Positions 1 to 64,000 of a DNA stretch of 64,000 nt are shown here, piece by piece. The notes under the pieces are model-generated. The model did no database searches. It saw only the letters and a list, made by a program, of their open reading frames with translations, and was not told the DNA's origin. The translations under genes and the position numbers were made by a program. Within the stretch, counting starts at the first letter, position 1, and each line of letters starts with the position of its first letter. Origin of the DNA: an uncultured Thalassolituus sp. (lineage in GTDB: Bacteria; Pseudomonadota; Gammaproteobacteria; Pseudomonadales; Oceanobacteraceae); NCBI RefSeq assembly GCF_950066645.1, contig NZ_CATMFB010000006.1, positions 62,001-126,000 of the forward strand, in the 5' to 3' direction.

Positions 1-501
1 GGCCTGGGCAGAAATACGCCCACCCGTTGCGGCCTCGGTTTTCCGGGTAATGATATTGATCACGCCCCCCATTGCCGCGCTGCCATACAGTGCCGATGCG
101 GCCCCCGGAATCACTTCAATCTGTTCTATATCCAGAGCGCCCAGTTGTGATGTATCGACCGTTGACCCAGTCGTTGCAGATACCGGCATGCCATCAACGA
201 GTATCAACACCCTGTCCCCATTCAGACCCTGTAGCTGAACCTCTTCTCCGGTTTTGCCATGAATTTCCCGCAGCTGAATCCCCGGCAACATCCGCAGAGC
301 ATCCCGTATATCCCGACTGTGGAGCCGCTGGATGGTGTCAGACTCCATCACAAGCGTGCGTACCGGAGCATCCGCCAGCAGCGAAGGGGCTCGTGTCGCA
401 CTGATAACCATCGGGCCCAGCTCTGTGACTTCGCCATCGCCGTGACTGACGACAGAAGCAACCGCAAGGGCGCACGCAACGGGATAACGAAAGACCTGCA
501 C
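1..501 (-). CDS. TonB-dependent outer-membrane receptor, N-terminal part (cut by window edge)
   Basis: This is the first 167 codons of an outer-membrane receptor that takes up an iron chelate or cobalamin with TonB energy. The gene runs off the left edge. I place the start at a GTG (499-501) preceded by GGAGAG. It gives a short hydrophobic leader (about residues 5-20) and then a TonB-box-like stretch ending VISATR. The plug domain is recognisable from an R-D-x-x-D-A-L segment, LVDGMPV, and the strongly conserved plug end around IEVIPGAASALYGSAAMGG followed by INIITR. A Fur-box-like site lies about 55 bases upstream and a ferritin gene is divergent, so iron is the likely theme. The substrate cannot be told because the barrel is missing. 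Confidence 0.88.
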   Translation of the reverse strand, partial: MQVFRYPVACALAVASVVSHGDGEVTELGPMVISATRAPSLLADAPVRTLVMESDTIQRLHSRDIRDALRMLPGIQLREIHGKTGEEVQLQGLNGDRVLILVDGMPVSATTGSTVDTSQLGALDIEQIEVIPGAASALYGSAAMGGVINIITRKTEAATGGRISAQA

Positions 502-554
502 AGCACTCTCCAGGACATTTGAAACGCCGGGGAGTGTATTCTCAATCCAAACTT

Positions 555-573
555 AATGCAAATCGTTATCATT
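555..573. promoter_or_regulatory. Putative Fur box in divergent promoter region
   Basis: AATGCAAATCGTTATCATT. Read on the minus strand it is AATGATAACGATTTGCATT, close to the classical 19-bp Fur consensus GATAATGATAATCATTATC. It lies between the TonB-dependent receptor start (501, minus) and the ferritin start (676, plus), so it could serve one or both genes. The match is by eye; no scoring was done. Confidence 0.6.
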
Positions 574-675
574 TAGTATTGCATTTGAGAGGTCTTAGCA
601 TAGGCCTTTCAGGCTTGAAGGCTGGCAAACAGAGCGCTATCGTTGAGTTTTAGTCCGCTATCAAGAGATTCCGAT

Positions 676-1146
676 ATGAAAGGCAGCCAACGCGTCATCG
701 ATCAACTACAGAAACTACTGAACTGCGAACTGGCCGCCCGCGATCAGTACTTTATCCACTCACGCATGTACGAAGACTGGGGACTTAAACGCCTTCACGA
801 ACGTCTGAGCCACGAGATGGAAGAGGAAACTCACCACGCCGATCTGCTGATCAAGCGCATTCTGTTTCTGGAAGGCACCCCCAGCCTGTCACAACCTGAC
901 AAGCTGAATGTCGGTACAGACGTTCCGTCGATGCTGAAGGCGGACCTTGACGTTGAGTACTACGTTGCCGATGCGCTGAAGGAAACCATGGCCGTGTGCG
1001 AAGAAGAAAAAGATTTTCAGACCCGCGACATGCTGCAGGAGCTTCTCTTTGATACCGAAGAAGATCACGCTCACTGGCTGGAACAGCAACTCGGATTAAT
1101 TAAACGGGTCGGCATGGAAAACTATCTGCAGACTCAGATGCTCTGA
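676..1146 (+). CDS. ftnA: Ferritin/bacterioferritin lacking the haem-ligand methionine (FtnA/BfrA type)
   Basis: 156-residue iron-storage subunit of the bacterioferritin family, expected to form a 24-mer in the cytoplasm. I use the ATG at 676 ([11 protein letters not shown]) because the family starts with MKG or MQG; the ATG at 643 would add 11 atypical residues. Di-iron residues in view are E18, E51, H54, E94, and the E-E-D-H run near 128-131. At position 52, where haem-binding bacterioferritins carry methionine, this protein has threonine (EEETHHAD). That pattern, plus a one-residue insertion before the EEDH motif, matches my recollection of the Pseudomonas protein called BfrA or FtnA, the non-haem partner of BfrB. 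A Fur-like site lies upstream, and a strong hairpin follows. Confidence 0.9.
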
Positions 1147-1156
1147 TTGTATCAAC

Positions 1157-1182
1157 GCAGCATCTGCGCTCGCAGATGCTGC
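1157..1182 (+). terminator. Stem-loop after ftnA
   Basis: 12-bp perfect arms GCAGCATCTGCG and CGCAGATGCTGC around a CT spacer, ten bases after the ftnA stop. T-rich sequence (1191-1205) follows a short C-rich gap. Probable terminator, although the T-run is not adjacent to the stem. Confidence 0.6.
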
Positions 1183-1318
1183 AGTGCCCCTCTTTTATTT
1201 TTGTTTTCCCTCGATTAAAACGTCCCCTCCGGAAAAGATTTTCCGATTTTCTGTTAACCGTAACTCATTGTATTTAAACACTTATTGACTTCATTAATGG
1301 CCAAGGCATGCTCGCAAA

Positions 1319-1345
1319 CGCAACTGTCAATTTACGTCAGTTGCG
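1319..1345. promoter_or_regulatory. Inverted repeat upstream of lipoprotein gene
   Basis: Perfect 8-bp arms CGCAACTG (1319-1326) and CAGTTGCG (1338-1345) separated by 11 bases, 43 bases before the start of the lipoprotein gene. The geometry suits a dimeric regulator or a leader hairpin. No binding family is assigned. Confidence 0.35.
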
Positions 1346-1387
1346 GAAAATTGAGCAATCCCTCATAACAATAAGTGTGGAAAATAA

Positions 1388-3163
1388 ATGAAGTATAATC
1401 CCGCAAAAACCGGATGCCTGATTGGCATCACCAGTCTGCTTGCTGCCTGTGGTGGCGCTGACGACAGCAATTCTCCCGATAACCTGCGTAATTCCGGAAA
1501 TTCAGATACCTCCGTATCTCTGAACTACGATGTGTCCGCGTTTCTGGCACAAAGTATTTCAGAAAATACCATATCTGCAGCCGATTTTACTGCCGATCAG
1601 GTACTGCGCGGCGAACTCGCGGCGACGACTATCGGTGGAGAGAACGATGGCCAGACAGAAACCTTTGCCTGGACAATCTACCTCGACGAAGACACCTTCG
1701 AAGCAAGCAGTAATGCGACGCTGACTCTGGAACCAGGCAACTATGACTTCGAACTTCTGATGACCAAAGGTGATCAGCAGTACGCTGGTTACGCGAATCA
1801 GAATCTGGTCGATGGCGAAAATGACGTCGCGATGACCATACGTCCGATCATTGGTGATGCTATCGACGATGTCACCATTATCGATCGTCTCGCCTATTTT
1901 AAATTCCAGTACGATGCTGCCGAACTGGCCGCACTGACCGCGCCGGGAATCGGCATCCAGGTCGATGCTGGAATTGAACAGGTATTTAACATCAATACTC
2001 AGACAGGCCTGAGTAATACGTTTGTTAACCTGCCAGTCGGCCAGCACACACTGGCACTGAAACTCTATGATGCTTCAGTACAGGTCGGTAAATCTGTGAC
2101 GGCTCAGGAATCTCAGTACATCAGCTATGGTGCAGACCTGACGATGGACATCGTTCCTCTGTACAGTGAAATGCAGTTTCTCCTCACTGAAAACGGGGGC
2201 GATGCGAACCTGAGCGTAACCTTACCGGCAGAAGTGGTGAACGAAGTCGGTGGCGTTGCAAACCTGACGGCGACACTTGCCCTGATCAGCCCGAAAAACC
2301 CACTGCAGGAAAGCGCTCTCTTCTTTATTGAGCAGCCAGACGGCAGCTATCAGGCAGATCTGGTTCTGACCGATCTTCAGTACGACGAAGTTACCCTCAG
2401 CATGACCTTCACAGATAGCAGTACGTCTGATCAGGTCGCCAGCTGCAGCAACCTCTGGACGCTGAATAACCAGAATCAGGCCTTCAACTGTGATATCACT
2501 CTGATCCGCCGCGCCGTCGTTAACGGCAATATCCTCGCGGTGGTTGGTATCAACGTCGAAAATGAGCTCGGTCAGCCTGTCGCAGGCGCTGTGATTACTG
2601 ACGCAGCGGGTAACACACTTGCCGTCACAGGAAGCGGTACTTACGGCACCAGCGGTTACGCCAAGCTCTACCTCCGTGCAGGTACGCACGAACTGACGGC
2701 CACTGACGTAACCAACGGTCAGCTGAACGAAACCAGTGTGACAGTGGCACCACTGGAAGTAGAAAACCTGATCATGGTACTGGCAGATCCGGTACCAAGC
2801 GGTCTTACCCCGTCTGACTGGACCTTCGATGGTGTGGCAGGCTACTCCATGACTGACACCGCACTGAACATCAGTGTTGGCGGTGGCGGCGGCGGTCTGA
2901 ATGCTACCACCACGATTGCACAGGACGGTGTGGTCACCTTCGACTGGTCAATCACAGTCTACAGCGCCGGCCAGTACGGCGACCGGATCAGCTACGCAGT
3001 CAACGGCGCCCAGGTGAACCTGTCTACCGCAGGCACGGCATCGGGTACCGGCGTAAGCATCCCAGTAAGTGCGGGTGACCAACTGATGCTGAGTACCTGG
3101 GGGACGACCCAGTCTTCCAGCTACGCAGCAAGCTTCAGTAACTACACATTTGTAGCTAACTGA
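1388..3163 (+). CDS. Large secreted lipoprotein of unknown function
   Basis: 591 residues. The N-terminus is a lipoprotein signal peptide with lipobox LLAAC (Cys21) followed by a Ser/Asn/Asp-rich linker, so the mature protein should be membrane-anchored and face the periplasm or the cell surface. The body is beta-rich, low in cysteine and rich in Thr, Val and Asp. Around residues 385-460 a segment (QPVAGAVITDAAG, later AGTHELTATD) resembles carboxypeptidase-regulatory-like or PEGA beta-sandwich repeats. A six-glycine run near residue 500 leads into a C-terminal domain of about 90 residues. I recognise no enzyme motif. It is a single-gene unit with its own terminator. Adhesion or surface display is only a guess. 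Confidence 0.8.
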   Translation: MKYNPAKTGCLIGITSLLAACGGADDSNSPDNLRNSGNSDTSVSLNYDVSAFLAQSISENTISAADFTADQVLRGELAATTIGGENDGQTETFAWTIYLDEDTFEASSNATLTLEPGNYDFELLMTKGDQQYAGYANQNLVDGENDVAMTIRPIIGDAIDDVTIIDRLAYFKFQYDAAELAALTAPGIGIQVDAGIEQVFNINTQTGLSNTFVNLPVGQHTLALKLYDASVQVGKSVTAQESQYISYGADLTMDIVPLYSEMQFLLTENGGDANLSVTLPAEVVNEVGGVANLTATLALISPKNPLQESALFFIEQPDGSYQADLVLTDLQYDEVTLSMTFTDSSTSDQVASCSNLWTLNNQNQAFNCDITLIRRAVVNGNILAVVGINVENELGQPVAGAVITDAAGNTLAVTGSGTYGTSGYAKLYLRAGTHELTATDVTNGQLNETSVTVAPLEVENLIMVLADPVPSGLTPSDWTFDGVAGYSMTDTALNISVGGGGGGLNATTTIAQDGVVTFDWSITVYSAGQYGDRISYAVNGAQVNLSTAGTASGTGVSIPVSAGDQLMLSTWGTTQSSSYAASFSNYTFVAN

Positions 3164-3186
3164 TCACCAGCCTGATTTTTCAGGCA

Positions 3187-3218
3187 AAAAGAAAGCCGCT
3201 GCAAAGCGGCTTTCTTTT
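3187..3218. terminator. Bidirectional terminator between convergent genes
   Basis: 14-bp arms AAAAGAAAGCCGCT and AGCGGCTTTCTTTT around a GCAA loop. An A-tract on one side and a T-tract on the other let it serve both the lipoprotein gene (plus) and the VOC gene (minus). Confidence 0.9.
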
Positions 3219-3235
3219 ATCTGGTCAGCAGCATG

Positions 3236-3604
3236 TCAGACGTTCTGAGCGATGCGCCATAAAACCCCACTCGGGTCGTGGAGGGTAAATTCCCTCATGC
3301 CCCACGGCTGATCAACCAGCTCAGAAACCCTCACGCCAAAAGTAGTCGCAATCTTCCTTTCCGTCACAGCCGTATGCCAGGCATCCACATCTTCAACCAG
3401 AAGATGCATCATCAGATTCTCGGCCAGCGTCTTCTCGTAAAAATTCTGCAGGAGAAAGCTGCAGTGCCCGTGATAAAAATAAGCGACACCCTGAGTATCT
3501 GAAGCCAGAGTAAAACCAACGGCCTGATAGAAAGACCTGGACTGCTCGAAATCACGCGCTGGCACAAATGCCTTAATTTCTACTGTATTCAGATTAGAAG
3601 CCAT
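3236..3604 (-). CDS. VOC-superfamily (glyoxalase/bleomycin-resistance-like) protein
   Basis: 122-residue protein with the vicinal-oxygen-chelate fold pattern: KAFVPARDFEQSRSFYQAVGF at the start of the first module, HLLVEDVDAW in the middle and FTLHDPSGVLWRIAQ at the end. VOC proteins include glyoxalase I, dioxygenases and antibiotic-binding proteins; sequence alone does not give the substrate. The stop lies just beyond the bidirectional terminator. The gene begins five bases after the zinc-ribbon gene upstream, so the two are probably co-transcribed. Confidence 0.8.
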   Translation of the reverse strand: MASNLNTVEIKAFVPARDFEQSRSFYQAVGFTLASDTQGVAYFYHGHCSFLLQNFYEKTLAENLMMHLLVEDVDAWHTAVTERKIATTFGVRVSELVDQPWGMREFTLHDPSGVLWRIAQNV

Positions 3605-3609
3605 AGTTC

Positions 3610-4152
3610 TTAAACCTTATAAGGGTCATCTGCCAGAAGATAACGACGTAACTCAGCCTTGTTGCGGTTTTCACTCAGCCAGGTCCGGATTTCCCGTACC
3701 TTCGCGTAATCTTCAGCGCCGAATTTCTTTTCATACAAGGCGGTAAACGTGAGCGCAGCATTTTCTTCCCGCAGGCGACGCTGCCATTGATCAGTAAGAA
3801 TACTGTTTACCTGATGCGCCAGACCACGCTCTTTCAGATACTGCCACTCCCCTGCATCCAACCAGACGCCCCCTACTGGCGGACTGTAATCAAGCTTATG
3901 CTCTGTATCATTCGAGATCCGGTACTTCTGCATGATGGTACCCGTCATAGGACACAGCATCGCACCGCGGGAATCCTCCAGTTCATACTCCGCTGCTGCC
4001 TCTGATAACTCAGCATCGCTACGCTCCTGCCAGGCGACAAAGTCTTCGACCAGAAACCAGTCACCATGACACAAGCGACAACGATGAGAACGAAGGCCAT
4101 CTTCTAGAAAGCCGGCTTTAAGTGCGTCTTTTTTACAGCTTGGGCACTTCAT
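3610..4152 (-). CDS. Zinc-ribbon protein of the zf-TFIIB type
   Basis: 180 residues. It opens with MKCPSCKKDAL and a second pair CRLCHGDWF, a CxxC...CxxC zinc ribbon in the first 35 residues. A second part (LCPMTGTIMQKY, then a GGVWLDAGEW motif near 135) repeats the TFIIB-like zinc-finger signature in which G-x-W-x-D-x-G-E follows the cysteines. The C-terminus is charged and helical. Members of this family are mostly uncharacterised and presumably bind zinc or nucleic acid. It probably forms an operon with the VOC gene downstream. Confidence 0.75.
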   Translation of the reverse strand: MKCPSCKKDALKAGFLEDGLRSHRCRLCHGDWFLVEDFVAWQERSDAELSEAAAEYELEDSRGAMLCPMTGTIMQKYRISNDTEHKLDYSPPVGGVWLDAGEWQYLKERGLAHQVNSILTDQWQRRLREENAALTFTALYEKKFGAEDYAKVREIRTWLSENRNKAELRRYLLADDPYKV

Positions 4153-4290
4153 TACGCGCTCCTTGGTTGTCTTTTTTATCCATAATTAAGGCAGTCAGGT
4201 TAACACCTTATCCTTGAGGGGTATTTAACCAGGTCTTGTGGGCGGTCGAAATCACAAGGTCTGGTAGCTGCAAGCGCGGTTCAGTGAAGC

Positions 4291-4596
4291 TTAGGGCCCC
4301 CAATAATCAAACTCAAAAACCATTCCTTCAGGAATATTGAATTCTATTTCGCGACAGGCTTCTATCGTGTGCACTCCAGGAGCGATCTCCCTGATTTCCC
4401 CCAGGCCGTAACTCCATTCGTTGCCATCCAGTTTAATTGGATAGCAGTGCTCACCGTTATCTTTAAGGACAGCGAAGTAGGTTTTGCCATCATCAGAAAG
4501 AGAGACCTGACCGCGCAGGTGACCATCACCGGAGCAAGAAGCTAAGAAAGCTGCAAGCATAACCAGGACTGCTAGTCTTACTGAGCTATTCTTCAT
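4291..4596 (-). CDS. Small lipoprotein, unknown function
   Basis: 101 residues with a signal peptide of about 20 residues and lipobox FLASC, so it should be lipidated and exported. The mature part (about 80 residues) contains several Gly/Asp turns and ends EFDYWGP. No family is recognised. The start codon overlaps the end of the upstream membrane-protein gene by 11 bases, implying translational coupling and perhaps a shared role at the envelope. Confidence 0.7.
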   Translation of the reverse strand: MKNSSVRLAVLVMLAAFLASCSGDGHLRGQVSLSDDGKTYFAVLKDNGEHCYPIKLDGNEWSYGLGEIREIAPGVHTIEACREIEFNIPEGMVFEFDYWGP

Positions 4597-5356
4597 AAAG
4601 CGCCTTCAAACGATTTTTTTCGACAAGAGATGAATAACTTCGGCTCAATACACCGACCGCAACAACCATCATAAAACACCACAATAACCAGACAACGATA
4701 CCAACCATATAACTCTGACTCATCTGCAGTATCTCGCCGAGAGCATCAAAGATCAGATGAATAACCATACACAGCAAAAACAACGCAATAGAGTGTCTAT
4801 CTGACATTTTCCAGGCCCATCTCAATCCCCGCTTCCGGATACCACTGGCCACCGAAGGGAGTATCAACACCAAGCGACTTATCAGATAAACAGATACTGA
4901 ATGACTGACAATACTAAGGAAGCTCACATAGAATTCATCCCCAGCTCGCAATACTATTTTTTCACGGATAGTCTCCGAAAGTCCCGCCAAGACAACCTCA
5001 GATGCAGCTGCCAGCCATACGATTACTATCAGCCACATCAAATAGCGCAAAGCGCTGCCATTGTCGAAAAACAACTTCTTTCTTTTATCATTACACTCCT
5101 CGCTCAAGAACAAATGATGATTGTGCACCATGGTCATAATAAACAGAGGAAGTAAACAGAGTATGATCAACATCGTGAGAACGATAGCAATAAATTTCTC
5201 ATAGGATGGATTAGCAGAAGTAAGTGAAAAAATCGCGATCACTACCAAACCGCTCACACAGAAAATCGCATTAGCCCAAAAGAATTGGCCCGGCGTTCTG
5301 CACATCGTTCTAACTACCGAGATACAAATATCGATTACTGAGAAGTGAGTATTCAT
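4586..5356 (-). CDS. Multi-pass inner-membrane protein, unknown function
   Basis: 256 residues with about six hydrophobic segments (for example FWANAIFCVSGLVVIAIF and IVVWLLWCFMMVVAVGVL). I choose the ATG at 5356 rather than one 19 codons upstream, because the longer version would run through the purL terminator and a GGA element lies about 8 bases before this ATG. The C-terminal tail is short and charged. No domain is recognised. It overlaps the small lipoprotein gene downstream. Codon use is more A/T-rich than in the neighbours, which may indicate a less conserved or acquired gene pair. Confidence 0.65.
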   Translation of the reverse strand: MNTHFSVIDICISVVRTMCRTPGQFFWANAIFCVSGLVVIAIFSLTSANPSYEKFIAIVLTMLIILCLLPLFIMTMVHNHHLFLSEECNDKRKKLFFDNGSALRYLMWLIVIVWLAAASEVVLAGLSETIREKIVLRAGDEFYVSFLSIVSHSVSVYLISRLVLILPSVASGIRKRGLRWAWKMSDRHSIALFLLCMVIHLIFDALGEILQMSQSYMVGIVVWLLWCFMMVVAVGVLSRSYSSLVEKNRLKALYEE

Positions 5357-5398
5357 GCTAAACGTCCATCTGTTATAGCGAAAACGAAAGATTAATAA

Positions 5399-5430
5399 AA
5401 AGCCGCTAGTCATTCCTGAATAGCGGCTTT
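5399..5430 (-). terminator. purL terminator
   Basis: 10-bp arms AAAGCCGCTA and TAGCGGCTTT around a 12-base loop, followed on the minus strand by TTATT. It lies 40 bases beyond the purL stop. Confidence 0.85.
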
Positions 5431-5470
5431 CTTTAAAGGCAGTAACGGTGGGCAGTGCCCGCCCTACTTA

Positions 5471-8400
5471 TCAGCTGTTTTCAGAGCACCACACACGCGC
5501 ATTACGGAACATCCGCATCCACGCACCGTCTTCGTCCCACTCACCTGGAACATAGCTGTTCTGGATGGCGCGGAACACACGTTCCGGGTGCGGCATCATA
5601 ATAGTGACGCGGCCTTCATTGGCAGTCAGACCTGTGATCCCCTGTGGTGAACCGTTCGGGTTCAGCGGGTACTGCTCAGTGACCTTGCCGTAGTTGTCGG
5701 TGTAGCGCAGTGCAATCTGGCCTGCCAGTTCATCGATATCTGAGCTGTCGGCAAATTCTGCACGGCCTTCACCGTGTGCCACGGCAATCGGCATACGTGA
5801 GCCTGCCATGCCGGCGAAGAACAGAGAATCGGATTCCTGTACTTCAACCATGCTGACACGAGCTTCAAACTGCTCGCTCATATTGCGGACAAAGTGAGGC
5901 CAGTGTTCGGCACCAGGAATCAGTTCGTGCAGGTTAGAGAGCATCTGACAGCCATTACACACACCCAGTGCGAAGGTGTCGTGACGTTCAAAGAAGGCTT
6001 TGAACTGAGCACGCGCCTGATCATTGAACAAAATCGATTTCGCCCAGCCTTCACCGGCGCCCAGTACGTCACCGTAAGAGAAGCCACCACAGGCTACGAG
6101 GCCTCGGAAGCCCTCAAGGGTAACGCTGCCTGACAGGATGTCGCTCATGTGAACGTCAACTGTGGCAAAGCCAGCACGATCGAAGGCGGCGGCCATTTCA
6201 ATCTGACCATTCACACCCTGCTCACGCAGAATCGCGACTTTAGGTGCGTTATCTGCTGGAAGATCAAAGGTAATGTCTTCGTTAATATCGAAGGTCAGTT
6301 CGGCATGAATACCTGGGTCATTGGCATCCAGCAGGCCATCGAATTCCTGTTTTGCACAGTCTGCGTTATCACGCAGCGCCTGCATTTCGTAGCTGGTCTG
6401 TGCCCACAGACGCTGCCAGTTAACGCGGGTTTCGCTGAGGAACTCTTCATCCTGGTAGCTGAAGGTGATCAGGCCATCGGTATTTGGCGAACCAATGACA
6501 GCGGTGCAGTCACCCAGACCTGCGGCTTCGAACTGAGCCAGCACTTCTTCCAGGTCATCACGCTTCACCTGCATGACGGCGCCCGGCTCTTCAGCGAACA
6601 GCGCTGCTGCCAGACCATCTTTGCTTTCGCTCAACAGGTCCATCGAAATATCGACACCACAATGCGCGGCAAACGCCATCTCAGTCACAGTAGCGAACAG
6701 ACCACCGTCAGCACGGTCATGGTACGAGAGCAGTTTGTTATCGGCATTCAGGCCCTGCACGACGGCGAAGAAGGCTTTCAGGTCTTCTGCGTCATCCAGA
6801 TCAGCAGGCACACTGCCAACTTTGCCGAATACCTGCGCGAAACAGGATGCACCTATACGGTTTTTACCGCGGCCCAGATCCACCAGCACCAGATCGCTGT
6901 CGCCAGCATTCAGTTTCAGTTCAGGCGTCAGCACTTTGCGCGCGTCGGTCACCGGGGAGAAACCGGTAATGATCAGTGAGGTCGGAGCTGTCACCGCCTT
7001 GTCCGCCCCGGCGTCGTTCCAGCGGGTTTTCATCGACATCGAGTCTTTACCCACTGGGATAGTGACCTGAAGATCCGGACACAATTCCATACCCACAGCT
7101 TTCACTGTGTCATACAGAATCGCGTCTTCACCGTCGTGTCCTGCTGCACACATCCAGTTCGCAGACATTTTAATGTCGGCGAGTTTGGCAATCGGTGCGG
7201 CCGCCAGGTTGGTAATCGCTTCTGCCACTGCCAGGCGACCAGACGCCGGGCCATCCAGCAGCGCAACCGGAGTACGCTCACCCATCGCCATCGCTTCACC
7301 GGCATGGGTATCGTAAGAAGACGTTGTTACTGCAACATCAGCCACCGGCACCTGCCAGGGTCCAACAAACTGATCACGCGCGACAGTACCAGTAATCGAA
7401 CGGTCACCGATGGTGATCAGGAAAGATTTACTGGCAACCGTCGGCAGCTTAAGTACACGCGCGGCGGCATCGGCCAGATCAATACCTTCGATCTCAAAGC
7501 TCTGCGCTTCGAACTGACGGGTCGTGACATCACGATGCATACGCGGTGGTTTGCCAAGCAGTACCTGCAATGGCAGATCAACCGGCTTGTTGTCGAAGTG
7601 GCTGTCGGTGACCGTCAGGTGCTCTTCTTCGGTGGCATAACCGACGACAGCATAAGGCGCACGTTCACGGGCACAGATGGCGTCGAAACGAGCAAGATCT
7701 TCCTGCGCAACGGCCATCACATAACGTTCCTGTGATTCGTTGGACCAGATCGCCAGTGGGCTCATACCCGGTTCATCGTTCGGTACGTTGCGCAGTTCGA
7801 AGTTACCGCCGCGGCCACCGTCAGACACCAGCTCAGGGAAAGCGTTAGAAATACCACCTGCACCCACATCGTGGATAAAGGCAATCGGGTTGTTGTCACC
7901 CAACTGCCAGCAACGGTCGATCACTTCCTGACAACGACGTTCCATCTCTGGGTTTTCACGCTGTACGGAAGCAAAATCCAGATCCGCATTCGATTGACCG
8001 GATGTCATGGACGAAGCAGCGCCGCCACCCAGACCGATCTGCATGGCCGGGCCACCCAGTACGATGAGGCACGCACCCACCGGAATCTCACCTTTCTGTA
8101 CGTGCTCGTCACGGATGTTACCGTAACCACCCGCAATCATGATCGGCTTGTGGTAACCACGGACTTCACCATTGTGCTCAAGTTCGAACGTACGGAAGTA
8201 ACCACACAGGTTCGGACGGCCAAACTCATTGTTAAACGCGGCACCACCCAGTGGGCCATCGATCATAATATCGAGCGCCGACACAATGCGGTCAGGCTTG
8301 CCGTACTGGCTTTCCCACGGCTGTTCAAAGCCCGGGATCTTAAGATCAGAAACGGTAAAGCCGGTCAGGCCTGCTTTTGGCTTAGAGCCACGGCCAGTTG

Positions 8401-9367
8401 CACCTTCGTCACGGATTTCACCACCGGAACCTGTTGCTGCACCAGAGTGCGGCGCAATGGCGGTCGGGTGGTTGTGCGTCTCAACCTTCATCAGGATATG
8501 CATATCTTCCTGATGGTAGGTGTACTGACGGCTGTCGGGGTTGGGGAAGAAGCGCCCGGTTTTGTGACCACTGATCACCGACGCGTTGTCTTTATAGGCA
8601 GACAGAATGTTTTCGCTGTAACACTCGTACGTGTTTTTGATCATGGCGAACAGAGATTTCTCCTGCTCCAGACCATCAATCGTCCAGCTGGCATTAAAAA
8701 TTTTGTGACGGCAGTGCTCAGAGTTCGCCTGCGCAAACATCATCAGCTCAACGTCAGTCGGGTTGCGACCCAGCACCTGGTAATTTTCAACCAGGTAATC
8801 AATTTCATCATCGGCCAGCGCCAGGCCCAGCGTTTTATCCGCTTCAACCAGCGCATCGCGGCCACCGGCCAGGATATCTACAGTCGTCAGTGGCGCAGGC
8901 TCCGCGTGAGAGAACAGACCTTCCGCTGCACTGCTGTCGGCAAGCACGGTTTCTGTCATACGGTCATGCAGAACGGCGGCTGCCGCTTCGCGATCTGCTG
9001 CGCTGATGCCCTGCACGTAGTAAACAATACCGCGCTCAAGACGATCGATCTTGCCGAGACCACAGTTATGAGCAATGTCAGTCGCCTTAGAGGACCAGGG
9101 AGAAATGGTGCCGAAGCGAGGAATCACCAGAAACAGTTCACCGTTTCCATCCTGCTGATCTGCTTTTGGCCCGTAACGCAGAATACGCTCCAGGACATGA
9201 CGCTCCGTGTCGTTCAGGTCTTCGTTCAGGTCAGCGAAATGAACGAATTCCGCATAAACACCGGTGACCTGCGGCAGTACCTGCTGCAGACGGTTGAGAG
9301 TTTTATTCTGACGGAATGAGGAAAGCGCCGGGGCGCCACGCAGCTCAAGCATGGTGGTTCGACTCAT
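5471..9367 (-). CDS. purL: Phosphoribosylformylglycinamidine synthase
   Basis: 1298 residues, the large single-chain form typical of gammaproteobacteria. It converts FGAR, ATP and glutamine to FGAM in step four of purine synthesis in the cytosol. The N-terminal PurS-like domain includes [10 protein letters not shown]. The two AIRS-type synthase halves are clear ([38 protein letters not shown], and [14 protein letters not shown] in the second half). The C-terminal class I amidotransferase has the nucleophile motif [10 protein letters not shown] near residue 1140 and the HPERVFR end motif. The family start [11 protein letters not shown] begins five codons in, so initiation at the second ATG (9352) is also possible. 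It is divergent from mltF, a common gammaproteobacterial arrangement. Confidence 0.98.
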
Positions 9368-9661
9368 AACAGGAAAAAAATGAGGCCGAATTGTACTGGA
9401 TCAGGCGCATTCATTCCATAACCGGGGTGCGGCCGGGTAACTCCCTTTATGAACGACGCCGGACCATATTTCACAATCGTCACTCCCCCTGAATCAATCA
9501 GGAAAGATTGTTCCAGTACGCAGATTCTGGAGATTTCGGCTTATTTATCAGAAGGTTATGAAAACAGACAGATGTCAGCGCAGAGTAAACGACGCCCCCA
9601 GACCTGTTTCACAAGCCCGGCGGAGGTTAAAATCTGCGCAAAATATCAATCCAGGTGACGG

Positions 9662-11110
9662 ATGACCAACCTACTGACGACACTGAAAATGACCCGGAGA
9701 CTGCTCACTACGCTGGTCGGCGTCGTCGTGCTCACGGGAAGTGTACGTCCGTACCTGATCGAAGAAATTCAGGATCAGGGCTCTATCACCATCGTTACCC
9801 GTAACAATCCAACGACCTATTACGAGGATCGCCACGGATCTACTGGGTATGAGTACGAACTGGCAAAAGAGTTCGCAGAATATCTGGGTGTTGAGCTGAA
9901 TCTTCTGGTTGTCAGCAATCTGAAAGAGGCGATGGACGCCCTGAAATCCGGAAAGGCGCATATGGCCGCAGCGGGTCTGACCCGTGAACAGACCGCCGCC
10001 TACCCTGTTACTTACGGTCCTTCTTACAGCTCGGTCAGCGAACAGATCATCTACCGTCGCAGTAACCACCGGCCAGAATCCTTGCAGGACCTGCAGAATG
10101 GACGCCTGATGGTAACGGCCCGCTCCCGCCACGCCAGCACTCTGCGCCGTTGGCAGCGTGAAGAACTGCCGTCCCTGAGCTGGCGCGAGAGCAGCGAGCT
10201 TGAGGCTTCCGATCTGCTGCAGATGGTGTCTGACGGCGAGCTTGATTACACCCTGGTGAATTCCAACGAGTTCCAGCTGATGCGGGCTTACCTGCCCAAT
10301 CTGGATGTGGCCTTTACGCTGGGCGAATTGCAGTCGGTTGCCTGGGCATTGCCTGACCGTGCCGATACGACCCTGAAAGAGAAAGCATTCGACTTCTTTT
10401 ACCGCCCGGAAACCGGCGCTCTGATGGCCGAACTGGCCGAACGCTTTTACGGGCATGTTGAACAGTTCGACTATGTGGGGGCACACCGTTTCCTGCGTCA
10501 GAAACGCCGTAGCCTGCCCAAGTACCAGAATTTCTTCGAGACTTCCGCTGCGACCTTTGGGTTCGACTGGCGTCTTCTGGCGGCGATGGGCTATCAGGAA
10601 AGCCACTGGAACCCGCGTGCCCGATCGTTTACCGGGGTACGTGGCATCATGATGCTGACCTTACGCACCGCGGATGAACTGGGTATCGAAAACCGCCTTG
10701 ATCCGGAACAGAGTATCTACGGAGGCAGTAAATACCTCGCTGGTCTGCGCGAGCGTCTGAGTGAGTCTGTCCATGAGCCGGACCGCACCTGGATGGCACT
10801 GGCAGCTTATAACGTCGGCTTTGGTCACCTCGAAGATGCCCGCCGGCTGGCGGTCACCATGGGCAAAAACCCTGACCTGTGGATTGATGTTAAAGACGTT
10901 CTTCCGCTGCTGAGTCAGCAGCGTTATTACAAGCAGACCCGCTACGGCTACGCCCGGGGTCAGGAACCTGTTAACTACGTGCAGAATATCCGGCGCTACT
11001 ACGATGTGCTGGTGTGGAACGAAGAGCAGGTCGTCGCTATGAATGAGCACCCACAATCGCACGAACACGGCACCGACGTGGCCGTAACCGTGATCCCGCC
11101 ATTACTCTGA
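9662..11110 (+). CDS. mltF: Membrane-bound lytic murein transglycosylase F
   Basis: 482 residues. An N-terminal hydrophobic segment (about 14-30) anchors or exports the protein. Residues about 38-265 form an SBP3-type periplasmic-binding-protein domain (ITIVTRNNPTTYYED, YEYELAKEFAEYLGVEL). Residues about 285-450 form an SLT lysozyme-like domain with catalytic glutamate in GYQESHWNP, then ARSFTGVRGIMML and the AAYNVGFGH motif. It cleaves peptidoglycan non-hydrolytically to give anhydromuropeptides. AGGTGA lies just upstream of the ATG. The stop overlaps the convergent tadA stop by nine bases. The purL-mltF-tadA cluster is conserved in gammaproteobacteria. Confidence 0.95.
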   Translation: MTNLLTTLKMTRRLLTTLVGVVVLTGSVRPYLIEEIQDQGSITIVTRNNPTTYYEDRHGSTGYEYELAKEFAEYLGVELNLLVVSNLKEAMDALKSGKAHMAAAGLTREQTAAYPVTYGPSYSSVSEQIIYRRSNHRPESLQDLQNGRLMVTARSRHASTLRRWQREELPSLSWRESSELEASDLLQMVSDGELDYTLVNSNEFQLMRAYLPNLDVAFTLGELQSVAWALPDRADTTLKEKAFDFFYRPETGALMAELAERFYGHVEQFDYVGAHRFLRQKRRSLPKYQNFFETSAATFGFDWRLLAAMGYQESHWNPRARSFTGVRGIMMLTLRTADELGIENRLDPEQSIYGGSKYLAGLRERLSESVHEPDRTWMALAAYNVGFGHLEDARRLAVTMGKNPDLWIDVKDVLPLLSQQRYYKQTRYGYARGQEPVNYVQNIRRYYDVLVWNEEQVVAMNEHPQSHEHGTDVAVTVIPPLL

Positions 11111-11632
11111 TGATGCAGGTGGGGAGGCGCGCTTCAGGCGTTTCTTGCCCGCCCGTCGCTGGCTGAAAAACTCAGTCATAACGCCCGAGCACTCTTCTGC
11201 CAGCACTCCTCCGACAATCTCCACCTGATGGTTTAAAAAAGCTTTGTCGAAGAAATGTTCGGCACTGCAGGCAACGCCAGCTTTCGGCTCTGTGGTTCCG
11301 TACACCACCCGTCCGATACGACTGTGAACGATGGCGCCCGCACACATACTGCAGGGTTCAACCGTCACATAGAGTGTCATTCCCGGAAGACGATAGTTGC
11401 CTACGCGGGCAGCCGCATCACGGATGGCCATCACCTCGGCATGAGCCGTCGGGTCCAGCAGGCTGATCGGACTGTTCGAGCCTATGCCCACTACACGCTG
11501 GTCATCCACCACCAGCGCCCCGACAGGGACCTCTCCCTGCTCTGCTGACGCCCGGGCAAGCTGAAGCGCCAGAACCATCGCTTCGTTATCGTCCGCAACA
11601 CGCTGTCCGACCAGCTGCCTGAGATCACTCAT
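11102..11632 (-). CDS. tadA: tRNA adenosine(34) deaminase
   Basis: 176 residues from the ATG at 11632, which overlaps the kefC-like stop as ATGA; an ATG four codons upstream is less likely. It deaminates A34 to inosine in tRNA-Arg(ACG). The zinc and catalytic residues are H64 and E66 in PTAHAEV, and C94 and C97 in VEPCSMCAGA. The QGEVPVGALVV segment is the normal family start. The C-terminus is basic (RRAGKKRLKR), as expected for tRNA contact. It is the last gene of the yciH-kefF-kefC-tadA series. Confidence 0.95.
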   Translation of the reverse strand: MSDLRQLVGQRVADDNEAMVLALQLARASAEQGEVPVGALVVDDQRVVGIGSNSPISLLDPTAHAEVMAIRDAAARVGNYRLPGMTLYVTVEPCSMCAGAIVHSRIGRVVYGTTEPKAGVACSAEHFFDKAFLNHQVEIVGGVLAEECSGVMTEFFSQRRAGKKRLKRASPPASSE

Positions 11633-13461
11633 TGTGCATCCCATCCGCGATCATCCAGTTCTGTATTTGCCTGATCATCGGAGCGCAGTACTTTTTCAAG
11701 GTCGACGGCGTGCTGTTTCGCCATCGTGATGTATTTACGGTCATCTTCAAGCACCTCACTTAAGGCATAGAGACTTTTCTCGTCATGATGTTTGAAGAGT
11801 TTCGCAGCCCTCTGCGCCTGGTACGCCCGGAACCCCATGATCGTCAGAGCCTGACGCCCCATCGACAAGGCAGAATCAAAGGTCTCGCGCTCGATGTGGT
11901 CGGCTCCGGCATGAATCAGCTCTGCCGCTTCACGGCGTCCCGCTGCACGCGCGAGAATCTTCACCGAAGGATGATGGCGCTTAACCTGCTCAATGGTCTG
12001 CAGCATCCGCTCGTGATCATCAATGGCAAGCACCAGCAGCGTTGCATCCGCAATGCCTGCGGCATCAAGCAGATCTATCCGGGCAGCATCCCCATAAAAC
12101 ACTTTGTGTCCGAAGCTGCGCACCAGATCCACCTGCTGGGCATCGTGTTCAAGTACGGTGATCTCAAAGCCGTTCATCCGTAACAGGCGGCCCACAATCT
12201 GTCCGAAGCGACCAAAGCCCACCAGGATCGCCTTGCCTTCGGCATGATCAATTGCATCGTGAGGGCGGGCCTGTTGCTGGCCGCCTAATCGCGGCAGTAC
12301 CAGCTTTTCGTTAATCACAAACAGCAGCGGTGTTAACGCCATCGACAGAGCGACCACCAGCGTCAGGGGTTCGATAATGTAAGCCGGCAGAACATCCTGA
12401 GCTGAGGCGAAGCTGAAGAGCACAAAAGCGAACTCCCCGCCCTGCGCCAATGAAAACGTGAATATCGCATTACTGCGGCTACTGAGCCCAAACAGTTTCC
12501 CGAGAATCAGCAGAATCACGAGCTTCACCAGAACCAGTCCGCCCACCATCGCCAGAACCGGCAAAGGCTCTGCCATAAAGAGCCCGAAGTCGATGCTCGC
12601 GCCCACAGAAATAAAGAACAGCGCGAGCAACAGACCTTTGAACGGCTCGACTTCGGCTTCCAGCTCATGGCGGTACTCTGAGTTCGCCAGTACGACACCC
12701 GCAACAAAGGTGCCCAACGCCGGTGACAGGCCGATGTGTTCCATCAGCAGCGCTATCCCAACCACCAGAAACAAAGCTGTCGCGGTAAACATTTCGCGCA
12801 GACGGGTCTGCGCAATAATGCGGAAAGCGGAACGGCTGAGCCAGCGCCCCACCAGCACAATGCCAATCACCACACCAAGTACCATCAGGGCACTCTGCCA
12901 GCCAGGCAGATTATGCTTGTCACTGAATGTGCCGACCTCCGAGACCGCCAGCAGAGGCAGAATGGCCAGCATCGGAATCACTGCGATATCCTGGAACAAC
13001 AGAACAGCAAACGCCGACTGACCACTGTCATTGCGCATCAGTCCTTTTTCATTCAGTGTCTGCAGCACAATCGCCGTAGAAGACAAGGACAACACCATGC
13101 CGACCACAACGGCATGCTGCCAGTTATCGAGATAGATGGCGGCAATGCCGGCAATCGCCGCACTGGTGAGCACAACCTGCAGGCCACCCATGCCTATGAT
13201 GGGCATACGCATACGCCAGAGCTTGGATGGGTCCAGCTCCAGACCGACCAGAAACAGCATCATCACTACGCCAAACTCAGCGAAGTGCATCACCTCATCG
13301 ATGTCCTGGCCAATCAGCCCCAGTGCAAAGGGCCCGATCACTGCTCCCGCACAGAGATACCCAAGTACCGAGCCCAGCCCCAGGCGGGCTGCAATGGGCA
13401 CCGCAATGACCGCTGCCGCCAGAAAGATAAACGCCTGAGCAAGAAAACCGGCTTCAGCCAT
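11629..13461 (-). CDS. kefC: KefC/KefB-type cation:proton antiporter (CPA2) with RCK domain
   Basis: 610 residues. The N-terminal 380 residues carry about 12 membrane helices of the CPA2 fold, including the FQDIAVIPML motif and LFLVGLELDPSKLW. A TrkA-N/RCK nucleotide-binding domain starts near residue 405 (KAILVGFGRFGQIVG). The C-terminus is charged. In E. coli such proteins release potassium when glutathione adducts bind, protecting against electrophiles. The start overlaps the upstream flavoprotein gene by eight bases, which supports the KefFC pairing. KefB versus KefC cannot be settled by eye. Confidence 0.9.
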   Translation of the reverse strand: MAEAGFLAQAFIFLAAAVIAVPIAARLGLGSVLGYLCAGAVIGPFALGLIGQDIDEVMHFAEFGVVMMLFLVGLELDPSKLWRMRMPIIGMGGLQVVLTSAAIAGIAAIYLDNWQHAVVVGMVLSLSSTAIVLQTLNEKGLMRNDSGQSAFAVLLFQDIAVIPMLAILPLLAVSEVGTFSDKHNLPGWQSALMVLGVVIGIVLVGRWLSRSAFRIIAQTRLREMFTATALFLVVGIALLMEHIGLSPALGTFVAGVVLANSEYRHELEAEVEPFKGLLLALFFISVGASIDFGLFMAEPLPVLAMVGGLVLVKLVILLILGKLFGLSSRSNAIFTFSLAQGGEFAFVLFSFASAQDVLPAYIIEPLTLVVALSMALTPLLFVINEKLVLPRLGGQQQARPHDAIDHAEGKAILVGFGRFGQIVGRLLRMNGFEITVLEHDAQQVDLVRSFGHKVFYGDAARIDLLDAAGIADATLLVLAIDDHERMLQTIEQVKRHHPSVKILARAAGRREAAELIHAGADHIERETFDSALSMGRQALTIMGFRAYQAQRAAKLFKHHDEKSLYALSEVLEDDRKYITMAKQHAVDLEKVLRSDDQANTELDDRGWDAQ

Positions 13462-13999
13462 GACGACACTCCTCCAGATAGCTCAGCAGATTCTGCCGGT
13501 AAGTCGCGACCGCCCGCTCAAGCACATCGTCCGTCATATGACGGCTGTGGTAGATTTCAAAATTCGGGAAGGCCTTAAGCGCACAGACATTTGCCATGCG
13601 TTCGTACTGGAGAAAATAATCAGAGAGCGGACGCTCGTTCACGCCTTCGGTCGCGTATGTATGCTCAGGCGCACCTGCTGTCATCACAATCCACAGGCCT
13701 TTTCCTTTCAGCTTCTGCTGATCCCGGCCGTACGCAAACCCGTACTCCAGCACCAGATCCTGCCATTCACGCAGTAGCGCCGGCATGTTGTACCAGTACA
13801 CGGGGTGCTGAATAACGATCAGGTCGTGCTCCAGCAGCAGAGCCTGTTCCGCCTCTACGTCGATAAAGAAGTCCGGGTAGGTCTGATACAGGTCATGCAC
13901 CGTCACATCAGAAATGCCCTTGATACTGTCGAGCATCATGCGGTTGGCACGGGAGCGCTGATGCGCAGGATGCGCGTATATGACCAGTGCTTTCGTCAT
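13454..13999 (-). CDS. KefF/KefG-type NAD(P)H quinone reductase, ancillary to antiporter
   Basis: 181-residue flavodoxin-fold protein. ALVIYAHPAHQRSRAN is the FMN-binding loop, and HPVYWYNMPALLREWQDLVLEYGFAYG is the region conserved in KefF/KefG and NQO-type reductases. In E. coli, KefF and KefG bind and activate KefC and KefB and also reduce quinones. The overlap with the antiporter gene and the three-base gap after the SUI1 gene indicate one transcript. Its partner here is therefore the KefC-type protein. Confidence 0.9.
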   Translation of the reverse strand: MTKALVIYAHPAHQRSRANRMMLDSIKGISDVTVHDLYQTYPDFFIDVEAEQALLLEHDLIVIQHPVYWYNMPALLREWQDLVLEYGFAYGRDQQKLKGKGLWIVMTAGAPEHTYATEGVNERPLSDYFLQYERMANVCALKAFPNFEIYHSRHMTDDVLERAVATYRQNLLSYLEECRHG

Positions 14000-14002
14000 A
14001 GG

Positions 14003-14362
14003 TCAGCCACCCGCCTTTTTCACGGTAAAGCCACGCTTGGTCAGTTCACTTACCAGAAGATCCCGCTGATCCCCCTGAATCTCGATGACACCGTCTTTCA
14101 GCGCACCGCCGACACCGCATTTTTTCTTCAGGTCTTTCGCCAGGGTTTTCAGTTCGGCCCCCACCAGAGGCACACCAGTTACCAGGGTCATGACTTTGCC
14201 CCCCCGGCCTTTGGTTTCCCGTGCGACCCGGACAATGCCATCGCCCGCAGGCGCAGCGTCATCACTGCAGCGGCAATCATCGACGGGCTGCTGGCACCCC
14301 GGGCAGGCGCGACCAAATTCAGTTGAATAAACAAGACCGCCGGAGGAAGATTTTTTAGCCAT
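14003..14362 (-). CDS. yciH: SUI1-family translation initiation factor-like protein YciH
   Basis: 119 residues from the ATG at 14362; a GTG seven codons upstream is possible. The SUI1/eIF1 fold covers the C-terminal 80 residues (VMTLVTGVPL, LKKKCGVGGALKDGVIEIQGD). The N-terminal region, LVYSTEFGRACPGC followed by CRC, has four cysteines that could bind a metal; E. coli YciH as I recall it lacks them. YciH affects start-codon fidelity in vitro. It lies at the head of the kef-tadA gene run. Confidence 0.88.
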   Translation of the reverse strand: MAKKSSSGGLVYSTEFGRACPGCQQPVDDCRCSDDAAPAGDGIVRVARETKGRGGKVMTLVTGVPLVGAELKTLAKDLKKKCGVGGALKDGVIEIQGDQRDLLVSELTKRGFTVKKAGG

Positions 14363-14430
14363 ATCGAAGAACGCCTGAACCACTGGATATGGCGGGAAAA
14401 GTAACCGATACCGCCAGAGGGTTCAACGGC

Positions 14431-16062
14431 TCAGAAAAGAACGTTATCGCGCTGGAATTTAAGGATAACGATGGTGCCCTTGCCTTTCTCGCTGGCAATC
14501 TTGAGTTCACCCCCGTGATTCAGCATCAGGTTATAGGCCACCGTGAGGCCCAGACCCGTGCCGGCCCCCACTTCTTTGCGGGTAAAGAATGGATTGATCG
14601 CGTTCGGGACATCGGCCGCGTCCATGCCTACCCCGTTGTCTTTGATCACCACACAGACGTCGTCATCAGAAATCTCCGCGGCAATTTCTACAGTTCCGCC
14701 CTCGGGCATGGCTTCGCGCGCATTCTGCAGAATCTTATCAAACACCAGTTTGACCTGAGACCGGACACATTCCACGACAGGCACATCCTGCATCACATTC
14801 ACAACATGGATGTTGCCGGTCACGTCCATGCCAGCATCGGCGACCGTTTCATTCATGACGTCTATCAGATCGACCGGCTCTTTCTCCAGTGCCTCAACGT
14901 CTGCGAAGGTACGAAGCTCGTTGACGATATTCTTTACACGATCAAGGCTATGGCGGGATGTTTTGACCAGCTCGGGGGCGTCCTCGCGAACAAAATCGTA
15001 ATCAATAGACGCCCGCAGACTTTCCAACGCCTGACGTACTGTCATATCGGCAATTTCTTTCTCTGCCAGCTGATACTCTTCTGCCAGTTCAATCAGCTCG
15101 GTCAGGTATTCACTGAGGGTGGCAATATTGCTGTAAACCACAGCCACGGGGTTATTGATCTCGTGGGCCATGCCCGCCGCCAGATGCCCGAGCGAGGCCA
15201 TCCTCTGTGCCTGCAGCAACATCCCCTGCATTTTCTGCAACTGATCAAGACTGGCCTGAAGGTTATGGTTACTGTCGTGCAGTTCCTGGGTACGCGCTTT
15301 TACTTTTTCTTCCAACTGCTCGTTCAGCTGACGCACACGGGTTTCTGCCATCTTGCGTCGCTCCATTTCGGAGGTAACGGCCGACAGCAGATCATTCAGC
15401 TTACTGGCCAGATCGTCTAACTCAGTACGTTGCAGGGGAGCTTCCACTTCGAGAGGCTCGCGTCCGGGCGCCATGAGATCAATGTCCAGCAGCTTGTTAG
15501 TCAGGCGCTTCACTGGCCCGGTCAGTTTGGTCCGGAAGATAATGATCAGAACAATGGCCAGCGCCACATTACGGGCAATATCAACCAGAACGATGGTGAC
15601 GGCACGACGCTCGTAGCCTGCGGCCATCTGATTCTGATCCGCATAGAGGGTCATATGTCCGATGACCGCGGGGGATTTGCTGTATTGCGCCGGTTCTCGC
15701 AGCTCTACCGAGAACTCCGTGAATCCGGGCATCACCTTTCCTTCTGGCGACGTGACCTGAACCCCGACCTCAATCGCAAAACCCGACGAGTTTTCACGGA
15801 TCACACCACCGACAATTCCCGGCCGCTCGATCAGACTCTGCAGTTCCGTGCGCAGGGATTCATTATCGTAATTATAGAGAGCAAGAGCGGTCGTAGGACG
15901 GTGACCCTCCATCATAGTCCGGGTATCAGTCGCAAAGTTACTGATCTCGGCGCGGTAATCCGTCACCATCTGTACTGCACTGAAAATCATCCCGGTGAGC
16001 ACACTCCAGAGGATGACCTGCAGGGTCAGTTTTTTATCAATCGATGTCGATTGCTTCGGCAC
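14431..16062 (-). CDS. Membrane sensor histidine kinase (orphan)
   Basis: 543 residues. A transmembrane helix lies at about 14-33, a periplasmic sensor at about 34-170, a second helix at about 178-198 and a HAMP segment after it. A coiled coil at about 250-290 leads into the dimerisation helix with phospho-acceptor histidine in LGHLAAGMAHEINNPVAV. The ATP-binding domain has IKDNGVGMD and GTGLGLTVAYNLM. The H-box AHEINNP is typical of the HPK4-like kinases that often work with NtrC- or receiver-type partners. No response-regulator gene is adjacent, so the partner and signal are unknown. An Lrp-type regulator gene lies 45 bases upstream. Confidence 0.88.
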   Translation of the reverse strand: MPKQSTSIDKKLTLQVILWSVLTGMIFSAVQMVTDYRAEISNFATDTRTMMEGHRPTTALALYNYDNESLRTELQSLIERPGIVGGVIRENSSGFAIEVGVQVTSPEGKVMPGFTEFSVELREPAQYSKSPAVIGHMTLYADQNQMAAGYERRAVTIVLVDIARNVALAIVLIIIFRTKLTGPVKRLTNKLLDIDLMAPGREPLEVEAPLQRTELDDLASKLNDLLSAVTSEMERRKMAETRVRQLNEQLEEKVKARTQELHDSNHNLQASLDQLQKMQGMLLQAQRMASLGHLAAGMAHEINNPVAVVYSNIATLSEYLTELIELAEEYQLAEKEIADMTVRQALESLRASIDYDFVREDAPELVKTSRHSLDRVKNIVNELRTFADVEALEKEPVDLIDVMNETVADAGMDVTGNIHVVNVMQDVPVVECVRSQVKLVFDKILQNAREAMPEGGTVEIAAEISDDDVCVVIKDNGVGMDAADVPNAINPFFTRKEVGAGTGLGLTVAYNLMLNHGGELKIASEKGKGTIVILKFQRDNVLF

Positions 16063-16107
16063 GGAAGCGACTCCACCAGCCCGTTTATACCCTCAGTATA
16101 GACGCCC

Positions 16108-16593
16108 CTACGGGATGGCAACCGCCGACCGGTCGACAACTTTGCGCATAACAAAGGAGGAATGCACGCCACTCACGCCATCAATGCGCGTTAATGTGCC
16201 CAACAGAAACTGCTGATACGCTTCCATATCTTCGACCAGTACCTTCAGAACGTAGTCGGCGGATTGCCCGGTGATCAGATAACACTCCAGCACTTCAGGG
16301 CAGGCACTGACCTCGCTTTCAAAGCGGTTGAAGCGCTCGGGAGTGTGCCGGTCCATGCTGATATTGATCAGCGCCAGCAGATCCAGCCCCAGACGACGCG
16401 CGTCGACATGTGCCCGGTAGCCCTGAATGATGCCGCCCTCTTCCAGGGCCTTTACCCGCCGTGAGCAGGGCGAGGGAGATAAGCCCACCCGGTCCGCCAG
16501 TTCAAGATTGCTCAGGCTGCTGTCTTCCTGGAGATACTGCAGGATGCGCCGGTCAGTCCGGTCGAGTACAACGGGGGGAAGTTTGCTGGCCAA
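16108..16593 (-). CDS. Lrp/AsnC-family transcriptional regulator
   Basis: 161 residues when started at the TTG at 16593, which I choose because GGAG sits five bases before it and the family length is about 160. Other non-ATG starts add up to nine poorly conserved residues. The N-terminal winged helix-turn-helix (DRTDRRILQYLQEDSSLSNLE..LADRVGLSPSPCSRRVKALE) is followed by an AsnC ligand-binding RAM domain. Members respond to amino acids. It is divergent from leuA, suggesting but not proving control of leucine synthesis. Confidence 0.9.
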   Translation of the reverse strand: MASKLPPVVLDRTDRRILQYLQEDSSLSNLELADRVGLSPSPCSRRVKALEEGGIIQGYRAHVDARRLGLDLLALINISMDRHTPERFNRFESEVSACPEVLECYLITGQSADYVLKVLVEDMEAYQQFLLGTLTRIDGVSGVHSSFVMRKVVDRSAVAIP

Positions 16594-16703
16594 AATCACT
16601 CCAGAAGCATAATTATTCAAACTTAATGAAAAATATAGTTATTTATTGCTAAAAACAAGCAATATCGCGCACACTTTGCAATCTTTCTCGCGGAAAGCGC
16701 GCC

Positions 16704-16709
16704 TATAAT
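16704..16709 (+). promoter_or_regulatory. Candidate -10 element of the leuA promoter
   Basis: A consensus TATAAT lies 140 bases before leuA. The hexamer 17 bases upstream (ATCTTT) is a weak -35, so an activator may be needed. If used, the leader would be about 135 nt. I saw no leucine-rich leader peptide and no T-box-like structure in it. Confidence 0.4.
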
Positions 16710-16849
16710 GATCACATACTGTTGAGGCAGCCGGAGACTCTCACCCGAGCCCGGCGGCAGAAGGCTCACGAGGCTGACTGAGGCAATGCTCACAAGGCAA
16801 CACCAACCCGCCCTGCAGTACCGAATCCCGTATCCCAGAGGCATAAGCA

Positions 16850-18535
16850 ATGAGTACCCCGACCAACCCACGTTTCAACCACCAGAAGTACCGCCCGTTC
16901 CCGCAGGTTAACCTGCCTGACCGACTGTGGCCGTCTCAGGTACTGACCCAGGCCCCGCAGTGGTGTTCTGTGGATCTGCGTGATGGTAATCAGGCACTTA
17001 TTGATCCTATGACCGTTGAACAGAAGAAACAGATGTGGGCTCTGCTCGTGCGGATGGGCTTTAAAGAGATTGAAGTGGGCTTCCCTTCAGCATCTCAGCC
17101 AGATTTTGATTTTGTCCGCTGGTTGATTGAAGCCCGTCAGATTCCCGATGATGTCACCATCCAGGTGCTTGTTCAGGCTCGTGACGAACTGATCGAGCGG
17201 ACGTACGAGGCCTTGCGTGGCGCGCGCCGTGCAGTGGTACACGTCTACAACTCAACGTCTCCGGTACAGCGTCAGAAAGTCTTTGGTCTCGATAAGCAGG
17301 GCATCATCGACATCGCCCGCAAAGGCGCGGCAAAAGTGCGTGACGAAGCAGCAAAACACCCTGGCACCGAGTGGGTCTTTCAGTATTCGCCAGAAAGCTT
17401 TTCCAGCACCGAAGTCGAGTTCGCCACCGAAGTCTGTAATGCCGTCATTGATGTCTGGCAGCCTACGCCAGAGAACAAAGCCATTATCAACCTGCCAGCC
17501 ACGGTAGAGTCGGCGATGCCAAACGTTTTTGCCGATCAGATCGAATGGTTCTGCCGCCACGTTAATCAGCGCGACTGCATCACGGTCAGTATCCACACTC
17601 ATAACGACCGTGGCTGTGGTGTTGCCGCTGCCGAACTGGCATTGCTTGCCGGCGCGGACCGGATTGAAGGTACCTTGCTGGGCAACGGTGAACGCACCGG
17701 AAATATGGATATCGTCACGATGGCGATGAACTTCTACAGCCAGGGCATTGATCCGGAACTCGATATCAGCATCGCAGACGACATTATTGCGACGGTCGAA
17801 GCCTGTACCAACATCAAAACCCACCCGCGTCACCCCTGGGTTGGAGAACTGGTCTATACCGCGTTTTCAGGCAGTCATCAGGATGCTATCCGCAAGTGTC
17901 TGGTGCAGCAGTCTGACGATGAACCCTGGGATGTGGCGTACCTGCCGATTGATCCGCAGGACATAGGCCGCAATTATCAGTCAGTAATCCGCGTCAACAG
18001 CCAGAGTGGTAAGGGTGGCGCCAGCTACATTGTTGAGCAGGAACTCGGTGTCACCCTGCCGCGCTGGATGCAGATTGAGCTTGCTCAGCATGTACAGCAG
18101 GCGGCAGAGCGCAGCGAAGGCGAACTGAGCATTGAGGCCATCGTGAATATCTTCCGTCAGGCGTTTATTCCGAAAGGCGGACACTATGAGCTTGCCAGCT
18201 ACCAGACGGCGCATGAACAGCAACACCATGAAATTCATGCCAGTCTGCATGACGGTAGCCAGCTGCTGACCTTACATGGACAAGGTATGGGCAGTATCAG
18301 TGCCTTCACCGATGCCCTGCACAAGACGACCGGACTGGATATCCAGGTGGTTCAGTTTGAAGAGCAGGCGCTGTCTGAGGGCAGCAACGCACAGGCGATG
18401 GCCTTTGTTCAGATCAGCATCCGTGGTCAGCGTTTCACCGCGGCTGCGAGTGACAACGATACGCTGGCTGCCAGCCTGCAGGCGATTGTGAATGCCATGA
18501 ACATTGCTATCAGTGCAGGCGTTCAGGCTGCGTGA
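16850..18535 (+). CDS. leuA: 2-isopropylmalate synthase
   Basis: 561 residues, the long (Mycobacterium/Pseudomonas-type) form. It condenses acetyl-CoA with 2-oxoisovalerate, the first committed step of leucine synthesis. The TIM barrel begins with the signature VDLRDGNQALIDPM (metal-binding Asp and Arg) and carries the second signature SIHTHNDRGCGVAAAELAL with the HTH metal ligands. The C-terminal LeuA dimerisation/allosteric domain (about 430-560) should bind leucine for feedback inhibition. The ATG is preceded by an AGAGG element. The 3' end overlaps the convergent VRR-NUC gene by 13 bases. Confidence 0.97.
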   Translation: MSTPTNPRFNHQKYRPFPQVNLPDRLWPSQVLTQAPQWCSVDLRDGNQALIDPMTVEQKKQMWALLVRMGFKEIEVGFPSASQPDFDFVRWLIEARQIPDDVTIQVLVQARDELIERTYEALRGARRAVVHVYNSTSPVQRQKVFGLDKQGIIDIARKGAAKVRDEAAKHPGTEWVFQYSPESFSSTEVEFATEVCNAVIDVWQPTPENKAIINLPATVESAMPNVFADQIEWFCRHVNQRDCITVSIHTHNDRGCGVAAAELALLAGADRIEGTLLGNGERTGNMDIVTMAMNFYSQGIDPELDISIADDIIATVEACTNIKTHPRHPWVGELVYTAFSGSHQDAIRKCLVQQSDDEPWDVAYLPIDPQDIGRNYQSVIRVNSQSGKGGASYIVEQELGVTLPRWMQIELAQHVQQAAERSEGELSIEAIVNIFRQAFIPKGGHYELASYQTAHEQQHHEIHASLHDGSQLLTLHGQGMGSISAFTDALHKTTGLDIQVVQFEEQALSEGSNAQAMAFVQISIRGQRFTAAASDNDTLAASLQAIVNAMNIAISAGVQAA

Positions 18536-20226
18536 TCATCCGGGTCAGGGGCATCTCTGACCAGCAATACCCGGGCTGGAATGCCGGCCCGGTCAAACGC
18601 CTGCAACCACGCCTTCTGGTTCTTCTGCAGCGTGTCTCCCGGCCCTTTCACTTCAATCAGCTCGTAACTGCCGTCTTCACAGAAACGGATCAGATCCGGC
18701 AGGCCGGCGCGATGATGTCGCAGATCCCGGAGCATAAACTCAAAACACTTCTGCCAGTGCTCCACTGGAATACTACGAACCGCCAGAGTCAGTAACTCTT
18801 TGCTCAGGAATCCCCAATGCACGAAGGGATTGGCAAGCCCGTGATATCGCTCAAACGCCCCCAGAGCGGCGTTAAGCAGTGTGTCGGGATCAGCAAGCGA
18901 CTGCCAGCAACGTGTCATCAGTGACTGCCGTTTCTCACTGAAGTCCTGGTCGTAAAGATCGGCGGGGCGTATCTGAAAAGGATGGAAAAACGCGCCTTCG
19001 AGCGGTGCAAACACGGCGTCCCAGAAAATCAGCCCGAACATCCCTGGGATCAGCAGGTTCTCGCAATAGAACAGGTTGTCTCCGGGATACTCCCGGGCCA
19101 GCGCTTCTGCCGTTGCGCGCTCGACACCCAACTCTGTCCGGCTGATGTCTGCCGGGAGCACCAGCAGATCACTTTGTGGTTGATGACGCGACTGATTAAG
19201 CAACTCGCATAAGGTGACAGCATCTTTGAGCTTGCGCGGGACGAAGGACATCAGAAACTGCAGTTCCTCCTCACACCAGGGCGCCGCAGCCATCTCTGAG
19301 GCGTAGGTTTCTGCCTGATCGGTCTGCCCGACCTGTACCAATAGCCGTAATGTACGCTCCCGCGCCGGATGGTGAGTTGATTTGGCATAGATCGCCAGTG
19401 CCTCAGTCGAGGCACTCAGGCGTTCCAGTTGCCGCCCGGTCTGATTCAGAAGACGATCACTGCGACGCCGCAGAATTCTGTCGTCACCAGCCTCCGGCAG
19501 GCTTGCTGCCAGACTGACCAGATCATTGACAGACGCTTGCCTGAACCAGAGTTCATCCGGCCACAAGGCAAACAACTGCGCATGTCGCTCAAGTTGCGCA
19601 CGCGTCTGACACCAGCGGGTGGAGGTCGAGATCTCGTACTCAACGTAGCGATAAATCCCGAGATCACGCAGCACGAAGTCAGTGAGATTCTGATGAAGAT
19701 TTCCGAAAAACAGCAGCCTCAGGGTATCGAGTTCCTGCTCGCCATAAACACAAACGATCGGATCATCGGTCAGTGTTGTCAGCACCAGGTTGCCCTCTGC
19801 CACCTCATCGCAGACCAGTGTCACCAGCTGCTCTTTCGGACAACCGCTGAGACTGCCGCGACCGAGCACTGCCACCAGCTCCGGGCGGGTAAACAGCGAC
19901 ACCCATTCATGACAGGTAGTGCGGGCAAGCTCCGACGTTGGGAACACCAGCTGGACAAACCGCTGGCTTGCCAGTTCACGCAACGCTGCCGGAATATCAT
20001 CAATTTCGCGGTATTCGAGCCGCTCACTGCGGAACCAGTCACCCCGACGCCCAAGCAAGCGGACATAAAGGCACTGGGCAGCGGTGCTCAGCTGAAAGAA
20101 ATCCCGACAGAAGCTCCGTTCATCGTCGGAGAGGAGATCGTCATACAGATCCCTCACCTGCGACAGCAGATGACAGAAATTATCGAGATAATAGGTGGCA
20201 GGTAATTCTGGAGTAACGTCAGCCAT
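18523..20226 (-). CDS. FAN1-like VRR-NUC nuclease
   Basis: 567 residues from the ATG at 20226. The architecture matches bacterial FAN1 homologues: an N-terminal helical DNA-binding region (LCYLYVRLLGRRGDWFR-like segment near residues 55-70), a helical TPR-like middle, and a C-terminal VRR-NUC domain. The nuclease core has G-L-P-D-L near residue 510, then the E-x-K motif in ELIEVKGPGD and a Q at KNQKAW. FAN1 proteins cut 5' flaps and unhook DNA interstrand crosslinks; that role is known for human and Pseudomonas FAN1 and is inferred here. The start codon lies at the end of a 33-base inverted repeat, which is unusual. Confidence 0.85.
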   Translation of the reverse strand: MADVTPELPATYYLDNFCHLLSQVRDLYDDLLSDDERSFCRDFFQLSTAAQCLYVRLLGRRGDWFRSERLEYREIDDIPAALRELASQRFVQLVFPTSELARTTCHEWVSLFTRPELVAVLGRGSLSGCPKEQLVTLVCDEVAEGNLVLTTLTDDPIVCVYGEQELDTLRLLFFGNLHQNLTDFVLRDLGIYRYVEYEISTSTRWCQTRAQLERHAQLFALWPDELWFRQASVNDLVSLAASLPEAGDDRILRRRSDRLLNQTGRQLERLSASTEALAIYAKSTHHPARERTLRLLVQVGQTDQAETYASEMAAAPWCEEELQFLMSFVPRKLKDAVTLCELLNQSRHQPQSDLLVLPADISRTELGVERATAEALAREYPGDNLFYCENLLIPGMFGLIFWDAVFAPLEGAFFHPFQIRPADLYDQDFSEKRQSLMTRCWQSLADPDTLLNAALGAFERYHGLANPFVHWGFLSKELLTLAVRSIPVEHWQKCFEFMLRDLRHHRAGLPDLIRFCEDGSYELIEVKGPGDTLQKNQKAWLQAFDRAGIPARVLLVRDAPDPDDHAA

Positions 20227-20257
20227 GATTCCGGAAATCAATGATTTCCGGAATCAT
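20225..20257. repeat. Perfect 16-bp inverted repeat overlapping the VRR-NUC start codon
   Basis: Arms ATGATTCCGGAAATCA (20225-20240) and TGATTTCCGGAATCAT (20242-20257) flank a single base. Each arm also contains the 8-bp palindrome TTCCGGAA (20229-20236 and 20246-20253), 17 bases apart. On the minus strand the repeat ends in the start ATG of the nuclease gene, so it can act as an operator with two half-sites or as an mRNA hairpin hiding the start codon. Confidence 0.85.
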
Positions 20258-20314
20258 AAATCGCTCAGGCCCCAAGCCCAAGCTCAGCTGCAGAAATTAC
20301 TCTGTAAGGACAGG

Positions 20315-20536
20315 TCAGGAGTGTTTCTTCTTCTGATCCTGATCGTGGTGATGAACCGGCGTCGTCCCGCCGTAGGTAATCATCTCACCGATGATCCAGC
20401 CACCGACGAACCCTGTAATCGCAGCTTCAAATGACACTCCTGCGATACTGCCGATGATGACGCCAAACACGGCGCCGATGATGCCACCAAAAAACAACGC
20501 TTTGCGGCGGTAAAGTGACTTACTTTTATTGCTCAT
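20315..20536 (-). CDS. Small glycine-rich membrane protein
   Basis: 73 residues from the ATG at 20536, which has a strong GGAGG nine bases upstream; the longer frame lacks such a site. A basic N-terminus precedes two hydrophobic segments with GxxxG spacing (FGGIIGAVFGVIIGSIAG and AITGFVGGWIIGEMI), resembling glycine-zipper membrane proteins. The C-terminus HHHDQDQKKKHS is His- and Lys-rich and could bind metal. No family is named with confidence. It stands alone, between the nuclease and slyD genes. Confidence 0.6.
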   Translation of the reverse strand: MSNKSKSLYRRKALFFGGIIGAVFGVIIGSIAGVSFEAAITGFVGGWIIGEMITYGGTTPVHHHDQDQKKKHS

Positions 20537-20932
20537 GTTGCATATCCTCCAGACGTTCAGGTATTGAACCAGGCCATGCTGCAGGCGGTTGTAGCAGCCT
20601 TTCCTGTGGCTTCCGATCATCATGATCGTGCTGCGAACCGTCTTGTTATTAAGCTATAACAGACTTCGCGAAGCGGTCAATGTGACTCTCCGGTTGTCCC
20701 GGAGTTCCATGACACAGGTTAGTAAAAACGGGACATTTTGCTGGAGAAAAATGAAACGTTTCAGTGCAAAGCCAGCTCACTTTTCAACGGTTGCACCAAT
20801 GCTGCGCAGTCAGTGCGGTCAAAACCGCCTCAAACTGTCTTTCTGAACGCTTTGGCAACTTTGCATAGTCATTACAGAGGAAATAAAAAAAGCGCCCGAA
20901 GGCGCTTTCTTTGAATAGCAATCCAGCGACAC
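20537..20932. other. 396-base stretch without a convincing gene
   Basis: It holds the upstream region of the small membrane-protein gene, a 10-bp palindrome CTTCGCGAAG (20664-20673), a small hairpin CTCCGG/CCGGAG (20688-20704) and the slyD terminator. A 31-codon frame at 20751-20846 on the plus strand has a good ribosome-binding site (GGAG, five bases before ATG) but no recognised homology. It may encode a tiny protein. Confidence 0.5.
20889..20908 (-). terminator. slyD terminator with UUCG tetraloop
   Basis: Arms AAAGCGCC and GGCGCTTT. On the minus strand the loop reads TTCG and is followed by TTTTATTTCC. It lies 25 bases after the slyD stop. Confidence 0.9.
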
Positions 20933-21418
20933 TTAGTGCTGATGACCGCCTTCGCCGTGCACGTGGCCGTGCGCGACTTCTTCTTCGCTGGCTTCACGAA
21001 CACTTTCAACTTTTACTTCGAACTTGAGTGACTTGCCAGCCAGCGGGTGGTTAGCGTCAACCGTTACTGTGGTCTCATCTACTTCGGTCACGATCAGGTT
21101 GATCGGGCCGTGTTCAGTCTGAGCAGTAAATGCCATGCCAGGCTCAACTTTTTCAACGCCCTGGAATGCTTCAACAGGAACCTGCTGGATGCGCTCATCG
21201 CTGTACTCGCCATAGGCATTTTCAGGGGCCACAGTGACTTCAAACTCGTCACCTGGCTGCTTGCCTTCCAGTGCCTGCTCCAGACCCGGAATAATGTTCT
21301 GGGCACCGTGCAGGTAAGTCATAGGTGCGCCGCCTTCAGACGAATCAATCACTTCGCCGCTGGCTACTTCAGTGACTTTATAGTGAATGGTTACGACTTT
21401 GTGCTGTGCAATGGTCAT
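20933..21418 (-). CDS. slyD: FKBP-type peptidyl-prolyl isomerase SlyD
   Basis: 161 residues. It catalyses prolyl cis-trans isomerisation and acts as a cytosolic chaperone; in E. coli SlyD also supplies nickel to hydrogenase. The FKBP core is split by an IF (insert-in-flap) domain: SSEGGAPMTYLHGAQNIIPGLEQALEG, then PENAYGEYSDERIQQVP, then DANHPLAGKSLKFEV. The C-terminal tail is short but histidine-rich (HGHVHGEGGHQH), suggesting metal binding. A single-gene unit with its own terminator. Confidence 0.95.
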   Translation of the reverse strand: MTIAQHKVVTIHYKVTEVASGEVIDSSEGGAPMTYLHGAQNIIPGLEQALEGKQPGDEFEVTVAPENAYGEYSDERIQQVPVEAFQGVEKVEPGMAFTAQTEHGPINLIVTEVDETTVTVDANHPLAGKSLKFEVKVESVREASEEEVAHGHVHGEGGHQH

Positions 21419-21565
21419 AGTATGTCCTGTTTTGTTCAGTGAAGCCCCACGGGCTGGAGAATGCGAAACGCAAAGGCGACGTGAGGAAGGGAGGACTTCC
21501 GGGACAGCGGCCGGTCTCTACGGTGTGGCGCCAGTATAACAAGCCTGCCACTGAGTAACAGCCCG

Positions 21566-23842
21566 TCAGAGAAAACGGATCAGAGGCTCAACCACAGAAC
21601 GTGACAGAGTCCGCACCCTGCTCTCGCCATCAAACCGGACCTTGATATAGCTATCATCGAGACTGATCAGAGTCCCTTCACCAAAGGTCTCGTGCTGTAG
21701 TCGCCGGACCTGATCAAACTTACGCTCCACCACGCCTCCCGTTCGCGACACGGTTGCCGGAGGCGCAGCCGGGGTTGCCATGGTCAGCTTTAAGGAAGCA
21801 GCCCCGAGATGCTCAAGATAGGCAGGCAGCCAGTCTGCCACCGGCCCATCGGTCACCCGCAGAGCAACCGATCCGGCTTCTGACTCTACAGCGGTCATCA
21901 GGTCCTGTGTGCGGGTAAAGGCCATTTCGCGTTCAAACATACTGGCCTTGTCGCGGTCCTGAGGATTCGTCGCTTTGCCGGAGGGGGCCATCAGATGCAA
22001 CTGACTCCTCGCCCGGGTCATACTGACGTACAGCAGGCGGCGTTCACTTTCGACGCTGGCGGGCGTCATAAACTCGCCTTCAGGCGCATAAGGGAAAAAG
22101 TGGGCGTTCAACCCGGGAACAATCACGACATCCCACTCACGGCCCTTACTTTTGTGCGCAGAGGTCAGAACCACGCCCTGCTGCGGCTTGCGCCGCTGCT
22201 CTTTCAGGCGACCCAGGAGGTCTTTCCAGTGGGCCAGCATGTCTTCGCAGTTCAGGTCAGTATCACGGACAAACCAGAGAAAGGCCTTGATCGTCTGCAA
22301 ACGATCTTCGGTCTGCTGAGCCGAGAAAGCAGCGTCTTCGATGCCTTTCTCCAACTCCGTCAGATCCATGTAATCTTTCAGCAGTCGCCAGGCCTTCATA
22401 TCTGCCGTTTCGGCACTCGCAATTAACTGCGCCCTGACCTCCAGCTGTTGTTTCTGCCACTGGCTGATGCCTTCAGGAATTGCCGCCAGCAAAGCCTCTC
22501 CAAAATGATCTGTTGCTACCGCCACGCGCCGTGCGGTGGCCTCCAGGTCCGCCCGGCGGATCTTAGGAAAAGGCGTCGTAAGGATATGCAGCCAGCTTTC
22601 TTCGCGGGCGCTCTGGCTGCGTCTGGCAAAACTGCCGGACGCGATTTCGAGCAGCAGCCAGAATATTCTTAACTCCCAGCGTTCCAGCACTGACTGGCTG
22701 TGATCCAGCTGGTACGGTACCCCGGCTTTCAGCAGCGCCAGCTCAACAGGAGCACACAGCGCCCAGACCCGGTGTATCACAGCTATTTCTGACGCCTCGC
22801 GCTGTGCGAGTTCATCTTCGATGATTTTCAGCGTCAGAGCGGCCTCATTTGCCGCCGGATGAAGGGCAATCCGGGTTCTGGGCGTGGAACTGTGTGAGAG
22901 GCCGGTGACGGGTTCGCGTTCGCGATTGTGATGAATCAGATGGTTAGCAAGCAGACTTAACCTGTGCCCGTAGCGGAAGGTATGCGGTAACTGGTAGGTC
23001 GAGACCTGGCCGAACTCCTGCTCAAAACGCTGCACAATAAATTCGGGGCGTGATCCGCGGAATTCATAAATGGTCTGATCCGGATCACCGATGACCATCA
23101 CCGAACCACGGCCGCCGTGCAGCGTACTGAGCAGGCTCTGCTGAACTTCGTTGATGTCCTGATACTCATCCACCAGTATCCACTGCATGTGGCCGGAGAA
23201 TCTGTCCGCGACCTCGGGGTGCGAGCGGAAACACATCACAGGGTCGTAAATCATGTCAGAGTAACTGATGCGACGCTGCTGGCGGCGCCAGTCTTCAAAA
23301 CGATAAAACAGCTCTACGAAGATTTTGCACGCCGCCGGGTAGTCCTGCTGTTCATATACATCGGCGGCCGGACTCAGCCCCGCTTTCACCAGATCAATAA
23401 AAGCGACTGCTGGCTCAACCCACTTCCGGCGCTGAGAGAGAATATCCTGACGGGTATCGTCATCAGCGATCTCCTGCAGCAGACGCCAGACAACGCCTTC
23501 AATCTCGCCGTCAGAGAGAATCTTACTTTCATAAGCCGGCAATGCACCCTGCTGTATCAGCGACTGGTAAATGCGCAAACCGAGGGAGTGGAAGGTACGA
23601 ACGTCAGGTAACGCCGCCCCCTGAATCAGACCGGACAAGCGCACGCGGAAATCTTCCTGCGCGGCCTTGTTGTACATCAGTACCAGCATTCTGCGCGCTG
23701 GCACACCGTCAGCCAGTCGTGCCTGAATAAAGTGCGTCAGTGTTGAGGTCTTTCCTGCTCCGGCCACCGCAATCACCCGCGCATGCCCGTTGCGGTGTGC
23801 GACGACTGCCTGCTGTTCGTGGGTTAACCGGGTAATAGCCAA
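21566..23842 (-). CDS. UvrD/Rep-family superfamily 1 DNA helicase
   Basis: 758 residues. Motifs in order: Q motif LTHEQQAVV; Walker A AVAGAGKTST near 26-35; motif II ILVDEYQDINEVQQ near 235; motif III GDPDQTIYEFRGSRPEF; a DNA-dependent motif HTFRYGHRLS; motif V SAHKSKGREWDVV; motif VI RLLYVSMTRARS. The last 60 residues (FGEGTLISLDDSYIKVRF) form a Tudor/SH3-like tail as in UvrD and PcrA. It should move 3' to 5' along single strands in repair or fork clearing. It is longer and more diverged than canonical UvrD (720) or Rep (673), so no symbol is given. Confidence 0.9.
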   Translation of the reverse strand: MAITRLTHEQQAVVAHRNGHARVIAVAGAGKTSTLTHFIQARLADGVPARRMLVLMYNKAAQEDFRVRLSGLIQGAALPDVRTFHSLGLRIYQSLIQQGALPAYESKILSDGEIEGVVWRLLQEIADDDTRQDILSQRRKWVEPAVAFIDLVKAGLSPAADVYEQQDYPAACKIFVELFYRFEDWRRQQRRISYSDMIYDPVMCFRSHPEVADRFSGHMQWILVDEYQDINEVQQSLLSTLHGGRGSVMVIGDPDQTIYEFRGSRPEFIVQRFEQEFGQVSTYQLPHTFRYGHRLSLLANHLIHHNREREPVTGLSHSSTPRTRIALHPAANEAALTLKIIEDELAQREASEIAVIHRVWALCAPVELALLKAGVPYQLDHSQSVLERWELRIFWLLLEIASGSFARRSQSAREESWLHILTTPFPKIRRADLEATARRVAVATDHFGEALLAAIPEGISQWQKQQLEVRAQLIASAETADMKAWRLLKDYMDLTELEKGIEDAAFSAQQTEDRLQTIKAFLWFVRDTDLNCEDMLAHWKDLLGRLKEQRRKPQQGVVLTSAHKSKGREWDVVIVPGLNAHFFPYAPEGEFMTPASVESERRLLYVSMTRARSQLHLMAPSGKATNPQDRDKASMFEREMAFTRTQDLMTAVESEAGSVALRVTDGPVADWLPAYLEHLGAASLKLTMATPAAPPATVSRTGGVVERKFDQVRRLQHETFGEGTLISLDDSYIKVRFDGESRVRTLSRSVVEPLIRFL

Positions 23843-23893
23843 AGGAAAGTGACTCCTGAAATTGAACCGGCATGGTACGGAGCACTTACGTGA

Positions 23894-23907
23894 GATGCAA
23901 TTGCATC
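23894..23907. promoter_or_regulatory. 14-bp palindrome upstream of the helicase gene
   Basis: GATGCAATTGCATC is a perfect palindrome 52 bases upstream of the helicase start, close to where a promoter should lie. It is a candidate operator; the regulator is unknown. Confidence 0.35.
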
Positions 23908-23932
23908 AGAGGGTGGCAGACGCAGAATAAAA

Positions 23933-23962
23933 CCCGCCCCGGGACAGAGTCACCGGGGCGGG
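23933..23962 (-). terminator. Terminator of the eutB-eutC-permease operon
   Basis: Arms CCCGCCCCGG (23933-23942) and CCGGGGCGGG (23953-23962), then TTTTATT on the minus strand. It is 40 bases after the permease stop. Confidence 0.9.
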
Positions 23963-24001
23963 GGCTAGCGGGAAAGGCTGGTCAGCGGATACTGACCGGA
24001 A

Positions 24002-25450
24002 TCAGGAAGCGGCTTTCGGAATTGCCGCACCCGAGGTGTCTGCCGGAGCATCATCCAGCTCATGGACAGCCGCTTCGAGCATGGCGAATTCCTCGTCAGC
24101 GGTTTTAGCCACCAGATGCTTGCGGCTGTAGCCGAAGAAGTAGGCCGCACCGATCACAAACAGCACGACGGTGTAGAAGAAGGCACGAGGATCAAACGCA
24201 TATACACCGGTCAGCGCGACAAGCGACAACACCAGAGCAATCGCTGACGTGACGACGCCACCCGGAGTTTTATAAGGGCGTTCCATCTCTGGCTGACGGA
24301 TGCGCAGCAGGATGTGACTCAACGCCATCAGTGCATAAGACACGGTGGCACCAACAACGGCCATGGCCAGCATCAGGTCGCCTTCGCCACTCAGAGAAGC
24401 CAGGAACCCGAGAACACCAGGAACGATCAGTGCACGCGAAGGTACTTTGCGCTCACTGGTCACAGACAGCGCCTGCGGCAGGTAACCCGCACGGGACAGT
24501 GCGAAAACCAGACGGCTGTAGCCGTAGATGATGGAGAAGAAAGACGCAATCAGGCCTGCAAGACCAAGAACGTTAACCGCAGTCGCCAGATTTTCATTAC
24601 CGGTGACCTTCAGGGCGTCGACTAATGGTACTGCACTGCCACCCATGGCTTCTGCGCCTGCAGCGCCAGCCAGCAGCACGACCACAAGCAGAGCGGTGAA
24701 CAGCAGGAAGACCATGGCACCAATAATACCTTTAGGAACATCTTTCGCTGGGTTTTTCGCTTCTTCCGCCGCCAGAGGAACACCCTCAACCGCGAGGAAC
24801 AACCACATCGCAAACGGCAGAGCAGCCCACACACCGTACCAGCCAAATGGCAGTACTTCAGAGGCACCCGCTGCCGCTGTCGGCGCGATATCAAACAGAC
24901 GGCTGGCATCAAAATCACCGATCAGAGCAACCGCCGTTGCCAGAATAGCGAAGACAGCCAAAGCACTGATCACCATCATGACTTTTAATGCCTCACCGAC
25001 ACCAGCCAGGTGAATACCAATAAACACCAGATAGAACCCGGCGTATACCAAGGGGCCATTTAACCCGGTCAGTTCTTCGAAGGCCGAACCGATAAATATC
25101 ACAATGGCCGCCGGTGCGAGTGCATATTCAATTAACACCGCAAGCCCGGTTAAATAACCGCCCGCCGGGCCCATCGCCTGACGCGCAAACGAGTAACCGC
25201 CCCCCGCGGCAGGAATGGCAGCAGACATTTCTGCTAACGACAGCACCAGCGTTAAATACATAATGGCCATCAGAACGGCCGCAATCGCGAAGCCACCCCA
25301 GCCGGCTTCTGCTAGACCGAAGTTCCAACCGGCAAAATCACCGGAAATAACGTACGAAACCCCCAGACCCGCAAGCAGAATCCAACCTGCGGTTCCTCTT
25401 TTCAGCTGGCGCTTAGCCAGATACTCCTGATTAATATTGGTGTTTGACAT
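24002..25450 (-). CDS. eat: Ethanolamine permease (APC superfamily)
   Basis: 482 residues from the ATG at 25450, preceded by GGGGAG. The protein has about 12 membrane helices in an amino-acid/polyamine/organocation fold. Clear features are the first helix GLGVSYVISGDFAGWNFG, SLAEMSAAIPAAGGGYSFARQAMGP after helix 2, and ALSRAGYLPQALS. The N-terminal and GG-YSFAR features fit the ethanolamine permease (eat/EutP) subgroup. It is the third gene after eutB and eutC with a 34-base gap, so it most likely imports the substrate of the lyase. Confidence 0.92.
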   Translation of the reverse strand: MSNTNINQEYLAKRQLKRGTAGWILLAGLGVSYVISGDFAGWNFGLAEAGWGGFAIAAVLMAIMYLTLVLSLAEMSAAIPAAGGGYSFARQAMGPAGGYLTGLAVLIEYALAPAAIVIFIGSAFEELTGLNGPLVYAGFYLVFIGIHLAGVGEALKVMMVISALAVFAILATAVALIGDFDASRLFDIAPTAAAGASEVLPFGWYGVWAALPFAMWLFLAVEGVPLAAEEAKNPAKDVPKGIIGAMVFLLFTALLVVVLLAGAAGAEAMGGSAVPLVDALKVTGNENLATAVNVLGLAGLIASFFSIIYGYSRLVFALSRAGYLPQALSVTSERKVPSRALIVPGVLGFLASLSGEGDLMLAMAVVGATVSYALMALSHILLRIRQPEMERPYKTPGGVVTSAIALVLSLVALTGVYAFDPRAFFYTVVLFVIGAAYFFGYSRKHLVAKTADEEFAMLEAAVHELDDAPADTSGAAIPKAAS

Positions 25451-25484
25451 ATGAGTCTCTCCCCTGTGAGAACTTAGATATAAA

Positions 25485-26324
25485 TCAGGAAATAAGAAAA
25501 TTCTTATTTCCGGAAACGGTTTCAACGACATCGTCCTGCGTGCGGTCTTTCAGGTTCACACCGGACAGACGCAGGCGTCGTGATTCATTCAGCAGATAGG
25601 CCGCTCGACGCGCAGCCTCCACATATGAAAGGCCCGCCGGGCGGATATTTGAAATGCAGTTACGCGCTGCGTCAGTCAGGCCAACATGCGGTTGATAGGT
25701 CAGGTACAGTCCCAGGCTGTCTGGAGAACTCAGCCCCGGACGCTCTCCAATGAGAACCATCACACAGCGGGCATTAAGCAGCTCACCAACTTCGTCGCCA
25801 ACGGCGACCCGTCCCTGTTCAACAACACAGAGCGGCGCCAGAGAAAAATCGTTAAGTTGTGGTAACAGTGTTTCGAGAAATGGCACGACATTCTGCTGCA
25901 CTGCTAACGACGACAGGCCGTCGACGACGGCAATACTGAGGTCATACTCGCCTGCCACCTCTCCTTTAGTGGCGAGATCATGCTGCAGAATTTCCCGGGA
26001 ATGAGAGTGCAACCGACGTCCGAGATCAGGACGCTGAAGATACGTCATCCGGTCGTCGGCACGACTTTGCAACCGGTGGATATCCGTTACCGGAATGCCG
26101 GCAGAGGATTCAATCGCAGAGACAAGCCCCTCAAAATCCAACGGAAAATGCACTGCATCACGCGCACGGGCGTGCGATAACTGAAACTCGAGTAATTCGT
26201 TGGTTGGCAGACTGACTCCCGCCCGCCCCAGACCAATGCGCGCATCGGTAAACTCACGCAGACGACGCCATGGGTTTTCGACCACTGGATTATCTGCAAA
26301 GCCGGTAGATTTATTTTTCATCAT
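25485..26324 (-). CDS. eutC: Ethanolamine ammonia-lyase, small subunit
   Basis: 279 residues. With EutB it forms the adenosylcobalamin-dependent lyase that splits ethanolamine into acetaldehyde and ammonia. Family features are the N-terminal LREFTDARIGLGRAG, the QLSHARARDAVHFPLD segment, and the C-terminal part ERPGLSSPDSLGLYLTY and NCISNIRPAGLSY. The gene starts with two consecutive Met codons, seven bases after eutB. No eutA reactivase or shell-protein gene is present here, which fits the non-compartment pathway of pseudomonads. Confidence 0.97.
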   Translation of the reverse strand: MMKNKSTGFADNPVVENPWRRLREFTDARIGLGRAGVSLPTNELLEFQLSHARARDAVHFPLDFEGLVSAIESSAGIPVTDIHRLQSRADDRMTYLQRPDLGRRLHSHSREILQHDLATKGEVAGEYDLSIAVVDGLSSLAVQQNVVPFLETLLPQLNDFSLAPLCVVEQGRVAVGDEVGELLNARCVMVLIGERPGLSSPDSLGLYLTYQPHVGLTDAARNCISNIRPAGLSYVEAARRAAYLLNESRRLRLSGVNLKDRTQDDVVETVSGNKNFLIS

Positions 26325-26331
26325 CAGACCC

Positions 26332-27732
26332 TCAGTGCTGACCAGAGGCCGGAGGCAGTGAATTCAGTGAACGTGCAAATGCGTCGGGCAGTGCGTCATT
26401 CAATACAAAGGCATCTCCCATAATCTGCATTTTGGCCAACCAATGGGCGAATTCAGGCGCGGGCTGACTGCCTAGCACCCGTCGGGCGTACAGCGCATCG
26501 TGGAAAGACGTGGTCTGATAATTCAGCATAATGTCGTCAGAGCCAGGAATACCCATGACAAAGGAACAGCCAGCCACACCCAGCAAGGTCAGCAGGTTAT
26601 CCATATCGTTCTGATCGGCCTCCGCGTGGTTGGTGTAACAGACGTCACAGCCCATTGGCAGGCCGAGTAATTTTGCGCAGAAATGATCTTCGAGACCGGC
26701 GCGGATAATTTCTTTACCGTCGAATAAATATTCCGGGCCGATAAAACCGACGACCGTATTCACCAGCAGCGGACTAAATTTTCGCGCGACGGCATAAGCG
26801 CGGACTTCACACGTCTGCTGATCCAGCCCATGATGCGCATTGGCCGAGAGCGCACTGCCCTGCCCGGTTTCGAAATACATGACGTTATTACCCACCGTGC
26901 CGCGTTTTAAACTGAGTGCCGCGTCCTGTGCCTCGGCGAGCGTCGCAATGTTGAAACCGAATGAAGAGTTAGTCGCCTCAGTACCGCCTATCGACTGGAA
27001 TACCAGATCAACCGGCGCACCGGCTTCGATGCATTCGATGGTATTGGTCACATGGGTAAGTACGCACGACTGAGTAGGAATTTCGTACTTACTGATGACT
27101 TCATCCATCAGTTTCATCAGTTTAATCGCCTGAGCGACATTATCCGTCGCGGGGTTAATACCAATGACGGCATCACCGTTACCGTACAACAGACCATCGA
27201 GAATACTGGCGGCAATACCGTTCACATCATCAGTGGGATGATTCGGCTGCAGACGAGTGGATAAATGCCCCGGCAGACCGATGGTATTGCGGAAGGCGGT
27301 TTTTATATGGCACTTTTTTGCAACCAGTATCAGATCCTGATTGCGCATAATCTTCGATACCGCTGCGGCCATCTCGGGTGTAATACCCGCTCGCACACCT
27401 TCTAATACCTCAGGTGTGGCCATGTCGCTTAACAGCCAGTTGCGGAAATCACCCACGGTCAGATGCGAGATTGCAGAAAATGCCTGTGCGTCATGGTCAT
27501 CCATGATCAGGCGGGTCACTTCGTCTTCTTCGTACGGCACCAGAGCTTCATTAAGAAACTGTTTGAGAGGCACCTCTGCGAGCGTCATCTGTGCAATCAC
27601 CCGCTCTTCGGCTGAGCGTGCAATCACGCCTGCAAGGCGGTCACCGCTGCGGGCCGGTGTCGCTCTCGCCATGACTTCGGCCAGGTCGTTGAAATGCCAG
27701 GTGCGTGTTCCTGCGGTGTAGCTGTATTTCAT
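26332..27732 (-). CDS. eutB: Ethanolamine ammonia-lyase, large subunit
   Basis: 466 residues from the ATG at 27732 (MKYSYTAGTRTWHF), which fits the family start better than one nine codons upstream. This TIM-barrel subunit holds the active site. Conserved stretches include RNQDLILVAKKC, the TRLQPNHPTDD segment, GDAVIGINPATDN, FQSIGGTEATNSSFGF, YFETGQGSALSANAHHG and LLGLPMGCDVCYTNHAEADQND. It needs adenosylcobalamin; I saw no B12 riboswitch in the 216-base leader region. The divergent EutR-like gene should control it. Confidence 0.97.
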   Translation of the reverse strand: MKYSYTAGTRTWHFNDLAEVMARATPARSGDRLAGVIARSAEERVIAQMTLAEVPLKQFLNEALVPYEEDEVTRLIMDDHDAQAFSAISHLTVGDFRNWLLSDMATPEVLEGVRAGITPEMAAAVSKIMRNQDLILVAKKCHIKTAFRNTIGLPGHLSTRLQPNHPTDDVNGIAASILDGLLYGNGDAVIGINPATDNVAQAIKLMKLMDEVISKYEIPTQSCVLTHVTNTIECIEAGAPVDLVFQSIGGTEATNSSFGFNIATLAEAQDAALSLKRGTVGNNVMYFETGQGSALSANAHHGLDQQTCEVRAYAVARKFSPLLVNTVVGFIGPEYLFDGKEIIRAGLEDHFCAKLLGLPMGCDVCYTNHAEADQNDMDNLLTLLGVAGCSFVMGIPGSDDIMLNYQTTSFHDALYARRVLGSQPAPEFAHWLAKMQIMGDAFVLNDALPDAFARSLNSLPPASGQH

Positions 27733-27850
27733 AGTTTTCCTTCGCGCTGTATCGCTCACTGTCGTCAGGAGGAACAGAAGTTGCTCTTATCTCTATGAGT
27801 CAGAGCGAGGGACATTCCATACGGCTATCAAATTTTGGCAAACTTTTCGG

Positions 27851-27882
27851 AGAGGCCATGAAAGCTGATGTCACGGGCCTCT
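27851..27882. promoter_or_regulatory. Imperfectly spaced inverted repeat in the eutB-eutR intergenic region
   Basis: AGAGGCC (27851-27857) and GGCCTCT (27876-27882), 18 bases apart, lie between the divergent eutB and eutR genes. This is a possible regulator site. AraC proteins usually bind direct repeats, so the assignment to EutR is weak. Confidence 0.25.
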
Positions 27883-27948
27883 GAGCTGGTTAGGATAGCC
27901 GCATCTATTGAATGAAGACCGACCGGAAGGGTTTGGGAGAGCGGAACA

Positions 27949-28908
27949 ATGCACCAATACCAGACAAGCAGCGCACCATCAGCGAGCACAACAGAAGCTC
28001 ACGACGCCGACCTGCACGCGCACAACCTTACTGACTGGCAACAGGAGTATGACCAACTGTCCGGTGGTCATTTCTACGGACGTATTGATGAAATAGCGCT
28101 CGACGGACTGCAGATCTTCCGGGAGCACACCAGCCAGGCGCTGCGCCAACAGTGCAATGTATGGCCGGATGCCATCTGGCTAGGTATTGCTGCGCAGCCT
28201 GCCGATTGCCGGATAAATGGTCTCGATGTTGGCGGACAACAGATTATGTGCCGTCCGGGTGCCTGCGATTTTGAACTCGTGACACCCGACAACTTTGATA
28301 TATACGGCCTTGTGATCCGTACGGATGCATTATTGAGCGCGGCGGAAAACGAAGAGCTGGATCTGCGTGGTCTCAGCCTCCACGAGCACCCACGCTTAAA
28401 CATTCCGGAAGAGACGATGGCACAGGTGCGACGTCTTCTCGCCAATCTGGTCAACCCCGATACGCCTGGGCTGCACCAGCGACTGCAGCGCCATCTGATT
28501 CTGTCCACACTGCTGGATCTGCTTAAGCAGGAAACTCCCGCGCGCAGACCCGCCACGAGCTATGCACACCGAAAAGCGGTGGTTGATAAGGTTAAGGCAT
28601 GGATGGAAATTAATCAGGATGCTCCGGTAAGCATGACGGAACTGTGTGAACTCACACACGTCAGCCGCCGCACACTGCAGTACAGCTTCGAAAGCATTCT
28701 GGGTATCAGCCCATTAAAGTTTCTGCGTACGGCCAGGCTGAATCAGGTACGCAGAGCATTAAGTCACCCAGAAAACCATGGCCGCCCGGTCTCTTCCATC
28801 GCTGCCGACTGGGGCTTCTGGCATCCGGGACAGTTTGGGCAGGACTATAAAAAGCTGTTTGGCGAAATGCCGTCGGAGACGGTGTCTCGTGGGGAATTGA
28901 TTTTTTAA
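27949..28908 (+). CDS. eutR: AraC-family activator, EutR-like
   Basis: 319 residues. The C-terminal 100 residues carry two helix-turn-helix units of the AraC family (VSMTELCELTHVSRRTLQYSFESILGISPLKFLR, then SSIAADWGFWHPGQFGQDYKKLFGEMPSE). The N-terminal 200 residues form a sensor domain with ILSTLLDLL near its end. Position divergent from eutB, and the similarity of the HTH part to EutR and related regulators, point to ethanolamine-dependent activation of eutBC-eat. GGGAG lies upstream of the ATG. Confidence 0.85.
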   Translation: MHQYQTSSAPSASTTEAHDADLHAHNLTDWQQEYDQLSGGHFYGRIDEIALDGLQIFREHTSQALRQQCNVWPDAIWLGIAAQPADCRINGLDVGGQQIMCRPGACDFELVTPDNFDIYGLVIRTDALLSAAENEELDLRGLSLHEHPRLNIPEETMAQVRRLLANLVNPDTPGLHQRLQRHLILSTLLDLLKQETPARRPATSYAHRKAVVDKVKAWMEINQDAPVSMTELCELTHVSRRTLQYSFESILGISPLKFLRTARLNQVRRALSHPENHGRPVSSIAADWGFWHPGQFGQDYKKLFGEMPSETVSRGELIF

Positions 28909-29157
28909 TCGTCAGACAATGTCCGTTGGGGAACACTTCCTGAGTTATTGAAACCAGCATGCGTTCGGCGCTGGTCAATGATGGGGGCGTTGGCCGACAG
29001 AGCAAAACCGAGCCCCGCGACTATATCGAGTTTCACTTCCACGTTAATCCGGGGCGATTTGTTTTGCGTGCCATAAGAACCCAGAAATTGAGCGGAAGAA
29101 GCCGTATGCGCTGGTTGAGATAATTCCGGCAGTGTTCCCTTACCTATCACGCACAAA

Positions 29158-29179
29158 AAAGCCCCGTTTCCGGGGCTTT
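29158..29179 (-). terminator. Terminator of the hydroxylase-reductase operon
   Basis: Arms AAAGCCCCG and CGGGGCTTT with a four-base loop; on the minus strand it is followed by TTTGTGC, extending a six-T run. It is 28 bases after the hydroxylase stop. Confidence 0.9.
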
Positions 29180-29207
29180 CGATCTAAGCAATGTTCCTGT
29201 TTTAAGC

Positions 29208-30386
29208 TTACGCCTGCTGAGCTGATACCTGGCCATGCTCTGTCAGCGCTTTAATGCCACTGATACGGTTCGCTTCGGCGGCCAGTACTTTTTCTTCGTC
29301 GCTGGCGTATTTCTCATCCCACTCCAGCACTTTTGGCGTCATCAGGTGGTGCCACAGCGGTGGGATCAGGGCGACGACGATGGTAGTCAGGTAGCCATTG
29401 ATCATGGTCGGTGCTTCTGGGTATGGGCGCAGGTCCTGGTATGGCACTTCACCGTGTGCGTGGTGGTGAGAGTGACGGGTCAGGTTGAACATGGTCCATG
29501 ACGAGAAGCGCTTGTTGGTGTTCCATGAGTGACGTGGCTGCACCGGCAGTTCTGGGTTACGCACCATGCCGTAGTGTTCCATGTAGTTCACGATTTCCAG
29601 CAGGGCTTTACCGAACAGGCCGGCACCAATAAACAGCAGCATAGTTTCCACGCCACCCGCCAGGAATGCCAGTGCAACGATGATTGCACTCATGCCGTAG
29701 CCACGCAGTACCGAGTTACGGATCGACAGTGGGCTGTGACCCATTTTACGCAGGCGCTCTGCTTCGAGTTTCAGTGCGCTGATGTTGCCCTTAATAGTCG
29801 ATGCCAGTACATGGAAATAGACGTTGCGGCCACGCGGTGCAGTCGCAGGATCTTTCGTCGTACTCACATAACGGTGATGACCGTAAACGTGCTCAACAGC
29901 AAAGGCAACGTCGAAGCTGAATGCCAGCAACCAACGACCCACGAACATAGAAATCGGGTCCCAGGTACGGTGTGTCAGTTCGTGTGCCGTAATGGTACCG
30001 ACCATGCCAATCATCAGACCGGTAATAATCAGAGCACACAGATCAGATACCCAGGAGCCTTCGGCTTTTGCCGCCAGCACATCGTAGCCAGTCAGGCTGG
30101 TGAGCATTTCACCCAGACCAAACAGATCGCCAGCACTTACCTGCCAGAAATAAGCAAATACGATTAACGACAGCAGCGGTAATGCCAGCCAGAGCTGTAC
30201 TGTGAGAATGCCTGGGTGCTTAAACGCTGGTGTTGAAGTGTCATCCCCCAGCACGGCGTCCAACACAATATAACCACCGAAAATGGCGATCAGACCATAA
30301 ATGATCCAGTCGCTGCCCAGGAACATCGCCGCTGCAGCGAGCAGGCCGATGGCGTGAAAAAGAAAGTATTTGAGATAGTGGAACAT
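29208..30386 (-). CDS. Membrane di-iron monooxygenase of the AlkB/XylM family
   Basis: 392 residues with about six membrane helices and the eight-histidine signature of integral-membrane hydroxylases: HELTH (135-139), EHVYGHH (165-171), NYMEHYG (267-273) and HSHHHAH (305-311). It should hydroxylate a terminal methyl of an alkane or alkyl-aromatic with O2. The SWNTNK and RHSHHHAH stretches resemble AlkB. The C-terminal PPLWHHLMTPKVLEWDEKYAS stretch and the reductase neighbour resemble xylene monooxygenase XylM. I therefore leave the substrate and symbol open. It follows the reductase gene in one operon and ends at a strong terminator. Confidence 0.9.
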   Translation of the reverse strand: MFHYLKYFLFHAIGLLAAAAMFLGSDWIIYGLIAIFGGYIVLDAVLGDDTSTPAFKHPGILTVQLWLALPLLSLIVFAYFWQVSAGDLFGLGEMLTSLTGYDVLAAKAEGSWVSDLCALIITGLMIGMVGTITAHELTHRTWDPISMFVGRWLLAFSFDVAFAVEHVYGHHRYVSTTKDPATAPRGRNVYFHVLASTIKGNISALKLEAERLRKMGHSPLSIRNSVLRGYGMSAIIVALAFLAGGVETMLLFIGAGLFGKALLEIVNYMEHYGMVRNPELPVQPRHSWNTNKRFSSWTMFNLTRHSHHHAHGEVPYQDLRPYPEAPTMINGYLTTIVVALIPPLWHHLMTPKVLEWDEKYASDEEKVLAAEANRISGIKALTEHGQVSAQQA

Positions 30387-30434
30387 AGGACTCTCCTTCC
30401 GTTATGTTCTTTTTTTAAAAGCTATTTTTAAGGT

Positions 30435-31475
30435 TTATTTTGTGTGCGAACGATCGGTAAACCGGTCGCAGTAGATTCCGTTATTGCTCATGCCCAGTTC
30501 TTTCAGGCAGCTTTCTGCAGCGTCCAGCATGGGCGGCGGGCCGCACATGTAGGTCTGCGAAATATCTGTTAATTCAGGGATTACGTCCGTAACTAGACCG
30601 CGACGACCATCCCAGCTGCTGCTTTCTGGTTCTTCGGACAGCACGGGAATAAAACGGAAGCGGCCGGACCAGTTGCGGGAAATCCGGGAAATATCTTCCA
30701 GCGCACACAGGTCTTTTTCAGTGCGGGCACCAAACAGGAAGGTCACATCGCGGTCGATCTTGTGGTTCATGGCGTCTTCGAGGATCGCCAGTACCGGTGC
30801 GATACCGCTACCACCAGCGATCATCAGCATTTCGCCGCCCCGCTTTTCACCCGCGTCCTGTCGTAAATAGAAATCGCCGTAGGGGCCATCGACAGTGACT
30901 TTATCGCCAACGACTGCATGATGATTCGCCCAGCCAGACATTTCGCCACCCGGTACTTCACGAATAAAGAAACGTACGTAATTCCCTTGAGGCGGCGTTG
31001 CAAATGAATAGCTGCGAGGGCCGGACGCGATACCCGGTGTTGAGAACAGAGCGTACTGGCCCGGGATATACGCCATCTCTTCTTCCAGAGTGACGGTCAC
31101 GCTGACGATGTCTGAGGTGAGTTTTTCAATGGCGGTGATTTCACCTTCGTGCGCTTTCGCAACTGAGCTGCCATCAGACAGGCCATCAACATATACCGTC
31201 ACGTCAGATTTCAGCTGGGACTGGCAGCCGAGAATGTATTTCTGTTCGATATCTTCAGAGCTGAGAATAAAGGCCGCTGAGGTTAATTCTTTGACCTGGC
31301 CGTCCTGCAGTCTGCATTTACAGGTTGCGCATCCACCCACTTTGCAGCTGTAAGGAAAGCGAACGCCCTGACGCAGCGCGGCAGTTAAGATCGTTTCTTT
31401 CGGGTTAACGGTGAACTCACCGACACCTTCAATGGTTAACGTGTGTGGTTTTGCAGATTTAAACAGCCCGAACAT
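30435..31475 (-). CDS. XylA-type 2Fe-2S ferredoxin-NAD(P)H reductase, electron donor to the hydroxylase
   Basis: 346 residues in three domains. A plant-type [2Fe-2S] ferredoxin has ligands C44, C49, C52 and C84 (CKVGGCATC and ILGCQ). The FAD domain has GPRSYSF near 153. The NAD domain has GGSGIAPVLAILED near 220 and the C-terminal CGPPPML. The order ferredoxin-FAD-NAD and the segments IPVLSEEPESSSW and CDRFTDR match XylA. It should pass electrons from NADH to the membrane hydroxylase downstream, taking the place of the rubredoxin and rubredoxin reductase used by classical AlkB. The start is preceded by CAGGGCGAGAC. Confidence 0.93.
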   Translation of the reverse strand: MFGLFKSAKPHTLTIEGVGEFTVNPKETILTAALRQGVRFPYSCKVGGCATCKCRLQDGQVKELTSAAFILSSEDIEQKYILGCQSQLKSDVTVYVDGLSDGSSVAKAHEGEITAIEKLTSDIVSVTVTLEEEMAYIPGQYALFSTPGIASGPRSYSFATPPQGNYVRFFIREVPGGEMSGWANHHAVVGDKVTVDGPYGDFYLRQDAGEKRGGEMLMIAGGSGIAPVLAILEDAMNHKIDRDVTFLFGARTEKDLCALEDISRISRNWSGRFRFIPVLSEEPESSSWDGRRGLVTDVIPELTDISQTYMCGPPPMLDAAESCLKELGMSNNGIYCDRFTDRSHTK

Positions 31476-31496
31476 GTCTCGCCCTGATCATTGTTA

Positions 31497-31511
31497 GATT
31501 GTCGGACAATC
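31497..31511. promoter_or_regulatory. GntR-type operator candidate upstream of the hydroxylase operon
   Basis: GATTGTCGGACAATC is a perfect 15-bp palindrome 22 bases before the reductase start. Its core TTGTCGGACAA fits the general TNGTNNNACNA pattern of FadR/GntR (FCD) regulators. The position close to the start suggests repression. No GntR gene is in this window. Confidence 0.55.
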
Positions 31512-31670
31512 CTACAATACAAAAAATGATTGGGAAGGTGATATCAGGCCAGAAAACCGGGCAGCAATAGAGCAAACGACTTCAGTTTCAGATCAGGATA
31601 TGCGCAGACAACGCAAAGAAAACCTGAGAAATTCAGGCTTTAAGGGAAAGTGCGTGCGGGTGAATGCATG

Positions 31671-31695
31671 CCAGCCCCTCAGGATGAAGGGCTGG
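31671..31695 (-). terminator. Stem-loop after the FMN-reductase gene
   Basis: Arms CCAGCCC and GGGCTGG around an 11-base loop, about 55 bases beyond the FMN-reductase stop. There is no clear T-run, so the terminator call is weak. Confidence 0.35.
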
Positions 31696-31747
31696 AGAAC
31701 GGCTGTAAAACTGCCATTGCCTTGATATGAGTCAAGCCCGGGCGGGC

Positions 31748-32335
31748 TCATGACATCCCGTTTGGAAAATCGTCCAACCCAGCCAGCAGTGTGGCCCGCG
31801 CTGGTGCCAGCGCCTCGGTGTATGTCTTAAGTTGCGTGACTGCGTATGCCGCACGACGCTGCAGATACTCTTCAGATTCGCCCGCCGTCCCATTCCAGAG
31901 ATCACCGGCATTACGCAGAATCAGATGCTCCGGTAGCCACAACAGACGTGAATTCTTATAGCCACTGCTACGCAGTTCGGCAATCACAAATGCGCCACCG
32001 ACTGAGGCTGAGACTCCCACTAATAACGCCGGTTTATGCGCAAAATGCGGGTGATTGCACCAGAGAAAGAGATTTTTAAGACCTGCGGGCGCCATCCCGT
32101 GCCACTCAGGTACCACAAACACCAGCCCATCCGCGGCACTGATTCGGGCCTGAACATCAAGCACACTGTCGTTGGCCTGGCGCTCGCCATTCCAGAAAGG
32201 AAGATCAGCGGCAAACAGGTCGATAACATCGGCCTCGCCCTCAAAAAAACGTTGGTTTATTTCACCGGACAAACGCAGGCTTTCTGCGCCAGGTCGGTGG
32301 CTGGTGCTGATAATCGCGTACTGCGGCATCGACAT
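31748..32335 (-). CDS. NADPH-dependent FMN reductase family protein
   Basis: 195-residue flavodoxin-like protein. The FMN-binding start is IISTSHRPGAESLRLSGEI, with later LVFVVPEWHGMAPAGLKNLFLW. This is the conserved FMN_red pattern in which the loop after strand 3 contacts the isoalloxazine ring. It may reduce flavins, quinones or chromate; the substrate is unknown. It follows the glutathione-transferase gene by ten bases, so both likely belong to a small detoxification operon. Confidence 0.82.
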   Translation of the reverse strand: MSMPQYAIISTSHRPGAESLRLSGEINQRFFEGEADVIDLFAADLPFWNGERQANDSVLDVQARISAADGLVFVVPEWHGMAPAGLKNLFLWCNHPHFAHKPALLVGVSASVGGAFVIAELRSSGYKNSRLLWLPEHLILRNAGDLWNGTAGESEEYLQRRAAYAVTQLKTYTEALAPARATLLAGLDDFPNGMS

Positions 32336-32345
32336 GTCCCCCGTT

Positions 32346-32954
32346 TTAAGCTGAGTAAGAAGGACGGCGCTTCATCGCCGCGTACCAACGCTGAATATTC
32401 GGATATTCATCACCGATCCTGACTTTCACTATCCGGATAAAGTCGATGGCGCACACGGCGGTAATATCGGCAATGGAAAAACGACCGCCTGCGATCCACT
32501 CGTTGTTGGTCAACTGGGTTTCGAGCACAGGTAAGGCTTTCAGGAAGTTGCGCACGCTTTCCTGGCCGAAGTCTTCGACGGGCGTCATGCGGTCTTTAAA
32601 GAAGCCCGTGATGTGTTGAAAAGCAAACAGGGCTGGGTATAACAGCATGGATTCCATTCTGTGATCCCACATGTCGATAATTGCGCGCTCTTTTGCGGTA
32701 GTGCCATACAGTTCCGGCTCTGGGTAAGCTTCATCAATAAAGCGACAGATGGCAGGCGTTTCTGACAGGCAAAGTCCATCCGGCAATTCCAGCACAGGGA
32801 CTTTGGAATATGGATTAACGGCCGCGAATTCTGGCTTCAGGTTGTCCCCGGCGCCGAGATCCAGTGATTCCTTTTCGTACTCAAGGCCTTTCTCGGCCAG
32901 AACCATGCGTACGCGACGTGGATTAGGTGCATGAGGATTGTCGTACAGTTTCAT
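32346..32954 (-). CDS. Glutathione S-transferase family protein
   Basis: 202 residues from the ATG at 32954 (MKLYDNPHAPNPRRV). The thioredoxin-like N-terminal domain has the glutathione-binding KVPVLELPDG and SETPAICRFID segments. The C-terminal helical domain includes WIAGGRFSIADITA, the N-capping-box region typical of GSTs. A longer in-frame version lacks GST similarity before this Met. It may conjugate electrophiles. The partner gene downstream is an FMN reductase. Confidence 0.88.
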   Translation of the reverse strand: MKLYDNPHAPNPRRVRMVLAEKGLEYEKESLDLGAGDNLKPEFAAVNPYSKVPVLELPDGLCLSETPAICRFIDEAYPEPELYGTTAKERAIIDMWDHRMESMLLYPALFAFQHITGFFKDRMTPVEDFGQESVRNFLKALPVLETQLTNNEWIAGGRFSIADITAVCAIDFIRIVKVRIGDEYPNIQRWYAAMKRRPSYSA

Positions 32955-33152
32955 AGCGGCGTCTCTTGTCCTGTTGGGTGCAAGAAAGCTAGCGGCCCTG
33001 AAGAGGCGGGTCAAGTACAGAGAAGACTGAGTAACACTGTTGCTGTAAATGATACGCTGGCGGGTCGCCCGATTCGCTTACTTCACAGCTCGGATCCGCG
33101 GACCTGACAAACGACGACGCTTCACGTAACTAAGCCAACACCCAACGGACGA

Positions 33153-34061
33153 TCACTGCTGTGTAAGAGCGGCCAATGCCGCAGCCGCAGCCGATGTCCG
33201 GTTCTCGACGCCCAGTTTGCGGAAAACCGGTTCGAGATGCTTGTTCACAGTCCGTGGGCTCATCGACAGAATCTGGCCAATCTCCTGATTCGTCTTGCCG
33301 CGGCTCAACCAGAGCAGAACTTCGGCTTCGCGATCCGTCAGACCAAAGCTTTCCTTAAGTATCCGGCGATTCAGCTCTTCATCATCGGGAATCAATCGCA
33401 GCAGAAATTCACCGGGCGCGGGCCGCCCTAAAAAGCGCAGCTGCAGTCGGATATCACCAACCTGCAGCCTTAGGCTGTCATTGCGATCTGGCTGGTTTGT
33501 CAGCCAGTGCAACGCCTGTGTCTGCAGCGCCGAAGCAAGCGAGGTTTCGTCCAGTCCTGCAGTATCCAGCAGAGACAATGAGCAGCGGGTCTGCCACAGA
33601 AGCGCGCCGTCGGTATTACACGCAAAGGCTGGTTGCCCCATTTCTTCCAACGCCATACGGGCACTTTTGGTTTTGCGGGAGTTACTCAGATGAACCTGAA
33701 CACGGGCGAGCATCACTTCGAGATTCACGGGCTTGGTCAGGTAATCGACGCCGCCCAGCTCGAGGCCACGCACCACGTCATCGGGATCACTCAGACCGGT
33801 GAGAAATATCACCGGAATATCTTCCAGATCGGCATCGGCTTTTAATGCACGACAAGCCTCGAAACCGTCCATATTCGGCATCATGGCATCCAGCATAATA
33901 AGATCAGGCGGCATACGACGGGCAATATTCAACGCCTGCGCTCCGTCCATCGCGACCAGTACGGTATAACCTGCGCTAGCCAGGGCTTCGTTCATAAAAG
34001 CCAGTGATTCTGCGGTGTCATCCGCAACGAGTATCAGCCCCTGGCTGTTATGACCGACCAT
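33153..34061 (-). CDS. LuxR-type response regulator, partner of the NCS1-kinase
   Basis: 302 residues from the ATG at 34061. The receiver domain (about 5-125) has the acidic pair ADD and phospho-acceptor Asp58 (LIMLDAMMPNMDG). The middle 100 residues resemble a degenerate PAS fold. The LuxR helix-turn-helix (GLTDREAEVLLWLSRGKTNQ..EIGQILSMSPRTVNKHLEPVF) ends the protein. It overlaps the 3' end of the kinase gene by 14 bases, so the two are coupled. It probably binds the palindrome in the divergent promoter region. Confidence 0.92.
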   Translation of the reverse strand: MVGHNSQGLILVADDTAESLAFMNEALASAGYTVLVAMDGAQALNIARRMPPDLIMLDAMMPNMDGFEACRALKADADLEDIPVIFLTGLSDPDDVVRGLELGGVDYLTKPVNLEVMLARVQVHLSNSRKTKSARMALEEMGQPAFACNTDGALLWQTRCSLSLLDTAGLDETSLASALQTQALHWLTNQPDRNDSLRLQVGDIRLQLRFLGRPAPGEFLLRLIPDDEELNRRILKESFGLTDREAEVLLWLSRGKTNQEIGQILSMSPRTVNKHLEPVFRKLGVENRTSAAAAALAALTQQ

Positions 34062-37000
34062 GATCAACTACCTTTCTGTTCATGGAAATAATATCGTTAA
34101 AGCGGAAACTGCGAAGCAGAGCTTCGGTTTCACGGGCGTATGCTGCGGTATCGTCAGAGGCTTTTAATGTTACCAGTAACTCTTCGATGCCGCTGACATA
34201 TCCAAGCTCCGCCATCTCAATCATCTGGCGGGCGTGAGTCACGCTGACTCCCGGTTCAGTGACTGTCCTGGTCGTTACCTTCTCAGCATCACTTTCGTAG
34301 ACCCAGGTGAGACCCAGAGCGTTTCCGACTTTCTGCAGCAGGACCTGATCACGGATGGGCTTGATCAGGTAATCGTTGTTCAGTCGCTCCTGCGGGTGCT
34401 CGGCAGCCCCCTGCCCTGCGGCCGATAGTTTATCTTCCGCATCGGCAGACACCATAATCACCGGCTTTATAAATCCGGACTCCCGTATTTCACGCAGGAA
34501 TTCCCAGCCGGTCTTGCCGGGCATAGAGATATCTAACAAAACCAGATCAATCTGCGGGTCATGAATAATGCCAGCGGCAGAGAAGGCGTCTGTCGCCTCC
34601 AGTATTCTAAACCCGGCCGGTTGCAGAATTTCACTGACCAGACCGCGGTGGGTGGCATTATCATCAACCACCAGAATCGTCTTCGCAGGCCCTTCGTAAC
34701 CGCTGACTGCACGCTCACTGCGGCTGACAGGCACTGGATTGGACACACTCGATAACATCAGTGACAAGCGGAATGTACTGCCTTTTCCGGGTTCACTTTC
34801 CAGCGATATCTCGCCTCCCATAATATCGGACAGCAACTGGCTGATGGTCAGGCCCAGGCCGGTTCCCGGTTGCTGAACCGTGCCGGGTTTTCTGATCCTT
34901 TCGAAAGGCTGGAAAATACGTTCGCGTTCTTCTTCCGCAATACCGCTGCCGGTGTCCGACACGGTAAATTCGGCGACCTGACTGCGGTAACGCACCTTCA
35001 GGGTCACACTGCCCTGCTGGGTAAATTTCACCGCATTCGACAGCAGGTTAATCAATATCTGACGCAGGTGTTTTTCATCTGTGCGGACAACCTCCGGCAG
35101 ATAGCGCGGTGGCTGATAATTAAATTCGATGCCTTTTTCTGCCGCCTGAAGACGGAACATCTCAGTGAGTTCCTGCAGCAGGCTGTGAATACGGACTTCG
35201 TCGCGACGTACTTCCAGTCTGCCCGCTTCAATCCGGGAAATATCCAGCAGCCCCTCAATCAGATCGGCAAGGTGGTCTCCACTGCGCCGGATCAGCGACA
35301 CTTTGGCGCTCTGGCGACTGTTCAGTGACGCATCTTTTTCGAGCAATTGTGCGTACCCAAGAATCGAATTCAGCGGGCTGCGCAGTTCGTGACTGATGCC
35401 TCCGAGGTAGCGGCTTTTCGCCAGGTTCGCAGCTTCAGCCAGCTCTTTGGCCTCCTGCAGCGCGCGGTCCGTAATTTCGTGGGCGGCGATTTCCCGGGTA
35501 AGCAGTTCGGTCTGGCGGTTTGCCTCGCCGAGCGCCAGCTCCCGGCTTTCGTTCGCCAGCACAAATAACCAGATCAGGACGCCTACGATAATCAGCAACA
35601 ACAGATACACCTGAATTAAGGTGCTGCTGAGCAACAGCCGCCCACTGTCTTCAATCGGAACCTGCATATACACCAGCCAGAAGAGCAGGCCGACCACGCT
35701 GCCAATAATGGTCAGCAGGCCGGTAAACTGCAGCAGCCCCGGGCGCATTCTCTGAGCCAGCGACTGGGGAAGAATGGCCGTCAGCAAGGCTTCAATCTGG
35801 TCACTGAAGCGCGCCCGGTCTTTGCACTGATCATGACAGCGGGATTCCAGCGTACAGCAGAGTGAACAGATATGTCCTTTGTACGCCGGACACGACGCCA
35901 TATCTTCAGCATCAAAGTCATTGTCGCAGACCACACAGCGGTGCTGTGCCTGTACCGGGGTCAGCTGAATCACATCCCGGGCGAGGTAGAAACGCCCTCG
36001 TGTTACCAGTGCAATCACCGGAGAAGTAACAAAGGCCGTCAGCAATGCCAGATACGGCGACAAGGCGCTGGCTTCTGGCCCGGCGACGCCGACATAACTG
36101 AAAATACCGACCAGCGACGCCAGAATCATAGACCCAAAGCCGACCGGGTTAATGTCATACAGGTAGGCCCGCTTAAATTCGATATGGTTCGGACTCAGCC
36201 CCAGCGGCTTATTAATGATCAGGTCGGCCACAAGCGCTCCTACCCAGGCCACGGCAACGTTGGAATAAATCCCGAGGATATGTTCCAGCGACTCGTATAC
36301 CCCGAGCGCCATCAGCATCAGCGCAATCATCACATTGAAAAACAGCCAGACAACCCGGCCCGGGTGGCTGTGGGTCAGACGCGAGAAGAAGTTTGACCAA
36401 GCAATAGAGCCAGCGTAAGCATTGGTCACGTTAATTTTTACCTGACAGAGCACCACGAAGATGCCCGTCAGGGCGAGAATCACCAATGGCGATTCGGTCA
36501 GGTAACTGAACGCAATGATGTAGAGCTGAGTCGGATCAGCAGCATCCGATACCGGCAACCCATGATTCAGCGCCAGCACCGCCAGAAATGATCCCGCAAG
36601 AATTTTCACTACGCCTACAAGAATCCAGCCTGGCCCTCCCATCAGGAGTGCCGCCCACCACCGTCGGCGCGTTCGCTTATCTGGTTCAGGGAGATAACGC
36701 AGAAAGTCGACCTGCTCTCCGATCTGCGCGATCAGTGAAAAAATAACTGCAGAGGCAGCACCAAAATAGTACAGGTTAAATCCACCGCCCTGTTGCGGTG
36801 CAGGATTCTGAATGCCCTCAAACTGCGACCAGTCTCCGAGCATGCTGCCCTCGTGCCAGAGAATAAACACAAAGGGCGCCAGCTGCAGGGCTAGCCAGAG
36901 CGGTTGGGTCCAGAGCTGGAAGCGGGAGATAAGGGTTATCCCGTGCGTCACCAGAGGGATAACCACCACCGCGCTGATAAGGTATCCCGCCCACAGAGGA

Positions 37001-37434
37001 AGCCCGAACAGAATATCCAGTGCGGAGGCCATGATGGCCGATTCCAGTGCAAAAAAGATAAAAGTAAACGAGGCATAGATCAGCGAGGTGACGGTCGATC
37101 CGATGTAACCGAAGCCGGCACCACGGGTAAGCAGGTCAATGTCGACGCCATCCCGGGCGGCGTAGTAGCTGATGGGAATCGCTGTCAGGAAGATAATTGC
37201 AGAAACAACCATCACCGCCAGCACTGTCGCCTGAACACCATAAATCAGGGTAATGGCAGCACCGATCGCTTCGAGTGCAAGAAATGAAATCGCGCCGAGG
37301 GCCGTATTAGAGACCCGCGCAGCAGACCAGCGCCGGGCATCTTTGGCGGTAAAGCGCAGGGCATAATCCTCCAGGGTCTGATTCGCTACCCAGCGGTTAT
37401 AACTGCGTCGGTTTGTCAGCGCCTGTTGCGCCAT
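34048..37434 (-). CDS. Hybrid sensor kinase with NCS1-transporter-like sensor domain
   Basis: 1128 residues. About 1-480 resembles NCS1 (nucleobase/allantoin/hydantoin) transporters: many helices, VSNTALGAISFLALEAIG and AYAGSIAWSNFFSRL. A cysteine cluster follows (C500, C503, C515, C523, C526, C527, C533, C537), then two more helices (about 570-630) and a short coiled coil. The kinase core has H682 in GGISHELRSPLNSILGY, an N-box QILINLLSNAVKF and GTGLGLTISQLL. A receiver follows with Asp968 (LVLLDISMPG), and about 110 further residues end the protein. The architecture parallels CbrA/CrbS-type kinases, which carry an SSS transporter domain. It is divergent from the amide transporter operon, so an amide, urea or related compound is the likely signal. 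Confidence 0.92.
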   Translation of the reverse strand: MAQQALTNRRSYNRWVANQTLEDYALRFTAKDARRWSAARVSNTALGAISFLALEAIGAAITLIYGVQATVLAVMVVSAIIFLTAIPISYYAARDGVDIDLLTRGAGFGYIGSTVTSLIYASFTFIFFALESAIMASALDILFGLPLWAGYLISAVVVIPLVTHGITLISRFQLWTQPLWLALQLAPFVFILWHEGSMLGDWSQFEGIQNPAPQQGGGFNLYYFGAASAVIFSLIAQIGEQVDFLRYLPEPDKRTRRRWWAALLMGGPGWILVGVVKILAGSFLAVLALNHGLPVSDAADPTQLYIIAFSYLTESPLVILALTGIFVVLCQVKINVTNAYAGSIAWSNFFSRLTHSHPGRVVWLFFNVMIALMLMALGVYESLEHILGIYSNVAVAWVGALVADLIINKPLGLSPNHIEFKRAYLYDINPVGFGSMILASLVGIFSYVGVAGPEASALSPYLALLTAFVTSPVIALVTRGRFYLARDVIQLTPVQAQHRCVVCDNDFDAEDMASCPAYKGHICSLCCTLESRCHDQCKDRARFSDQIEALLTAILPQSLAQRMRPGLLQFTGLLTIIGSVVGLLFWLVYMQVPIEDSGRLLLSSTLIQVYLLLLIIVGVLIWLFVLANESRELALGEANRQTELLTREIAAHEITDRALQEAKELAEAANLAKSRYLGGISHELRSPLNSILGYAQLLEKDASLNSRQSAKVSLIRRSGDHLADLIEGLLDISRIEAGRLEVRRDEVRIHSLLQELTEMFRLQAAEKGIEFNYQPPRYLPEVVRTDEKHLRQILINLLSNAVKFTQQGSVTLKVRYRSQVAEFTVSDTGSGIAEEERERIFQPFERIRKPGTVQQPGTGLGLTISQLLSDIMGGEISLESEPGKGSTFRLSLMLSSVSNPVPVSRSERAVSGYEGPAKTILVVDDNATHRGLVSEILQPAGFRILEATDAFSAAGIIHDPQIDLVLLDISMPGKTGWEFLREIRESGFIKPVIMVSADAEDKLSAAGQGAAEHPQERLNNDYLIKPIRDQVLLQKVGNALGLTWVYESDAEKVTTRTVTEPGVSVTHARQMIEMAELGYVSGIEELLVTLKASDDTAAYARETEALLRSFRFNDIISMNRKVVDHGRS

Positions 37435-37531
37435 GGTCTGTCCCCCGTGTGTTGCAACCTCCTGTTTTATTGTTATTCCTGGTTTTTCTCTGACTACTGA
37501 ATCACGTAATCACGTACCGTGCCAAGCGGAC

Positions 37532-37547
37532 TACGTCATTTGACGTA
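37532..37547. promoter_or_regulatory. Inverted repeat, likely response-regulator site in the urt/kinase promoter region
   Basis: TACGTCA-TT-TGACGTA, perfect 7-bp arms, midway between the kinase start (37434, minus) and the transporter start (37643, plus). Two related half-sites CACGTA lie just upstream at 37503-37508 and 37511-37516. The spacing fits a LuxR-type dimer plus auxiliary half-sites. Confidence 0.55.
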
Positions 37548-37642
37548 CCCCGGGAGGGTCATTCGGCGAATGTTACTGATGCCGCCAAACAAGCATTCTG
37601 CAAAGGCATCTGCAATTCCAACCACCGAAATGAGGCCTGACT

Positions 37643-38899
37643 ATGAAGCTACTCAACCTCGAAACAACCGCTCTTGTACGGCGCGGCTTTCTGAAACACC
37701 TGCTCGCAGTACCTGCCGCTCTGGCACTCGCGACCACCAGCCTGCCCACCATGGCAGACAGCGCGAATACTACCGGCCTGGCCGTCACCAAAGATACGGT
37801 GAAAGTCGGTATTCTGCATTCCGTCACCGGCACAATGGCCATCAGTGAAACCGGCTCTGTACAGGCTGAAAAGCTTGCTATCGAACAGATCAACGCCATG
37901 GGCGGTGTACTGGGTCGTAAGATCGAATACATCCAGGAAGACGGTGCCAGTGACTGGCCAACCTTCGCCGAAAAATCGAAAAAACTGCTGGTGAACGACA
38001 AGGTTGCAGCGGTCTTCGGTTGCTGGACGTCCGCTTCCCGTAAAGCCGCTCTGCCCGTGTTCGAGCAGTATAACGGTATGCTCTACTATCCGACCTTCTA
38101 CGAAGGTCTTGAGCAGTCACCTAACGTGATCTACACAGGTCAGGAAGCGACCCAGCAGATTCTCGAAGGTCTCGACTGGGCATCCCGTGAAAAAGGTGCG
38201 AAGAAATTCTACCTGCTCGGCTCCGACTACATCTGGCCACGTACCTCCAACAAAATTGCCCGTAAGCACATCGAGAATAAACTCGGTGCCAAAGTCGTGG
38301 GCGAAGAGTACTACCCGCTGGGTCACACTCAGTTCAACTCGGTGATCAACAAAATCAAGCTGAAGAAGCCTGACGTTGTATTTATCTCAGTGGTGGGCGG
38401 TTCTAACGTTGCTTTCTACAAGCAGCTGAAAGCCGCGGGCATCGACATGGGTAAAGAGAAGCCTCTGTTCCTGACCATCTCAGTGACTGAAGATGAAATT
38501 CTGGGCATTGGTGGTGAAAACATTGAAGGTATCTATGCCTCAATGAAGTACTTCCAGTCTCTGCCGAACGAAAACAACACCGCCTTCGTAAAAGCCTTTA
38601 AAGAGCGCTGGGGCGACGACATCGTGATTGGTGACGTAACTCAGGCAGCGTACCTTGGCCCATGGCTGTGGAAAGCGGCGGTAGAAAAAGCCGGCTCCTT
38701 CGATATCGACAAAGTGCGCGCTGCGTCACCGGGTATCGAGCTGACGACTGCTCCTGAAGGTTATGTCCGCGTTCACGAAAACCACCACCTCTGGTCTAAA
38801 ACCCGCGTTGGCCATGCCCAGCCAGATGGCCAGTACAAAGTGGTTTACGAGAGCTCTGAGCTGATCGAGCCTGATCCATTCCCAGAAGGTTACCAGTAA
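37643..38899 (+). CDS. urtA: Urea/short-chain amide ABC transporter, substrate-binding protein
   Basis: 418 residues. The N-terminal segment has RRGFLKHLLAVPAALALATTSLP, a signal peptide with a twin arginine, so Tat export is possible. The mature part is a Leu/Ile/Val-binding-type periplasmic protein: VGILHSVTGTMAISETGSVQ, VFGCWTSASRKAALPVFE, YPTFYEGLEQSPNVIYTG. These motifs are the UrtA/FmdD subgroup that binds urea or short amides. GAGG lies eight bases before the ATG. It is the first gene of the operon; co-transcribed amidase and formamidase genes favour amides as the main ligand. Confidence 0.93.
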   Translation: MKLLNLETTALVRRGFLKHLLAVPAALALATTSLPTMADSANTTGLAVTKDTVKVGILHSVTGTMAISETGSVQAEKLAIEQINAMGGVLGRKIEYIQEDGASDWPTFAEKSKKLLVNDKVAAVFGCWTSASRKAALPVFEQYNGMLYYPTFYEGLEQSPNVIYTGQEATQQILEGLDWASREKGAKKFYLLGSDYIWPRTSNKIARKHIENKLGAKVVGEEYYPLGHTQFNSVINKIKLKKPDVVFISVVGGSNVAFYKQLKAAGIDMGKEKPLFLTISVTEDEILGIGGENIEGIYASMKYFQSLPNENNTAFVKAFKERWGDDIVIGDVTQAAYLGPWLWKAAVEKAGSFDIDKVRAASPGIELTTAPEGYVRVHENHHLWSKTRVGHAQPDGQYKVVYESSELIEPDPFPEGYQ

Positions 38900-39012
38900 G
38901 ACTCACCGCAATATCTAAGTCTTATCTGATCTGAAAAAGCGGCCCTGTCCCCAGTACTTCAAGTACAGACATCAAAGACAGTGGCCGCCACCAACCACCG
39001 GGGAGAAACATC

Positions 39013-39939
39013 ATGTTTGCCGAATATACCGCGGCCGAGCTGACCTCCATTTTTGCCATGCAGGGTTTTGCCGGTCTTATTCTCTTTTCTGTTTTTGTTC
39101 TGATGGCGCTGGGTCTGGCAATTATTTTTGGCCAGATGGGCGTGATCAATATGGCACACGGCGAATTTATGATTCTCGGTGCTTACACCACTTACCTGAT
39201 TTCCAATCTGTTCGCAGATTATCTGCCTGGAATTTATTCCAGTTACTTTTTTATCGCCATGATCGTGGCCTTCTTTGTCACCGGGGCACTCGGGGCCTTT
39301 GTCGAATGGGCGATGATCCGTCACCTGTATCACCGCCCGCTCGACACTCTGCTCGCCACCTGGGGTCTGAGTCTGATCATGCAGCAGTTTTACCGCACCG
39401 TATTTGGCGCGCGTGAAGTTGGCGTGACACTGCCAGACTGGCTGATGGGCTCAATCGCCGTCACTGACATGGTAGAAATTCCGATCAACGGTCTGTTTGT
39501 GATGGGCCTCACCATCGTCATTACCGTCGGCGTTGCTCTGATGATGCAGAGATCGCACCTGGGTAAGCAGACACGCGCTGTCGTACAGAACCGTCCTATG
39601 GCTGCTGCCGTGGGTATTAATACCGAAAAAGTCGACCGCCTGACCTTCGCATTGGGTTGCGGTATTGCCGGTGTTGCTGGCTCGGCCTTCACTATGATCG
39701 GCTCGACCGGCCCGACTTCCGGCCAGCTCTACATCGTGGATACCTTCCTTGTGGTCGTCTTCGGTGGTGCAGCCAGCCTGCTCGGTACTGTGGCCTCGGC
39801 CTTCACCATTTCTCAGGCTCAATCCACCATGGAGTTCTTCCTCTCTGGTTCGATGGCCAAAGTGCTCACCCTGCTTGTTGTCGTTGGCATTCTGATGCTG
39901 CGTCCACAGGGCCTGTTCACTCTGAAAGTACGTCGCTGA
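39013..39939 (+). CDS. urtB: Urea/amide ABC transporter, permease UrtB
   Basis: 308 residues with about eight membrane helices, in the LivH family. VFVLMALGLAIIFGQMGVINMAHGEFMILGAY is the characteristic first-helix region. A second conserved stretch runs from RAVVQNRPMAAAVGINTEKVDRLTFALGCGIAGVAG to the VVVFGGAASLLGT loop, the EAA-like contact with the ATPases. It forms the pore with UrtC. This length fits the FmdE-like short form; some UrtB proteins carry an extra N-terminal periplasmic part. It lies 113 bases after urtA. Confidence 0.95.
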   Translation: MFAEYTAAELTSIFAMQGFAGLILFSVFVLMALGLAIIFGQMGVINMAHGEFMILGAYTTYLISNLFADYLPGIYSSYFFIAMIVAFFVTGALGAFVEWAMIRHLYHRPLDTLLATWGLSLIMQQFYRTVFGAREVGVTLPDWLMGSIAVTDMVEIPINGLFVMGLTIVITVGVALMMQRSHLGKQTRAVVQNRPMAAAVGINTEKVDRLTFALGCGIAGVAGSAFTMIGSTGPTSGQLYIVDTFLVVVFGGAASLLGTVASAFTISQAQSTMEFFLSGSMAKVLTLLVVVGILMLRPQGLFTLKVRR

Positions 39940-39952
39940 GGGGGTTGAAAAT

Positions 39953-41131
39953 ATGAATAAAGTCGCAGCATTTATCGGCAAAAATCAGTACAGCCACATG
40001 ATTATTCTGGCGCTGTTACTGCTCGTTGTTCTGCCATTATCTCTCGATATTTTCCGCCTCAATTTAGTAGGCAAATATCTCACCTACGCCTTCGTCGCAC
40101 TGGGCCTTGTGCTCTGCTGGGGTTACGGCGGTATTTTAAGTCTCGGCCAGGGCGTGTTCTTTGGTCTGGGCGGTTACTGCATGGCGATGTTCCTCAAGCT
40201 TGAGGCATCGTCTCCTGAAAACACGGCGATTCAGTCAACGCCAGGTATCCCGGACTTTATGGACTGGAACCAGCTGACGGCCCTGCCGTGGTTCTGGGAG
40301 CCCTTCCACAGCTTCACCTTTACTGTGTTCGCTGTGATTCTTGTACCGGCTATTTTCGCCTTCATTATTGCCGTCGCCATGTTTAAACGTCGCGTCGGTG
40401 GTGTGTACTTCGCGATTATCACTCAGGCCGTGGCTGCCATTATGACCATCCTCATTATTGGTCAGCAGGGCTACACCGGTGGTGTGAACGGTATTACCGA
40501 CCTGCGCACTCTGCACGGCTGGGATATCCGTACCGACGACGCAAAATACATTCTCTACTACGTGAATGCCTTGCTGTTGTTCCTGTGCCTGTTCGTGGCG
40601 GCTTTTGTCATCAAGAGCAAACTGGGCCGCTTACTCGTCGCAATGCGCGAACGGGAAGACCGTGTGCGTTTCTCGGGTTACGACGTGTCCGCCTTCAAGA
40701 TCTTTATCTTCTGCCTGGCAGCAGCGATCTCAGCCATCGGTGGCGCCATGTTCACCCTGCAGGTCGGCTTTATGTCACCGTCGTTCGTCGGCATCGTGCC
40801 TTCGATTGAAATGGTGATTTTCTGTGCCCTGGGCGGCCGCCTGTCCATCCTGGGTGCGGTGTACGGCACTCTGCTGGTGAACTACGCAAAAACCAGTTTC
40901 TCCGAAACCTTCCCTGAACTCTGGCTGTTCGCCATGGGTGCACTGTTTATCGGTGTTGTGATGGCCTTCCCGAATGGTCTGGCCGGTATCTACCAGCGTT
41001 ACATGGAGCCATGGCTGCTGAAGCTCAGCAAAAAAGATGAATCACCGTCAGCACCCGCTGTGGGCGCGTCGGAAAAAGCACCAGAAAGCAGCGATGAGCC
41101 AATGACTTCTGAGGAGCGTAAACATGCTTGA
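39953..41131 (+). CDS. urtC: Urea/amide ABC transporter, permease UrtC
   Basis: 392 residues, LivM-family permease with about eight to ten membrane helices. Recognisable parts are ALGLVLCWGYGGILSLGQGVFFGLGGYCMAM and the loop MREREDRVRFSGYDVSAFKIFIFCLAAAISAIGGAMF. It carries an insertion of about 30 residues near residue 90 and a hydrophilic C-terminal tail of about 40 residues (SPSAPAVGASEKAPESSDEP). It pairs with UrtB. The gene starts 13 bases after urtB and ends overlapping urtD by eight bases. Confidence 0.95.
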   Translation: MNKVAAFIGKNQYSHMIILALLLLVVLPLSLDIFRLNLVGKYLTYAFVALGLVLCWGYGGILSLGQGVFFGLGGYCMAMFLKLEASSPENTAIQSTPGIPDFMDWNQLTALPWFWEPFHSFTFTVFAVILVPAIFAFIIAVAMFKRRVGGVYFAIITQAVAAIMTILIIGQQGYTGGVNGITDLRTLHGWDIRTDDAKYILYYVNALLLFLCLFVAAFVIKSKLGRLLVAMREREDRVRFSGYDVSAFKIFIFCLAAAISAIGGAMFTLQVGFMSPSFVGIVPSIEMVIFCALGGRLSILGAVYGTLLVNYAKTSFSETFPELWLFAMGALFIGVVMAFPNGLAGIYQRYMEPWLLKLSKKDESPSAPAVGASEKAPESSDEPMTSEERKHA

Positions 41132-41888
41132 GTCAACCAAATCCATCCCAGCGAAAGACTTTGTATTGAGCGTTGAAGGCCTGACCGTCTCCTTCGATGG
41201 CTTCAAAGCAGTGAATGATTTATCGCTTTACGTAGAAGAACAGGAAATCCGCGTGATTATCGGCCCTAACGGGGCCGGTAAAACCACGGTACTCGATCTG
41301 ATCTGCGGCCGCACCAAGGCCACCGAAGGCTCAATTAAATTTAAGGGCAAAGAACTGACCAAGCTGAACGAGCACCAGATAGTGCACGCCGGTGTGGGTC
41401 GTAAATTTCAGAACCCGTCGATTTATGAAGACCTGACGGTGTTCGAGAATCTGGAGCTGTCTTACCCACGTGGGCGCAATGTCTGGGGCGCCCTCTTCTT
41501 CCGCCGCGATGCCGAAGTCGTCGCCAAAGTAGAAGAAATTGCCGACATGATTTTCCTCGGCGACAAACTCGATATGTCAGCCGATCTGCTGTCGCACGGC
41601 CAGAAGCAGTGGTTAGAAATCGGCATGCTGCTGATTCAGGATCCGGAGCTGCTGATGCTGGATGAACCGGTGGCGGGCATGTCAGTCTCCGAGCGCAAAC
41701 AGACTGCCGAACTCCTGCAGCGCATCACCAAAGACCGCTCAGTACTGGTGATTGAACACGATATGCAGTTCGTCGCAGACATCGCCGATCGGGTCACTGT
41801 ACTGCACCAGGGCAAGGTCCTCTCTGAGGGCTCGATGGACCGGGTGCAGTCTGATCCGAAAGTTATCGAAGTTTATCTGGGTCACTGA
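41124..41888 (+). CDS. urtD: Urea/amide ABC transporter, ATP-binding protein UrtD
   Basis: 254 residues, LivG-type ABC ATPase. Walker A is GPNGAGKTT near 50-58, the signature segment is LSHGQKQWLEIGMLL, and Walker B is LLMLDEPVAGM. The signature starts LSHGQ, a variant of LSGGQ normal for the UrtD group. GAGGAG lies upstream of the ATG, and the start overlaps urtC. It energises import together with UrtE. Confidence 0.95.
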   Translation: MLESTKSIPAKDFVLSVEGLTVSFDGFKAVNDLSLYVEEQEIRVIIGPNGAGKTTVLDLICGRTKATEGSIKFKGKELTKLNEHQIVHAGVGRKFQNPSIYEDLTVFENLELSYPRGRNVWGALFFRRDAEVVAKVEEIADMIFLGDKLDMSADLLSHGQKQWLEIGMLLIQDPELLMLDEPVAGMSVSERKQTAELLQRITKDRSVLVIEHDMQFVADIADRVTVLHQGKVLSEGSMDRVQSDPKVIEVYLGH

Positions 41889-41899
41889 GGAAAGCCGCC

Positions 41900-42589
41900 A
41901 TGATGCAATTAACCGATTACTCCGTTGCCTACGGTCAGAGCACCATCATTGATGGCATGAACCTGACGCTGAACAAGAACGAGATCATCGCCATCCTGGG
42001 TCGTAACGGCATGGGTAAAACCACGCTGATGAAGTCTCTGATCGGCATGATTCCCAGCCAGGGCGGCAAGGTAACTCTCGAAGATACCGAAATTACGCCG
42101 ATGAAAAGCTACCAGCGCGTCGGGGCAGGTCTGGGTTTTGTACCTCAGGGGCGGATGATCTTTTCCACCATGACGGTCGAAGAAAATATCGAAACCGGCC
42201 TCACCAGTACCGGTAAAAAAGAGATCCCGTCGGATCTTTACAGCATCTTCCCGGTGCTGGATGAAATGAAACACCGCCGCGGTGGCAACCTCTCCGGCGG
42301 TCAGCAACAACAGCTGGCCATTGCCCGTGCGCTGGCCAGTAACCCCAGTGTACTGCTGCTGGATGAACCCACCGAAGGTATCCAGCCAAGCATCATTAAA
42401 GATATGGCGCGCACGCTGAAACAGATCCGTACCCAGCGTGGGCTGTCGATTCTGGTATCTGAGCAGGTGCTGAGTTTTGCGCTTGATGTTGCTGACCGGA
42501 TTCTGGTGATTGAGAAAGGAAAAATTGTACTGGATGTACCTGTGGAAGAAGCCGACCACGAAACCATTTCCAAGTACTTATCGGTTTAA
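41900..42589 (+). CDS. urtE: Urea/amide ABC transporter, ATP-binding protein UrtE
   Basis: 229 residues, LivF-type ABC ATPase. Walker A is [16 protein letters not shown], the signature is [15 protein letters not shown], and Walker B is [13 protein letters not shown], the last being typical of UrtE. The gene begins with two Met codons after GAGGAAAG and lies 11 bases after urtD. It closes the five-gene transporter set. Confidence 0.95.
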
Positions 42590-42621
42590 TTTTTTCTTAT
42601 CTGAAAACTGGAGAGTTTTTT

Positions 42622-43668
42622 ATGCGTCATGGTGATATTTCAAGCAGCCCCGATACCGTCGGTGTCGCCGTCGTTAACTACAAAATGCCACGCCTGCACA
42701 CAAAAGAAGATGTGCTGGAAAACGCCGGAAAAATAGCCGACATGATCAAAGGTATGAAGGTCGGCCTGCCAGGGCTTGATCTGGTCGTATTCCCGGAATA
42801 CAGCACCATGGGCATCATGTACGACGAAGAGGAAATGTACGCGACCGCAACGACGATTCCTGGCCCAGAGACCGATATTTTCGCTGCAGCCTGCAAAGAA
42901 GCCGACACCTGGGGCATCTTTTCATTAACCGGCGAACAACATGAAGAACACCCGAATAAAGCACCCTACAACACCCTCGTTCTGATCAATAACCAGGGAG
43001 AAATTGTTCAGAAATACCGTAAGTGTATCCCCTGGTGTCCGATCGAAGGTTGGTATCCCGGCGACCGCACGTACGTCAGCGAGGGCCCTAAAGGCCTGAA
43101 AATCAGCCTCATCATCTGTGACGACGGTAACTATCCGGAAATCTGGCGCGACTGCGCGATGCGCGGCGCCGAACTGATTGTACGCTGTCAGGGCTATATG
43201 TACCCGGCCAAAGAACAGCAGATCATGATGGCCAAGTGCATGGCATGGGCCAACAACTGCTATGTCGCTGTTGCGAACGCCACTGGCTTTGACGGTGTTT
43301 ATTCCTACTTTGGTCACTCAGCACTGGTCGGCTTTGATGGCCGTACGTTAGGCGAATGCGGCGAAGAAGATATGGGCGTGCAGTACGCGCAGTTGTCGGT
43401 CTCTCAGATCCGCGATGCCCGTGCCAATGACCAGTCTCAGAACCACTTATTCAAACTCCTGCATCGCGGCTACAGCGGTGTTCACGCCTCCGGCGACGGC
43501 GATAAAGGCATTGCCGACTGCCCGTTCGAGTTCTACCGCACCTGGGTCACTGACGCAGAAAAAGCACAGGCCGATGTGGAAGCCATGACACGCACCACGG
43601 TCGGTGTTGCCGATTGCCCGGTCGGTAATCTCCCTGTGGCAGAACGCAGCATGGAGGCCGGCGAGTAA
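42622..43668 (+). CDS. amiE: Aliphatic amidase
   Basis: 348 residues, nearly collinear with the Pseudomonas aliphatic amidase AmiE. It hydrolyses acetamide, propionamide and similar amides to acid and ammonia in the cytosol. The nitrilase-fold triad is Glu59 (FPEYSTMG), Lys134 (KYRKCIPWC) and Cys166 ([11 protein letters not shown]), at the same positions as in the Pseudomonas enzyme. The N-terminus MRHGDISSS and the ending with VGVADCPVG also match. Formamidase AmiF is a close relative, but these N-terminal and middle features favour AmiE. It is 33 bases after urtE and upstream of amiB. Confidence 0.95.
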
Positions 43669-43682
43669 TCGCCGGAGCCAGC

Positions 43683-44768
43683 ATGGTCTTCGCTAACGAA
43701 CGTTTACGGGAACAGACACGAAGCGCTAAGCCGTCAAGAGTTGCGCCGTCCCGGTTTGCGTTTAATCCGTCGGACGTCGCCACCAGCCTGCGGGCGCACA
43801 TCCGTGGTCAGGACGAGGTGATCAACCGGCTGGAAGATCAGCTGAATGTTATTGCCAGTGGTCTGTATGACGAGCGCAGACCGCTTCTGTCCGCACTGTT
43901 TATTGGCGCAACAGGCACCGGAAAAACAGAGACAGTACGTCAGCTCGCTAAGGCGATTCACGGGCGCACTGATGCTTTCTGCCGGATTGATATGAACACT
44001 CTGTCGCAGGCTCACTACAGCGCCGCCATCACTGGCGCTCCTCCGGGCTATGTCGGCAGTAAAGAAAATCTCAGTCTGTTTGACGATGACCTGCTGTGCG
44101 GCACATCGACGCGCCCCGGCATTGTGCTTTTTGACGAAATTGAAAAAGCCGATACCTCAGTGGTTCGCGCCCTGATGAACGTGCTTGATAACGGCGTACT
44201 TAAACTTGCGTCGGGACAGAAGTCTCTGTCATTTCACAACACCCTGGTGTTTATGACCAGCAACGTTGGCAGCCGTCAGGCCGACCGCCTCGGCTGGCTG
44301 GAACAGCTTCCCGGAATGAATCGCCCTGCGGTTTATAAACGTGCCCTACTGCGCCATTTTGATACCGAATTTATTAACCGTATTGGCATTGTCGAATACT
44401 TTTCGGCGCTCCCGTCTACGGCGTTACCAGGTCTCGTTGAGCAGCTCGAAAGCGGGCTGAATGAACGACTGAAAAAGCAGCAGCTGTCTATTGCCATGGA
44501 TAGCCATGCGCGCCTTTTCATTGCCCAGCACGCGGATACCAAACGTTATGGCGCGCGGGCTTTAGAGCGGGCTTTCCGCGATCACGTTATTACAGGAGTG
44601 GCGCGTTTTATTCAGACAGCGACCACCGCCACCACGCATCTTTGCCTGAAGATCAGCGCCAATCATCAGAGCCTGATTTTCCGGCCGGAATATTCTGCCG
44701 ACGACGCAGAACACACACTGACTACCCCTACCAGCCTTTCGGCGACCCAAGGAGAAAACCATGACTGA
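43683..44768 (+). CDS. amiB: AAA+ ATPase of the ClpA/ClpB type, AmiB-like
   Basis: 361 residues: a single AAA+ module of the Clp C-terminal type. Walker A is GATGTGKT (75-82), the pore-loop-like segment is GAPPGYVGSKE (118-128), Walker B is VLFDEIEKA (148-156), and sensor regions follow (MTSNVGS near 205, then the R-finger area FINRIG). The end YGARALERAFRDHV belongs to the D2-small domain. It lacks a Clp N-domain and first AAA module. In Pseudomonas, amiB follows amiE in the amidase operon and its role is not settled. Start has GGAG seven bases upstream; its end overlaps fmdA by eight bases. Confidence 0.9.
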   Translation: MVFANERLREQTRSAKPSRVAPSRFAFNPSDVATSLRAHIRGQDEVINRLEDQLNVIASGLYDERRPLLSALFIGATGTGKTETVRQLAKAIHGRTDAFCRIDMNTLSQAHYSAAITGAPPGYVGSKENLSLFDDDLLCGTSTRPGIVLFDEIEKADTSVVRALMNVLDNGVLKLASGQKSLSFHNTLVFMTSNVGSRQADRLGWLEQLPGMNRPAVYKRALLRHFDTEFINRIGIVEYFSALPSTALPGLVEQLESGLNERLKKQQLSIAMDSHARLFIAQHADTKRYGARALERAFRDHVITGVARFIQTATTATTHLCLKISANHQSLIFRPEYSADDAEHTLTTPTSLSATQGENHD

Positions 44769-45993
44769 TACCATCATTAAAATTGATCTCAGTAAATCCG
44801 CCTATGACAACGATCAGGTGCACAACCGCTGGCATCCGGACATCCCTATGGTTGCGACAGTGAAGCCCGGCGATGACTTTATCGTTGAATGTTACGACTG
44901 GACCGGTGGCCAGATCGAAAATAACGATGATGCCTCTGACGTACGTGATGTTGACCTCAGCCAGGTGCACTTTCTGTCTGGCCCGATTGCCGTAGAAGGC
45001 GCAGAACCCGGAGATCTGCTGGAAGTCGATATTCTTGATATTGGCGCCTTCGCCGAACAGCAGTGGGGCTTTAACGGCTTTTTCTCGAAGAAAAACGGTG
45101 GCGGCTTCCTGACTGACCGCTTCCCGGAAGCGCAGAAATCCATCTGGGATTTCAATGGCATGATGACCAGCTCACGTCATGTACCGGGCGTTGAATTCGC
45201 CGGTATTCTGCACCCGGGCCTGATTGGCTGTCTGCCAGATAAGAAAATGCTGGATATGTGGAACACCCGCGAAAAAGCCTTAGTCGATACCGACCCTGAG
45301 CGCGTACCTGAGCTGGCGACACTCCCTTACGCTGAAACCGCGCATATGGGTCGTATGTCCGGCGATGAGAAAATGCAGGCAGCGGCAGAAGCCGCCCGTA
45401 CTGTGCCGCCACGTGAGCACGGCGGTAACTGTGATATTAAAGACCTGACGCGCGGCGCAAAAGTCTATTTCCCGGTGTACGTTGATGGTGCCGGCCTGTC
45501 AGTGGGTGACCTTCACTTCAGTCAGGGCGACGGCGAAATTACCTTCTGCGGCGCGATCGAAATGGCTGGCTGGATTCATATGCGCGTGAATCTGATTAAA
45601 GACGGCATGGCGAAATACCAGGTGAAAAACCCGATCTTCAAGCCAAGTAAAATGGTTCCGAAGTATGACGACTACCTGATTTTTGAAGGTATTTCTGTCG
45701 ACGAAGATGGCAAGCAGCACTATCTGGATACCAGTGTGGCTTACCGTCAGGCCTGTCATAACGCCATTAATTACCTGACGCAGTTTGGTTACAGCGAAGC
45801 ACAGGGTTACGCCATTATTGGATGCGCACCAGTGCAGGGGCACATCAGTGGCGTGGTCGATATTCCAAACTCCTGTGCCACCCTCTGGCTGCCGACGGAC
45901 ATCTTTAAATTTGATGTGCAGCTCAATCCTGAAGGGCCTAAGAAACACCTCGACGGCAGCGTCGATATTCCTAAAGCACCTGACCTCGATTAA
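44761..45993 (+). CDS. fmdA: Formamidase / acetamidase
   Basis: 410 residues, FmdA/AmdA family, unrelated in fold to AmiE. It hydrolyses formamide (and some other short amides) to ammonia and the acid. Conserved parts are NRWHPDIPMVATVKPGDDF, the ECYDWTGGQI segment, LLEVDILDIGAF, GIMHPG-like GILHPGLIGCLP, GGNCDIKDLTRGAKVYFPVYV, LHFSQGDGEITFCGAIEM and IPNSCATLWLPTDIFKFD. Two unrelated amidases in one operon should widen the substrate range. The start overlaps amiB and has a strong GGAG. Confidence 0.95.
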   Translation: MTDTIIKIDLSKSAYDNDQVHNRWHPDIPMVATVKPGDDFIVECYDWTGGQIENNDDASDVRDVDLSQVHFLSGPIAVEGAEPGDLLEVDILDIGAFAEQQWGFNGFFSKKNGGGFLTDRFPEAQKSIWDFNGMMTSSRHVPGVEFAGILHPGLIGCLPDKKMLDMWNTREKALVDTDPERVPELATLPYAETAHMGRMSGDEKMQAAAEAARTVPPREHGGNCDIKDLTRGAKVYFPVYVDGAGLSVGDLHFSQGDGEITFCGAIEMAGWIHMRVNLIKDGMAKYQVKNPIFKPSKMVPKYDDYLIFEGISVDEDGKQHYLDTSVAYRQACHNAINYLTQFGYSEAQGYAIIGCAPVQGHISGVVDIPNSCATLWLPTDIFKFDVQLNPEGPKKHLDGSVDIPKAPDLD

Positions 45994-46004
45994 GGAGCAG
46001 TATC

Positions 46005-46385
46005 ATGCCTCTCTATGATTACAAATGTCCTGACCATGGTGTTTTTCAGGAACTGGCTTCGATGGAGCACCATGACAAACCCGCGTTCTGCCCGCAATGC
46101 AAGACTCTGTCTGCGCGGGTCATCGTGTTGCCACCCGAAGTTGCCAACATGATCAGAGAGCGGCGTGAAGCCATGGAAGCTAATGAAAAGGCGAGTCACT
46201 CACCTGAGGTGATGACCGCCAGTGAATTCCACGAACGCGAAAAGGAAAAGCAGGAGCGACGTGCTCATAAGCACGGCAGTTCATGCGGTTGCGGAAGCCA
46301 GAAAAAGCGTCAGAGTAATCTGATGTATACGGCGGAAGGCAATAAGATGTTTCCATCAATGCGGCCGTGGATGATCAGTCACTGA
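46005..46385 (+). CDS. fmdB: FmdB-type zinc-ribbon protein
   Basis: 126 residues. It opens MPLYDYKCPDHG and has a second pair CPQC near 33-36, a CxxH/CxxC-type zinc ribbon. A charged, likely helical middle (about 60-90) follows, then a Cys/Ser-rich SSCGCGS near 105. The FmdB family was named for a putative regulatory gene beside fmdA in Methylophilus; its biochemical role is uncertain. AGGAG lies eight bases upstream. It ends the nine-gene run just before a strong terminator. Confidence 0.88.
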   Translation: MPLYDYKCPDHGVFQELASMEHHDKPAFCPQCKTLSARVIVLPPEVANMIRERREAMEANEKASHSPEVMTASEFHEREKEKQERRAHKHGSSCGCGSQKKRQSNLMYTAEGNKMFPSMRPWMISH

Positions 46386-46407
46386 GTCCCATCAGTGTGT
46401 TGAGATT

Positions 46408-46434
46408 GCCCCGGCAGACGCCGGGGCCTTTTTT
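46408..46434 (+). terminator. Terminator of the amide operon
   Basis: Arms GCCCCGGC and GCCGGGGC with a four-base loop AGAC, followed by six T. It is 23 bases after the fmdB stop, and it faces the convergent deaD 3' end. Confidence 0.95.
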
Positions 46435-46451
46435 ACCGCCAGGTAAGAGTC

Positions 46452-48320
46452 TTAACCGCGTGGCTTGCGGTCGCGATCGCCGCCTTTGCGGTGTGGCTTA
46501 CGAGGTGCCGAATCACGGTCACGACGAGGGCCATTACCATTGCCCCCCCCCGGACCATTACGACGCGGCGGACGGGAGGATTTTCCACGACTTTCCGGAA
46601 TATCACTCTGGTTGAATACCCGCAGCTCCATAGAACGACCACAGACTTTCGCTTTCTGCAGCGTATTCATCACATGCGGAGGCATGCCCGCCGGCAGATC
46701 GATCACGGAATAGCTTTCCAGAATCTCGATATGGCCGATGAATTTACTTTCCAGATCTGCTTCGTTAGCAATCGCACCCACGAGGTTACCTGGGCGCAGG
46801 CCGTCGTTGTAGCCAACGTTCACCATATAGCGGCACATGTTCACATCCGGCTGCCCTTTTAACGGCAGTGCGCGGGTATCAGGAACGGCCTTACGCGAAC
46901 CACGTTCCTGACGCTGGCCGCGATCACGACTGTCGCGGTCGTTGCGATCGTCATTATCGCGTTCACGGCGCGCTCTTTTTTCCATACGCTCGTCGGCTTT
47001 TTCGTCGAGGAACAGTGGCTTATTGCCCTGGAACAGACGGGCACAGGCGGCCGCAACATCCAGCGCGTCTACCGGGTGCTCGGTCAGGATACTTTCAATA
47101 ATTTCACGGAACGGCTTGTTCTTTTCTGCATGCAGCGCATCCATAATCTGAGCACGGAAACGTTCACCACGTTTTGCGTTAACCTGCTCTGCAGAAGGCA
47201 GCGGCATTTCTTCGATCGGCTGGCGGGTGGCACGCTCAATATCGCGCAGCATACGTTTCTCGCGACCGCGGACAAACACAATCGCTTCACCTTCGCGGCC
47301 CGCACGACCGGTACGGCCAATACGGTGAACGTAAGACTCGGTATCCTGAGGAATATCGTAGTTAATCACGTGACTGATGCGCTCAACGTCCAGACCACGA
47401 GCCGCAACGTCGGTCGCCACGATCATGTCCAGCTGGCCAGCTTTCAGTTTTTCGACCGCACGTTCACGCTGCTGCTGCGGAATATCACCGTTCAGCGGCG
47501 CACACTTAAAGCCATTGGCGACCATAAAGTCGGCAACTTCTTCTGTGGCTTGCTTAGTGCGTACGAAGATCATCATGGCATCGAAATCTTCAGTTTCAGC
47601 GATACGCAGCAGCGCATCGTTTTTATGCACTGGGCCAACAAACCAATAACGCTGACGGATCTTATCGTTGGTCGTGGTCTTGGCTTCGATTTTTACCTGG
47701 ACCGGATCATTCAGGTGGGTTTCCGCGACACGCTGAATTTCGCGAGGCATGGTGGCAGAGAACAGAGCCACCTGACGCTTTGACGGCGCCTGCTCAAGAA
47801 TCCAGTTCACATCGTCGATAAAGCCCATGCGCAGCATTTCGTCAGCTTCATCAAGCACCACGGCTTTGATATCCGCCAGGCTCAGAGTGCCACGACGCAG
47901 GTGATCCATCACACGACCCGGGGTGCCGACCACCCACTGTGGGCCACGCTTCAGTTCACGCAGCTGGCTACCGTAATCTGTGCCGCCATACACCGCAGAG
48001 ACTTCGATGCCCGGCAGATAACGGCTGTAGGATTTCGCGGCTTCAGCAACCTGCTGTGCCAGTTCGCGGGTCGGTGCCAGCACCAAAACCTGTGGCGAAC
48101 GGAAGTCCGGATTGGTACGTACCAGCAGTGGCAGTGCGAACGCTGCGGTTTTACCGGTACCCGTCTGGGCCATACCCAGAACGTCACGGCCTTCGAGCAG
48201 TGTGGGAATACTGTTTGCCTGAATAGCAGAAGGGGTTTCATAACCCAGCTCTTCCAGAACGCGGAGAACGGGGAAAGGAAGGCCCAGGCCCGCAAAGCCT
48301 GTGCTTGGAGCATCACTCAT
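46452..48320 (-). CDS. deaD: DEAD-box RNA helicase DeaD/CsdA
   Basis: 622 residues from the ATG at 48320; an ATG three codons upstream is equally plausible. Core motifs: Q motif GYETPSAIQANSI, AQTGTGKTAAF, PTRELAQQV, GTPGRVMDHL, DEADEML, SATMP, FVRTKQ, ATDVAARGLDVE and HRIGRTGRAG. A dimerisation region and an RNA-binding DbpA-like domain follow (VGYNDGLRPGNLVGAIANE to DLPAGMPPHVM), then an Arg/Gly-rich basic tail. It remodels RNA in ribosome assembly and cold adaptation. A run of nine G on the coding strand falls in the tail (46543-46551). Confidence 0.97.
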   Translation of the reverse strand: MSDAPSTGFAGLGLPFPVLRVLEELGYETPSAIQANSIPTLLEGRDVLGMAQTGTGKTAAFALPLLVRTNPDFRSPQVLVLAPTRELAQQVAEAAKSYSRYLPGIEVSAVYGGTDYGSQLRELKRGPQWVVGTPGRVMDHLRRGTLSLADIKAVVLDEADEMLRMGFIDDVNWILEQAPSKRQVALFSATMPREIQRVAETHLNDPVQVKIEAKTTTNDKIRQRYWFVGPVHKNDALLRIAETEDFDAMMIFVRTKQATEEVADFMVANGFKCAPLNGDIPQQQRERAVEKLKAGQLDMIVATDVAARGLDVERISHVINYDIPQDTESYVHRIGRTGRAGREGEAIVFVRGREKRMLRDIERATRQPIEEMPLPSAEQVNAKRGERFRAQIMDALHAEKNKPFREIIESILTEHPVDALDVAAACARLFQGNKPLFLDEKADERMEKRARRERDNDDRNDRDSRDRGQRQERGSRKAVPDTRALPLKGQPDVNMCRYMVNVGYNDGLRPGNLVGAIANEADLESKFIGHIEILESYSVIDLPAGMPPHVMNTLQKAKVCGRSMELRVFNQSDIPESRGKSSRPPRRNGPGGGNGNGPRRDRDSAPRKPHRKGGDRDRKPRG

Positions 48321-48594
48321 AGTTGTCATTACCTGTAGTCGGTGGTCGCAGGGCCGGACCGTGGGTGGATCACTACTCGTCAGATCTCCGCTAACTTCAG
48401 GATGACACGGCTGAGCCCAATAAAAGGGCGCGGAGTATAACGGAAAGGCTCGACGATTTCCTGCATTATTTATGCATAAGCAGCCTGACTTTATGCAAAT
48501 CTGCTGCAAGCCGACGACTCAGGGAGTACAATCGCGCCCCCATACAACTATTAACCCCACTGCAGTCATTGCTGCAGCCTCAGGAGTAATCTAC

Positions 48595-48876
48595 GTGCTT
48601 AAAGTAAATGAGTATTTCGACGGTAAGGTAAAATCCATCGCTCTGCAGACCGAAACTCTGCCAGCAACCATTGGTGTTATGGAGCCAGGTGAATACGAAT
48701 TCGGTACCAGCCAGAAAGAAGTGATGACGATTGTCTCTGGTTCAATGGACGCACTGCTGCCAGGTGCCAGCGAATGGGCCACCTTCAGCAACGGCGATTC
48801 GTTTGAGATTGAAGCAAACGTGAAGTTTCAGGTTCGTATGAGTGGCCAGACCGCTTACTTTTGCACGTACGAGTAA
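48595..48876 (+). CDS. ppnP: Pyrimidine/purine nucleoside phosphorylase
   Basis: 93 residues from a GTG (48595-48597) preceded by CAGGAG; the longer ATG frame adds 41 unrelated residues. It belongs to the cupin family formerly called UPF0345 (YaiE), now known as nucleoside phosphorylases that split several nucleosides with phosphate. Matching stretches are NEYFDGKVKSI, IGVMEPGEYEFGT, EVMTIVSGSMDALLPGA and the C-terminal FCTYE. The length equals the E. coli protein. A perfect 12-bp hairpin follows the stop. Confidence 0.95.
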   Translation: MLKVNEYFDGKVKSIALQTETLPATIGVMEPGEYEFGTSQKEVMTIVSGSMDALLPGASEWATFSNGDSFEIEANVKFQVRMSGQTAYFCTYE

Positions 48877-48882
48877 CAGTGA

Positions 48883-48908
48883 CAGGCCTGCTGCTCGCAG
48901 CAGGCCTG
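48883..48908. terminator. Hairpin between convergent ppnP and GGDEF/EAL genes
   Basis: 12-bp arms CAGGCCTGCTGC and GCAGCAGGCCTG with a two-base spacer, between two convergent stops. It is strong enough to end or protect transcripts on both strands, although T-runs are lacking. Confidence 0.65.
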
Positions 48909-48913
48909 CCTTC

Positions 48914-51589
48914 TCAGGCAAGCGTCAGTTCGTTCACTGGCACCGGACGACTGAAGTAGAACCCCTGATAGGTCTCGCAGCCGTTCTCCCGCAGGAAATT
49001 CAACTGCGCTTCTGTCTCTACCCCTTCCGCCAGTACTTTCAGGCCCAAACCACGCGCCATGCTGATGATGGTGTTAGTAATGACCTTGCCCTCTTCTTCG
49101 ACTTCCACGCTCTGAACAAAACTGCGGTCAATCTTGAGCTTATCAACACGATAACGATGCAGATAAGCCAGCGACGAGTAGCCCGTGCCAAAGTCATCAA
49201 CGGCAAGCGCGACACCCAGCTTTTTCAGCCCGGCAATGGTCTCAAGTACCTGAGAACTCGGTTCAAGTAAGGCACCTTCGGTGATTTCCAGTTCAAGCCA
49301 GGCTGGATCAATACCCGTCACCTGCAGCAGGCGACGCAGACGTTCAACCAGTCCACCCGCCATAAAGGTGGGTTGCGTGATATTGACGGCCACCGTAATC
49401 GGATCAATACCGTCTGCCTGCCAGCGGGCGATCTGATGACATGCCTGCTCCATCACCCAACTGTCGAGATCTGGCATCAGGCCATTATCTTCAGCCACAG
49501 GCAGGAAACGTCCCGGCGCAATCAGTCCCTGAGCCGGATGGTGCCAGCGGATCAGCGCCTCGACCCCCACAATCCGCCCTGAATCCACGGCAACCTGCGG
49601 TTGATAATACAGTTGCAGCTCATCGGTTGACTGCAGCGCAACACGCAGCTGGTTACCGAGTTCCAGGCGATCCGATACCGCCTGGGTCATCTCATTGCTG
49701 TAAAACTTATAGTGATTGCGACCATGTTGCTTGGCCTGATACATCGCCACGTCGGCGTTACTCAGAAGCTGAGTGACGTCGGAACCATGATCAGGAAACA
49801 CCGTAATGCCCATGCTGGCCCCGATGTGCAGCTCCTGCCCGACGCCCACATCAAACGGCGTGCGTAACAGATCGAGAATAATGTCAGCGACGTTGGCCAC
49901 CTGTTGCTCAGACACAACGTTTTCCAGCACTATCACGAAATCATCACCACCCTGACGGGCGACGGTATCCGAATCACGCAGGCGCTGACGCATACGCTGC
50001 GCAAATTCCTGCAACAGGCGATCGCCAGCCGGGTGCCCAAGGCTGTCATTAATATGCTTGAAGTGATCGAGGTCGATGGCAATCACACCGACTTTGCGAC
50101 GCTTAACGGTTGCTTCATTGATGGCACCCTCAAGACGGCTGAGTAACAGTGTGCGGTTCGGCAGATTGGTTAACGAGTCATAATTCGAGAGATGCTTCAG
50201 CTGCTGCTCAGATTCTTTTATCCGCGACATATCCGAGAATACGCCAACAAAATGCGTCACCTCGCTTTGATCGTTACGCACTTCTGTAATCGTCAGCCAC
50301 TGAGGATAAACCTGGCCATTTTTACGCTTGTTCCAGATTTCACCGCGCCAGTATCCCCGTTCTGCCAGCTGCTTATTAATACGCGCATAAAAATCCGGGC
50401 CATGACGCCCCGACTGCAGCAGGGACATGGATTTGCCTGTCACTTCACGCTCGGAATATCCGGTAATAGTGCTGAAGGCAGGGTTAACGGCTTCAATGTT
50501 GCGCTGGGCATCGGTAATAACCACGCCTTCCATGGTGTACTCAAACACAGTGTTGGCCAGCCGTAAGCGGTTTTCCCGTGCTTGTTTTACCGTAATATCC
50601 TGCACCGATCCGACGCGGCCGATCACCTGGCCCGAACCATCGACAATCACTTCTGCCCGACCGTGAATAACCTTCACTTTTCCGGAAGGCGGGACAATCC
50701 GGTAGATCATGTCGGAAGGTTTACGTTCGGTCATACTCTCGGTGAGAGTGCGCGCTACGCGTTCGATATCTTCGGGGTGCACAAATTCGAAATAGCGGGC
50801 CAGGTTCACGACTTCTGTGCTTTCATCCTGCTCAAAAATCGCGGCGGCCTGAGGTGTGATGGTAATCCGGTCGTTAAGAACATCGTCATGCCAGGACCCT
50901 ATGTTCGCGAGGCGCTCTGTCTGTCGCAGCAGCTGTTCGCGCTCTTCGAGCGTCCCCATAATGTGCATACGATCCTGCAACAGATAACAGAGTTGAGCGA
51001 AAGTACCGAGCTGTGCACAACGACGGGTGGTGAGATCCGGTACGCCATGATCAAACGTCAACAGCAGATAGCCGGTCAGACCCGTATCGTTAATCACCGG
51101 GATACGGCTGAGGCGCTCCCCGCCCAGACATTCCCGCACACGTTTCTGTGCAGCTGTTTCATCGGCTTCGGAACTGGTCCCGGCAGCAATACCTTCGCCC
51201 AGGTCCTGCCAGAAACCGGCGACCGTTTTTTCCAGATCATCGGGCGTGTCATAAGCAACGGACACCAACATCTCCGGACGTCGCGTCAGTAACTCAGGCG
51301 CAATATATATAGTGACACTGTGTGCTTTTAACAGGCGCGCAATCTGTAACAGCGCACCTTCAATATCAGAATTTAACGTTTCTGCACGGGTCGTAAGAAA
51401 CACCCGCATAGAACGTTCTAAAATCGTTTCAAGGCGTACATCTGACGCTCCGAAACGTCCGCCTTTATCTGTCCCCGCTCTGCGGGCTTCATTTTCAATT
51501 CTTTGCCAGCCTTCACTGGGCTTATACTTTCCATCGGCCGCCGATGCCAATGCATTCATGCTACTACTCCACGAACCTTCGATGACCAC
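48914..51589 (-). CDS. c-di-GMP protein with GAF, PAS, GGDEF and EAL domains
   Basis: 891 residues. A GAF-like region (about 50-210) is followed by a PAS domain (about 220-330) and a second PAS (about 345-450, VFEYTMEGVVITDAQRNIEAVN). The GGDEF domain (about 465-625) has the site ARQGGDDF, a functional variant form. The EAL domain (about 640-890) has EALIRWHHP, then ELEITEG and DDFGTGYSSLAYL, with DKLKIDRSFV and the E of LAEGVETEAQL. The EAL catalytic residues look intact, so phosphodiesterase activity is likely; cyclase activity is possible. No membrane helix is seen. Output and ligand are unknown. Confidence 0.93.
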   Translation of the reverse strand: MVIEGSWSSSMNALASAADGKYKPSEGWQRIENEARRAGTDKGGRFGASDVRLETILERSMRVFLTTRAETLNSDIEGALLQIARLLKAHSVTIYIAPELLTRRPEMLVSVAYDTPDDLEKTVAGFWQDLGEGIAAGTSSEADETAAQKRVRECLGGERLSRIPVINDTGLTGYLLLTFDHGVPDLTTRRCAQLGTFAQLCYLLQDRMHIMGTLEEREQLLRQTERLANIGSWHDDVLNDRITITPQAAAIFEQDESTEVVNLARYFEFVHPEDIERVARTLTESMTERKPSDMIYRIVPPSGKVKVIHGRAEVIVDGSGQVIGRVGSVQDITVKQARENRLRLANTVFEYTMEGVVITDAQRNIEAVNPAFSTITGYSEREVTGKSMSLLQSGRHGPDFYARINKQLAERGYWRGEIWNKRKNGQVYPQWLTITEVRNDQSEVTHFVGVFSDMSRIKESEQQLKHLSNYDSLTNLPNRTLLLSRLEGAINEATVKRRKVGVIAIDLDHFKHINDSLGHPAGDRLLQEFAQRMRQRLRDSDTVARQGGDDFVIVLENVVSEQQVANVADIILDLLRTPFDVGVGQELHIGASMGITVFPDHGSDVTQLLSNADVAMYQAKQHGRNHYKFYSNEMTQAVSDRLELGNQLRVALQSTDELQLYYQPQVAVDSGRIVGVEALIRWHHPAQGLIAPGRFLPVAEDNGLMPDLDSWVMEQACHQIARWQADGIDPITVAVNITQPTFMAGGLVERLRRLLQVTGIDPAWLELEITEGALLEPSSQVLETIAGLKKLGVALAVDDFGTGYSSLAYLHRYRVDKLKIDRSFVQSVEVEEEGKVITNTIISMARGLGLKVLAEGVETEAQLNFLRENGCETYQGFYFSRPVPVNELTLA

Positions 51590-51779
51590 CTGATTCTCTC
51601 CGTGAATGCATTGTTTCGTTCTGCTCTCATACCAGAGAGCGATACTCCTGATGTATGAGTGTAGACTATTAACACATAGTCACAGCGATTGGCCCTCTGT
51701 GACCCACTAATAATGTCAAATGACGACAAATATTATCTTTACAGGCCAGATTGTTTCAGGAGTAGAGGCGCCCTAGCTT

Positions 51780-52037
51780 ATGTTTACCAAACAGGATCTC
51801 GTCAGCCTGGTCCAGACCACCATGCCATTCGGTAAATATCATGGAAAACGTATTTCAGATCTTCCGGAGGAATACCTTCTCTGGATGCAACGCAAAGGCT
51901 TTCCTGACGGGCGTCTCGGTTACCTGCTACAACTTATGTTAGAAATAAGAATTCACGGTGCCGAAGACGTTGTTCTGGCACTGAAAAAAAATTATCCACC
52001 GATACTTAATCACCCACCGGCCAACGGAGTGCACTGA
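51780..52037 (+). CDS. DUF3820-family protein
   Basis: 85 residues: a small soluble protein with the family core MPFGKYHGKRISDLPEEYLLW followed by helical QLMLEIRIHG. DUF3820 is widespread in gammaproteobacteria; one member was described as a quorum-controlled factor, but no reaction is established. No ribosome-binding site clearer than AGGCG is visible. The stop lies one base before the amidotransferase gene, so the two are probably coupled. Confidence 0.8.
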   Translation: MFTKQDLVSLVQTTMPFGKYHGKRISDLPEEYLLWMQRKGFPDGRLGYLLQLMLEIRIHGAEDVVLALKKNYPPILNHPPANGVH

Positions 52038-52038
52038 T

Positions 52039-52752
52039 ATGCCAGTACTGGGGTTGCTTGAAACTGATGTTCTCTATCCCGACCTGCTGGAGGATTACCG
52101 CTCGTACGGACATATGTTCCGGACATTATTATCGGAACTGGACAGCCATCTGGAATTCCGCCACTACGAAGTACAGCAGGGTGAGTTACCTCAGGATCTC
52201 AATGAATGCGACGCCTACCTGGTTACCGGGTCGAAGACCGGCGTGTATGACGATGCCGGATGGATAGCTCCCCTGAGCGACTGGATCAGACAGGCATACC
52301 GGGAAGATGCCCGCCTGCTCGGCATCTGTTTCGGCCACCAGATTCTCGCCCACGCTCTGGGTGGTCACGCGGAAAAAAGTGACAAAGGCTGGGGCGTGGG
52401 TAACCACATGACACGGGTGGAACACCTGCCGGTCTGGCTCAATGACGACTGCAGTCATTTTCAGCTGATCTACAGCCATCAGGATCAGGTGCAACAGCTG
52501 CCCCCGGGGGCGCGACGGTTGGCCGGCAGTGAATTCTGCGAAAATGCGTCCTGGTTTATTAACGACCAGGTGCTGACATTTCAGGGGCACCCTGAATTTA
52601 CGCCAGAATATTTCCGTCGCCTGCTTGAACGCCGCCGCGAATGCGTAGGCACTGAACTGCTGGACGCCGCGATGGAAGCCATCAGCCAGTCTAACGACAG
52701 CGAGCGTATTGCCCGCTGGTTACTTGAGTTTATTCACCTGCCCCGCACCTGA
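52039..52752 (+). CDS. Class I glutamine amidotransferase-like protein
   Basis: 237 residues with the GATase1 fold. The nucleophile elbow is LLGICFGHQILAHALGG (Cys near 96), the histidine-glutamate end is FQGHPEFTPEY near 180. YLVTGSKTGVYDD is the typical early loop. It is a free-standing amidotransferase resembling GuaA-like or YfeJ-type proteins; the acceptor is unknown. It follows the DUF3820 gene almost directly and is convergent with the acetyltransferase gene (three-base gap). Confidence 0.85.
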   Translation: MPVLGLLETDVLYPDLLEDYRSYGHMFRTLLSELDSHLEFRHYEVQQGELPQDLNECDAYLVTGSKTGVYDDAGWIAPLSDWIRQAYREDARLLGICFGHQILAHALGGHAEKSDKGWGVGNHMTRVEHLPVWLNDDCSHFQLIYSHQDQVQQLPPGARRLAGSEFCENASWFINDQVLTFQGHPEFTPEYFRRLLERRRECVGTELLDAAMEAISQSNDSERIARWLLEFIHLPRT

Positions 52753-52755
52753 CGC

Positions 52756-52995
52756 TTATTCGTTCAGAATGTTCGCGACGTACCAGCAGCTCGCTTCTTT
52801 TTTGAGCCCCTGCTGGTCCGCCCATGCCAGTGCATCCCGCACCAGAATCTCGGCCAGCCCTTTGCCGCGCAGGCGGAAAGGCACATAAGTGTGCGTAAAA
52901 TTGATCCGGTCGCCCTGTAACGTGTAATCCAGCACGCAGGTATAACCGTCCTGCTCCAGAATAAAGCGCTGGTTTTCCGGCTGATGCTCGGTCAT
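52756..52995 (-). CDS. Small GNAT-type N-acetyltransferase (YjdJ-like)
   Basis: 79 residues, the short GCN5-related form. The acetyl-CoA-binding region VPFRLRGKGLAEILVRDAL is clear. FTHTYVPF precedes it. Members of this group (YjdJ/GtlT-like) have not been assigned firm substrates. The start overlaps the upstream DUF3301 stop as ATGA, so they are translationally coupled. Confidence 0.85.
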   Translation of the reverse strand: MTEHQPENQRFILEQDGYTCVLDYTLQGDRINFTHTYVPFRLRGKGLAEILVRDALAWADQQGLKKEASCWYVANILNE

Positions 52996-53315
52996 GGGTT
53001 TCCCTCATCGTTATGAGATGCAAGAGTCAGGGAGGCCAGGCGTCGGCCTTCGAGAATGACCTCTCCCGGGTAGCGGTCGTCACCTGCCGCACTGAATTCA
53101 AAGCGGTAGGTTCGGATGGCGAGAGGCCGCCCCTGATTCCAGCGCCACCGTAACCCTGTCTGCTGGACCGTATCATCCAACAATTGCAGCCCCTCTTTTC
53201 TGCACTCCCGGCGCAGATACTGAAGTACCTGTAATTTGGCTCGCTGGCCACGCTGCCACAAAGGCCACAGCATCAGTCCGATCGCCAGCAGCACGACGAG
53301 GGTTAACAGATTCAC
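52992..53315 (-). CDS. DUF3301-type small membrane protein
   Basis: 107 residues starting at a GTG. A single N-terminal hydrophobic helix (about 3-20, ending LMLWPLW) anchors a soluble domain of about 80 residues with the conserved QYLRRECRKEGLQLLDDTVQ and RTYRFEFSAAGDDRYPGEV. DUF3301 proteins are uncharacterised. The 3' end overlaps the GNAT gene, which suggests a common function. The ppiC gene is divergent, with 75 bases between. Confidence 0.8.
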   Translation of the reverse strand: MNLLTLVVLLAIGLMLWPLWQRGQRAKLQVLQYLRRECRKEGLQLLDDTVQQTGLRWRWNQGRPLAIRTYRFEFSAAGDDRYPGEVILEGRRLASLTLASHNDEGNP

Positions 53316-53390
53316 AGGGGAAATCTCCGCTCATTATCCCGAATGCGCGTATAATACCCGAAATTCCTGTTCCTGCCTGTGGAGACGCTC

Positions 53391-53672
53391 ATGGCCAAGC
53401 GAGCCTGCGCCAGTCATATCCTTGTTAAAACCCGTGATGAAGCAGAACGCCTGCTGAAGCAATTGCAGCAGGGGGCTGAGTTTGACCGTCTGGCGCGCAA
53501 GTATTCCACCTGCCCGTCGTCCCGTAACGGCGGCTCGTTGGGAGAATTCAGCCGGGGAGATATGGTCAAACCGTTCGACGAGGCGGTATTTAAAGGGCCA
53601 CTCCTTGAAGTTCAGGGGCCTGTCAGAACTCAGTTCGGCTGGCATCTGATCAAAACCCTGTACCGCCAGTAA
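53391..53672 (+). CDS. ppiC: Parvulin-type peptidyl-prolyl isomerase
   Basis: 93 residues from the ATG at 53391, with GGAG six bases upstream; an upstream GTG adds four residues. It is the single-domain parvulin of the cytosol, the same length as E. coli PpiC. The fold is shown by CASHILVKTRDEAE, FDRLARKYSTCPSSRNGGSLGEFSRGDMVKPFDEAVF and the C-terminal TQFGWHLIKTL. The active-site histidines (ASHIL and WHLI) and the Cys equivalent are in place. It is followed 14 bases later by the S1-domain gene. Confidence 0.95.
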   Translation: MAKRACASHILVKTRDEAERLLKQLQQGAEFDRLARKYSTCPSSRNGGSLGEFSRGDMVKPFDEAVFKGPLLEVQGPVRTQFGWHLIKTLYRQ

Positions 53673-53686
53673 GAGAGACCGACACC

Positions 53687-54706
53687 ATGTTAAAACCCGG
53701 ACTGTTTTACACTCTGACCGCCGACGACATGCTCTCTCAGGGCCTGTATCTGAAAGACGAAGAAGGCGAGCGCGTGCTGCTGCCACGACGCCAGGTGCCC
53801 GAAAATATCCAGACGGGCGACAGCCTGAAGGTATTTGTCTACCTCGACTCGGATGACCGCCTGATTGCCACCACTGACCGCCCCCGCGCGCAACTTCACC
53901 AGGTCGCCTCACTTCAGGTAAAGGACGTCAACAGCACCGGTGCCTTTCTAGACTGGGGGCTGCCAAAAGATCTGTTTGTACCCTTCGCTGAGCAGAAACA
54001 GCGCCTGGAAGCAGGTAAGACCTGCCTGGTGTATATCACTGAAGACAATACTGGCCGTCTCATCGGTTCGACCCGCCTGAACCGCTTTATTAAAGATGAA
54101 GCCAGATCAGACTGGCCCGGTGCACCTGCGCCCTTCACTCAGGGGGATATCGTCCGTCTGATCATCGCGCAGCGCACAGACATAGGCTACAAAGCCGTGG
54201 TGAACGATGAATACTGGGGCGTACTGCATGAAAGCCAGATTCATAAGGCCATCCGTGTCGGTCAGAAAACGGAGGGCTACATCCGCCGGGTCCGCGACGA
54301 CCATCGCCTGGATCTCAGTCTGGAGCCGATAGGTCATGCCCGTGCCGATGCGCTGGCCAACCGCATCATGAAGAAACTGGTTGAATCCGGAGGCCAGCTT
54401 GGCCTCAGTGATCACAGCCCGGCAGATCTGATTGAACTGCACTTCGGCGTCAGCAAGCGTGCGTTCAAAATGGCCATCGGGAAACTGTTCAAAGATCGCC
54501 AGATCGTCATTGAAGCTGACGGTATCCGTATTGCTGATGGCCCGGGTGATGAGCGCCGTAGCGCAAAACCGCGCAACGACCGGAAACCAGCGCAGACAGG
54601 TAAAGCGGATAAGAAAGCCGAAAAAGCGCCCAAAGCCGCTGCCAGAAAGACAGTCTATCGCAATCCGAAAAGCCAGTCTGAACGGACACTGAAGCTGAAA
54701 AAATAA
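53687..54706 (+). CDS. CvfB-like S1 RNA-binding protein
   Basis: 339 residues. Successive OB/S1-type modules are visible: one near 60-130 (VKDVNSTGAFLDWGLPKDLFVPFAEQ), one near 140-215 (GYKAVVNDEYWGVLHESQI, then GQKTEGYIRRVRDD), and a C-terminal winged-helix region (FGVSKRAFKMAIGKLFKDRQ) before a basic Lys/Arg/Ala tail. This is the YitL/CvfB family, which in Staphylococcus affects virulence-gene expression and binds RNA. The function in gammaproteobacteria is not established. It is probably co-transcribed with ppiC. Confidence 0.88.
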   Translation: MLKPGLFYTLTADDMLSQGLYLKDEEGERVLLPRRQVPENIQTGDSLKVFVYLDSDDRLIATTDRPRAQLHQVASLQVKDVNSTGAFLDWGLPKDLFVPFAEQKQRLEAGKTCLVYITEDNTGRLIGSTRLNRFIKDEARSDWPGAPAPFTQGDIVRLIIAQRTDIGYKAVVNDEYWGVLHESQIHKAIRVGQKTEGYIRRVRDDHRLDLSLEPIGHARADALANRIMKKLVESGGQLGLSDHSPADLIELHFGVSKRAFKMAIGKLFKDRQIVIEADGIRIADGPGDERRSAKPRNDRKPAQTGKADKKAEKAPKAAARKTVYRNPKSQSERTLKLKK

Positions 54707-54708
54707 GC

Positions 54709-54733
54709 AAAGCCGAGTATAGTGCCCGGCTTT
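54709..54733 (+). terminator. Weak stem-loop after the CvfB-like gene
   Basis: Arms AAAGCCG and CGGCTTT around an 11-base loop, just after the stop and ending in TTTAAA. It may terminate part of the ppiC-cvfB transcript before ybiT. Confidence 0.5.
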
Positions 54734-54759
54734 AAACCATGCCCTGACAGGAACACCCC

Positions 54760-56355
54760 GTGATCTCAACTGCCAATATCACCATGCAGTTTGGCGCCAA
54801 GCCGCTGTTCGAAAATATCTCTGTTAAATTCGGCGACGGTAACCGCTACGGTCTGATCGGTGCCAATGGCTGCGGTAAGTCGACCTTTATGAAGATTCTG
54901 GACGGCAGCCTGGAGCCAAGCGCCGGTAACGTCAGTATCTCTCCGGGTGAGCGCATGGGTAAGCTACACCAGGACCAGTTCGCCTTTGAAGAATTTACTG
55001 TGCTGGACACAGTGATGATGGGTAACAAAGAACTGTGGGCCATCAAAGAAGAGCGCGATGCTATTTACGCAAATCCGGAAGCCAGCGAAGACGACTATAT
55101 GCGTGCCGCCGAGCTTGAAGGCGAATTCGCCGAGCTTGATGGCTACACCGCTGAGAGCCGTGCGGGCGAACTGCTGATTGGTGCGGGTATCGGCACAGAG
55201 CTGCATCAGGGGCCGATGTCAGAAGTGGCTCCAGGCTGGAAGCTGCGGGTATTGCTGGCTCAGGCCCTGTTCTCTAATCCGGACATCCTGCTGCTCGACG
55301 AACCGACCAACAACCTCGACATCAACACCATCCGTTGGCTCGAGGGCATCATCAATGACATGAAGTGCACCATCATTATCATCTCGCACGACCGTCACTT
55401 CCTGAACTCAGTATGTACCCACATGGCCGATATCGACTACGGCACCATCCGTATCTATCCGGGTAACTACGATGACTTTATGATTGCGTCGACTCAGGCA
55501 CGCGAGCGCCTGCAGGCGGACAACGCGAAGAAGAAAGCACAGATTGCTGAACTGCAGCAGTTCGTGTCGCGCTTCTCTGCTAACGCTTCCAAAGCTAAAC
55601 AGGCCACCAGCCGCGCCAAGCAGATCGAAAAAATCAAGCTGGACGATATCAAACCCTCGAGCCGCCAGAGCCCCTATATCCGTTTCAATCAGGAAAAGAA
55701 ACTGCATCGCCTGGCGCTTGAGATCGAAGGCCTGGCACACAGCTATGATGGCGAAGCTCCGCTGTTCAAGAACACTAACCTGCTGGTAGAAGCCGGCGAG
55801 AAAATCGCGGTAATCGGTGCCAACGGCGCCGGTAAAACTACCTTCCTCAAGTGCCTGGTCAACGACGTGACGCCGACGGGCGGTACCATCAAGTGGGCTG
55901 AAAACGCCGATGTTGGTTATTACGCTCAGGATCACGAGTACGAATTCGAAGCGGGTGGCACGCTGTTCGAGTGGATGGAGCAGTGGAAAACTCAGCAACA
56001 TGACGATCAGGCAGTGCGCGGCACCCTGGGTCGACTGCTGTTCAACCAGGACGACATCAAGAAAAAGGTGAAAGTCTGCTCGGGGGGTGAAAAAGGCCGC
56101 CTGCTGTTCGGCAAGCTGATGATGGCAAATCACAACGTGCTGCTGATGGACGAACCGACCAACCACATGGATATGGAATCCATTGAATCGCTTAACCTGG
56201 CGCTTGAGATGTATGAAGGCACACTGATCTTCGTCTCTCACGACCGTGAGTTCGTATCGTCACTGGCGACCCGTATTATCGAGATCCGCGACAATGAAAT
56301 CGTCGACTTCCACGGTACCTACGACGAATACCTGAAGTCTCAGGGCATCGAATAA
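54760..56355 (+). CDS. ybiT: ABC-F family ATPase YbiT
   Basis: 531 residues from a GTG. Two ABC domains are joined by a linker: Walker [12 protein letters not shown] and [11 protein letters not shown], signature LRVLLAQAL and [14 protein letters not shown], Walker [11 protein letters not shown] and [11 protein letters not shown]. The sequence follows E. coli YbiT almost throughout ([40 protein letters not shown]). ABC-F proteins act on the ribosome, not on membranes; YbiT binds the E site and modulates elongation. A 12-bp hairpin follows the stop. Confidence 0.96.
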
Positions 56356-56388
56356 TACTTTCGCACCAGAACAAAGCACTCTGTTCCA

Positions 56389-56415
56389 CCTTATGCCCAC
56401 CCTGTGGGCATAAGG
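56389..56415 (+). terminator. ybiT terminator
   Basis: 12-bp perfect arms CCTTATGCCCAC and GTGGGCATAAGG with a three-base loop, followed by T-rich TTCTGATTTTCTTC. It is 33 bases after the ybiT stop. Confidence 0.8.
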
Positions 56416-56544
56416 TTCTGATTTTCTTCAGCTTTCTCCCGTCCTGTCTTACCTGACACGGTTTTCTGACACTCTGGCCCGACCTTTGCAGTGTGACTAT
56501 CACAGTAATGCAAATACCTATCGTTCGCCCGGGAGAATCCTGCT

Positions 56545-57345
56545 GTGAGAAGTCTGCTATTCACTCTGATTATGACACTTGTTCCTGTTTCTGTGCCCAC
56601 GCTCTGCTGGGGCCTCACGGACGCTGAAGCCATCAACGTCTCTGGGCGTCAGCGTATGCTCTCCCAGCGCATGATGAAGAACTATCTGATGATTGGGTCA
56701 GAAGTGAAGGCAGATGAAGCACAACGACAGCTGGATTCTGCGGTAGCCCTGTTTGAAGAACAGTTTCTGGCGCTGCGCGATTACGCGCCCACTGCTGAGA
56801 TCAATAAGCAGCTGGATGAGGTTGAGGATATCTGGCTGAACCATCGGGTAAAGATCATTTCCACCCCGGAAAAGAAAGACGCACCCGAGCTGATGGAAGA
56901 AAACCTGAAGCTGCTGACGGCCTGTAATGACGTGGTGAAGGCCATCGAAGTTCACTCCGGTATCGCCAGCGGTAAGCTGGTCAACATGTCCGGCCGCCAG
57001 CGTATGCTGTCGCAGAAGATCGCCAAAACCTACATGGCGATGTACTGGAATGTAGACGCCCCGACGCTGGCGGATGAATTTAATCAGGCCATTGATCTGT
57101 TCGATGATTCTCTGACCGAGCTGCAGTCATCAGATAAAAACGACGGCCCACTTAAGAACGCTCTGACCCGTGCCCGCAATCAGTGGAAGTTCTCGCAGTC
57201 AGGGTTCGGTCTCGGCGACGAAGGGCGCTACGTCCCTACTGTGATTTCTGTAACAACAGAGTCCATCCTGCGCAAAATGGATCAGATCACCGGGCAGTAT
57301 GAAGCACTGATGAACGCCGATCAGCTGGTCGCCGGGACTGACTGA
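56545..57345 (+). CDS. Secreted protein with two PilJ-type sensor domains
   Basis: 266 residues from a GTG with GGGAG nine bases upstream. A signal peptide (about 1-23, ending TLCWG) is followed by two repeats of the PilJ/NarX-type four-helix module, each with the signature SGRQRMLSQ: NVSGRQRMLSQRMMKNYLMI near 31 and NMSGRQRMLSQKIAKTYMAMY near 148. In PilJ and NarX this module is the periplasmic sensor. Here there is no membrane anchor, kinase or chemotaxis domain, so the protein may be a soluble periplasmic ligand-binding unit. Partner unknown. Its stop abuts the convergent GH114-type gene with no gap. Confidence 0.85.
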   Translation: MRSLLFTLIMTLVPVSVPTLCWGLTDAEAINVSGRQRMLSQRMMKNYLMIGSEVKADEAQRQLDSAVALFEEQFLALRDYAPTAEINKQLDEVEDIWLNHRVKIISTPEKKDAPELMEENLKLLTACNDVVKAIEVHSGIASGKLVNMSGRQRMLSQKIAKTYMAMYWNVDAPTLADEFNQAIDLFDDSLTELQSSDKNDGPLKNALTRARNQWKFSQSGFGLGDEGRYVPTVISVTTESILRKMDQITGQYEALMNADQLVAGTD

Positions 57346-58164
57346 TCAGGGGCAGACGTAGCGGAAGCTGTCATCCAGATCTTCCGGTAACACCGCCGAG
57401 CTCAGGCCACTGCCGCTAAGCTCGGCACAGAAAGCCTGCCGCGCCACAGGGTCAGTGACCAGCGACTCTGCATACTCAACATGTAACACCGCCTTGCCAG
57501 CTTCGATGAAGGGCGCCAGTGCATCGCATTCCTCGTATTCCCAGCACTCCTCGTTGACCGCAAAGTCGAAGTCATCCACCAGATCCGGAATCTGATCAAG
57601 ATCGTTCTTGAGCGCAATTGCCAGTCCACGATCATGCGCAGAGGTCGCAAGGAAGCGGTTGTACTCAAGCTGATCCGGCCCGGTCAGGGCGAATCCACTG
57701 TCATTGCTGTAACCATCCACGTTATCCGGCTCTACACCGTCACAACCTTTTGTCTCAGCCATATCCAGTCGGGCAAGCATGATATCCCTGACGGACTGCT
57801 CGCGGATATCCAGCCAGCGCTCGTCTTCCCAGCCATCCAGCGTGTTGCCTAAAACGGCAGAGGGAAAATCACCGGCATCCCCGCGCCAGTCTTCGTACGA
57901 GCCCGCCGAGAAGTAACAGATCACCCGACGCCCCTGCGCCTGCAGATCAGCAATCAGATCTGAGCTGCTGTCTTCGAGGTCAATGTCGTAAATATCGACG
58001 TCATAGCCAGTGTTCACTGTTCCCTGAAGCTGCCAGTGAAAGGTCGCACCCGTGGCTGGCACATAATGGCGGATACTGCTGCCCACCGAAGGCCCTTCGT
58101 CGCTGTCGCCGCCGCATCCCGCGAGGATCAGGCCAGAGGCCAGAAGAATCGAAACTTTATGCAT
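57346..58164 (-). CDS. GH114-type (endo-alpha-1,4-polygalactosaminidase-like) lipoprotein
   Basis: 272 residues from the ATG at 58164, with GAGGG five bases upstream. Lipobox LILAGC makes it a lipoprotein. The catalytic-domain features of the TM1410/GH114 barrel are FHWQLQGTVN, RRVICYFSAGSYEDWRGD, the acidic motif GCDGVEPDNVDGY and AIALKNDLDQI near 185. GH114 enzymes cut galactosaminogalactan-type polymers; the substrate in this organism is unknown. The gene stands alone and is divergent from the cNMP-binding gene. Confidence 0.88.
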   Translation of the reverse strand: MHKVSILLASGLILAGCGGDSDEGPSVGSSIRHYVPATGATFHWQLQGTVNTGYDVDIYDIDLEDSSSDLIADLQAQGRRVICYFSAGSYEDWRGDAGDFPSAVLGNTLDGWEDERWLDIREQSVRDIMLARLDMAETKGCDGVEPDNVDGYSNDSGFALTGPDQLEYNRFLATSAHDRGLAIALKNDLDQIPDLVDDFDFAVNEECWEYEECDALAPFIEAGKAVLHVEYAESLVTDPVARQAFCAELSGSGLSSAVLPEDLDDSFRYVCP

Positions 58165-58271
58165 TTTTCCCTCTCTGTAGTGGTGCGAGACTGAGGAGCA
58201 ATTCTCAACTGTCACTCAGATCACGTGCTATATTTTCTGGGCAGTATCCTAATCAGTAACAGGAAGTACCT

Positions 58272-58895
58272 ATGCTCCCCGTCACACAAGACGACATTTC
58301 GCTGGATTCCCTTTACCGTATCGTCTCAGGCGTCACCTTCTTTAAGGAGCTGATGAAAAACGCGCCTGAACAGTTTGAACTTCTGATGAGTATGGCACGT
58401 TTCGTCACCGCCAAAGAAAATGAAATCATTCTCCATAAGGGCGATGGCGCCAACATTCTGTACTTCCTGCTGCGCGGTCAGCTCGATGTGACGCAGGATG
58501 ACGAGTCCGATCAGATGATCAATCAGGTCAATCCGGGAGAGCCGTTTGGCGTGATGGCGATGGTGCTGAATTCCAAGCGCTCCGCGTCGGTAAAAGTCAC
58601 CAGTAAGCAGGCATTACTGGCAGGTATTGAGTTTGCTCATTTCCGTCACAACGACGAAGCCAGTATTTTCTCACTGCACACCCGCATCACGTTTTTCCGT
58701 ATGTTAAACAGCAACATACGCTGGGCACTTGAGCGCAACCGTATGGCAGAACCGGAGCATCCTCTGATTGCCAGAATGCGCACACTGCCGATATATACCG
58801 GAGAAAAAGGCACCGCGGCCGAGCTTCATGAGCAGATGCATCTGGCGCATCTTCAGTCGGAACTTCTGCGCGACTGGAACGAATCCCGGGCATGA
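58272..58895 (+). CDS. Cyclic-nucleotide-binding-domain protein without HTH
   Basis: 207 residues. The cNMP-binding beta-roll covers about 40-145 (IILHKGDGANILYFLLRGQLDV, then NPGEPFGVMAMVLNSKRSASVKV). The phosphate-binding cassette PFGVMAMVLNSKRSASVKV has the usual Arg position, but the GE pair is only partly conserved. No DNA-binding domain follows; the C-terminus is helical. It may act by protein contact. The gene precedes nhaD by about 110 bases; operon membership is uncertain. Confidence 0.78.
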   Translation: MLPVTQDDISLDSLYRIVSGVTFFKELMKNAPEQFELLMSMARFVTAKENEIILHKGDGANILYFLLRGQLDVTQDDESDQMINQVNPGEPFGVMAMVLNSKRSASVKVTSKQALLAGIEFAHFRHNDEASIFSLHTRITFFRMLNSNIRWALERNRMAEPEHPLIARMRTLPIYTGEKGTAAELHEQMHLAHLQSELLRDWNESRA

Positions 58896-59010
58896 CAGGG
58901 ATCAGACTGTTGCACAAATAGACGATGGTACAGCTTCCCCCAGCCGCGTAAGACTTTTAGAATTTCATTTCCTGACGGATTCCCCGCCGCTGCAGACAAA
59001 GTAGTTGCTA

Positions 59011-60261
59011 ATGCCTGAAATTCTCAACTGGATCATCATTGCGCTCGCATTGACTGGTCTTCTTGCCGTTATTTTTGAAGAAATTATTCACATCAATAAA
59101 GCTCAGTCGGTGCTTTTTCTGGGCACTCTGTCCTGGGTACTGCTGTTTGCCACCTCGTCTGGCACCGAATATCACCAGGATGTGATGAAAGGCCTCGAAG
59201 AAAACATTGGCGAGATCGCCGGACTCTGGCTTTTTCTTACCGCTGCCATGACCTTTGTGGCATACCTTAATAAGAAAGGGCTGATTGAGAATCTGATTTA
59301 TAAATTTCTTCCCGAGCAGATGACCGAACGTGGCCTGCTGCTACTCACCGGCTTATTTGCATTCGGATTTTCGTCGCTGGCGGACAACATTACTGCAACC
59401 CTGATTTCCGTCGCGCTGATTCTTTCACTGAACCTGCCTGCCCAGAAAAAGCTGCGGTTTGCCGCTGTGGTGGTCTTTGCGGTGAATTCCGGGGGGGTTG
59501 CCATGATTACCGGGGACGTCACCACGCTGATGATTTTCCTGGAAGGCAAAGTCTCCATCACCAACCTCCTGTTTCTGTCGTTACCGGCACTCACGGCCGT
59601 ACTCGCGCTGATCGCTATTCTTATGCTGCCATTGAATGCGCCGGCGACCATCTCGTATCACAACAAAGAAATGCAGGCTGTGGACCTCACCGTCGCTGGC
59701 ATATTTCTGTCGACCATTCTGACCACGATTATTCTGAATGTGGCGTTTGATGTCCCTCCGGTGCTGACTTTTCTGACGGGCCTGTCGGTCATGTTTCTGG
59801 TGGCGAAGTTCATGGGTCAGGACACCGAAAGTGACCCGATCATGGATTACATCCGCCGGATTGAATTCGACACTCTGATGTTTTTCCTGGGCATATTACT
59901 GATCGTCGGCGCACTGAAAGAAATTCACGCGCTCGAAAGCTTTGTCCGTATCTACGATTATCTGCCAGCGTGGCAGGCAAACTTCCTGATGGGGCTGATT
60001 TCTTCGATCATCGATAACGTGCCCTTAACAGCCGCTCTGTTGAAATCAGACGTGACTATGTCACCTGCGGAATGGCTGGCACTGACCTATGCCGTTGGGG
60101 TGGGTGGCTCGCTGCTGATCATCGGATCAGCAGCGGGGATCGTTGCCATGAGCAAGATCGAAGAACTGACGTTTGGCTCGTATCTGCGCTTTATTGTCGC
60201 CCTGCTGGCCGCCTATTCTCTGGGATACGGCCTCACTTTAGCCCTGGGCAATCTACTCTGA
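59011..60261 (+). CDS. nhaD: NhaD-type Na+/H+ antiporter
   Basis: 416 residues from the ATG at 59011; a TTG two codons upstream is possible. It has about 12 membrane helices of the ion-transporter superfamily. NhaD features are ALTGLLAVIFEEIIHINKAQ, FGFSSLADNITATLISVAL, VNSGGVAMITGDVTTLMIF and SSIIDNVPLTAALLKSD; the paired ADNIT and DNVPLTA motifs are the two half-helix sites. It exports sodium or lithium in exchange for protons, fitting a marine habitat. The C-terminal convergent gene is a glutathione transferase. Confidence 0.95.
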   Translation: MPEILNWIIIALALTGLLAVIFEEIIHINKAQSVLFLGTLSWVLLFATSSGTEYHQDVMKGLEENIGEIAGLWLFLTAAMTFVAYLNKKGLIENLIYKFLPEQMTERGLLLLTGLFAFGFSSLADNITATLISVALILSLNLPAQKKLRFAAVVVFAVNSGGVAMITGDVTTLMIFLEGKVSITNLLFLSLPALTAVLALIAILMLPLNAPATISYHNKEMQAVDLTVAGIFLSTILTTIILNVAFDVPPVLTFLTGLSVMFLVAKFMGQDTESDPIMDYIRRIEFDTLMFFLGILLIVGALKEIHALESFVRIYDYLPAWQANFLMGLISSIIDNVPLTAALLKSDVTMSPAEWLALTYAVGVGGSLLIIGSAAGIVAMSKIEELTFGSYLRFIVALLAAYSLGYGLTLALGNLL

Positions 60262-60272
60262 CCGACACCTGA

Positions 60273-61007
60273 TCAGCGGTTCTGCTCGTAGCGTAAAGCC
60301 AGCGAGCGGAGCGCACCTTCGTGAGATTCCAGCCACTGTGCCATCTCCTCCGGCGCATGTTTCATCGACGGCCACTTCAGGCCGTAACCGGATGGCTGAA
60401 ACAAAGGCGCAAACAGAGAACAGGCGGTCAGGTCTGCCCGGGTAAAGGCGTCGCCCACCAGAAAGCGGTTGTGCGCATAAATCTGCCGCAGCTCTCCCAG
60501 AATACGGTCCATATCATCCATCGCCTGATGCGCAGACGCTTCGTTGATTTTCATCCAACGTCGCATCACAGAAGAAATACGCCGATAGCCGACACGAAGA
60601 AACAGCCGCATAAACCAGGGCTGTTTCGCACCCAGTAACGGAATGATCACTCCGGGCTGAGGCAGCAGGTAGTGGTAAACAAAGGTGCGCACGGCAGGGC
60701 CCGCCACCTCATCAAGACGGGCTTCCCAATCCTGCACGCGCCGGGCCAGATCTTCATCAGCAGGCACGAGGGGCTTATCGGGATAATGCTCCTCAAGGTA
60801 ATCCAGAATCTGAGATGACCCCTGAACGATATCTCCATGATGCTCCAGAACCGGAACAAACGAATTTGCCGCTATTTTCCGCACACGGCTGATGTGCGGT
60901 CCGGGCACGAGATTGATTTTTTTATATTCAATTTTCTTGTAGTCCAGTACCCAGCGAACTTTTTCGCAGTAATGGGATACGGGAAACTGGTACAGAAAAA
61001 CGCTCAT
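60273..61007 (-). CDS. Glutathione S-transferase family protein
   Basis: 244 residues from the ATG at 61007, with AAGGAG upstream. The N-terminal thioredoxin fold has YQFPVSHYCEKVRW with the catalytic-position Ser/Cys (SHYC) and FVPVLEHHGDIVQGSSQILDYLEEHYP. The C-terminal domain has NRFLVGDAFTRADLTA. It resembles the stress-associated membrane-neighbouring GSTs, but the substrate is unknown. It lies ten bases after the thioesterase-like gene, so the two are likely co-transcribed. Confidence 0.9.
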   Translation of the reverse strand: MSVFLYQFPVSHYCEKVRWVLDYKKIEYKKINLVPGPHISRVRKIAANSFVPVLEHHGDIVQGSSQILDYLEEHYPDKPLVPADEDLARRVQDWEARLDEVAGPAVRTFVYHYLLPQPGVIIPLLGAKQPWFMRLFLRVGYRRISSVMRRWMKINEASAHQAMDDMDRILGELRQIYAHNRFLVGDAFTRADLTACSLFAPLFQPSGYGLKWPSMKHAPEEMAQWLESHEGALRSLALRYEQNR

Positions 61008-61017
61008 TCTGATCTCC

Positions 61018-61530
61018 TTAACGGCGACCAGAGATCCCCCGGAGCGCCGTGTGCATCTGTGCCCAGGCCTCCACAACCTGAGCCGCATCCTGCGGAGCTT
61101 CACCGCAGAAAACTTCATCCGGAGAGATCACTGACCCTTGTACAACACAGGCTTCCTTCACCATTCCTGTCGCTACCAGTGTTTTCCCCACAAAAAAATC
61201 GTGCTGGAAGTATACGTACTTCCTGTCCCGGGCGACCATTCTGGTCGTCATGTCCAGTTTTGCCAGAAATGCCACCGGACGTATGTACACCATATCCTGT
61301 GCGGCGATCAGGCGCGTCCCCGGAGACGTCTGTAACCTGTGCTTCACGCCATACCAGTAGCGGAAGCGTCCCAGCTCCATGTAGCTGAGAAATCTGAAGT
61401 TCGGAAGGTGCAGTCTCCAGCCCATATCGTGCGGCCAGATTCTGAAACTCAGCTCAGGAGCTGCAGCATCATCATGGCGCAGACCCAAGCCTGACAGCCA
61501 ACACCAGAAAAAACGAATAAACAGGTTCAT
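61018..61530 (-). CDS. Hotdog-fold thioesterase-like protein
   Basis: 170 residues. An N-terminal hydrophobic stretch precedes LRIWPHD-type motif FRIWPHDMGWRLHLPNFRFLSYMELGRFRYW, which resembles the THEM6/4HBT-like family. The later AQDMVYIRPVAFLAKLDMTTRMVARDRKYVYFQHDF is the typical strand pattern of acyl-CoA thioesterases. The active-site Asp/Glu of classical 4HBT enzymes is not obvious by eye. It is upstream of the glutathione-transferase gene. Confidence 0.75.
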   Translation of the reverse strand: MNLFIRFFWCWLSGLGLRHDDAAAPELSFRIWPHDMGWRLHLPNFRFLSYMELGRFRYWYGVKHRLQTSPGTRLIAAQDMVYIRPVAFLAKLDMTTRMVARDRKYVYFQHDFFVGKTLVATGMVKEACVVQGSVISPDEVFCGEAPQDAAQVVEAWAQMHTALRGISGRR

Positions 61531-61602
61531 GTCACTACCCGGTGAAGAGAAAGCCCGCAGCTTAACGCGCGTCTGTTACCCGGTCATTGGCCGGGCCGGC
61601 AT

Positions 61603-62061
61603 CTATGGCAGGAAGAACTGCAGCTCTACCTCTGCCCCTTTGATACTGTCTTCAACAGAGAGGTTTCTTGCCTCTTCTGACTCATCCCAATGCAGACGCC
61701 CGGAAAAGTTCATTTTCGGATCAGTCGTCAGAGGCTGAAACACGTCCGGCAGTATGCCGTTGTTTTCAACTCTGCCCGGATTTTTATCCCAGTACATTGC
61801 AGGAAGACTCAGATTGAGTGGTTGCCTGTCATTATTGTTTTTATATTCCTCAAGCATTTCGAGAGGTTGATACGTCTGTGCATCATCAGCACTCAGCGCC
61901 CCGGTATCAGCTTCTGTTACTTCTGGCTCAGCTACCCGCAATGGCGGTAGCTTAAAGCCGCGCAGGATAGGCTCACAATCCTGTCCGCAGGCGGCCAGAA
62001 GGCTGCCCGAGAGCAAAAGTATGGTTATGCCAGTCACTGGCTTCAAGCCGCGGTACTTCAT
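61603..62061 (-). CDS. Lipoprotein, unknown function
   Basis: 152 residues. Signal peptide with lipobox LLAAC (Cys25), then an acidic Asn/Asp/Glu-rich linker and a C-terminal beta-like segment ending EVELQFFLP. The LPAMYWDKNPG and NFSGRLHWDESEEA stretches look conserved-type but match no family I know. The gene stands alone, about 60 bases downstream of tilS. Confidence 0.7.
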   Translation of the reverse strand: MKYRGLKPVTGITILLLSGSLLAACGQDCEPILRGFKLPPLRVAEPEVTEADTGALSADDAQTYQPLEMLEEYKNNNDRQPLNLSLPAMYWDKNPGRVENNGILPDVFQPLTTDPKMNFSGRLHWDESEEARNLSVEDSIKGAEVELQFFLP

Positions 62062-62121
62062 AGTGCTGTCAGCGAAAAAGTAATTGAGAGCATATCACCG
62101 TGTCGTAAACCGTCCAACGTA

Positions 62122-63495
62122 TCAGTCGTGCCAGTTGAGCGCTGAAACATGGACCAGTTCACAGTTTAAAAAATAATCGTTCATTAATCCGCACACTGCG
62201 ACGGGCCGGCCTTCAAACACGACCACTGGCCAGCTACGCCGCAACCACACCGGCACCCCATGGTGCTGCCAGATATCCTTCAGATCCCGTGATGGCTGGC
62301 CCGGCCTGCTTCGCAGTGCTACCTTGCCAGTCACGACCGACGTTAACTCCCCTGCAGCGACCACCTGTGCACCGGCAAGAATATTCATCACCGTAGGTAA
62401 CACATCCAGCTGCGCCCCTGCCCACCCCTGCTGGCATTGAAGCAAGGCCTGTGGGCTGGGCTTATGGGGATACCATACGTACAGTTTATCCCTGAAGCGC
62501 TGCAGTACGACCTGTCCCAGATCACACCTTGGGTGTCTGTCGCGCCCCGCGCTGAGACTCTGCTCAAACCAGTGCCCGACCTTTTCACCCTCGGGCCAGA
62601 CAAGTTTATTGCGCTGCAACCAGTATCTCAGTGCATGTACCCGCACATTGTCAGGGGCCTGCCGCAACGCACCCAGATCGAGGCTCCAGCGGCCGGTCAG
62701 GGGCCACTGTTCCTCACACAGCATCGACTCAAGCTGTGGCTTCAGTAGCTCGGTCAGCAACTGATAATCCGCCTGTAACCGCTCTGCCGTGCGCCCCAGC
62801 GTCGCCACCAGCGCCGGATGCCGCCCGGTAAGACGCGGCAGAATCTCATGACGCATCCAGTTCCGCTCGTAGCTTTGGTCGTCATTGGATTCGTCGTGAA
62901 TCCACGCGAGCCCCATTCCCTCCGCGACCGTCTCTAACACAGTCCGCGGGACAGCCAGCCAGGGACGCAGTACCCGCCGGGTCTCCCCCGCTTCACTACT
63001 CAACGGCCGGACCGGCAGCATAGCGCCAAGCCCAGCGAGACCACTGCCCCGCATCAGGCGCAGCAACAATGTCTCAGCCTGATCGTCGGCATGATGACCC
63101 GTCAGTAGGACATCGTCAGAGGCAATTGTATCCCTGAACACCCGGTATCTTTCCTCCCGGGCCGCCGCCTCAACACCGAGTTTTTTCTTTCTGATCCGCA
63201 CCCGGTTAACTGTCAGCGGCACCTCTAATGCGCTGCAGACAGCCTCACAATGCGCCTGCCAGTCTCCGGCGTTGGGGGAAAGTTGATGATTGATATGCAA
63301 TGCGCGCAAACGCGGCTGGAGCGCGGGGTCTGTCGCTGCAAGCGTCAGGAGCAGCGTCGAATCCAGACCACCACTGAAGGCCACCCAGATGACGGCGTCC
63401 GCCGGGATAGCGCTGAGCGATTCCGTCAGCGCCCTGCGCAGCGCCGACGATGCATCAGCCAAAGACGAGCTCAACGGCATCGTCTCCGAATTCAT
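62122..63495 (-). CDS. tilS: tRNA(Ile)-lysidine synthase
   Basis: 457 residues. It adds lysine to C34 of tRNA-Ile2, making it read AUA. The PP-loop is WVAFSGGLDSTLLL near 37-50. The HHADDQAETLLLRLMRGSG segment is the second conserved site, and WIHDESNDDQSYERNWMRHEILPRL follows. The C-terminal TilS-type substrate domain ends the protein. AGGAA lies upstream of the first ATG; an ATG five codons later is a second choice. The start overlaps the end of dnaE by 41 bases. Confidence 0.95.
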   Translation of the reverse strand: MNSETMPLSSSLADASSALRRALTESLSAIPADAVIWVAFSGGLDSTLLLTLAATDPALQPRLRALHINHQLSPNAGDWQAHCEAVCSALEVPLTVNRVRIRKKKLGVEAAAREERYRVFRDTIASDDVLLTGHHADDQAETLLLRLMRGSGLAGLGAMLPVRPLSSEAGETRRVLRPWLAVPRTVLETVAEGMGLAWIHDESNDDQSYERNWMRHEILPRLTGRHPALVATLGRTAERLQADYQLLTELLKPQLESMLCEEQWPLTGRWSLDLGALRQAPDNVRVHALRYWLQRNKLVWPEGEKVGHWFEQSLSAGRDRHPRCDLGQVVLQRFRDKLYVWYPHKPSPQALLQCQQGWAGAQLDVLPTVMNILAGAQVVAAGELTSVVTGKVALRSRPGQPSRDLKDIWQHHGVPVWLRRSWPVVVFEGRPVAVCGLMNDYFLNCELVHVSALNWHD

Positions 63496-64000
63496 ATTTC
63501 AGTTCCTGAAGCTGCTCGTCCGTCGGGTTAATACGCCAACGGTCATCCAGCTCAATATCACAGGCGGCGACTTCGTTACGGTAATCAATGACCACCGGAC
63601 AACCGTTTTCCAGCGGCCGTAGCATGGCCGACAGACGTTTACAGAAATTGTCATCCACGGCATCGCCGTCCAGACGGACACGTACCGAGCGGGCAAAATT
63701 CAGGCGCGCCTGACTGATTTCCATCGCAGTACGCCCGGTGGCTTTCAGGCCTCCGGAGTAATCGTCATGACTGATCTGAGCTTCAACCACCAGCACCTTA
63801 TCTTTCGCCACCACTTCCCGGACCTGCTCGTAGACATCCGAAAACAGTGCGACTTCCATCCGCCCTGAACGGTCATCCAACGTGACAAAGCACATATTGT
63901 CGCCACGCTTGTTTTTCATCAGACGCATGTCGACCACCAGCCCCGCCAGTTTCTGCGGGGCTTTGGCCTCCTGCAGATGCGATAACCGGGTCGGTACCAG
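63455..64000 (-). CDS. dnaE: DNA polymerase III alpha subunit, C-terminal part (cut by window edge)
   Basis: The last 181 residues of DnaE; the gene continues beyond the right edge. The visible part begins in the OB-fold region (LAGLVVDMRLMKNKRGD, FVTLDDRSGRMEVALFSDVYE) and ends with the C-terminal tau-binding region, LKYEFGDDAVELVFG. The enzyme is the replicative polymerase. In many gammaproteobacteria accA lies between dnaE and tilS; here tilS follows directly with a 41-base overlap. Confidence 0.95.
   Translation of the reverse strand: MVPTRLSHLQEAKAPQKLAGLVVDMRLMKNKRGDNMCFVTLDDRSGRMEVALFSDVYEQVREVVAKDKVLVVEAQISHDDYSGGLKATGRTAMEISQARLNFARSVRVRLDGDAVDDNFCKRLSAMLRPLENGCPVVIDYRNEVAACDIELDDRWRINPTDEQLQELKYEFGDDAVELVFG

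Follow-up and report, generated by a model that had tools for sequence, protein, structure and literature searches.

A hybrid sensor kinase with an NCS1-type membrane domain, linked to formamidase and urease operons, as a candidate detector of urea and short-chain amides

Widespread routes for nitrogen run through formamidase and urea operons, and the amiEBCRS cluster of Pseudomonas combines AmiE and the AmiB ATPase with two regulators, the sensor AmiC and the antiterminator AmiR. In Methylophilus, fmd is reported to be induced by formamide and urea and repressed by ammonia (PMC10781810), and a urt-like importer that adjoins FmdA and AmiE in Bradyrhizobium was read as an amide importer in the SIMBAL paper (PMC3098086). 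Transporter-like domains fused to histidine kinases are described for the SLC5/STAC kinases of CrbS/CrbR, CbrA/CbrB and RpuS/RpuR (PMC9100948, PMC5715377), and Kuenenia has a nitrogen-related fusion of this sort, an ammonium sensor kinase of Amt type (PMC5764959).

In the window, which is the whole 64-kb stretch of DNA that was analysed, genes for a LuxR-type response regulator and a hybrid kinase are divergent from urtABCDE-amiE-amiB-fmdA-fmdB; a HisKA-HATPase core and a LuxR-type partner, as in SLC5/STAC kinases, are present by Pfam. A check of the open reading frames placed all eleven genes where the initial annotation had put them, and scores are given below against NCBIfam cut-offs:

33153..34067, minus strand, response regulator, with REC at residues 12-123 and a C-terminal LuxR/GerE HTH at 243-295 (Pfam)
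34048..37434, minus strand, hybrid sensor histidine kinase, 1128 aa
37643..38899, plus strand, urtA, substrate-binding protein (TIGR03407, 550.8 versus 492.75)
38939..38988, plus strand, stem-loop in the gap between urtA and urtB
39013..39939, plus strand, urtB, permease (TIGR03409, 404.5 versus 250.3)
39953..41131, plus strand, urtC, permease (TIGR03408, 445.6 versus 296.2)
41124..41888, plus strand, urtD, ATPase (Pfam ABC_tran, BCA_ABC_TP_C)
41900..42589, plus strand, urtE, ATPase (TIGR03410, 318.8 versus 285.8)
42622..43668, plus strand, amiE, aliphatic amidase (NF009802, 707.2 versus 427)
43683..44768, plus strand, amiB, AAA ATPase of ClpB-D2 type (Pfam AAA_2, ClpB_D2-small)
44761..45993, plus strand, fmdA, formamidase (NF045496 equivalog, 762.2 versus 500 bits)
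46005..46385, plus strand, fmdB, zinc-ribbon protein of the FmdB/RPWMISH family (NF053663, 135.1 versus 120)
46408..46434, plus strand, intrinsic terminator, 8 G-C pairs and a T run

The proposed 8-base overlaps of urtC with urtD and of amiB with fmdA were found and the predicted terminator was present, so that the nine genes form a transcript-like run, in keeping with the single transcript that had been suggested. The genes of the regulator and the kinase share 20 bases. The urtA-urtB gap (38900-39012) had a fold z of -2.21. All five importer subunits were placed in their families (UrtD from the Pfam scan only). They share about 36-56% identity with their counterparts in the canonical importers, mostly of urease type, that adjoin kinases of Rhizobiales and similar kinases; relatives of UrtA in the PDB include urea-binding proteins and AmiC. 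Carriage of short amides, as first proposed, is supported as a predicted role of this importer. AmiE matched solved aliphatic amidases and FmdA the solved formamidase 2wkn; because AmiB is a ClpB-D2-like AAA ATPase, the two amidases of the operon are AmiE and FmdA. The reported absence of urease holds for the window and not for the genome, which has a urease elsewhere (C1:373741). The response regulator, with about 119 residues free of Pfam matches between REC and HTH, has its gene adjacent to that of the kinase in nearly all loci read.

The kinase consists, in order, of an NCS1-type membrane domain, an 8-cysteine module, further helices, HisKA, HATPase_c and REC:

35977..37413, minus strand, NCS1-type (CodB/Mhp1-like) membrane domain, residues 8-486
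35824..35937, minus strand, 8-cysteine module, residues 500-537
35569..35742, minus strand, helices between the cysteine module and HisKA in the AlphaFold model, residues 565-622
34327..35421, minus strand, output part, HisKA 672-738, HATPase_c 785-894 and REC 920-1036 (Pfam)

Residues 1-668 were modelled using AlphaFold (mean pLDDT 78.5, pTM 0.75). In Foldseek, the membrane-domain model was nearest to CodB and Mhp1, and all top five PDB folds were NCS1 (E 2.8e-8 and 0.73 TM by target length for CodB chain B, E 4.2e-7 and 0.77 for chain A); these ranked above SLC5 (SSS) folds, among which a sialic acid symporter scored best, with an E of 1.2e-5 and a TM of 0.63, and no Amt domain was found in the kinase by Pfam or fold search. 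The kinase had no direct match to PF02133 in a Pfam search with E up to 10, and neither it nor its 37-row profile matched an NCS1 sequence in the PDB. For the 37 aligned relatives, PF02133 was not among the families listed (25 of 30), so at most one of the 37 could match it. A kinase-free relative (L177) aligned along the membrane domain (27%, E 2e-32) and scored above the PF02133 cut-off (36.4 versus 23.5 bits). By the fold of the model and through this relative, the membrane domain is of NCS1 type, which agrees with the original description of the sensor. Ureide or amide groups are present in hydantoin and cytosine, which are bound by NCS1 carriers among the fold matches, and the NCS1 domain would be the part of the kinase that binds ligand.

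The 8-cysteine module (C500, C503, C515, C523, C526, C527, C533, C537) links the membrane domain to the kinase core. Each cysteine was kept in 82/82 aligned rows, and in 137/137 once the phylum draw was added; the kinase of L019 (976 aa) was left out of kinase alignments and that of L061 out of the structure alignment. No Pfam domain was matched in the linker of the window kinase, and at E <= 1e-6 the module was found on no other sensors, the search matching the same 53 of 398 genomes as the kinase search. One of these, G288 (L188), has a 618-aa kinase in which the carrier part is absent and the cysteines are altered, and therefore 52 genomes, not 53, were counted as kinase-bearing. The cysteines may bind metal. 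Residues 565-622 of the model are likely two membrane helices, with membrane placement judged from hydrophobicity by eye.

The 52 kinase-bearing genomes came from an even draw of 398 Pseudomonadota genomes. Stretches of about 20 kb were fetched for 57 loci, which exclude G288 and the window's own place; after removal of L177 (not a kinase) and of L134 and L174 (contig ends), every one of the 54 readable kinase loci had a partner in the fetched stretch: FmdA in 37, urease in 14 and, in the other 3, a urea-type importer by itself. In a second collection, 75 of the 80 best matches were linked to amide or urea genes and five had no partner in reach, one of these at a contig start. Kinases were present in 39 of 40 FmdA-bearing genomes of the phylum draw, at most 13 kb from FmdA in 38 of the 39 genomes having both. 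Thalassolituus maritimus DSM 24913 (L005) is another bearer of the locus. The proposed linkage of kinase and operon was thus borne out; conservation of the kinase pair mostly without the operon in relatives, named in advance as evidence against it, was looked for and the opposite was found. The kinase is not specific to amides, since relatives adjoin urease and a canonical urea importer, and the signal is therefore more likely of the urea/short-amide class than an amide alone. A kinase tree, built after removal of rows more than 86% identical (138 to 64) and without L061 (masked N bases) and L174 (short), required at least four changes between formamidase and urease partners, two of them forced by starred branches. 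Among 61 formamidase- and urease-linked kinases, 113 of 479 membrane-domain positions were at least 98% conserved. Only at position 344 (I or L) did the majority residue differ between the groups (threshold, more than 70% in each group; L161 left out), which suggests one class of ligand. The same position was the sole candidate for a residue-level specificity switch and is uninformative for that purpose.

The explanation that we favour, with a probability of roughly 60% as a whole, is a two-component system dedicated to urea and short-chain amides; the ligand would be urea or short amides, and the sensor may serve to detect urea and molecules like it. The swap of partners is explained equally well if the kinase reads ammonium, the product common to FmdA and urease, and turns uptake and hydrolysis on when this is low. 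Repression of Methylophilus fmd by ammonia (PMC10781810) and the Amt-type sensor kinase (PMC5764959) fit such a reading of product or nitrogen status. We regard it as unlikely: the fold here is NCS1 and not Amt, and one would not expect a sensor of nitrogen in general to keep so strictly to two enzymes or to be doubled, one kinase per operon, as in four of the five two-kinase genomes that were read (G158, G225, G246, G379; in the fifth, G091, both kinases adjoin FmdA).

The NCS1 part might instead be a working carrier, with the kinase reading flux or merely tethered and sensing taking place in the cytoplasm, where the 8-cysteine module and REC are candidates. CbrA, a transporter-kinase of SLC5 fold, transports histidine, and its transporter part is reported to be inessential for signal perception (PMC9100948), and the NCS1 domain may likewise not do the sensing. 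This arrangement is nonetheless distinctly unlikely, as a separate high-affinity importer lies near the kinase in nearly every locus (exceptions L172, L173 and four urease loci), so that a second carrier seems superfluous. The window's own importer lies directly beside the kinase gene, and urtA adjoins the kinase gene in most loci. Signalling to the kinase by ligand-loaded UrtA, an AmiC relative (PDB match 1pea, E 1.2e-46), in the manner of Pseudomonas amidase regulation, in which AmiC acts through AmiR, is very improbable, given that no Urt gene was present in the fetched stretch of four urease-adjoining kinase loci (L166, L170, L175, L176; the gene may be elsewhere in the genome) and that the model of residues 1-668 has the cysteine module as its sole large soluble domain.

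One candidate site for the regulator was found near urtA:

37532..37547, unstranded, palindrome TACGTCATTTGACGTA, putative response regulator site

This was the sole exact match to TACGYN6RCGTA in the window, 95 bp upstream of the urtA ATG; no sigma-70 promoter was found near 37532. Across dereplicated loci (8 of 63 dropped, urtA upstream not readable), the motif was exact in 35/55, compared with 0.04% of shuffles, and had two or more mismatches in 8/55; it lay mostly 70-180 bp upstream of urtA, in formamidase and urease operons alike, and stayed with urtA in L032, where kinase and urt are apart. The regulator is predicted to bind the palindrome and probably activates.

Control of urease in trans was considered separately. 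TACGTN6ACGTA has three copies in this genome, at urtA, 83 bp upstream of ureD and at C3:80725. The exact palindrome was upstream of ureD in 0/7 congeners (7 of the 8 others; G399 is without urease), and G401 had it with one mismatch. Upstream of urease in kinase-bearing genomes, it was exact in 5/35 regions (31 of 49 urease- and kinase-bearing genomes; L208 is the kinase's own cluster), four of these within urtA coding sequence, versus 2/45 regions in kinase-free genomes (45 of 96), one within urtA coding sequence. The palindrome was rejected as a general mark of urease control in trans, although in this strain the copy upstream of ureD may still act on urease.

In the proposed mechanism, the NCS1-type domain would bind urea or a short amide within the membrane, the change would travel via the 8-cysteine module and the further helices to the kinase core, and the signal would pass via the kinase receiver to the LuxR-type regulator. 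On TACGYN6RCGTA upstream of urtA, the regulator would turn on import by UrtABCDE as well as hydrolysis to ammonium by AmiE and FmdA, or by urease in other bacteria. A bolder version, in which an NCS1 carrier has become a direct urea/short-amide receptor kinase with metal/redox readout by the eight cysteines, gating nickel-/metal-dependent hydrolases on substrate plus metal/redox state, is unlikely.

If the proposal is true, a class of receptors that detect urea and short amides is named, one more carrier fold has been converted to a kinase sensor, a coupling module occupies the place of STAC, and the cis element makes regulons readable from genomes. With two natural partner sets, formamidase and urease, ligand range and specificity are open to direct testing. 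Among the literature matches listed, there was no study of any kinase of this NCS1-type/8-Cys class.

Compared with described systems, Methylophilus fmdCABDEF likewise joins formamidase to a high-affinity short-amide/urea importer, with a putative regulator and the porin gene fmdC (PMC10781810), whereas the window cluster has the kinase-regulator pair, amiE and amiB. The Bradyrhizobium locus shares the importer and two amidases; a kinase is part of the window locus and is not mentioned for Bradyrhizobium in the consulted part of PMC3098086. AmiE and the AmiB ATPase are common to the window operon and Pseudomonas amiEBCRS; an amiC-amiR pair is absent among the genes of 33153-46434, and the AmiC-like protein here, unlike in Pseudomonas, is UrtA of the importer. 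The Kuenenia kinase is also a fusion of a nitrogen-related transporter domain to a histidine kinase, with an Amt fold in place of NCS1 (PMC5764959). CodB and Mhp1 (PF02133) share the fold, with the sequence link running through L177, but the window protein is fused to a kinase and has no direct PF02133 match. The kinase is a further form of the transporter-like sensor kinases already known. Like it, CrbS and RpuS are hybrid kinases with LuxR-type partner regulators, and the inverted repeat upstream of CrbR targets is comparable to the palindrome (PMC9100948, PMC5715377). The differences are a membrane domain of NCS1 rather than SLC5 type, an 8-cysteine module that appears to stand where those kinases have STAC (judged by cysteine content and the null Pfam result), and formamidase or urease as partners in place of acetate, histidine or pyruvate genes.

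Genes of the cluster lay at the coordinates given by the initial annotation, and its 8-base overlaps (urtC/urtD and amiB/fmdA) were confirmed, as was the clear terminator that it had placed after fmdB:

33153-34067, minus strand, LuxR-type response regulator
34048-37434, minus strand, hybrid sensor histidine kinase
37532-37547, palindrome before urtA, TACGTCATTTGACGTA
37643-46385, opposite orientation to the kinase pair, run from urtA to fmdB
46408-46434, terminator

The regulator and kinase genes overlap by 20 bases. Families were assigned using Pfam, NCBIfam and solved relatives, which were formamidase 2wkn for FmdA, aliphatic amidase 2uxy for AmiE, and urea-binding proteins and AmiC for UrtA. 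The 113-base urtA-urtB gap contains a stem-loop (38939-38988, z -2.21), a common arrangement after a binding-protein gene, which may set binding-protein excess. In the regulator, approximately 119 residues between REC and HTH were without Pfam assignment. When the window was compared with four related loci (L005, L009, L011 and L013), identity was 60-69% for AmiB (43683-44768) and 64-70% for kinase and regulator (33153-37434), far below that of their operon neighbours UrtE (84-90%), FmdA and AmiE (both 95-96%). Outside the cluster, a protein with a membrane desaturase fold (FA_desaturase, PF00487), which may be an alkane or a xylene monooxygenase, adjoins a 2Fe-2S/NAD-binding reductase (29208-31475, minus strand); with the AraC-type regulator at 27949-28908, the pair is possibly a hydrocarbon-oxidation unit.

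Kinase residues 1-650 matched no Pfam family at E <= 0.05, the NCS1 family PF02133 included, and a search of PDB sequences at E <= 10 was likewise empty; for the 37 members of the kinase alignment, PF02133 was also absent from the 25 families shown of a total of 30. A structure model of residues 1-668 was built from this 37-row alignment (mean pLDDT 78.5, pTM 0.75). In Foldseek, ranks 1-5 were CodB and Mhp1 (E 2.8e-8 to 1.9e-6, TM by target 0.66-0.77), with SSS-type and other LeuT-fold carriers ranking below. The sensor profile also retrieved a kinase-free protein of 497 aa (L177), which aligned end to end with the kinase membrane domain (27% identity, E 2e-32) and passed the PF02133 threshold. 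The NCS1 label that the sensor domain had been given is therefore correct.

Of 398 Pseudomonadota genomes drawn evenly across the phylum, 53 matched the sensor profile, representing 38 of 213 genera; 52 of these genomes contain the carrier-kinase fusion and one (G288) a truncated form only. For linkage, 57 places, mostly ~20 kb each, were fetched, searched with window proteins, canonical Urt proteins and urease, and classed by fixed identity limits; removal of one kinase-free carrier and two contig ends left 54 kinase loci. FmdA was present in 37 of these (35 also with the importer), urease in 14, with or without the importer, and a canonical urea importer alone in 3. In a second collection, 75 of the best 80 of 428 relatives were linked and 5 unlinked (L037, L045, L046, L074, and L071 at a contig start). 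FmdA (NF045496) occurred in 40 of the 398 genomes, 39 of which also contain the kinase (hypergeometric 5e-41, shared descent ignored), the two being <= 13 kb apart in 38; in the remaining genome they are on separate contigs, with the kinase near a contig end. The kinase was present in 9/9 available genomes of the window's genus, and ~9-16 kb from urease in 6/6 examined genomes of another genus of the family (g214).

Between membrane domain and kinase core, the initial annotation had overlooked an eight-cysteine module (residues 500-537, CxxC-x11-C-x7-CxxCC-x5-C-x3-C), which we infer to bind metal. All eight cysteines were kept in 82/82 rows of the first kinase set and in 137/137 when the phylum draw was added. 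At E <= 1e-6, the module profile and the sensor profile picked out an identical set of 53 genomes among the 398. The sole kinase among them without a carrier part, that of G288, is a 618-aa relative (L188:7857-9713) in which most of the cysteine pattern is altered; it retains kinase and receiver, and adjoins a gene of receiver-HTH type. Two of the 37 FmdA loci encode shorter kinases (L172, 885 aa; L173, 879 aa, with HisKA and HATPase_c and no receiver), each adjoined by a separate REC-HisKA-HATPase protein in place of the LuxR regulator.

Upstream of urtA, most loci contain a palindrome with the consensus TACGYNNNNNNRCGTA, in the form of a LuxR-type site, which the regulator probably binds. 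It was exact in 35 of 55 dereplicated loci (26/41 formamidase-linked, 9/14 urease-linked) and present with <= 1 mismatch in 47, counts drawn from loci related by descent and hence not independent; shuffled controls (n = 2750) gave 0.04% and 2.4%, respectively. Before the kinase gene, the palindrome was exact in 61 of 136 loci and present as a near variant in 26, with no site in the other 49; of 5565 background tiles, true sites included, 100 contained an exact site. At a Rhizobium locus (L032) where other genes split kinase and importer, the palindrome precedes urtA, and the kinase has none before it.

The urease of the window's genome is on a different contig. Three exact TACGTN6ACGTA sites occur in this genome, one 83 bp before ureD; the third is on contig C3 (80725-80740). 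The ureD site, exact in 0/7 congeners, is a lead to control of urease in trans in this strain only. As a general mark of kinase-distant ureases, the palindrome was rejected, not being borne out across urease upstream regions.

When 64 sensor domains, dereplicated, were placed on a tree (quick method, provisional support, and one locus, L161, labelled urease despite fmdA 13 kb away), the partner changed at least 4 times, 2 of them forced by starred branches. Five genomes of the draw have two kinases: in four (G158, G225, G246, G379) one kinase is beside each operon kind, with sensor parts 61-63% identical, and in G091 both adjoin FmdA. FmdA and urease share one cluster in G360 and G143. Sensors linked to formamidase (43) and to urease (18) were compared over 479 positions: 113 were >= 98% conserved, and position 344 (I or L) was the only one whose majority residue, at >70% in each group, differed between the two. 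The simplest reading of these sequences is that both groups sense one ligand class. One chief rival is that the kinase senses ammonium, the product common to both enzymes. The other places sensing in the cytoplasm and makes the carrier part an actual transporter, as CbrA is reported to behave. In the likely mechanism, the NCS1 domain would bind urea or a short amide, the kinase would phosphorylate its own receiver and then the regulator, and the regulator on the palindrome would raise import and hydrolysis.

Among the open-access papers listed, no study of an NCS1-type kinase or of the kinase-operon system was found. In Ectopseudomonas guguanensis, a second urtABCDE has been annotated with a hybrid kinase and a LuxR regulator next to it and fmdA at an adjacent locus number, with no further comment in the part available (PMC13296017); in Bradyrhizobium, an importer next to FmdA and AmiE was inferred to carry amides (PMC3098086). 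SLC5-type sensor kinases have a STAC domain in the position held here by the eight-cysteine module (PMC9100948, PMC13022988). The window kinase is not counted in the CrbS/CrbR group because it lacks the SLC5 feature; it shares the working design of CrbS/CrbR, with a different carrier fold in the kinase.
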